Part shown: positions 1 through 24,645 of the stretch, in pieces | How the letters are laid out: every line of letters begins with the position of its first letter | Numbering within the stretch: the stretch's first letter is position 1 | Virus record (IMG/VR): IMGVR_UViG_3300050019_000135 | Location: 1 to 24,645 of that record | DNA length: 24,645 nt | Reading direction: 5' to 3' (one strand) | From: a virus | The notes under the pieces: generated by a model | Told to the model about the DNA's origin: nothing | Database searches by the model: none | The model's input: the letters and a program-made list of their open reading frames with translations, nothing else | Translations under genes and position numbers: made by a program

Positions 1-6
1 TCCTCC
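1..6 (-). promoter_or_regulatory. Shine-Dalgarno of the next late gene beyond the window
   Basis: Read on the minus strand this is GGAGGA, lying just after the stop codon of the gene that ends at 17. It is placed to serve a start codon to the left of position 1, so the late operon continues outside the window. Confidence 0.5.
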
Positions 7-16
7 TGTGATCTTG

Positions 17-625
17 TTATTCCGGCCTCACAAGAGCCGGAAGTAGTGCCGTGAATGCTGCGATGCTCTCAGGCATAGCCATTTGCGCCGCGAGTATCGC
101 GTTCTCGATAGTTGCCGCCTTAGCCCATACCCTTGAAACCCATGGGCATACCGCATCAGCTTCGGTCTTGAATTTTGAGCAGATCGTGATCTCATCAGAA
201 GTCAGACCCACCGTATGCGCCGCGTTATTCACGTCGAACGCCCTGTATTTCTCCATCGTATTTACGTTGTCGTAATCATGGGGCTGTGCCTTTACTTGGG
301 TGTCCATCCACTTTTGGATGCCGTCTTTAACCTTACGGATCATCTCATCAGCAGTCAGTGCGCGATAGCTGTACTCAAATGTCCATGAACCTCCCTCGGT
401 GTGGTATGTAGGCATGATAGACTCGACCAGCCAATCGCTTACCGGTGTGACCTTGCTATTATCAGGGGCGAAGTACCAGCCATAATCAGGTAGGTCAACG
501 TCAGCCACTATGCCAAGATCAGCGATCAGCGATCCGTCTGATAGCTTATGCCCTACTCCGATGGGATGCGTCGCAGACGACCCTTTGAGAATCCCCGCCT
601 GTGGCGCATATATATAGCCGCTCAT
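17..625 (-). CDS. Tail-fibre-assembly-like phage protein
   Basis: This 202-aa protein has a strong AAAGGAGG site 7 nt before its ATG. The N-terminal half is rich in Gly, Pro and Tyr. The C-terminal half, from about residue 92, is a helical segment (DEMIRKVKDGIQKWMDTQ) followed by a charged, Trp-containing helix. That pattern resembles the C-terminal helical domain of many tail fibre assembly or tail accessory proteins, in which a pyridine-like MDxxA...YDN stretch precedes a final helix ending in a short LP motif. It is the last complete gene of the leftward late operon and follows a repeat-rich fibre-like protein, which supports a role in fibre folding or attachment. The assignment rests on pattern resemblance only; the protein could equally be a structural tail component. 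Confidence 0.6.
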   Translation of the reverse strand: MSGYIYAPQAGILKGSSATHPIGVGHKLSDGSLIADLGIVADVDLPDYGWYFAPDNSKVTPVSDWLVESIMPTYHTEGGSWTFEYSYRALTADEMIRKVKDGIQKWMDTQVKAQPHDYDNVNTMEKYRAFDVNNAAHTVGLTSDEITICSKFKTEADAVCPWVSRVWAKAATIENAILAAQMAMPESIAAFTALLPALVRPE

Positions 626-638
626 ATTTAAGCCTCCT

Positions 639-1766
639 TTACCATGTTACAGTTACCGAGCCGCCCGGTGGGACTACGATTGTCACTTGATGAGTAGAGT
701 CGAATACGGCAGTCAGATTACCTTCAACAAAACCGCCTATGCCTCCGGCCCCCGGTGTTCCTGCCCACGGGCCGCAGGGGTCATAATCGCTACCACCGTT
801 CTCCCCTGCGGCTCCGTCTTCTCCATTAGTTTGTGAAGTCGTGGGGATCAAGAGGCTTGATGATGCAGAGCCCGTATTACCACTGCTACCGCTACTATCA
901 CCAGCACCACCTCCGCCACCACCTCCGCCTGCACGGGCTTTCTCGACAGACACATATGTGATATAAGCATCACCGCCGGTTGCTCCATCGGTATTATCAC
1001 AGTTCCCGAGTGACCCATACCCGGCAGTAATGCTGAACGTGGCAACCGTCGCGGCGTCAGCCCCTGTATGCCAGTAGTAAGTGCCAGCGGCGGAGTACGT
1101 CGTTGTACCGTGCGTGCCACCGCCGGAGGTGCCATTAAATATCGGAGCTAACGAGGCGAACTGAATAACCCCTTTGCCGGGAGTAAACGTACCGGAAGAG
1201 CCTCCAGCGAATACGGGCACCTTGGGAGCCAATAGTATTGATTGTGCTGTCGGGTTGAACGAACCACTTGAGCCTCCAGCGAATACGGGCACCTTGGGAG
1301 CCAATAGTATTGATTGTGCTGTCGGGTTGAACGAACCACTTGAGCCTCCAGCGAATACGGGCGACTTGCCGCTTAATGTGATTGTCCCTGAACCGGGAGT
1401 GAACGTGCCGGAACCGGCACCTGCCCCTGTGAATATAGGAGCCATCCCAGTTAGCGTGATAGCCTGCATACCGGGAGTGAACGTACCAGCACCTGCCCCT
1501 GTAAACGCCGGTGCCATGCCCTGCAAGCTGATAACGGAGCCATAAGGGGTAAAAGATGCGCTGTGGTCGGAGAATATCGGCGCAGTTCCTATCAAGGAAA
1601 ATGTACCTCGGCCGGGTGAGAACGTGCCGGGAAAGTTGACAATAGGCGCATGGCTACCGCCGCCCGGCTGAAACAGCAAGAGCATGTATTGAGGTGAAAT
1701 GGACGCGCTTGCCGCTGTGCTGATTAGCAGCGAGAGGGCGAGTGCTATGCCGAGTAGTCTCCGCAT
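639..1766 (-). CDS. Exported repeat-containing, glycine-rich fibre/adhesin-like protein
   Basis: The 375-aa product begins with a basic, then hydrophobic stretch ending STAASA, a credible Sec signal peptide (residues 1-22). Residues about 45-215 hold seven degenerate repeats of 24-26 aa with the pattern G(T/S)F(T/N)PG...I.L.....P(V/I)F.GG. Two of these are identical down to the DNA. A domain with a Trp and His follows, then a run of nine glycines and a Gly/Ser-rich C-terminus. Such glycine-rich tails occur in phage adhesins, and short beta repeats suit an elongated fibre. The ATG directly follows the upstream TAA (TAAATG), and the Shine-Dalgarno is weak, which suggests coupled translation. 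A signal peptide on a virion-operon protein is unusual. Receptor binding is inferred. Confidence 0.7.
   Translation of the reverse strand: MRRLLGIALALSLLISTAASASISPQYMLLLFQPGGGSHAPIVNFPGTFSPGRGTFSLIGTAPIFSDHSASFTPYGSVISLQGMAPAFTGAGAGTFTPGMQAITLTGMAPIFTGAGAGSGTFTPGSGTITLSGKSPVFAGGSSGSFNPTAQSILLAPKVPVFAGGSSGSFNPTAQSILLAPKVPVFAGGSSGTFTPGKGVIQFASLAPIFNGTSGGGTHGTTTYSAAGTYYWHTGADAATVATFSITAGYGSLGNCDNTDGATGGDAYITYVSVEKARAGGGGGGGGAGDSSGSSGNTGSASSSLLIPTTSQTNGEDGAAGENGGSDYDPCGPWAGTPGAGGIGGFVEGNLTAVFDSTHQVTIVVPPGGSVTVTW
1201..1362 (-). repeat. 72-bp tandem repeat (two identical copies plus a partial third)
   Basis: Positions 1201-1272 and 1273-1344 are identical over 72 bp, and 1345-1362 begins a third copy before diverging. 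The unit encodes one 24-aa repeat of the fibre-like protein, so copy-number changes keep the reading frame. Complete identity, against degenerate neighbouring repeats, points to a recent duplication. Confidence 0.95.
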
Positions 1767-2285
1767 TTAGATTCCGCTCGGCACCACTATGATGAGCTTG
1801 AGAACTATTAGTCCAGATGGAGCCGTGGTGTCTTTAACATGTATGTATGCCGTTCGAGTGTTTATCTGGTACATCGTCGGAACCTGACGTACAGGCTCCT
1901 CCACCGAGCGTATGATGCTCGAGGTAATGGGCATCGAGTCCAGAACGCCCCCAAGCAAATTCACTGTTCCTGTGCCTATAGGGTCGAGGACCTGCACGCT
2001 CAAACCGCTCGTCGGCGGCGTAGATCCAAAACCCACGTGAGCTTCCTTGAGGTAGCCAACAACCGGGGGGCAGGGTTTGTCAGTGAGTGAATTAGCGATA
2101 GCACCGCTGAGGAGCGTGTCAGGGACTGTACCGTTGGAGGCATCTCCGGTTATGTAGTACGTGACTTCCTGCGTCGGAATACCCTCGTTGATGTACGTCA
2201 CCGACGAACTCTTTACGGTTCCTGCGGCGTATGCTGACCCGCCTATCGCAAGGACTAGACAGAGTGCTAGAATTATCTTCTTCAT
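1767..2285 (-). CDS. Exported protein of unknown function in the virion operon
   Basis: The start is taken at the ATG at 2285, because GAAAGGAG lies 8 nt upstream and translation then begins MKKIILALCLVLAIGG, a textbook Sec signal peptide with an SAYA-A cleavage site near residue 20. A longer reading with 13 extra residues lacks such a site. The mature protein, about 150 aa, is rich in Val, Ser, Thr and Pro and predicted mostly beta. It contains Ile-Asn-Thr-Arg-Thr-Ala-Tyr and ends in a hydrophobic Leu/Ile/Val stretch. No known family is recognised. It sits between two other signal-peptide proteins, so the three may work together as exported or surface-displayed components. Confidence 0.7.
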   Translation of the reverse strand: MKKIILALCLVLAIGGSAYAAGTVKSSSVTYINEGIPTQEVTYYITGDASNGTVPDTLLSGAIANSLTDKPCPPVVGYLKEAHVGFGSTPPTSGLSVQVLDPIGTGTVNLLGGVLDSMPITSSIIRSVEEPVRQVPTMYQINTRTAYIHVKDTTAPSGLIVLKLIIVVPSGI

Positions 2286-2312
2286 TTGCTGCTCCTTTCG
2301 ATAGGAAGGTGG

Positions 2313-2360
2313 CACACACCGCATACGACCTGCCTGCGGTTTGACCGTATGCGGTGTGTG
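2313..2360 (-). other. 15-bp perfect hairpin between two exported-protein genes
   Basis: Arms 2313-2327 (CACACACCGCATACG) and 2346-2360 are perfect reverse complements around an 18-nt loop. The hairpin fills the gap between the gene ending at 2370 and the Shine-Dalgarno of the gene starting at 2285. No U-tract follows on either strand, so a simple intrinsic terminator is unlikely. An RNA-processing, mRNA-stabilising or Rho-related element is more plausible. Confidence 0.7.
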
Positions 2361-2369
2361 GTATTCATG

Positions 2370-2894
2370 TTACTCGCAGGTCGCCCTAGTGCGTAGGATC
2401 TCGTAACCTGTACCGTTACAGATGCAAGCTCCGTTGGTCGAGTTAGCGTACATGCGCCCGTAGATTGCGCCAGTACAGGCATCAACGGCGGCAGCGGCGT
2501 TGACTAGCTGCACGCCATGAGCGAATGTCACGGTGTTACTGAAGGCTGCAGTTCCCACACCAGTCATCGCTCCATTGCGAACTACCGCCCCGTTTAAGGT
2601 CGTCGTTCCAGAAGCGGTTGCGTTCTGGAGAGTCGTAGTGCCAAGAAGATTGGAGTTGGTGTTATTTGCGACTCCAGCTCCGTTGACCGTACCGGAAAAC
2701 GTAACCGTACCTCCTGAGCCGAACGTGACAGCGTTGTCGATGGTCACAGGGCCGATGAGATGCGTCCTCATCGTCACCAGGAGGTCGTCACCGATAAGGT
2801 TGACGAACCTGTCCGCGAACGCCATCCCCGTAAAGGTAAGCATGAGCAGGGCAACCACAAGCCATGCCGGTACTTTCTTGTTGAGTATTTTCAT
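2370..2894 (-). CDS. Exported beta-repeat protein, probably fibre- or spike-like
   Basis: The 174-aa product has AAGGAGG just before its ATG. Residues 1-27 form a signal peptide: a basic start, a long hydrophobic core (WLVVALLMLTF) and an MAFA-D cleavage site. The mature part is dominated by short Thr/Asn/Gly/Val repeats (TVTFSG, TTTLQNA, TTTLNGAV), typical of a beta-helix or fibre shaft. The last 40 residues hold four Cys (DACTG, CICNG and a terminal TCE) that could form disulphides after export. It follows the decoration-like gene by 9 bp. The function is unknown; a secreted or virion fibre role is inferred. Confidence 0.7.
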   Translation of the reverse strand: MKILNKKVPAWLVVALLMLTFTGMAFADRFVNLIGDDLLVTMRTHLIGPVTIDNAVTFGSGGTVTFSGTVNGAGVANNTNSNLLGTTTLQNATASGTTTLNGAVVRNGAMTGVGTAAFSNTVTFAHGVQLVNAAAAVDACTGAIYGRMYANSTNGACICNGTGYEILRTRATCE

Positions 2895-2903
2895 GTCGCC
2901 TCC

Positions 2904-3350
2904 TTACGCCGGCAGGGCGAGGTGCGCGAACAGGCGTACCTTACCTGCGGTACAGGCGCCGGTCATCGTGACCGTCATGTCGATGGTGTCCGCAGCCTCG
3001 GCGGTGATATCGGTGTTGGCTGCAGTCGGCCACGCAACCGTAGAGTTAAAGATCTGCCCGAGAGTCGCGGCCTTGAGGTCGAGGTTGTCCATGAACGTGG
3101 CTCCGCCGCCCATCCCGATGTCAACGGTGAGGACGCTCGAGCCAGCGACGACCTCGAGAATCCTGACACCGACGCCGATGATCTGCGCTCCGGCCGGAAC
3201 TGCGAGAGCCTGATAGACCTCGGCCGTGGTGAGCACCGTAGTGCCGTCGGGATTTACGAGGTTGATGTCGATGAACGGAGTGCAGAAGTCGCCGGGGCCC
3301 CTGCCGTTGGTGGGGTTTGCCGTGGCTGCTGTGAGAGCTGTGTTTCCCAT
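2904..3350 (-). CDS. Possible head decoration protein
   Basis: This 148-aa protein has a GGAG site upstream of its ATG. It is the first gene after the major capsid gene, the usual place for a decoration or head-stabilising protein. The sequence is Ala/Thr/Gly/Val-rich, low in charge, with alternating hydrophobic residues suggesting a beta-sandwich (for example ILEVVAGSSVLTVDIGMGGG). It has no signal peptide, unlike the next three genes. No family is recognised from sequence alone, so the role is inferred from position and composition. Confidence 0.6.
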   Translation of the reverse strand: MGNTALTAATANPTNGRGPGDFCTPFIDINLVNPDGTTVLTTAEVYQALAVPAGAQIIGVGVRILEVVAGSSVLTVDIGMGGGATFMDNLDLKAATLGQIFNSTVAWPTAANTDITAEAADTIDMTVTMTGACTAGKVRLFAHLALPA

Positions 3351-3380
3351 CTTTTTGTGTCTCCTTCTGTGGTAAGAGTA

Positions 3381-3406
3381 CCCGCCCCAGAAATTTCTGG
3401 GGCGGG
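3381..3406 (-). other. GC-rich palindrome 3' of the capsid gene
   Basis: The stretch is a perfect 26-nt palindrome (CCCGCCCCAGAAA and its reverse complement) starting 12 nt past the major capsid stop codon. It would form a very stable hairpin on the capsid transcript. No U-run follows in the minus direction, so it may block 3' exonucleases or partly reduce read-through, keeping capsid expression above that of downstream genes. Confidence 0.65.
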
Positions 3407-3417
3407 GGTTATTTGGT

Positions 3418-4398
3418 TTAGGTGTCTATCGTTACGACCGCTACGCCGAGCAGGGTGGGCTTTACTACTTCCCACCCATGGACGAAGAGGCCATCATAGA
3501 AGTCGCCGTGCTTGCCCAGGACGTTGGTGATGTGGCGAGCGATGGTCATCTGACCGCAGAACGTCACTGCAGCGTTGTGGCCGAAGGGGATGTAGAAGAC
3601 CCTGCGGCTGACGCCGTTGATCGTAGCCGTGGTCTGCGTGGCCGTCGAGTTGGTCTTGAAGATGTTGACGTCGTATAGGTTCCTGAGCCAGCCGTTCGGG
3701 AGCAGGGCGGTGGACTTGCCCATACCGGAGTTGTTCGCGGAGCTCAGATCTCCGAGGTTGACGAGGTGCTGGATGGCCGGGGGAATGCAAGCCCAGAAGC
3801 CAGCCTCGTCGGCGTTAGTCTCGTGCAGGCAGGTGCCAATGCCCGAGAACAGCCCGGTTGCGTTGGTCTTGTCGAGGGCCAGCGGCACCGCGAGAGTACC
3901 CATATTGAACGAGCCCGAGGTCGGGCCGGCCGTGAGACCGGACAGCGAACTGTGGGCCTGCGTGATGATGCTGGCGAGGAAGTTATCCTCGACCTTCTCC
4001 GTGGTCTTGTGCGCGGCGTCGTCGAGGTACGGGCCGACCCACGAGATGTCAGACTGGCGGGCGGTGATCTCTTCCACCCTGAATGCGTACAGGACGCCCT
4101 TGTCCACGGTGAGCGTGATGCTGGGCTCCGCGAGGTCCTCGTACAAGGCTGAGAAGTCCGAGCCCTTGGCGTAGGAGTCCGATACGGAAACGTCGGGCTT
4201 GTTGCGGATGACGATCTGCTGGCCCTGGGCGAGAAGTTCCTTAGTCCAGTTGGCGTTGGTGATTGCCGTCACGGGGCTCTTACGGTAAAACTTGGCGTTG
4301 AGGTACTTGCTGTAGTCTACGGGGATGATCTGCCCGCCGGCGGTGACTCCGTAATCCGGGAAGCCTGCTGATATAGGTACGCCTACGACTGTTGCCAT
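3418..4398 (-). CDS. Major capsid protein (HK97-fold type)
   Basis: The 326-aa product lies directly downstream of the scaffold gene, as major capsid genes normally do, and has a GAGG-type site before ATG. Its sequence fits the P22-coat or N4 gp56-like branch of capsid proteins. The N-terminal arm carries a KFYRKSPVTAITN segment. It is followed by a region matching the E-loop/spine (VIRNKPDVSVSDSYAKG) and a helix (DDAAHKTTEKVEDNF). The C-terminal half holds the domain for inter-subunit contacts, with HGWEVVKPTLLGVAVVTID at the end. The length is normal for the fold. Several hundred copies would form the procapsid shell around the scaffold. The exact family is not certain; the capsid role is well supported by order and composition. 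Confidence 0.85.
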   Translation of the reverse strand: MATVVGVPISAGFPDYGVTAGGQIIPVDYSKYLNAKFYRKSPVTAITNANWTKELLAQGQQIVIRNKPDVSVSDSYAKGSDFSALYEDLAEPSITLTVDKGVLYAFRVEEITARQSDISWVGPYLDDAAHKTTEKVEDNFLASIITQAHSSLSGLTAGPTSGSFNMGTLAVPLALDKTNATGLFSGIGTCLHETNADEAGFWACIPPAIQHLVNLGDLSSANNSGMGKSTALLPNGWLRNLYDVNIFKTNSTATQTTATINGVSRRVFYIPFGHNAAVTFCGQMTIARHITNVLGKHGDFYDGLFVHGWEVVKPTLLGVAVVTIDT

Positions 4399-4433
4399 CT
4401 TTTATCCTCTTTCCATCCCCGCCACCATAAGAC

Positions 4434-5396
4434 CTAGCCGCCTAAGCAGGCTTTCAGAAGATCCTCGTCAGAGACGGGCTTGCCAGCCGCATAATCGCGG
4501 GCCAGTTTATCCCTGTCTGTCTCTGCCGCTACCTTCGTCTTGGTCCCCTCGGTGAGAGGGATTGCTGGTGTGCGATTCCCCGCCATGCTCATCTGAGCAA
4601 CAACTTCTGGGGTTACGCCCTTGGTTTTTACTGGAGCAGGGGGCGTCGGAGCGGCCGCAGACTTCGTGGCTGCGTAAGCGCGGTAGATCCTGCTCACGGT
4701 TTTGTGATCGTTACACTGGTCTGCCTGCACGAGCGCACCCATCAGGGGCACCGTGTACGCGGAGCCTTCTTTGAGCCATGCTGCGAATGCCGGATCAAGC
4801 CGCGTCTGCTCGTAGTTCTCGATGGTCTTCGGAAGCGCAGTCAAGAAGAGCTGTCTGTCCGATGCAGCACGAGCGGCGAGTATTGACTCCGCCGTCTGCT
4901 TCACGTCCGCCACGGCCTTGCCGATCTTGTCCTCTGCTGAGGTGCGGTTGAGCTTCGTCATCTTTACGATGGCGGCAGCTAAATCGTCACCGGCGAGTTC
5001 TTTGATCTGTGCTACGAGTGCAGTCTCTTCTTCCGTCATGGCCATGGTGGCTGCGGCTCCCATTGCTGCTCTGACCTCGGAAAGCTCCCTTGCCATCTCA
5101 GCCAGGGTAGCGTCCTTCTGCTTGATCTCTGCTGCTTGCGCTTTTGCGATTCCGTCTGTCACAGAAAATTTCTGCTTGTAGTCGGGCTCGGGTTTCGACT
5201 CAGCCGGGATGGCTGCCGTAGGAAGAGCGGTCTCCGGTTCAGGGGCTGCGGGGATCTCCGGTTCGGGTTCCGATGGAGTTACCACTGCCACTGATGGATC
5301 AGGCTCTGCTTGTACAGTGCCAATCCCTAGAAGGGCTTTCAGCTCGGGCGGCAGGGCTGTCTCTTCTAGTTCTGTCGTCTGTGTCTCTGTGTTCAA
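4434..5396 (-). CDS. Capsid scaffold protein
   Basis: This 320-aa acidic protein starts at TTG, chosen because AGGAGG lies 8 nt upstream and no ATG is better placed. Residues about 35-75 are Pro/Glu-rich (many PEPE repeats) and probably disordered. Residues about 80-130 are Ala/Glu/Lys-rich with heptad spacing (IKQKDATLAEMARELSEV), a likely coiled coil. The C-terminus has an ADRDKLARDYAAGKP-like segment and a final helix, which in scaffold proteins often binds the coat. The position between portal and capsid genes is classical. Scaffold proteins are poorly conserved, so this rests on position and composition. Confidence 0.78.
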   Translation of the reverse strand: MNTETQTTELEETALPPELKALLGIGTVQAEPDPSVAVVTPSEPEPEIPAAPEPETALPTAAIPAESKPEPDYKQKFSVTDGIAKAQAAEIKQKDATLAEMARELSEVRAAMGAAATMAMTEEETALVAQIKELAGDDLAAAIVKMTKLNRTSAEDKIGKAVADVKQTAESILAARAASDRQLFLTALPKTIENYEQTRLDPAFAAWLKEGSAYTVPLMGALVQADQCNDHKTVSRIYRAYAATKSAAAPTPPAPVKTKGVTPEVVAQMSMAGNRTPAIPLTEGTKTKVAAETDRDKLARDYAAGKPVSDEDLLKACLGG

Positions 5397-5412
5397 TTTG
5401 CTACCTCCTGCT

Positions 5413-5482
5413 GATGGAACCGTGACACGGCCCGCTTCAGCCTATATACGCCTACCGATGGAACCGCGACACGGCCCGCTTC
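5413..5482 (-). repeat. Direct repeat of 26 bp upstream of the scaffold gene
   Basis: Positions 5413-5438 and 5457-5482 are the same 26-bp sequence with one mismatch (core GACACGGCCCGCTTC), 44 bp apart. They occupy the only gap between the 85-aa gene and the scaffold Shine-Dalgarno. They could be RNA- or protein-binding sites that tune scaffold translation, or the remains of a duplication. Confidence 0.85.
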
Positions 5483-5492
5483 GGAATTGCTC

Positions 5493-5750
5493 TTACGCAA
5501 ATGCACCAGGTGCTCCTTTTTCTACTGCCTTGACAGCCGTCTGTGCTCTGGCGATTGCCACATCCTTGAAAACGAAGTCTATCTGCTGAATGCTGCCCTG
5601 ATATACCGCGATACGATGCGCGTCAGTCTCGTTTACGAGAGCAGCCACGAGCAGGATACGCTCTGTCTCGAGGTTTTCAAGGAAAACAGCAAAGGCAGGC
5701 GTCTCGGAGAGCACCAAAAGAGCATGCTGAACCTCTTCCTTGGTCTTCAT
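5493..5750 (-). CDS. Small portal-coupled protein, function unknown
   Basis: An 85-aa protein whose ATG overlaps the portal stop codon (ATGA, 4 nt), so translation is probably coupled to the portal. It is mostly helical and acidic at the start (MKTKEEVQHALLVL), with a central segment rich in Leu, Glu and Val and no Cys. Small genes between portal and scaffold are common in podovirus-like phages and may help assembly. No family is recognised. Confidence 0.7.
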   Translation of the reverse strand: MKTKEEVQHALLVLSETPAFAVFLENLETERILLVAALVNETDAHRIAVYQGSIQQIDFVFKDVAIARAQTAVKAVEKGAPGAFA

Positions 5751-7894
5751 CGAGTGGCCACCGGATTAAACGTGCGGAAAGCGCCACCGGACACGGGATT
5801 ACCCGCCTGATCTGTGGTTGGGGAGCTAGGTATCTGGCCCGGAATAGGAGCACCAGGGGGCGAGGCACCATCAGGACCAGTCTGAGGCGCCTGAGCCGCC
5901 ATTTGCGCCTGCATCTGCTGCACGCTGGCGTCTATCTCGTCGTCGCTCGGGATTGCCTCTTCCGTAGGCATAGACATCCCTCCAATCCAGCCTCGGTACA
6001 TGGCGGCCCTGTTCTTGGCCTTGATCCATATGTTGTCCGTGGGGTTGTTCGAGATGGTGAGCAGATCTTTGTACATGCCGGCCTCCTGCTGCTTGGCCAT
6101 GACAGAGATCGCATCCGTGATGTTGACTGTGGCGTCGCCTTTTATGGAGTCGTCGTCGATGTACTGCATGTTCCACAAGTACAGCGCGGCGAGCCGCGTG
6201 TCTACGACCTCGCTCAGGAGGCAGGATACCAGATCCTTGATGCCACGACCGGCGTTGTCGTTCTGCATAGCAAAGCCAGAAGCGGTGGGAAGCGCTCCGG
6301 ATGCGTCGCCATGACTGAACGAGGGGATGCCGGTTACGTTGTCAGCCTCGGTGGAGAGATACTGCCGGAGTGAGAGTAGTCTGTCTGCGATAAGCGGAGA
6401 CTCGAACCACTCTACAGCCTTGCCGTTGTCGCCTGGGTTGCGCGGATTGCTCTGCGTGAGGAACGTGCGACCGGGGTACAGGGAACCTATGTCCTCGCCC
6501 GGTGCCATCTTGTCCACGTTTATAGCAGCCATGGAGCCAGCGGCGATGGCTATGTTGTAAGCCGACATTCTGACGAGCTGGTTTACCTCATCCTGCACGT
6601 CGGCCATCACATGCGGTATACCGTGATACCAGCAGGAGTTAGAGCGCTTCTGAAAGCCCATCATGGAAAACTTGCAACTGCACATACGGACAGGATTTAC
6701 AATGACCTTCACGGTAAGATGCCCGACTACCAGACACTCCACGTCATATACCTGATTTGCATCGGGAACAGTGGTCTCATCGAGGCCCCAGTCTAGGAGC
6801 TTCTGGCCATCTATGTACCCATTGAACTGCAGCACCTGTAGAATCTTTTGCGCATTCACCATAACATTCTGGCTGTTGAGGGTCTTGACCTGCTGATCTA
6901 TGGGAAGCTGCAGGTCGAATCCATCCGGCATCTCCATGATGGCCTTTTTTACGTTATCGTCGTTGAAGCCGGGGATGCCGACGAACGAAGCGAACTTCTG
7001 GCGGGAGAACCTTCTGCGGACGATTATGTCTCCGTCCTCAATGTTCTCGACCTGTGGTGCCGGGAAGAAGTCTATGGGGTCGATGCGCTCGAAAGCGGGG
7101 ACATACTCGTCTACGTCCATGGTCGTCCACTTCCCTGTAGCAGGGTCTTTCTGCGCTGACTTGCGAGTACGGTGCTGAATGACGGGACCCTCGAGTATAC
7201 CTCCGGGGAGTCGTATGGCGTCGTGGATGACCTTCTTTATGGTCTTGGTCCACTCACCCTTGAGGAGCTGGTCGTCGATCTTGGTCTGCATGTTGCCAAC
7301 GATCTTCGTGGCGAACTCCATGCGCATCTTGTTGACCTGATCGAGCATGGGGTCCATATGCTGATCTACAAGCGCAACGTATTGGGCAGGGTAGTCCTGA
7401 GCATTTGGGATAGGATGCCCCATCTGCTGTAGCACCTGCAGCTTGGCTATCGTATGCTGAAGTATGAGATTGCTGACCTCATCGTCGAGATCGGGGAGCG
7501 GATTGGGCTCAAGCGAGAACCAGCGCTTCGCGGCGTTGAGCACGAGGTTCATGGCGACCTCCGCGTCCCGGCACTTCTGGCTCGTAGCTTTGCGGAAGTT
7601 CGGGGGAAGACCGTCGCCCAGGATCGCGGAAAGTTTGTCGGGAGGGTAGATCCCCTCACAACGCCTCATGCAGTCGAGGATCTCGTTCTCAATGGGGAGC
7701 TTTGCGGTACGGTGGAGCTCGAACTGGCCGCGCACGTAGTTGGCTATGGCATCGATTGCAATCTTCGTGTCGTCGGAGGTCTGGTCAGCGGGATTTGGGT
7801 TCTTGAAGCCCTCGGAATAGTTTAAATCAGGGCGTGTAAAGGCAATCTGAGTGTCGCCAGCAGAGGAATTCTGAACTGGTGCCGTGGTTGCCAT
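5747..7894 (-). CDS. Portal protein (head-to-tail connector vertex)
   Basis: The 715-aa product matches large portal proteins of P22-like and other podovirus-type phages in length and arrangement. An N-terminal helical region is followed by a mixed core with IDPIDFFPAP (about residue 275), a motif that often marks the wing/stem area. Then come a strand-rich part with GIPHVMADVQDEVNQLV and YPGRTFLTQ, and the segment DNVTGIPSFSHGD near residue 530, seen in this protein class. The C-terminus, from about 645, is rich in Gln, Pro and Gly and probably disordered. Twelve copies form the ring through which DNA is packaged by TerL. No Shine-Dalgarno precedes the ATG; a promoter -10 lies only 6 nt upstream. 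Confidence 0.85.
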   Translation of the reverse strand: MATTAPVQNSSAGDTQIAFTRPDLNYSEGFKNPNPADQTSDDTKIAIDAIANYVRGQFELHRTAKLPIENEILDCMRRCEGIYPPDKLSAILGDGLPPNFRKATSQKCRDAEVAMNLVLNAAKRWFSLEPNPLPDLDDEVSNLILQHTIAKLQVLQQMGHPIPNAQDYPAQYVALVDQHMDPMLDQVNKMRMEFATKIVGNMQTKIDDQLLKGEWTKTIKKVIHDAIRLPGGILEGPVIQHRTRKSAQKDPATGKWTTMDVDEYVPAFERIDPIDFFPAPQVENIEDGDIIVRRRFSRQKFASFVGIPGFNDDNVKKAIMEMPDGFDLQLPIDQQVKTLNSQNVMVNAQKILQVLQFNGYIDGQKLLDWGLDETTVPDANQVYDVECLVVGHLTVKVIVNPVRMCSCKFSMMGFQKRSNSCWYHGIPHVMADVQDEVNQLVRMSAYNIAIAAGSMAAINVDKMAPGEDIGSLYPGRTFLTQSNPRNPGDNGKAVEWFESPLIADRLLSLRQYLSTEADNVTGIPSFSHGDASGALPTASGFAMQNDNAGRGIKDLVSCLLSEVVDTRLAALYLWNMQYIDDDSIKGDATVNITDAISVMAKQQEAGMYKDLLTISNNPTDNIWIKAKNRAAMYRGWIGGMSMPTEEAIPSDDEIDASVQQMQAQMAAQAPQTGPDGASPPGAPIPGQIPSSPTTDQAGNPVSGGAFRTFNPVATR

Positions 7895-7900
7895 GGGTAA

Positions 7901-7929
7901 ATACTACACGAACTAAAGATAAAAATCAA
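7901..7929 (-). promoter_or_regulatory. Promoter for the structural genes, with a near-leaderless start
   Basis: On the minus strand TTGATT (7929-7924) and TAGTAT (7906-7901) are 17 nt apart, close to the sigma-70 consensus. The portal ATG begins 6 nt after the -10 box, so the expected transcript would start at or beside the start codon. No Shine-Dalgarno is present, in contrast to most genes here, which fits a leaderless mRNA. Confidence 0.55.
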
Positions 7930-7960
7930 GTAAAAAATACTCAATTACAAAATTGTTGGA

Positions 7961-7987
7961 TAGTAACTACCAGTTGGGTAGTTTCTA
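7961..7987 (-). promoter_or_regulatory. Inverted repeat upstream of the structural promoter
   Basis: AACTACC (7965-7971) pairs with GGTAGTT (7977-7983) around a 5-nt loop, and after one mismatch the pairing extends by TAG/CTA. It lies in the 186-bp AT-rich gap between the methyltransferase stop and the portal promoter. It may be an operator or a weak transcript end for the upstream unit. No U-run sits directly after it. Confidence 0.45.
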
Positions 7988-8080
7988 CACGTCAGATTGC
8001 ATAATAAAACTTTGTGTCGCATCTGATATACGCAAACTGGTTTGTGTAAACTGGATTGGGTTTCGTGAGTCACAAAGATG

Positions 8081-9025
8081 TCAAGTCTGCCGATTCTCAA
8101 TTATCCCGCTTGCTATAATATACTCCTTCAATCGCAGTGCAATATATTCAGCTAATTTAACGGGTACTGCATTCCCTATAATTTGCTCTACATCTGTTTT
8201 GTTGCCCCAAAGGATAGTCTTAGGGGGAAAAGTTTGGATCATGCTGCGCTCTCTCGTGGTTAAAGGTCTGACATCCATCGTGACAGCTAATGTGTCACCC
8301 GAATGCCCGGTATATCCAGCGGGAACGGGGCGGTTCACTCCTCTTATTGTGGGGCTCGGTTCATCGACGCTAAAAACGCCTCTTCGCTTGTAACTACGCG
8401 GATGGCGATAGTAATGTTCAAAGTCAAGCCCATCTTTAAAGTATTCACGGATAGTCATGGGTTTATCTGCAAGGCGTTGTTCTATCAAAGTATTCAGAAA
8501 GCCGTCTGCGCCGTCTTTTTGGCCTATAACAAAAAGACGTTTTCGGAGTTGCGGAACCCCGCATAAGCTCGCGTTCACCACCTTAATACTAAGTCCATAC
8601 CCGGCACGCTTGAAGATAGCACAAGCGTGCATAAAGGCATTGCTTTGTTCGGCCCTCGCCACGTTCTCCATGACGAAGAAACGAGGGTTAACTTTCTGTA
8701 TTATATTGGCGAAAGTTATTGTTAGATCGGCTCGCCCTAACTTTTCATCCCGCTTTCCTGCCGACGAAAAATCTTGGCAAGGAGGCCCGCCGATAATGAT
8801 GTCTGGGGAAAACCCTTGGATTTTGTTGATGGCATCAACAGAAGATAGGTCGGTTTTAATTATTGGATGTTTGGGAAAGTTGGCCTTATAAAATTCATAT
8901 GCGGGCTGCCAGTTATCAAAGGCCGCGACAACATCGTATCCCGCATTGGTAAAACCCAATGAAAAGCCACCACCACCTGCGAATAGATCAACTATTCTTA
9001 ACGATAATTTTCTGCGCCTATTCAT
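8081..9025 (-). CDS. DNA (cytosine-5) methyltransferase
   Basis: The 314-aa protein carries the ordered motifs of C5-cytosine methyltransferases. Motif I is DLFAGGGGFSLGF (residues 13-25, SAM binding) and motif IV GGPPCQDFS contains the catalytic Cys83. ENV (120-122) is motif VI and QLRKR (159-163) is motif VIII. A short target-recognition region follows, then RPLTTRERSMIQTFP (motif IX) and GNAVP (motif X). It would methylate cytosine at C5 in a specific site that cannot be read from sequence. There is no restriction enzyme beside it, so it is probably an orphan enzyme protecting phage DNA from host restriction. It overlaps the membrane-protein gene by 8 bp and has AAGGAT upstream. The gene is more AT-rich than the structural genes, suggesting recent acquisition. 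Confidence 0.95.
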   Translation of the reverse strand: MNRRRKLSLRIVDLFAGGGGFSLGFTNAGYDVVAAFDNWQPAYEFYKANFPKHPIIKTDLSSVDAINKIQGFSPDIIIGGPPCQDFSSAGKRDEKLGRADLTITFANIIQKVNPRFFVMENVARAEQSNAFMHACAIFKRAGYGLSIKVVNASLCGVPQLRKRLFVIGQKDGADGFLNTLIEQRLADKPMTIREYFKDGLDFEHYYRHPRSYKRRGVFSVDEPSPTIRGVNRPVPAGYTGHSGDTLAVTMDVRPLTTRERSMIQTFPPKTILWGNKTDVEQIIGNAVPVKLAEYIALRLKEYIIASGIIENRQT

Positions 9026-9332
9026 CGAATAAATCCTTCTTGATATTTGCGGTTATCTCCTTGCCAATAGGCGTTAAGTTGATAGGACTCATTGCCGCAA
9101 CGGGTCTATTAGCGCCCAATGTGTTCTGATAAATAAGTTCCACAATAGCCCCAATCTTCACGACCTTATCGTTAAGTCCCTCTATTTTGGATATTTTATC
9201 GGCACGATGTTTAAATGTCGTAGACCATACACCGATTCTATGGATTGCCCAGAAAGCCGCGCCTAAAATAGCCAGCAAAACAAACACGCTGCTATTTAAT
9301 TGTTCGATCAGTTTTCCTAATAAGGCTTCCAT
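9018..9332 (-). CDS. Small membrane protein co-transcribed with the methyltransferase
   Basis: The 104-aa protein has one strong transmembrane segment at about residues 15-30 (SSVFVLLAILGAAFWAI), then a basic stretch and a helical, soluble tail ending in acidic DLFDE. The ATG is preceded at some distance by GGGAG. It is the first gene after a sigma-70-like promoter and overlaps the methyltransferase start by 8 bp, so the two form one unit. The fold suggests an inner-membrane anchor with a cytoplasmic domain. A superinfection-exclusion role is possible but not shown. Confidence 0.65.
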   Translation of the reverse strand: MEALLGKLIEQLNSSVFVLLAILGAAFWAIHRIGVWSTTFKHRADKISKIEGLNDKVVKIGAIVELIYQNTLGANRPVAAMSPINLTPIGKEITANIKKDLFDE

Positions 9333-9371
9333 GGGTCGCGGGCTCCCAGTTAGTGATTTAGTTTACGGCAG

Positions 9372-9400
9372 ATAATAACATCTATTGATTCCTTTGTCCA
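9372..9400 (-). promoter_or_regulatory. Sigma-70-like promoter of the methyltransferase unit
   Basis: TGGACA (9400-9395) and TATTAT (9377-9372) lie exactly 17 nt apart on the minus strand, with the expected start near 9365. It sits downstream of the hairpin/U-tract at 9505-9594, so it would restart transcription after a terminator and allow the methyltransferase to be expressed independently. Confidence 0.6.
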
Positions 9401-9504
9401 CATGATTAAGATCGTCTCATCCCCGATCGTTCTCATGTATAAAGTATACCAGAACATAACCCATCAAATGGGGTTAAGGGAGTTAACTATATAATTCCCC
9501 TAAT

Positions 9505-9594
9505 AAAAAAGAGGCGTCCGAAGAGGGTTCGCAGGCCCTCAACCTCCTGGCTGACCAGGGCTCTTCAGCATTTGAGCTACTCGGACAAAGCCTC
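9505..9594 (-). ncRNA. tRNA-like hairpin with terminator U-tract (degenerate tRNA)
   Basis: On the minus strand the sequence folds as a cloverleaf. The acceptor arms are GTCCGAG (9586-9580) and TTCGGAC (9522-9516). T8-A9 is followed by a D-arm GCTC/GAGC with a bacterial-looking A14/A21, and the T-stem is GAGGG/CCCTC. Two features are abnormal. The anticodon hairpin is CCTGG-TCAG-CCAGG with a 4-nt loop instead of 7, and the T-loop is 8 nt without TTC. An extra GAGGC/GCCTC pairing (9594-9590 with 9515-9511) lengthens the base stem, and six U follow (9510-9505). It is best read as a tRNA-derived structure acting as a terminator or structured RNA, not a decoding tRNA. It could also be a decayed tRNA gene. 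Confidence 0.6.
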
Positions 9595-9633
9595 CATGAG
9601 AATTTTACCAAACTCTAAATTCAGTGTCAAGGC

Positions 9634-9771
9634 TTATTGCTGCCTAAACACAGGGATAGTTTTAAGAAAAGGATCCTCTACGACTTCCTCAAGGAACTCA
9701 AACACGTACCACTGATGCTGTGCCCAGCGGGCAAGGGCTTGAGTTAAAGCGTCGGGGTTATACTGGGCCAC
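9634..9771 (-). CDS. Short protein of 45 aa, coupled to the zinc-ribbon gene
   Basis: The reading starts at a GTG that shares its first G with the preceding TAG stop (TAGTG), a sign of re-initiation. The product begins MAQYNPDALTQALARWAQHQ, then aromatic and acidic residues (WYVFEFLEEVVED) and a Phe-Arg-Gln-Gln end. It looks helical and soluble. It is the last gene before the tRNA-like terminator. The same TAGTG junction occurs at 10476. No family is recognised; no strong Shine-Dalgarno is seen. Confidence 0.5.
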   Translation of the reverse strand: MAQYNPDALTQALARWAQHQWYVFEFLEEVVEDPFLKTIPVFRQQ

Positions 9772-9983
9772 TAGCCGTACATCCAATCGTCAGAGGTCGA
9801 GAGCACCACGTCGGGGGTGACGCATGTGCCCTTGCTGACCATGTCTCTGAACTGCCTCTGGCAGTCGAGACAGCGATACACAAACAGGTGATGCTGGAAA
9901 GTCTCTGTGGAAGAGACGGGATCGAGAGCCGTGTTCTCCGAGTCACACGAGGGGCAATGACCGAATGTGGGGCCTTGGCTCAC
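9771..9983 (-). CDS. Zinc-ribbon protein, 70 aa
   Basis: CPSC near residue 10 and CLDC near residue 38 form a four-Cys zinc ribbon, with HxxxHHLFVYR in between. The protein probably binds nucleic acid or a partner protein. Its start overlaps the upstream stop by 4 nt (ATGA), so it is translated with the upstream 75-aa gene. Such small ribbons are common between terminase and structural genes, but no exact family is recognised. Confidence 0.65.
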   Translation of the reverse strand: MSQGPTFGHCPSCDSENTALDPVSSTETFQHHLFVYRCLDCQRQFRDMVSKGTCVTPDVVLSTSDDWMYG

Positions 9984-10207
9984 TTACCGTCGTCTTCCAT
10001 GTCGGAGGGATCCACGAGGGGGCAGTTGCTCAGGCGTGCAGTCTTTATGATGGAGTTAGGAACGTCTGAGTTTCGGTAGTCCAGCTCCGAGAGGACGTTG
10101 CAGTGAAACTTGCTCGTGTCAAGGTTCTCCGTCTCAGGATCCTCACAGCCTATGAGCAAGCAGTTGCAGCAAGCTGACGGCATTGTGGCACCTTTGATCC
10201 AGATCAT
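9980..10207 (-). CDS. Cys-rich 75-aa protein, function unknown
   Basis: The ATG has GGAGG 9 nt upstream. The N-terminal third holds four Cys (ACCNC and GC near residues 13-21), and two more occur later (FHCNV, SNCPL). A metal-binding or disulphide-stabilised small protein is likely. The acidic C-terminus ends DMEDDGK. It overlaps the next gene by 4 nt, forming a coupled series behind TerL. Confidence 0.6.
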   Translation of the reverse strand: MIWIKGATMPSACCNCLLIGCEDPETENLDTSKFHCNVLSELDYRNSDVPNSIIKTARLSNCPLVDPSDMEDDGK

Positions 10208-10260
10208 TTCTTCTTGCCTCCTCGTTTGATTTTCTTGAGCGTGGCTGCAGTGATGAGCAT
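10204..10260 (-). CDS. Possible 18-aa basic peptide
   Basis: ATG follows the TAG stop of the 71-aa gene with no gap. The peptide is MLITAATLKKIKRGGKKK, strongly basic, and its TGA overlaps the next ATG. The next gene's Shine-Dalgarno lies inside it. It may be a genuine mini-protein or just a translational bridge to the 75-aa gene. Confidence 0.3.
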   Translation of the reverse strand: MLITAATLKKIKRGGKKK

Positions 10261-10476
10261 CTAAAATCCAACAGACCCAGCCTTAATGGCTTCGTAGTTC
10301 TTTCGCGCCTCTGCTATCTTCTCAGGGCTTTCCTTGTGCATACCCGCGTCTACTTCCACCATACGTTGCATGAATCTATCGGCGTCGTCCCCTGTGAGCA
10401 TGACACCGGCGGGGATTGGGGAGAGTGGACAACGCTTGCGCCGGCTCCGGGCTTTCTGGAGCGGGGTGTAGGGCAC
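10261..10476 (-). CDS. Small basic protein downstream of TerL
   Basis: A 71-aa product whose GTG start shares its G with the TerL stop codon (TAGTG). The N-terminus is basic (KARSRRKRC), followed by a Pro-rich link and a helical part with LTGDDADRFMQRMVEV. Coupling to TerL suggests a packaging or head-assembly accessory role, but no family is recognised. Confidence 0.6.
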   Translation of the reverse strand: MPYTPLQKARSRRKRCPLSPIPAGVMLTGDDADRFMQRMVEVDAGMHKESPEKIAEARKNYEAIKAGSVGF

Positions 10477-12134
10477 TAGAAGTACCCCAAGCTCTGGGCA
10501 GCGGCTTTACGGCTTCCTTTGTGGTAGGCATAGGTGCCGTCGCGGCGGCGAGTCTCGACAGGCTTCTCTAAGTAGAAGGCGCCATATTCTGCTGCTTCAC
10601 AAATATGTGAGTATAAGTTCTTCGTCGGTGCGTCCTCGTAGCGCTCGGTCCCGGCGACCTTCATCTTGCGGTACTTGAACTCGCCGGCCAGGCCCTTCCG
10701 AAGCATCTTGCAGGAGGGGTCAACCAGGATCGCGGGCTCGGGACCTTCCTTACCGTCTATGTTGCGCCGGAAGAACTGGCCCAGGGCCTCGCGCCGGGCA
10801 AGGGGGGAGTTGGAGAGCCCGGCCGGCTGGATCTCGATGCCGCTATCGTAGACCTGCATGAAGGCAGTCAGGTCGTCGGAGCCGGTGCGGGAGTTGCCGG
10901 CCGGGTCTCCCACGCCTATGACACTGAATCCGGGCAGCGAGGATTTGAGATACGGAACTATTACGTCGGTGCAGAGTTGCTTGATGCTCATGTCCTGTGT
11001 CGTAAATTCCTTGAAGATGATGAGTCTGCCCCGTGGGGTGAGCTGCATGAGGGCACAGGCCGGAGTGCGGCCGAAGTCGAAGGCAGCTATGATTGGAGAA
11101 TGCACGATGGGGCGTATGGCTTCCTTGGCTACGTGTATGGAATCCTTGTAGCCGGGATGCACTGGTTTACCGTCAAGCGTATACCCATACTCCGCATCGC
11201 AATAAACCTTTGTCCACTCAGGAGCCTTATTGGCGGCCATGTTACCGTAATAGCCAGCGGGGAGATTACTCTTGTTTTCTGCCGCATCTGAAAATCCAGA
11301 CGGCTGGCGGAATTGCTGTGCTCGTTCGCTGTAAGGAGAAACCTTCAAAGTCTTGCAAATAGGGCAGGATGTGTTGTTAGCATCCTCCGGTATGAAGGGC
11401 GGATGATCCACGTTTTCCAGACAGCACCATGCAAAAGGAACATACTCCTCGAAGAACTGGTAGAAGTCGGATTCGGCATCCGGCGGGTTGGAGTCCATGA
11501 TGAGACCGTGCCACGTCGGACCACGGCGGCAGGGGTCTCCAGCTTCCACGCAGACGGGTTCGCGCTTTCTGTCGCCACACTCTTCCCGTGTAGCGAATCT
11601 CCAGCAGGAGGAATCGCAGGGGGAGATGTCGCTCTTCTTGGGGTAGCGACCAACACGATGCTGTAGCCCCTCAAAGATGGAGCGGTCTATCTCGCGAAAC
11701 TCGTTTATCCATACGAAGCTGAGTTCGAGAGACAGCAGTTTCTGGATGTCCTCTGGCGAATCGAGTGGCAAGTAAAGAATCTCTATCTCCACCGGCATCC
11801 CAAGCTTCTCGGGAGTGATGATATAACGCTTCTCAGTCTTTAGCCAGTTCCCGAGTCTCTCTGGTGGCAGCCACGAAAACAGCGTCTTGGCAGAGGTTTC
11901 CATGAGCTGTTGGTTCGTGTTCCTGATTACGGCTACGCGGGTTCTGGCGATACCGTCTTTATCGGGGTGCTGCATCAGAGCGTGGCGAAATAGTTTCATG
12001 ACACAGGCCACGGATTTACCGGCACCCACGGGGCCGAGTATAGCAGTGATGAACTTGTTGGACTGAAAGAATTTACCGGCTACCGGGGAATCCTCGAAGC
12101 TAAAATCTAGTTCAAATTTACTCGGGTTGGCCAT
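10476..12134 (-). CDS. terL: Terminase large subunit (packaging ATPase/nuclease)
   Basis: The 552-aa protein has the ATPase Walker A GPVGAGKS (34-41) and a Walker B-like LSFVWINE (138-145). A coupling motif DSNPPD follows at about 214-219. The C-terminal RNase H-like nuclease has FDFGR (Asp353), GVGDPAG (Asp410) and HICEAAEY (510-517). It binds the portal, drives DNA into the prohead and cuts the concatemer. Between the ATPase and the coupling motif (173-202) there are five Cys (CDSSC, C186, C195, C202), and CPIC occurs at 257-260, so a zinc-binding insertion is possible. The start overlaps TerS by 17 nt, with GAGG 7 nt upstream. Confidence 0.93.
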   Translation of the reverse strand: MANPSKFELDFSFEDSPVAGKFFQSNKFITAILGPVGAGKSVACVMKLFRHALMQHPDKDGIARTRVAVIRNTNQQLMETSAKTLFSWLPPERLGNWLKTEKRYIITPEKLGMPVEIEILYLPLDSPEDIQKLLSLELSFVWINEFREIDRSIFEGLQHRVGRYPKKSDISPCDSSCWRFATREECGDRKREPVCVEAGDPCRRGPTWHGLIMDSNPPDAESDFYQFFEEYVPFAWCCLENVDHPPFIPEDANNTSCPICKTLKVSPYSERAQQFRQPSGFSDAAENKSNLPAGYYGNMAANKAPEWTKVYCDAEYGYTLDGKPVHPGYKDSIHVAKEAIRPIVHSPIIAAFDFGRTPACALMQLTPRGRLIIFKEFTTQDMSIKQLCTDVIVPYLKSSLPGFSVIGVGDPAGNSRTGSDDLTAFMQVYDSGIEIQPAGLSNSPLARREALGQFFRRNIDGKEGPEPAILVDPSCKMLRKGLAGEFKYRKMKVAGTERYEDAPTKNLYSHICEAAEYGAFYLEKPVETRRRDGTYAYHKGSRKAAAQSLGYF

Positions 12135-12615
12135 CAGATTCCTCAGTAGGGGTAATATCTATGGCCTCGGATTCTTCTCCGGCCGTCATGGTCATCTTCG
12201 TCCCCTCGCCAAAAGAAAAAGATATTTTTATTTGGGGTTGGTTCGGGCCGCTATTCAAAGCTGCAAATTTAGCAGGATCATTAACCGATCCTATGAGTCC
12301 CGCGATCTTGAGCGTCACCTCTGCAGCCTTCGTCCGGCAGCGGTGATCGGGAGAACCCTCCTCAGTTACAGCGTCCATAGCCTCGTTGAGCACGCGCCCA
12401 CACTTAAATAAAGAGAGCCCTGTAGCCTGCATAAAGTCCCCGACGGCCTGTGTACGCTTACTGGGAAGCTGCAGGCGTCGGACAATCTCATCGGAAGTTA
12501 GACCGCGATTCGCGCTGGAGGTAGCCAGATAGCCGGGGGCAGGGGGTAATTTCTTCTGAGCGGTCCTGTAAACCTCAGTCAGAGTCCCGATTATAGGCTC
12601 CTTCTTCTTACCCAT
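12118..12615 (-). CDS. terS: Terminase small subunit
   Basis: The 165-aa protein precedes and overlaps TerL, the usual arrangement. The N-terminal half (about 35-80) contains TSDEIVRRLQLPSKRT-like helices consistent with a DNA-binding helix-turn-helix. A helical central part for oligomerisation and a strand-rich, acidic C-terminus (EESEAIDITPTEES) follow, which normally contacts TerL. Small terminases form rings that recognise pac or cos. Its start overlaps the 43-aa ribbon-helix-helix gene by 8 nt; no strong Shine-Dalgarno is visible. Sequence similarity was not tested; the call rests on position and layout. Confidence 0.75.
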   Translation of the reverse strand: MGKKKEPIIGTLTEVYRTAQKKLPPAPGYLATSSANRGLTSDEIVRRLQLPSKRTQAVGDFMQATGLSLFKCGRVLNEAMDAVTEEGSPDHRCRTKAAEVTLKIAGLIGSVNDPAKFAALNSGPNQPQIKISFSFGEGTKMTMTAGEESEAIDITPTEESDGQPE

Positions 12616-12739
12616 GGTTCTTCAGCCCCGCATCCATGACCCGGCGTATTACTTCGGAAAGGGAGAGACCAGTCTGCTGGGACTCGGCCTCGAGTTGATT
12701 GAGCTGGACCTCGGTGAGATAGACCTGAATCTTTTTCAT
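12608..12739 (-). CDS. Ribbon-helix-helix (Arc/CopG-type) DNA-binding protein, 43 aa
   Basis: The product begins MKKIQVYLTEVQLNQLE, with the beta-strand and first helix typical of the family. LSLSEVIRRVMDAGLK follows as the second helix; the pattern SxSEVIRR is diagnostic of CopG-like dimers that bind operators in the major groove. It is shorter than usual but complete. It overlaps the TerS start by 8 nt and its ATG lies 6 nt behind a -10 box. It may regulate the late operon, bind the packaging site with TerS, or repress its own promoter. Confidence 0.72.
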   Translation of the reverse strand: MKKIQVYLTEVQLNQLEAESQQTGLSLSEVIRRVMDAGLKNHG

Positions 12740-12745
12740 GCGGGT

Positions 12746-12774
12746 ACTCTATCATACGCCAAGACAAAAGTCAA
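12746..12774 (-). promoter_or_regulatory. Promoter ahead of the ribbon-helix-helix and terminase genes
   Basis: TTGACT (12774-12769) and TAGAGT (12751-12746) are 17 nt apart, and the ATG starts 6 nt after the -10 box, the same geometry as the portal promoter. An overlapping TATGAT (12756-12751) is a second -10 candidate. The transcript would be nearly leaderless. It overlaps the end of the second HNH-like gene. Confidence 0.5.
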
Positions 12775-13268
12775 TAACTAATTTTCAGGCGATCTTTGTA
12801 CTCCTCCACGGTGGGGCGCCAGGGGGCGCCGATGTCGAGCAGGGAGAGGAACTCCGACCAGAGCTCGTTTGAGAGGTCGGGCGTCGGGCGATACTGCTTT
12901 GGGAAAAGCCCCTCTTCCTGCACCATAAGAGGCTTGGGTACGATATGCGCCGGATTGACGCAGCGACTATTCTCGCAAGTCAAGATAAGGGGCCGATCCG
13001 AAGGGAGCACGAGATACTCGTCATAGAATGCCACTGATCGCGCCAGGTAACAAGTATTTCTATCCCGATAAATAGGACTCGTTAGAATGCCGCTGTTGCT
13101 GTAAAACGACCAGCAGGTGTCGGGGGCGTCTTTATTGACATGCTCCCAAAACCTTTTTACCCGAGACTGCCCCATAAACGGAGGACGTATGCATGGGTCC
13201 TGGATAAGGCGCCGGTACGCCTCTATGTCCGGGGGCTTAAACTTTTTCAACAGGTCCCTTCCAGTCAT
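12771..13268 (-). CDS. HNH-like endonuclease, degenerate, upstream of terminase
   Basis: The 165-aa protein contains CWSFYSNSG early and LILTCENSRCVNPAHIV later, closely resembling the zinc-binding, His-containing half of HNH_3-type nucleases. The position normally occupied by the first catalytic His (HxC..RxCVNPxHL) is Thr here, so activity is doubtful. It overlaps the preceding HNH-like gene by 32 nt. TTG at residue 7, with GGAAGGG upstream, is an alternative start. HNH proteins next to terminase can cut at cos sites, but a free-standing homing-type gene is equally possible. Confidence 0.65.
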   Translation of the reverse strand: MTGRDLLKKFKPPDIEAYRRLIQDPCIRPPFMGQSRVKRFWEHVNKDAPDTCWSFYSNSGILTSPIYRDRNTCYLARSVAFYDEYLVLPSDRPLILTCENSRCVNPAHIVPKPLMVQEEGLFPKQYRPTPDLSNELWSEFLSLLDIGAPWRPTVEEYKDRLKISY

Positions 13269-13602
13269 TGAATTTTTTAATCATGTCTCGGCGGCGCTGA
13301 TGTCCGCAAGCGCAAGCATCGGAGTGCTTTACTTCGACAAGATGAGCAGGGTTAAAACAATTTGGGTCATGGCACGTTCTACTGATGACGTGTCGTAATT
13401 CTACTGGCCTTCCATGGGTAAAAAAGAAAACGAGGTGCGAGAGTACGAATCTTTCTTCACCTATGACCATCACTGTGTTACCACCACTTTCAGGGCGGGA
13501 GCATAGAAACCAGCATTCATCAGGTCCACCTATATCAATCCGATTGAATACTCGCCGCTTGTTCGCTTCCGTATCGATTCCAGTGTAGTCGTGGTAGTTC
13601 AT
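13237..13602 (-). CDS. HNH-like endonuclease, first gene of the leftward operon
   Basis: A 121-aa protein with CWFLCSRPESGG, then RHVISRTCHDPNCFNPAHLV, the conserved C-terminal half of HNH_3-type nucleases. His107-like C-A-C-G-H residues occur near the end (ACACGHQRRR). As in its neighbour, the canonical His before Cys is displaced (VISRTC), though a His lies 5 residues earlier. AAAGGA precedes its ATG by 7 nt, and TTGACA/TATAGA lies upstream. The pair arose perhaps by duplication. Confidence 0.65.
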   Translation of the reverse strand: MNYHDYTGIDTEANKRRVFNRIDIGGPDECWFLCSRPESGGNTVMVIGEERFVLSHLVFFFTHGRPVELRHVISRTCHDPNCFNPAHLVEVKHSDACACGHQRRRDMIKKFNDWKGPVEKV

Positions 13603-13634
13603 ATCTATCCTTTCGTATCCTCGTGATACTTTAT

Positions 13635-13662
13635 TCTATATTCTTTTATAACCGAATGTCAA
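13635..13662 (-). promoter_or_regulatory. Main late-operon promoter
   Basis: TTGACA (13662-13657, consensus) and TATAGA (13640-13635) are 16 nt apart on the minus strand, with the expected start near 13628, 26 nt before the ATG of the first HNH-like gene. It would drive HNH, ribbon-helix-helix, terminase and following genes. Confidence 0.65.
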
Positions 13663-13744
13663 GCTCCAGCAGGTGACGTTGAATTTTTCTAATATGGGCC
13701 GGGCTCAAAGGAACTGAATTCGGTTTTGAGTGACGTGGATTTGG

Positions 13745-13872
13745 CAGGATACTGTCACCTTAGCAGTTTATTCTTCCTAATCGCCAAGCATTTTTTATAA
13801 ATACTGTAATCAAATCAATATGAAAACCTATACATTTAGAATTTTTAGTATAGGTGACACACCTGTATCCTG
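13745..13872. repeat. Inverted pair of CAGGATAC/TGTCACCT sites
   Basis: CAGGATAC plus TGTCACCT at 13745-13760 recurs inverted at 13852-13872 (AGGTGACA and GTATCCTG), where a 5-nt CACCT is inserted between the halves. The second copy also forms AGGTG-ACA-CACCT. Two such sites next to a serine recombinase gene could be its crossover or accessory sites, or repressor operators. Confidence 0.6.
13827..13854. promoter_or_regulatory. 7-bp inverted repeat in the control region
   Basis: CCTATAC (13827-13833) and GTATAGG (13848-13854) are perfect complements around 14 nt of AT-rich DNA. The right arm abuts the AGGTGACA site. This spacing suits a dimeric regulator or recombinase. Confidence 0.5.
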
Positions 13873-13957
13873 ATATTATTCAGTTGCATAGAAAACGTAA
13901 TAAAATCATAGCTTATCAATTGTGAATCCTGCAGAAAACAGGGGTGTGTGTGGATAC

Positions 13958-14013
13958 CGCTAATTAGCGTGATAAAAAACATCTTGACAAAGACGCTAAA
14001 GGCGTGTTATCAT
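13958..14013 (+). promoter_or_regulatory. Recombinase promoter with two related operator-like sites
   Basis: TTGACA (13984-13989) and TATCAT (14008-14013) are 18 nt apart. The spacer carries ACGCTAAAGGCGTG (13993-14006), an imperfect dyad. A perfect 12-bp palindrome CGCTAATTAGCG (13958-13969) lies just upstream and shares CGCTAA and GCGTG with it. Two similar dyads at a core promoter are typical of operators for a repressor. Confidence 0.6.
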
Positions 14014-14054
14014 CTTCACAAGGAGTCCAATAAACACGTCAAGGAGCCACTGCC

Positions 14055-14732
14055 ATGCAGAAGTACATAAGCTACCTCAGAGTGAGCACAGATTCGCAAG
14101 GAGTCGTAGGATTGGGCATGGCTGCCCAGGAGGATTTGATTGCCGAGTACATCAAGAAAGAGGACGGAGACCTCCTGCAGGAGTTCAGGGAGGTCGAGAG
14201 CGGCAAGAATAACTACCGGCCGCAGCTCATCGCTGCTCTCAGGGCATGCCGCCAGACGAAGTCCACCCTGCTCATAGCGAAGATCGACAGGCTCTCCCGC
14301 AACAAGGCCTTCATCGACACGCTCTCGGAGAACAAGGACGTTTCCTTCGTGGCCTGCGACCAGCCCAAGATCAATGACCTGACTCTATCGTTCCTTGTGT
14401 TCTTTGCCGAGCTCGAGGGGAAGATGATCTCCGAGCGCACCAAAGCTGCACTGGACGCAAAGAAGGCCCGCGGCGAGGTAATCAACAGGAAGAACAACCT
14501 AACGCCAGCATCCATAGCACGGGGGCAGAAGAAAGGCCTTGAGGTACGGAAGCAGAAGGCTCTGGCGTTCGCAGAGGACTTCCCTCAGGTCCTCGAGCTG
14601 AGAGAAAGCGGAAAGACCCTGCAGGAGATCGCCGACTACCTGAACCTGAACAGGATGGAGACTCGCAGAGGCATGAAGTGGAATCCAGCTGCTGTAGCAC
14701 GGGTGGTCAAGAGGCTGCAGCCCCCAGAGTGA
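14055..14732 (+). CDS. Serine recombinase (resolvase/invertase type)
   Basis: The 225-aa protein has the catalytic N-domain of small serine recombinases: YLRVSTDSQ with nucleophile Ser11, the KIDRLSR motif (76-82) and SERTKAAL (126-133), which carries a catalytic Arg before the long E-helix. The last 60 residues hold a C-terminal DNA-binding part with TLQEIADYLN and a second helix. The length fits resolvases and invertases, not large serine integrases. It is the only gene pointing right of the divergent promoters and has AAGGAG before ATG. It could resolve dimers, invert a segment or integrate the element. Codon use and GC are close to the late genes. Confidence 0.9.
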   Translation: MQKYISYLRVSTDSQGVVGLGMAAQEDLIAEYIKKEDGDLLQEFREVESGKNNYRPQLIAALRACRQTKSTLLIAKIDRLSRNKAFIDTLSENKDVSFVACDQPKINDLTLSFLVFFAELEGKMISERTKAALDAKKARGEVINRKNNLTPASIARGQKKGLEVRKQKALAFAEDFPQVLELRESGKTLQEIADYLNLNRMETRRGMKWNPAAVARVVKRLQPPE

Positions 14733-14763
14733 ATTTTTAGGGCCAGAAAAAATCAGCCACCTG

Positions 14764-14802
14764 CATAGCCCCCTATGCCTCGCCTAAATCCAGGGGCATA
14801 GG
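14764..14802. other. Two mutually exclusive hairpins after the recombinase gene
   Basis: CATAG (14764-14768) pairs with CTATG (14773-14777). CCTATGCC (14772-14779) pairs with GGCATAGG (14795-14802). The two share 14773-14777, so only one can form. No U-run follows. It could be a weak terminator or a switching element. Confidence 0.4.
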
Positions 14803-14871
14803 TCTCTACACGACCGCAAGCATATACTTATACTCCCCCTCCTTCAATCCCGTTTAGGGATGCCGTACCGT

Positions 14872-15000
14872 CTCCCCTCATGCCCGCGCATATCCTTTAA
14901 AGACCCTTTTTCACGCTCTCCGGGTCTTGATAGACGCTCCCCTCAAGCCCGCGCATATCCTTTAAAGACCTTTTTCACGCTCTCCGGTCCTTGATCGACG
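14872..15000. repeat. 65-bp tandem direct repeat with conserved internal hairpin
   Basis: Copies at 14872-14936 and 14937-15000 share GCCCGCGCATATCCTTTAAA and TTTTTCACGCTCTCC. Each has an internal hairpin: AAGACCC/GGGTCTT in copy 1 and GACC/GGTC in copy 2. One C is lost from the left arm and one G from the right, so pairing is kept. Confidence 0.85.
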
Positions 15001-15256
15001 CTCTCAGATGCCTCTTAAAGGCACAATAAAGACCGGGCCTATACCCTGCTATAGCCTTGAAACGTCTATTTAACGCCATTTTAACATTATCTATAACGTC
15101 CGTTGAGTGTCCGCTAAACCGTGTCAATCGCCCAACAGCCCAGCACCCTAAACCATAGAGCGAACGCCCGGGCGTGACTGTCATGCTAATGGCGTCAATA
15201 ATTTGGTGTTTCATTCTGAAACGTAAGTATTTAGGATTGAAGCACCGAATCTGTTA

Positions 15257-15352
15257 TCAAGTAACTTGATATGATGTGACTCAAGTAACTTGATATGATG
15301 TGACTCAAGTAACTTGATATGATGTGACTCAAGTAACTTGATATGATGTGAC
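15257..15352. repeat. Four perfect 24-bp iterons, each with a 13-bp palindrome
   Basis: Units at 15257-15280, 15281-15304, 15305-15328 and 15329-15352 are identical; the next four bases (TCAA) begin a fifth. Each starts with TCAAGTAACTTGA, a palindrome around one central A, followed by TATGATGTGAC. A 24-bp period is a little over two helix turns. This looks like an array for an initiator, partition or repressor protein. Confidence 0.95.
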
Positions 15353-15356
15353 TCAA

Positions 15357-15373
15357 TAGGACAAAATGTCCTA
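15357..15373. promoter_or_regulatory. Dyad adjoining the iterons
   Basis: TAGGACA, three A and TGTCCTA form a perfect 7-bp dyad. It starts 4 nt after the fourth iteron and is unrelated in sequence to the iteron palindrome. A second protein may bind here. Confidence 0.55.
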
Positions 15374-15479
15374 CTAAAACCCCGGACCCCGCTCCGTGCT
15401 CCCGCATCCGCCATATAAAGGATAGCAAGCGCCGTGCCGTTACCTGCTAATCAGCGCCGTAAAAATCCCATCACGTAAC

Positions 15480-15497
15480 ATGCTGATTAATCAGCAT
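15480..15497. promoter_or_regulatory. 18-bp perfect palindrome
   Basis: ATGCTGATTAATCAGCAT is a perfect palindrome. A related core, CTGCTAATCAGC, occurs at 15444-15455. It borders the AT-rich stretch upstream of the early promoter and is a good operator or initiator-binding candidate. Confidence 0.6.
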
Positions 15498-15560
15498 AAT
15501 TAACTATATATAAATTAATGCTCATAAATCAAAACCCATGCCAATTTCCCATCATAAAAC

Positions 15561-15596
15561 ACCACAATATATAGTGGTCTTTCCCTGCTAAAGACC
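15561..15596 (+). other. Competing hairpins upstream of the early operon
   Basis: ACCAC (15561-15565) can pair with GTGGT (15574-15578), and GGTCTTT (15576-15582) with AAAGACC (15590-15596). They share GGT, so the folds are exclusive. They lie upstream of the visible promoter, so any RNA role would need an earlier start. Confidence 0.4.
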
Positions 15597-15634
15597 GCAA
15601 GATATGGTAAAATCATCATTTTAGCATTTTTAGC

Positions 15635-15663
15635 TTGCAAGGTCCTATTTGAAATGATAAAAT
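15635..15663 (+). promoter_or_regulatory. Early-operon promoter
   Basis: TTGCAA (15635-15640) and TAAAAT (15658-15663) are 17 nt apart. The expected start near 15670 gives a leader of about 55 nt that contains a GCGC...GCGC hairpin (15677-15696) before the GGAGG of the first gene. It probably drives the whole right arm. Confidence 0.6.
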
Positions 15664-15724
15664 TAATACAGAGTAAAGCGCACCCATAGGGTAGCGCAAA
15701 ACCGAGAACACGGAGGACGTAAAA

Positions 15725-15910
15725 ATGATAATTAACGAAACGAGAGATCTGAAAACACTGATGGAGGCTAACCCCACCTGGTCGTTTGGCCCAGCCGTCC
15801 GACCGGAGCGCATCAAATGCGATTGCGGCCACACGGTCAGCAAAATCAACGTGATGACAACCGCAACCGGGACGGCATGTCCCGACTGTTACGATAGGAT
15901 GTCAGTATAA
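15725..15910 (+). CDS. Small zinc-ribbon protein, first early gene
   Basis: A 61-aa protein with GGAGG upstream of ATG. CDCGH near residue 32 and CPDC near residue 52 form a treble-clef or ribbon-like metal site. It opens the early operon, a position often held by a host-takeover or regulatory protein. Its stop overlaps the next start (TAATG). No family is recognised. Confidence 0.7.
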   Translation: MIINETRDLKTLMEANPTWSFGPAVRPERIKCDCGHTVSKINVMTTATGTACPDCYDRMSV

Positions 15911-16137
15911 TGATAACCGACACTCGGAACACCCAGGTTTTTGATGCGGGCTACGCCTACGCAATGTGGCTCCTCGAATCTGAGCCAGAAAACGCATTGC
16001 TACAGCCGGATACTACCCACGACATACCCGAGGAGGATTACTGCACGCTCTCCCGGGAGCACGGCATCAAAAACCCTGATCCGCGCACCTACTGGACTGG
16101 TTACAATGACGCAATCAGCACGGCCTCCAGCCGTTAA
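15910..16137 (+). CDS. Small acidic protein ending in a YWxGYxDAI segment
   Basis: The 75-aa product starts at ATG overlapping the preceding TAA. The N-terminus has AGYAYAMWLLE, the middle is acidic, and the C-terminus holds DPRTYWTGYNDAIS. The DNA of the last segment is duplicated at 16404-16446. No function is recognised. Confidence 0.6.
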   Translation: MITDTRNTQVFDAGYAYAMWLLESEPENALLQPDTTHDIPEEDYCTLSREHGIKNPDPRTYWTGYNDAISTASSR

Positions 16138-16446
16138 CCCTCAACCCGGAGATACCGGGATTAACTACACGGAGGAACAAAAATGAACACGAGCAAAACC
16201 TTCACCTTCACGTTTTCCCCGCTTTTCCCCGAAGATGCCCGACAGATGCGCGAGAACTGCCGTGGTAAGAATATCACCACAGACACGCGCCGCCTGTCAC
16301 ATGGGCTTGTATCCCTCACGCTGCTATCAGACACTATAGATAGCGACATCTTAGCCGATGTAGCTTCATCCCGAGCTGAAACGCTAAACAATTAAACATG
16401 GGTCCGCGCACCTACTGGACTGGATACGATGACGCAATCAGGACGG
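16081..16446 (+). repeat. Dispersed duplicate of a 43-bp gene end
   Basis: Positions 16081-16123 and 16404-16446 match at 40 of 43 bp. The first encodes the C-terminal RTYWTGYNDAI of the 75-aa protein; the second encodes the same motif with Asp for Asn inside a 20-aa reading frame. One copy looks like a remnant of duplication after insertion of the gene between them. Confidence 0.8.
16183..16395 (+). CDS. Small early protein of unknown function
   Basis: The 70-aa protein has GGAGG 7 nt before its ATG. It begins with a Thr/Phe-rich strand (TFTFTFSPLF), then a basic-acidic central part with RQMRENCRGKN and a leucine-rich helix (LVSLTLLSDTIDSDIL). It is flanked by both halves of the 43-bp duplication, so it may have been inserted there. 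No family is recognised. Confidence 0.6.
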   Translation: MNTSKTFTFTFSPLFPEDARQMRENCRGKNITTDTRRLSHGLVSLTLLSDTIDSDILADVASSRAETLNN

Positions 16447-16460
16447 GAGCACGAACATGA
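16398..16460 (+). CDS. 20-aa frame from the duplicated gene end
   Basis: ATG at 16398 opens MGPRTYWTGYDDAIRTGART, essentially the C-terminus of the 75-aa protein. Its TGA overlaps the ATG of the next gene by 4 nt. It is probably a remnant now serving as a translational bridge, or a mini-protein. Confidence 0.35.
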   Translation: MGPRTYWTGYDDAIRTGART

Positions 16461-16591
16461 CAATAGCGGAAATAAGAGCGGCAAAGATAATAGCAAAGTA
16501 TTTGCCGCGTTATGACTACCTTCTCGGCGTAACAGTATCAATCGGCCTTATGTTCCTTTCCCTGCTAATCGCGGCCGAGGTGATAAGGTGA
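16457..16591 (+). CDS. 44-aa single-pass membrane protein
   Basis: Starting at the ATGA overlap at 16457, the product has a basic, amphipathic N-terminus (MTIAEIRAAKIIAKY) and one hydrophobic segment (LLGVTVSIGLMFLSLLIAA, residues about 22-40), ending EVIR. It would sit in the inner membrane with the N-terminus in the cytoplasm. The end overlaps the next gene by GTGA. Function unknown; too small for a typical holin. Confidence 0.55.
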   Translation: MTIAEIRAAKIIAKYLPRYDYLLGVTVSIGLMFLSLLIAAEVIR

Positions 16592-16731
16592 ACCGCACTC
16601 CCGTGTTCGATCACTGGAAATGGATTAAAGGGCACGGCGTATGGATAAAGTTTATTGAAGGTGCATTAATAGAGCCTAAAGCCGCTATCTTTGATAGTGA
16701 GCCCATGAGAGCCCGGTGCTATAAGCACTGA
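16588..16731 (+). CDS. 47-aa basic protein
   Basis: A GTG start overlaps the previous stop (GTGA). The product is rich in Trp, Lys and His (DHWKWIKGHGVWIKFIEG), suggesting a small folded, possibly nucleic-acid-binding protein. Its end is followed by the repeated leader at 16726-16748. No family is recognised. Confidence 0.5.
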   Translation: MNRTPVFDHWKWIKGHGVWIKFIEGALIEPKAAIFDSEPMRARCYKH

Positions 16732-16752
16732 CAGAAAGAGAGCCTATATAAA

Positions 16753-17388
16753 ATGAACTCCGAATACGTCGCACACACAGAGACCGCCGGACGCTATACG
16801 ATCAGCATAATAGCAGACCAGGACGCTCAGGACCCGCGCGCCGAATGGGACCACACGGCACACATGATATGTTTTCACGGCCGCTACAATTTGGGAGATA
16901 AGCACAGCCTATCCGTCGATGAGGCAATAGCCTTAAGCGAGCGCAAGGACGTTGTAGCCTTGCCGTTGAACCTTTACGATCACAGCGGCATAACCATGTC
17001 CACGGGCTCGGCCTATCCGTTTAATGACCGTTGGGATAGCGGCCAGGTTGGTTTTATCTATATGACGCGCTCGGAAATCCTGAAGGAGTTTGGTGCCCGT
17101 ATCCTCACCGCCAAACTCCGCGCCGCCGCAATCAAATGCATGGAATCGGAAGTCGAGGTCTACGACGACTATCTAACAGGTAATGTCTACGGGTACACTA
17201 TAGCGCCCACGGATGACCCGGACGGAGTGCTAGAATCATCCTGGGGCTTTTTCGGAAACTATAACACGTATGTGTTAAATGCAGCACGGAACGCCGCAAA
17301 GTACCAGCTAGAGCAGGATGCAATTGACAATGCCGCCTTGACTGCTAATGAGGTAGATTGTGAAGCGTACAGCGAGGTATCCATATAA
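16753..17388 (+). CDS. Conserved phage/plasmid protein of unknown function
   Basis: The 211-aa product recalls a family common in phages of many bacteria, carried next to the following 72-aa protein. Recognisable pieces are LPLNLYDHSGITMSTG, WDSGQVGFIYMT, a conserved EVEVYDDYLTGNVYGYT and SWGFFG. These also occur in many actinobacteriophage and clostridial phage proteins. No enzyme motif is visible. The start follows the repeated leader. Its role is probably early host or replication related, by position only. Confidence 0.75.
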   Translation: MNSEYVAHTETAGRYTISIIADQDAQDPRAEWDHTAHMICFHGRYNLGDKHSLSVDEAIALSERKDVVALPLNLYDHSGITMSTGSAYPFNDRWDSGQVGFIYMTRSEILKEFGARILTAKLRAAAIKCMESEVEVYDDYLTGNVYGYTIAPTDDPDGVLESSWGFFGNYNTYVLNAARNAAKYQLEQDAIDNAALTANEVDCEAYSEVSI

Positions 17389-17606
17389 TGTATGCCACTT
17401 TCGACAACTTCGAAATCAAGCTTACGAAAGCGGAGGCCGAGAGCGCAACTCATCCGGGCCCGTGTGACGCGGACGTTGAAGTCCTGCTATCTAAACCGTA
17501 TATCAGAAAACAGCTTGACGCTATCGGTCCTGTTAAAATCGCTGCCGAGCTTGCCGAGTACGGAGCGTGGTCCGCTATAGACGATAGCGACCACGAAGTA
17601 CAGTAA
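17388..17606 (+). CDS. Conserved 72-aa partner protein
   Basis: ATG overlaps the preceding TAA by one nucleotide. The sequence starts MYATFDNFEIKLT and has GPCDADVEVLL and a final acidic EYGAWSAIDD, a pattern seen in phage proteins beside the 211-aa family. It is helical and acidic. Its pairing with the larger neighbour suggests a shared but unknown function. Confidence 0.7.
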   Translation: MYATFDNFEIKLTKAEAESATHPGPCDADVEVLLSKPYIRKQLDAIGPVKIAAELAEYGAWSAIDDSDHEVQ

Positions 17607-17607
17607 T

Positions 17608-17811
17608 ATGACTAAAAAGGATTACGAACTCATAGCAAGCGGCATAGCTCAGATAGCCGAGCACTACCGGGCAAGCGTTGACGGAAAGCATGCTTTGGAG
17701 CACCTAACCGAGCACTACGCCCTAGTACTCGGGGCCGACAATCCGCGATTTCAGCCCGCGAAATTCCGCGCCGCCTGTCTCACAGGAGCAAAGACGGATA
17801 CTATAAAATGA
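17608..17811 (+). CDS. Conserved small phage protein
   Basis: The 67-aa product starts MTKKDYELIASGIAQIAEH and ends DNPRFQPAKFRAACLTG. This helical start and DNPRF-xxxxF-xxAC tail recur in many small phage proteins of unknown function. One base separates it from the previous stop, and it overlaps the next gene by ATGA. Confidence 0.7.
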   Translation: MTKKDYELIASGIAQIAEHYRASVDGKHALEHLTEHYALVLGADNPRFQPAKFRAACLTGAKTDTIK

Positions 17812-18113
17812 ACCCCGAACCGAGAGCCATAAAAGCGCTATACGACGATCCGGCGGGCGGGGGCGACCACTACACAGCCGTCATACGCCGGGACGTTTAC
17901 CCTGCTAATCCGGGCCGCTGGCCTATGATCGGGTTTAACGACCTGCCGTTCCACCCGAGCTTTGGGATTTACCAGCACTCCGAAGGAATGTATAACCCTC
18001 GCAGGCGTAACACGCATCTCGGCAAGCGTATACACTGGCGCGACTTGCCGGAAGACTGCCGGGCGGCACTGACGGCAGAATTTAACATGGAAGGAACCTC
18101 AGACAATGCCTAA
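17808..18113 (+). CDS. Hypothetical phage protein, 101 aa
   Basis: ATGA overlap with the previous gene. The sequence has GGGDHYTAVIRRDVYP, FHPSFGIYQHSEG and HWRDLPEDCRAALTAEF. This mixed alpha/beta protein has several His and Tyr but no clear catalytic motif. It overlaps the next gene by 8 nt. No function is recognised. Confidence 0.65.
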   Translation: MNPEPRAIKALYDDPAGGGDHYTAVIRRDVYPANPGRWPMIGFNDLPFHPSFGIYQHSEGMYNPRRRNTHLGKRIHWRDLPEDCRAALTAEFNMEGTSDNA

Positions 18114-18711
18114 GCAGATAACCGGCTACCACTTCACGAAATCAACTTTGCGAAACGATGAGCCAATCTCCGAAATCGGAGCCTGGCTAATCCACGACGG
18201 CCCGGTAGTACCCTGCCGCTCTGGGCTCCACGCAAGCCAGCACCCAGCAGACGCCCTAACGTATGCACCGGGCCTACTACTGCATAAAGTAATTCTCACA
18301 GGTGATTTACAGCCTCACGGTAGCCCTATAGACAAGTACGCCGGGCGCAAGCGCAAGATAGTGGCCAGCATAGACGCTACGGAGCTACTGAGAGCCTACG
18401 CCCGCGCTTGCGCTCTCGACGTGGTACACCTCTGGAATGCTCCGCAGGTAGTAATTGACTATCTTAAGACCGGAGACGAAAGCCTGAGACTACCAGCTCG
18501 TCATGCTGCTGCTGCTTATGCTGCTGCTTATACTACTTATGATGCTGCTCATGCTGCTGCTGCTGCTTATGCTGCTGCTGCTCATGCTGCTGCTGCTGCT
18601 CATGCTGCTGCTCATGCTGCTGCTTATGCTGCTTGCGCAAAGGCTAAAAAGAAATACCGAGCCCTGCTTCTCGCGATGGTAAACGCCGCATTTAAAGAGG
18701 CCGCCAAATGA
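18106..18711 (+). CDS. Protein with an Ala/Tyr/His repeat tail
   Basis: The 201-aa protein has a folded N-terminal domain (WLIHDGPVVPCRSGLHASQHPADALTYAP, then VILTGDLQ and an AGRKRKIVASID segment). It resembles a widespread phage domain of unknown function with a GLHAS motif. Residues about 130-178 are a low-complexity run of Ala blocks broken by Tyr, His, Thr and Asp, then a basic helix (KAKKKYRALLLAM). The repeat is probably helical. Its neighbour is a pentapeptide-repeat protein. Confidence 0.7.
   Translation: MPKQITGYHFTKSTLRNDEPISEIGAWLIHDGPVVPCRSGLHASQHPADALTYAPGLLLHKVILTGDLQPHGSPIDKYAGRKRKIVASIDATELLRAYARACALDVVHLWNAPQVVIDYLKTGDESLRLPARHAAAAYAAAYTTYDAAHAAAAAYAAAAHAAAAAHAAAHAAAYAACAKAKKKYRALLLAMVNAAFKEAAK
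18502..18634 (+). repeat. GCT-triplet repeat in the Ala-rich protein
   Basis: The segment is nearly all GCT codons with interspersed TAT, CAT, ACT and GAT. The same gene uses GCC, GCA and GCG for Ala elsewhere. Uniform GCT use in the repeat only shows recent slippage expansion, in frame. Confidence 0.9.
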
Positions 18712-18803
18712 CCCCCAAACCCGTCGACGTATTCCTGCTACTGGCTTTCGGGTCCGCGATGGCGTGCCTGGGCCTGATGATCGCACAAGAGGCTATAAAA
18801 TGA
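18708..18803 (+). CDS. 31-aa membrane mini-protein
   Basis: ATGA overlap with the Ala-rich gene. The peptide begins MTPKPVDVFLLLAFG and continues with a hydrophobic ACLGLMIA segment, a single membrane span ending QEAIK. It overlaps the next mini-gene by 4 nt. Coupling at both ends supports expression. Confidence 0.5.
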   Translation: MTPKPVDVFLLLAFGSAMACLGLMIAQEAIK

Positions 18804-18877
18804 GCCTATGTCACATACTACTGCTTTGGGCCGCTTGCGGCGTGATCGCCGCAGCGATAGTATACGGAGGCCGCTAG
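18800..18877 (+). CDS. 25-aa membrane mini-protein
   Basis: Starts at the ATGA overlap. The sequence is almost wholly hydrophobic (CHILLLWAACGVIAAAIVY) with a C-terminal GGR, enough for one membrane span. It may act with the 31-aa neighbour. Function unknown. Confidence 0.45.
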   Translation: MSLCHILLLWAACGVIAAAIVYGGR

Positions 18878-18959
18878 CTACCGACGGCCCGCGAATCGTA
18901 AAAGGAGTACCCCGGCCATAGAGCCACGGGGAACCACTGACGGAAAGAGAGCCTATACT

Positions 18960-19568
18960 ATGCTTATTACAATGGACACGCTCAAGCAATGGAAAGCCTG
19001 CGAAGAGGGTTTTAACTGGTTTGCGGCAAAATACCCCCATGGGGTAGAAATCTTACCGCTGCTTGACGACTTACGGGCCGAAACGAAACGGCCATGGGCC
19101 ACTTGGTTTTTAAACAAACTCACAGCGCACTTTTGGTTGTACTCCGCCAATGCTACAGGCGATGCCGATCTGCGCGGTGCCAATCTGCGCGGTGCCAATC
19201 TGTACGGTGCCGATCTGCGCGGTGCCGATCTGCGCGGTGCCAATCTGTACGATGCCAATCTGTACGGTGCCAATCTGTACAGTGCCAATCTGTACAGTGC
19301 CAATCTGCGCGGTGCCAATCTGTACGGTGCCGATCTGCGCGGTGCCGATCTGCGCGGTGCCAATCTGTACAGTGCCAATCTGCGCGGTGCCAATCTGTAC
19401 GGTGCCAATCTGCGCGGTGCCGATCTGTACAGTGCCAATCTGCGCGGTGCCAATCTGTACGATGCCGATCTGTACGGTGCCGATCTGCGCGGTGCCGAAA
19501 TCAACGGATCAGCATCCCCGATTCCCGGTTGGGTCTATCGTGACGGCTACTTATGGAGAGCTGAGTAA
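18960..19568 (+). CDS. Pentapeptide-repeat protein with 22 repeats
   Basis: The 202-aa protein has an N-terminal helical domain (residues about 8-60, with WKACEEGFNWFAAKYP and TWFLNKL). An uninterrupted run of 22 A(D/N)L(R/Y)(G/S/D) pentads follows, forming about five and a half coils of a square beta-helix. It ends with WVYRDGYLW. Repeats of this kind in MfpA and Qnr mimic DNA and bind gyrase, but those need particular loops not seen here, so the function is open. The leader is shared with the 211-aa gene. MDTLKQW at 18972 is an alternative start. Confidence 0.85.
   Translation: MLITMDTLKQWKACEEGFNWFAAKYPHGVEILPLLDDLRAETKRPWATWFLNKLTAHFWLYSANATGDADLRGANLRGANLYGADLRGADLRGANLYDANLYGANLYSANLYSANLRGANLYGADLRGADLRGANLYSANLRGANLYGANLRGADLYSANLRGANLYDADLYGADLRGAEINGSASPIPGWVYRDGYLWRAE
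19164..19493 (+). repeat. 15-bp repeat array encoding the pentapeptides
   Basis: Twenty-two 15-bp units, nearly identical (GCC(G/A)ATCTG(C/T)(G/A)CGGT). A block of units is repeated at a 120-bp period (around 19201 and 19321). Frames on both strands stay open because the unit has no stop, which explains overlapping reading frames there. Confidence 0.95.
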
Positions 19569-19622
19569 GGAATACCCCGCGCCTTTGACGTGGGGGAGCC
19601 GAAACGCTGATGGAGGTCTTAA

Positions 19623-19676
19623 ATGAACGCACTATGGGAAGTCGAGATGCGGCTGGTGGAGGTGAAACTGCTATGA
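19623..19676 (+). CDS. 17-aa mini-protein
   Basis: GGAGGT lies 6 nt before this ATG, and its TGA overlaps the next ATG. The peptide MNALWEVEMRLVEVKLL is a single amphipathic helix. The next gene's Shine-Dalgarno is inside it, so coupling is likely. Confidence 0.45.
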   Translation: MNALWEVEMRLVEVKLL

Positions 19677-19939
19677 CCCTCGACCCCGAGCGCATGAAGA
19701 ACGCCCTGCCCGTGCCGAGCGCGGAGAAACTTAGACCGCCGACGAAAGGAATGCTTACTCCCGCAGCCCGTGGTCAGGCTACCGTGCTCCGCTACACCGG
19801 GCCTCTAAGCGGCACAGAGACGGAAGACGCTGCCACCGACGCTATAACCGACGTGCTGCATTACTGCAACCGGCTCGGCCTGGACTTCGCTGCTATAGCG
19901 ATTCGGGCTGTAGACCACGTAAACGAGGAGATAAAATGA
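19673..19939 (+). CDS. Hypothetical early protein, 88 aa
   Basis: The start is the ATG at 19673, because GGAGGTG lies 8 nt upstream and the ATG overlaps the preceding stop. A longer frame from 19610 has no such support. Residues 1-40 are Pro-rich; the rest is helical (AATDAITDVLHYCNRLGLDFAAIAI). It overlaps the next gene by ATGA. No family is recognised. Confidence 0.6.
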   Translation: MTLDPERMKNALPVPSAEKLRPPTKGMLTPAARGQATVLRYTGPLSGTETEDAATDAITDVLHYCNRLGLDFAAIAIRAVDHVNEEIK

Positions 19940-20106
19940 AAATCGACGATCTCCATACCCCGCAGCACCAGGCCCGAGCGCTGGCGGGCTTGCAGCGTGC
20001 TTTAAGGTACTGCAAAGACACCGGGATTCCAGTGCCCACCTGCGCCGATGCGGTGCAGGAAGCATATTACGGTAAAGCCGCAATTACAGAGGAGGAGACC
20101 TCATGA
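19936..20106 (+). CDS. Hypothetical 56-aa protein
   Basis: ATGA overlap at the start and again at the end. The product begins MKIDDLHTPQHQARALAGLQ and contains two Cys (RYCKD, PTCAD), then helical EAYYGKAAITEEE. It is a compact, helical protein of unknown function. Confidence 0.6.
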   Translation: MKIDDLHTPQHQARALAGLQRALRYCKDTGIPVPTCADAVQEAYYGKAAITEEETS

Positions 20107-20303
20107 AAATCCGCGTAACCATAGAGTTCGAAACCGAACCCCCCAAGATAGCAGACACGCTCCTGGCTCTGGCCTACCGCCCCGAGCTCGGTATCACGCC
20201 GCACAGTATCCTCGCAGTCCATGAGGTAGCTGCGGGAGTCCCTGCCCCGCGTGAAGTGCTGCCGGGCTTCATAGAGAACTGGCGGGAGGCGCCCGATGCC
20301 TAA
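20103..20303 (+). CDS. Hypothetical 66-aa protein
   Basis: Starts at ATGA with GGAGG upstream. It opens with a beta strand (MKIRVTIEFETEPP), then an amphipathic helix with Leu-Ala and a Pro-rich end. It overlaps the next gene by 8 nt. A one-domain alpha/beta protein; function unknown. Confidence 0.6.
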   Translation: MKIRVTIEFETEPPKIADTLLALAYRPELGITPHSILAVHEVAAGVPAPREVLPGFIENWREAPDA

Positions 20304-20502
20304 AACATACGGTGTGCTCATGAACTGCCGCCTCTGCCCCCACGAGCACAGCCCGGCCGCCGCCGACTTCAAGACGCATCCCGTGATCGCGGCCTTGATA
20401 GAAGAATTTGCGGCCGGTGGGGCCGAGCATGAGGAGGCCACAGTGCTGCTTTGCGCGGTCTGCAATCAGTATTGCGAGCAGATGGGGAGGGAAAAGCCAT
20501 GA
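20296..20502 (+). CDS. Zinc-finger-like 68-aa protein
   Basis: CRLC near residue 11 and CAVC near residue 54 give a four-Cys metal site with an intervening helix (PVIAALIEEF). Small zinc proteins are frequent in this operon. It ends in ATGA overlap with the next gene. Confidence 0.6.
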   Translation: MPKTYGVLMNCRLCPHEHSPAAADFKTHPVIAALIEEFAAGGAEHEEATVLLCAVCNQYCEQMGREKP

Positions 20503-20783
20503 TTAACATTCCAGATTGCGCGGGCACTGGCGATAATGTAGGGGGCTACACGCTTGACGGAATCCGCATGTCGTATGTACCGGAAGCCGTTGAATATATG
20601 CTGGAGCAGGGTTTTAGTCCCGTCGAGACGGAGGCGTATTTCACCCTGCTTTACTGGGATGCTTTGGATGCGTTCAGTGGCGACCCAAAAGGTACAATGA
20701 CCGCGGCTTTTACAAAATATTGGAATCCGAATAGACACAACGGGCTGGTGTTTTTCCCTGAGAGGTATAAGGGACATGAATAA
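20499..20783 (+). CDS. Hypothetical 94-aa protein
   Basis: The start is at 20499 because GGGGAGGG lies upstream and the ATG overlaps the preceding TGA. A longer frame from 20451 is not supported. It is Tyr- and Glu-rich, with EAVEYMLEQGFSPVETEAYF as a likely helical core and a basic end NPNRHNGLVFFPERYKG. No function is recognised. Confidence 0.6.
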   Translation: MINIPDCAGTGDNVGGYTLDGIRMSYVPEAVEYMLEQGFSPVETEAYFTLLYWDALDAFSGDPKGTMTAAFTKYWNPNRHNGLVFFPERYKGHE

Positions 20784-21084
20784 ACACCTCCGCACCGAGG
20801 GCTATAAAGCCGTGGGGCAGGCTGCCAAGCGCATGAAGGACGCAAAGCATATGCAGCGGTACGGAATTACGCCCGAGACTCGCTGCCAGTTTCTCGCGGA
20901 CGTGAACCCCAATCTCCAGTGCTGTAACCGGCGAGTCCCGCACCACCAGCTCTGTTCAAAGCATCTTAGGCTCCAGGCCGAGCGGAACACGGGCCGCAAG
21001 CCGCCATCCGCTGTCAAGGTGGCGGCTTACTCCGCGCTGCAGCTACAAAGACGGGAGGAGCTGTATGTTCCGCTCGAAGGCTGA
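20776..21084 (+). CDS. Cys/His-rich 102-aa protein
   Basis: An 8-nt overlap with the preceding gene. The N-terminus is basic (TEGYKAVGQAAKRMKDAKHM). A central cluster RCQFL..LQCCNRR..HHQLCSKHL could bind zinc. Similar clusters occur in small phage proteins with a RCxxxxxxC..C..CxxH pattern. Nucleic-acid binding is possible. Confidence 0.6.
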   Translation: MNKHLRTEGYKAVGQAAKRMKDAKHMQRYGITPETRCQFLADVNPNLQCCNRRVPHHQLCSKHLRLQAERNTGRKPPSAVKVAAYSALQLQRREELYVPLEG

Positions 21085-21307
21085 AGCTATGGCTTACAGG
21101 TGGAGCGACTACGCCGGACCATACCGGCCCCGGCAGTGCGCCGCCTTGATCGAGCGCCCACACAGCGGCAAGACGCTCTTTTGGTGCAGCCATGCTGGGA
21201 AATATGGTCCCGACGGTATGTATTGCGCGGCCCATGCGAGGAAATATGCGGACTGGCTAAAAAAGTCCTTGACTTCTTCCGAAAGTTCAGGTAATGTAAC
21301 CCCATGA
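21065..21307 (+). CDS. Small zinc-binding protein
   Basis: The 80-aa protein overlaps the previous gene by 20 nt, with GGGAGG upstream of ATG. RQCAALI, FWCSHAG and YCAAHARKY give CxxxC/CxxH spacing of a metal-binding fold, parallel to the preceding protein. Paired zinc proteins may act together. It ends in ATGA overlap. Confidence 0.6.
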   Translation: MFRSKAEAMAYRWSDYAGPYRPRQCAALIERPHSGKTLFWCSHAGKYGPDGMYCAAHARKYADWLKKSLTSSESSGNVTP

Positions 21308-21447
21308 TCCAAGCGGGCTATGCTGGACATAAATCCACATTCGGCACCTTCTATCGAGGTCGGGGAGATTGCGTTCCCACGCAGTCACGGATAGCCCCCG
21401 GCGCACCCCGGCCTCGTTACGAGCTGCTGCGGAGGAGAGCACTGTGA
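21304..21447 (+). CDS. 47-aa basic protein bridging to the helicase
   Basis: ATGA overlap at the start and GTGA overlap with the helicase at the end. The sequence is Gly/Arg/Pro-rich (GTFYRGRGDC, APGAPRPRYELLRRR), basic and perhaps nucleic-acid binding. The helicase Shine-Dalgarno lies in its last codons. Confidence 0.55.
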   Translation: MIQAGYAGHKSTFGTFYRGRGDCVPTQSRIAPGAPRPRYELLRRRAL

Positions 21448-22925
21448 ACTTTCGCTATCCACCATTCAAGCATCAAGCCGCCATCTTCAACAGATCGAAG
21501 GATTCAGAATACTATGGCATCTTTGCAGACTGCGGTTTAGGGAAGTCAAAAGTAGTAATAGATACCGCCGCATACCTCTATCTTGAGCACAAGATAGAGG
21601 CAATGCTCGTCGTCACAATACGCGGTGTACATAAGCAGTGGGTGGAACAGGAGGTGCCAAAACATATGAGTCCTGACGTGGCTACTGTGCATTGCTTCGC
21701 GTGGGATTCATCAAAGCATGAGACGAAAAAACATGCCGCTACGGTTGAGAATCTATTCACCTCCGCTGGTCTTAAAATACTTGCTATAAATTTCGATGCT
21801 TGTATCACCAAGGACGGTTTTAATCTTGTACAGCGTTTTTGTAAAACATTTAAAACTATCTTGATAATTGATGAATCGCATCAAGCCAAGAATCGGACAA
21901 GTCTCAGGGCCAAAGCCTTGCTCAAGTTATCCCGGCTTTGCCCTTATCGTCGAGCACTTACTGGTACTCCAGTGGGCAACAGTCCCGAGGATTTATACTC
22001 GCAGCTTGAGATACTGGCTCCTGGACTCAGCGGGTTCCAAAGTTTTTATACCTTTAGGTCATTTTTCTGCAACCTCATAACGGAATCGAACTACAGTACA
22101 GGCAGACACTACCAAATAGTCGTTTCGCACAAAAATTTGGATGTCCTTGAAAGACATCTCAAGACGTTCTCTTCTCGCGTGCTCAAGAGTGAGGCCCTGG
22201 ACCTGCCCGATCAGCTTTACCAGATCATCCCTGTGTCGCTCTCTAAGAATCAGGCGCGGCTCTATAAAGAGTTGAAGGATAATCTTATAACAGAACTTAA
22301 CGGGCAGGAAGTCACGGCTCCGTTGGCGATTGTGAAGCTCCTCAGACTCCAGCAAATTCTTGGCAACCATTTCGTCCCTGATGCAACGCCAGAGAACATG
22401 AACCCCGAACCGATAGCCATAGACCAGTCTTGCCCAAGACTCGAAGCCCTGCTAGATGTTATCGAAGGGGCCAATGGAAAGCAGGTGATTTGGAGTCGCT
22501 ACGTGGCCGAGATCAAGATGATAACCGAAGCCTTAAACAAGAAGTACGGAGCCGGATCGGCGGCAAGCTATTTTGGAGCCACGAGCACGGCTGATCGTAA
22601 GCAGCTTTTGGCTGACTTTGCTGATCCAAATAGCAAGCTCATGTACGCTGTGCTTCAGCAGCAATCTGGAGGTACGGGAATTGACGCTTTAAAAATAGCC
22701 TCTTATGTGCATTATTTTTCGAATAACTTCAGCTACATTGATCGCTATCAGACAGAGTCACGAAATCATCGTATCGGCACCGAACTGCCCGTGACATACT
22801 TTGATTATGTGGCTCCGAATACGATAGACACACATATACTTAAGGCACTTCACGCCAAGCGCGACCTATCTGCTACGGTCGTCGGTGACATACGCTCACT
22901 GCTCCAGAACTGCGAGGAACTATGA
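21444..22925 (+). CDS. SNF2-type superfamily 2 helicase
   Basis: The GTG start at 21444 is chosen because GGAGG lies 9 nt upstream and it overlaps the previous stop. The product is 493 aa. It has Walker A DCGLGKS (29-35; most relatives have Thr for Ser), a DESH box (143-146) and TGTP (173-176). The C-domain has SGGTGID (408-414) and QTESRNHRIG (436-445), the motif V and VI equivalents with an Arg finger. It should use ATP to translocate on DNA, perhaps for replication or recombination. It is the only enzyme with helicase motifs in the window; no polymerase or primase is seen. Confidence 0.92.
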   Translation: MNFRYPPFKHQAAIFNRSKDSEYYGIFADCGLGKSKVVIDTAAYLYLEHKIEAMLVVTIRGVHKQWVEQEVPKHMSPDVATVHCFAWDSSKHETKKHAATVENLFTSAGLKILAINFDACITKDGFNLVQRFCKTFKTILIIDESHQAKNRTSLRAKALLKLSRLCPYRRALTGTPVGNSPEDLYSQLEILAPGLSGFQSFYTFRSFFCNLITESNYSTGRHYQIVVSHKNLDVLERHLKTFSSRVLKSEALDLPDQLYQIIPVSLSKNQARLYKELKDNLITELNGQEVTAPLAIVKLLRLQQILGNHFVPDATPENMNPEPIAIDQSCPRLEALLDVIEGANGKQVIWSRYVAEIKMITEALNKKYGAGSAASYFGATSTADRKQLLADFADPNSKLMYAVLQQQSGGTGIDALKIASYVHYFSNNFSYIDRYQTESRNHRIGTELPVTYFDYVAPNTIDTHILKALHAKRDLSATVVGDIRSLLQNCEEL

Positions 22926-22984
22926 CCGGGGTTGCTATATGCCGCCCTATGCAGCACGAAAAGGGGGATGTGAATGAACTGTGA
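22922..22984 (+). CDS. Possible 20-aa peptide after the helicase
   Basis: ATGA overlaps the helicase stop; the frame MTGVAICRPMQHEKGDVNEL ends at TGA, overlapping the next ATG region. No strong Shine-Dalgarno lies ahead. It may be a coupling bridge only. Confidence 0.3.
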   Translation: MTGVAICRPMQHEKGDVNEL

Positions 22985-23192
22985 CCAGTGTAAGCATTAT
23001 CAGATTCTACCTAGACGATTCCTACCCCTAGTTTGGGTAGGCTCTCTTTTTGGTATATGTACTAATTGGAGGGCCGATAGCGGCTGTTATCGAGAAGTTA
23101 TCAATCATAACCGTGGAGCATGCCTATCCGGGAGAAAGGAATTTGCGAAAGACAACTATCGCAAGCGCCGAGGAGTTCCCGATGTGCGGTAA
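22974..23192 (+). CDS. Cys-rich 72-aa protein
   Basis: GGGGG is upstream of the ATG. Six Cys (CDQCKH, GICTN, SGCYRE, GACLSG) suggest a zinc or disulphide fold, with a central hydrophobic stretch (FLPLVWVGSLFG). The C-terminus is basic. It overlaps the next gene. Function unknown. Confidence 0.6.
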   Translation: MNCDQCKHYQILPRRFLPLVWVGSLFGICTNWRADSGCYREVINHNRGACLSGRKEFAKDNYRKRRGVPDVR

Positions 23193-23526
23193 GTGTGGCA
23201 TGAAGCCCAAGACACCGCTCGATGAGCTTGGCCCGGCGTTGAAGGTGGTGGAAGCCCCAACGGGAAAGCTCGTGGCCTCGGCGGTACGGAGTGTTAGTAG
23301 CGGCAAGGTGTGGACGGGTCGCCGACATAGCGATGCCATCCGCGCTGCATATGCCGAGATGCATGAGACTATCTCAGGCGACAAATATATTCAAGGCTTC
23401 GTCGATGACTATGGCACGTTCTATAATCGTAAAGAGGCGTTTAAGGTCGCTGTGATACATAATCAGCTACTTAAACCTGATGATCCATGGGCAAACCCTG
23501 CACTGATGTCGGAGGACTTATGGTAA
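23182..23526 (+). CDS. Hypothetical phage protein with a CGKCG motif
   Basis: The ATG at 23182 has GAGGAG upstream and follows from overlap with the previous gene; an upstream 44-codon extension lacks support. The 114-aa product has CGKCG at the start. GRRHSDAIRAA and YIQGFVDDYGTFYNRKEAF follow, a segment resembling a recurrent phage domain with a GFxxxxGxFxxRxEA pattern. No catalytic role is known to me. Confidence 0.65.
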   Translation: MCGKCGMKPKTPLDELGPALKVVEAPTGKLVASAVRSVSSGKVWTGRRHSDAIRAAYAEMHETISGDKYIQGFVDDYGTFYNRKEAFKVAVIHNQLLKPDDPWANPALMSEDLW

Positions 23527-23879
23527 CTGGAAAAGTGGTGCAGGATAAGGTATGCCCGGAGTGTGAGGGGCAAAAGAAGGCATGGGCAGCCTGCCCCCCT
23601 TGCAAAGGGGAAGGGCGCGTACCCATAACGGAGGAGATATCATCTCTCCGCGCCCAGCTCGCACTTGAGAAGCAGAACCTTGCAGCAACCGCACTGGCGT
23701 ATATGAACGTGCAAGAGGCGTGGGAGACCGTTATTAAGTTAAATATTGAACGAAAGTTATGCCCTCCACCGTATGACGTTGGTGATGAGTGTTGCCCCCT
23801 TTGTGCTGATGCAGAACAGTTTTGCACCCCATGCTGGCAATCCTACAGCATGGTCGAGAAAAGAAGTGAAGTAGGATGA
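23520..23879 (+). CDS. Protein with DnaJ-like CxxCxG zinc motifs
   Basis: GGAGG precedes the ATG at 23520, which overlaps the previous stop by 7 nt. The 119-aa product has CPECEG and CPPCKGEG near residues 12-31, like half of a DnaJ zinc domain. A helical stretch follows, then CCPLC and CTPCW. It may bind zinc and a partner protein; no J-domain is present. Confidence 0.65.
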   Translation: MVTGKVVQDKVCPECEGQKKAWAACPPCKGEGRVPITEEISSLRAQLALEKQNLAATALAYMNVQEAWETVIKLNIERKLCPPPYDVGDECCPLCADAEQFCTPCWQSYSMVEKRSEVG

Positions 23880-24235
23880 AGCTTTATTGCAAGAACGGCG
23901 TTGATCTTCATAGGCACCCTCGTATGGAGCAAGAGGCAAACTTACCCGAAGGCCATATCATCGTTGATGCTGGCGAACTTGATAAGTACATCAACATGAT
24001 GGGCAAGTGCAACTGCTCCACCTCTTCATGGGTCGCCATAACGCCGGAGAACCCGATACCGGAGAGGTTGAAGAAGGAAGCTGTTTTCGTGCTATTTAAA
24101 TCTCCTGGTATGCTTTATTGCGGTTACTGGTCAAAGTATGTATCAGGGGGATGCTTTGTAGATGCTTACATGAACCCCATACCTGTATCGTGCTGCACCC
24201 ACTATGCCGAGTTCACGAAAGGAGCGGGAGAATGA
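23876..24235 (+). CDS. Hypothetical 119-aa protein
   Basis: ATGA overlap with the previous gene. It starts MKLYCKNGVDLHRHPRM, has CNCSTSS and CCTHYAEF, and a central strand (AVFVLFKSPGMLYCGYW). Several Cys and His may bind metal. No family is recognised. Confidence 0.6.
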   Translation: MKLYCKNGVDLHRHPRMEQEANLPEGHIIVDAGELDKYINMMGKCNCSTSSWVAITPENPIPERLKKEAVFVLFKSPGMLYCGYWSKYVSGGCFVDAYMNPIPVSCCTHYAEFTKGAGE

Positions 24236-24429
24236 TACTCAAAGACATACTATTTGGTATCGTCATAGGCTTAATGTTTGGTCTGCTAATCGGTTCATAT
24301 TTAGAGTATAGAGGCACTTCGGCCTCATATCACGCGAACGCCGAAGTGAAAAGCATCGACGGCTACTGGTATGCCGCAACGATGGTGCGTAGCTACAAAA
24401 TCGGACAAGCTCCGTGGGAGTCCAAATGA
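24232..24429 (+). CDS. Small membrane protein, 65 aa
   Basis: GGAGCGGGAG precedes ATG 24232, which overlaps the prior stop; a longer frame from 24118 has no support. One membrane span (ILFGIVIGLMFGLLIGSYL) is at residues about 6-25, followed by a hydrophilic tail with a WYAATMVRS strand. It overlaps the next gene by ATGA. Role unknown. Confidence 0.6.
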   Translation: MILKDILFGIVIGLMFGLLIGSYLEYRGTSASYHANAEVKSIDGYWYAATMVRSYKIGQAPWESK

Positions 24430-24644
24430 CCGTCCGCGATATAGTAGCCGAGTATCTTAGGGATAACGGGTACGATGGGCTGTGTCGCAAAGGTAATCAT
24501 TCATTCTGTGCTTGCTCCTTTGAGAACATCGGGATACCACGCTGGCCCAAACGCTTTATGCAATGTCAAGAAGGAGAGAAGAATCCAGCTATTCACAACT
24601 GCATCCCCGGACACATATGCGAGGACGCCGACCTCATCTCCTGA
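24426..24644 (+). CDS. Small Cys-rich protein at the window end
   Basis: ATG 24426 overlaps the prior stop by 4 nt. The 72-aa product starts MTVRDIVAEYLRDNGYDGLC, a pattern seen in small phage proteins, then CACSFENIG, MQCQEG and NCIPGHIC. The Cys spacing fits zinc binding. Complete, with stop at 24642-24644. Confidence 0.65.
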   Translation: MTVRDIVAEYLRDNGYDGLCRKGNHSFCACSFENIGIPRWPKRFMQCQEGEKNPAIHNCIPGHICEDADLIS

Positions 24645-24645
24645 G

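Follow-up and report, generated by a model that had tools for sequence, protein, structure and literature searches.

A 992-bp gene-free stretch (positions 14733-15724) of a 24,645-bp virus record (IMGVR_UViG_3300050019_000135, the whole of which is called the window below) carries a palindromic tandem array next to easily melted DNA, and distant relatives have the same layout. The stretch is therefore most likely the site where replication begins and the early genes are switched on. Our specific proposal, which we regard as about an even call, is that 14733-15724 serves as both replication origin and early-control locus in a podovirus only distantly related to BcepC6B and to the group of Cronobacter phage Ss1 and Vibrio phage VA-RY-3. 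This proposal is read from sequence.

The gene-free stretch and its elements

The left part of the window encodes, on the minus strand, tail-fibre-type proteins, a major head protein (PHROG 267), a portal-type protein (PHROG 332), a C5 cytosine methylase and the large terminase (TerL). Small early genes occupy the plus strand of the right part, together with an SNF2-type helicase gene in the early block (21369-22925; PF00176, E=5e-22), which is the only recognisable replication- or recombination-type gene to the right of the 992-bp gap. The two halves are separated by a second gene-free gap (13603-14054), which is AT-rich and has divergent promoter-like sites, by the gene for a 225-aa small serine recombinase of the resolvase/invertase type (14055-14732, plus strand; PF00239, E=2e-23; PHROG 125, E=6e-34) and by the 992-bp gap. 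No terminal repeats were found in the 24,645-bp window, which to judge from relatives 31-62 kb long probably represents about half a genome. Elsewhere in the window, a low-GC island (7895-9770; 41-48%) between the portal and terminase genes looks acquired and holds the methylase gene (8081-9025) and a gene for a small membrane-type protein. Two overlapping minus-strand genes (12771-13602), one of which (13237-13602) has a weak HNH_3 match, lie between the terminase genes and the recombinase, and the early block includes a pentapeptide-repeat-type protein (18960-19568) with a 15/45-bp tandem repeat spanning about 340 bp.

The gap extends from the recombinase stop codon, which ends at 14732, to the first early gene (15725-15910, plus strand, 61 aa). 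This gene has a Shine-Dalgarno-like GGAGG, a positive coding score and a weak zinc-ribbon similarity (Zn_ribbon_8, under its cut-off). At 992 bp the gap is the largest of the contig, followed by gaps of 452, 438 and 357 bp, whereas the median spacing between genes is 0. The ORFs that fit in it are all on the minus strand (14975-15214, 15211-15414, 15231-15428, 15515-15832 and 15616-15849), and the last two extend into the first early gene. Their coding scores are negative (-0.07 to -0.31 bits per codon), compared with +0.16 to +0.35 bits per codon for all small early ORFs tested outside the gap, and none of the three gap ORFs tested had a Pfam or PHROG match above chance. Hidden genes were rejected on the basis of these scores and family searches. 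Neither Rfam families nor tRNA genes were found in the gap. Dyads with arms of at least 6 number 21, compared with 4.5 ± 2.1 in dinucleotide shuffles, and those with arms of at least 7 number 7, compared with 1.2. None of 200 shuffles reached the observed count at either arm length, although the excess is partly inflated because a four-copy array counts itself several times.

Just 3′ of the recombinase gene are two overlapping inverted repeats, GCATAG/CTATGC and CCTATGCC/GGCATAGG (14763-14802). No T run follows them, so they do not form a typical intrinsic terminator. Beyond them, two copies of a 64-65-bp direct repeat with 92% identity (14872-15003) form a candidate recombinase (res-like) site or accessory replication repeat. 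Each copy contains TAAAGACC and a TTTAAAGACC...GGTC-type dyad, and a third TAAAGACC (15027-15034, plus strand) is found 64 bp past the second TAAAGACC. All four copies of this 8-mer in the window (14898, 14963, 15027 and 15589) fall in the gap. The expected number in the window is 0.55, and none of 100 shuffles reached four.

The candidate iterons or operators are a tandem array of four copies of TCAAGTAACTTGATATGATGTGAC (15257-15356; 24 bp x 4.2 copies, 100% identity), in which each unit carries the 13-bp palindrome TCAAGTAACTTGA, extended to 17 bp in the first copy. At 3 mismatches, no further copies of the array unit beyond chance were found in the window. A palindrome, TAGGACA-aaa-TGTCCTA (15357-15373), lies directly 3′ of the array, and the dyad search also returned a perfect 18-bp palindrome, ATGCTGATTAATCAGCAT (15480-15497), half of which is similar to GCTAATCAGC at 15446. 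Duplex stability marks an AT-rich core with CTATATATAAAT (15475-15534) about 120 bp from the array end as a candidate unwinding element. This core is the third least stable 60-mer of the window; for 100- and 150-mers its location ranks second, after 13790-13939 in the other large gap, and it holds the most AT-rich 40-mer of the window, tied with one at 7914. Beside the core is an inverted pair, GGTCTTT-ccctgct-AAAGACC (15576-15596), and upstream of the first early gene is a promoter-like site, TTGCAA-17-TAAAAT (15635-15663, plus strand), in which TG precedes the second hexamer. An earlier note on this DNA had described about 990 bp without a supported gene, packed with dyads and repeats, with an AT-rich stretch directly before the early promoter. 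The absence of genes and the excess of dyads, with two direct-repeat sets, were borne out, as was the AT-rich stretch, while the promoter is a consensus match only.

Syntenic gaps and initiator genes in distant relatives

In the collections searched, no close relative of the window was found, and the gap region has no DNA match in phage or plasmid records. Protein relatives of the recombinase, TerL, the portal protein, an early 211-aa protein and the SNF2 protein reach best identities of 28-47%, and no protein relative of the major capsid was found. By TerL (32-38% identical), the distant relatives include Cronobacter phage Ss1, Vibrio phage VA-RY-3, BcepC6B and several IMG/VR contigs (designated by L numbers below). 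In Ss1, VA-RY-3 and several of the contigs, a repeat-rich gap of 0.4-1 kb lies between the early genes and the terminase block, the same place as in the window. The order in L037, L039, VA-RY-3 and Ss1 is that of the window: terminase block, gap, an early-strand gene of ~210-220 codons, repeat-rich gap and early genes. VA-RY-3 and Ss1 have an additional small gene beside the ~210-220-codon gene, and in L037 and L039 the early genes are on the opposite strand with the order unchanged.

Each syntenic gap has a private short repeat around an AT-rich core. In L037 and L039, the gap that separates a 213-aa early gene from the early gene following it measures 826 bp and contains 26-bp direct repeats (four copies, ATGACAGTAGTT, in L037) and a AATATATATATA core, and six of the seven ATGACAGTAGTT copies in the 52-kb L037 record are in this gap or its neighbour gap. 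The VA-RY-3 gap has six AGGATAAA around a AAATATATATATATT core, which are all six copies of the genome, and the Ss1 gap has GGGGATAGAAG-type repeats and a core like that of VA-RY-3. Repeats of CTTTACAC in L164 and L172 are mostly within or near the gap, four of the five genome copies of GGTGAACC in L123 are in its gap, and the gap repeats of L151 and L114 are CCAGATAAG and AATTACAT, respectively. A common aligned core of the syntenic gaps was considered and rejected, as the alignment shows no real conservation. Since the relatives' gaps have no alignable sequence, their homology rests on place and architecture. The gaps of Ss1, VA-RY-3, L037, L123, L151, L164, L172, L171 and L114 are like that of the window in place, in being gene-free over 0.4-1 kb and in having private repeats and a low-stability AT core, but no sequence can be aligned, and repeat length and motif differ in each. 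To our knowledge, none of these gaps has an experimentally mapped origin.

Gaps of at least 300 bp were compared with shuffles across 80 TerL relatives: upstream of TerL, 11 of 38 were repeat-rich (more than two-thirds were not), and downstream of it 0 of 6. The loci given the closest examination were picked partly for having gaps with repeats, and duplex stability is therefore more independent evidence than the repeat survey. The least stable 60-mer of the whole sequence falls in the syntenic gap in VA-RY-3, Ss1, L037, L171, L151, L114 and L164, and the minimum in the gap is less marked in L123, L172 and L098. A separate observation concerns L112, where palindromic units such as ACGGATAACCGT, spaced 14-15 bp apart, form two unusually dense clusters upstream of TerL (3990-4250).

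Candidate initiators are found in the relatives. In L123 and L151, a gene for a RepB_primase/PriCT_1 protein begins at the gap end (L123 also has DUF5906). L037 and L164 encode a PrimPol-DUF927 protein, PolA and SNF2; VA-RY-3 and L098 encode a DUF3987 protein; and BcepC6B encodes a primase-D5 protein. A search through DNA for D5-type families in twelve relatives was mostly negative, and direct reading of large early ORFs was more productive. No initiator gene was found in the 24.6-kb contig, itself incomplete. The SNF2 proteins of L037 and L164 share 23-24% identity with that of the window, which makes a similar replication set in the missing half at most a reasonable guess.

The origin reading thus draws on the same place, the same architecture, fast-changing repeats, the stability minimum and, in two relatives, an adjacent initiator gene. 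In the mechanism we propose, an initiator encoded in the missing genome half would bind the four palindromic iterons of 24 bp, and may bind the TAAAGACC sites as well. By analogy, this initiator would be a primase-helicase of a PrimPol-DUF927, DUF3987 or RepB/PriCT-1 kind. It would then melt the AT core (15475-15534) and load a replication fork, and the early operon would be transcribed from an early promoter at about 15635. The repeats, the lack of coding, the AT core and the recurrence of the layout in relatives are observed, whereas the initiator, its melting of the core and all functional roles in this scheme are inferred.

Two features of iteron-type origins are present in the gap: (i) a tandem short repeat (about 17-24 bp) in non-coding DNA, here 24 bp x 4, and (ii) an AT-rich, easily melted tract beside the iterons. 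Two others, DnaA boxes and a GC-skew switch of the usual sign, were not found. No DnaA-box-like site with up to one mismatch was found in the gap; such boxes are common in plasmid origins and are not required in all. The cumulative GC skew of the window switches at 14741, where it reaches its maximum, the opposite of an origin minimum, and this measure is confounded by gene direction. A negative-to-positive switch is usual at an origin and does not define one. The GC-skew minimum of the complete relatives falls in the gap (Ss1) or 1.3 kb from it (VA-RY-3), and about half a genome separates it from the maximum. Along with the skew and the DnaA boxes, the missing initiator and the unalignable gaps of the relatives count against an origin. 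The origin role that the earlier note drew from iteron architecture is therefore strengthened by the relatives, through place, architecture, stability minimum and adjacent initiators, and weakened by the lack of a window initiator, the skew sign and the lack of a DnaA box. When related genomes were searched for the repeats, the array itself was not recovered (no exact 20-mer of the 24-bp array occurs in IMG/VR), and distant relatives carry different repeats in the same place.

Possible operators, recombinase sites and plasmid functions

Perfect palindromes in the 24-bp units fit operators as well as iterons. It is unlikely, though a possibility to be taken seriously, that the region is an operator and promoter region only, in which the palindromes bind an early repressor or activator (for immunity or an early-late switch), the AT stretch is promoter DNA and replication starts elsewhere. 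The perfect 13-bp palindromes would suit a dimeric regulator, and the region lies near divergently transcribed blocks and ahead of the early operon. Promoter-like sites are also numerous (10 in 13400-15950 compared with 3.7 expected), and a weak one (15338-15367) covers the last array copy and the next palindrome. However, about 280 bp separate the array from the best early promoter match downstream of it, only weak promoter matches lie near the array, no other operator copy occurs elsewhere in the window, and the searched window proteins include no repressor. A repeat-rich gap is also retained there in relatives whose annotation lists neither repressor nor integrase. In relatives, the AT core is about 200-400 bp from the first early gene. 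Origin and operator functions may share the region by analogy with lambda, in which transcription from pR passes through the origin.

The neighbouring serine recombinase provides another explanation: the repeats could be its att or res site, for integration or dimer resolution. For the region as a whole we consider this decidedly unlikely. In alignment with nine relatives, the recombinase keeps the catalytic motifs YxRVST, KxDRLSR and ISxRTK. Its homologs, up to about 46-47% identical and with best matches in Hymenobacter and Spirosoma, are common on plasmids, where several adjoin Rep or ParA genes. The repeats of the window begin 140 bp past the recombinase gene, and among the homologs, 10 of 63 have significant repeats immediately past the 3′ end of the gene, compared with 1 of 62 immediately before its 5′ end. 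In Hymenobacter siberiensis (L045), three copies of TAAAGACC, the window's own 8-mer, lie 3′ of the homolog gene, and in a set of about 188 loci, four or more copies are present in the window and L045 alone. On the Hymenobacter plasmid pHsw2, six GGAAATCC in inverted pairs directly follow the recombinase stop codon. Because 3′ repeats recur in homologs and TAAAGACC is shared with L045, the repeats at 14872-15036 may belong to the recombinase and not to the origin; they are probably separate from the origin, as candidate binding or crossover sites of the recombinase.

These sites would account for at most 14872-15036, however, and not for the 24-bp array and the AT core. Ss1, VA-RY-3, L037, L123 and L164 have a repeat-rich gap and no such recombinase was noticed in them, whereas the phage relatives L010 and L016 carry the recombinase and have no window-like array behind its gene. 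No motif is common to all neighbourhoods of the homologs: repeats occur in a subset, mostly each with its own motif, and plasmid iterons could explain them. No crossover site was identified near the window recombinase, where dyad-bearing repeats do occur 3′ of the gene, and the 300 bp of the 13603-14054 gap adjoining it contain no repeats above chance.

Some recombinase-bearing records are of interest in their own right. Plasmid pHsw2 (NZ_CP007143) carries terminase, tape-measure, LexA-type regulator, ParA and Rep genes along with the same kind of recombinase, and is probably a phage-plasmid. Microcystis phage Mwe-JY31 (PP438423; 22 kb) encodes a recombinase with 38% identity along with a ParA-like protein, and is possibly a plasmid or phage-plasmid. 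A record listed as a virus (IMGVR_UViG_3300035212_002291, 1-8881) resembles a plasmid of about 4.8 kb repeated in tandem: a primase-type Rep of 888-893 aa and the recombinase are each encoded twice, in slightly differing versions, and TTGTGACAA repeats surround a TATATATATA core.

The phage-plasmid lifestyle suggested in the earlier note is supported only indirectly: no Rep, Par or repressor gene was found among the proteins searched in what is probably about half the genome. The annotations of Ss1 and VA-RY-3 list no integrase, repressor, Rep or Par, yet these phages have the same layout, so the region does not require such a lifestyle. The sole pointer to it is the recombinase type, found beside Rep and ParA on plasmids, and the virus is possibly a phage-plasmid. 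We think it quite unlikely that the region is a plasmid-style maintenance locus of a podovirus, in which a 3′ recombinase resolution site, an iteron origin and an early promoter would be combined, the virus would persist as a phage-plasmid and the 3′ sites of the recombinase family would change as fast as the iterons. A partition site (centromere) of a phage-plasmid prophage, with the palindromic array bound by a ParB-like or other adaptor protein, is very unlikely: tandem palindromes suit centromeres and the recombinase family is found beside ParA and Rep on plasmids, but neither ParA nor ParB was found in the searched window proteins, a ParA-type ATPase (PF01656) is absent from six related contigs, and a similar gap is present in phages without annotated plasmid functions. 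A packaging signal (pac or cos) recognised by terminase is scarcely credible, for although the gap lies within about 3 kb of the likely small terminase gene adjoining TerL and terminase sites can hold repeats, two more genes, a gap and the recombinase gene intervene, and the window has no terminal repeats.

Origin prediction and comparison with known systems

No mapped replication origins of Ss1/BcepC6B-like podoviruses were found in the literature, and they appear to be unmapped. If the region is an origin and early-control locus, a rule of place and architecture (terminase/early boundary, private iterons and a low-stability AT core) would predict origins from sequence alone across a large, poorly known virus group, and cultured phages of this group, for example VA-RY-3, could serve to test it. 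The combination of a fixed place with fast-changing iterons also raises the question of whether iterons set incompatibility between co-infecting phages.

The recombinases of Hymenobacter and Spirosoma plasmids (pHsw2 and others) are like that of the window in their catalytic motifs and, in several cases, in their 3′ repeats, but they adjoin rep or parA, whereas that of the window sits in a phage early region without them. The res site of Tn3/gamma-delta likewise combines a serine recombinase with short inverted half-sites beside its gene. In these transposons res lies 5′ of the resolvase gene, whereas the repeats of the window are downstream of the recombinase gene.

Among phage origins, the four iterons of ori-lambda are each a 19-bp imperfect inverted repeat, and an AT-rich tract lies alongside them (PMC7466680). 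Lambda and Stx phage origins are thus like the window in having four tandem iterons that are themselves inverted repeats and an AT-rich tract on one side, but their 19-bp iterons lie inside the initiator gene O, whereas the 24-bp units of the window are non-coding and no O-like gene was found (PMC7466680). The P4 origin has 8-bp type 1 repeats in both orientations and a 3 x 10-bp tandem set. P4 ori/crr, which is used with the alpha primase, resembles the window in its short repeats in both orientations, its separate tandem set and its long direct repeats that carry the short repeat. The TAAAGACC of the window, unlike the P4 type 1 repeat, is another motif in few copies, and the primase-helicases of the window's relatives are broadly similar in kind to the P4 system.
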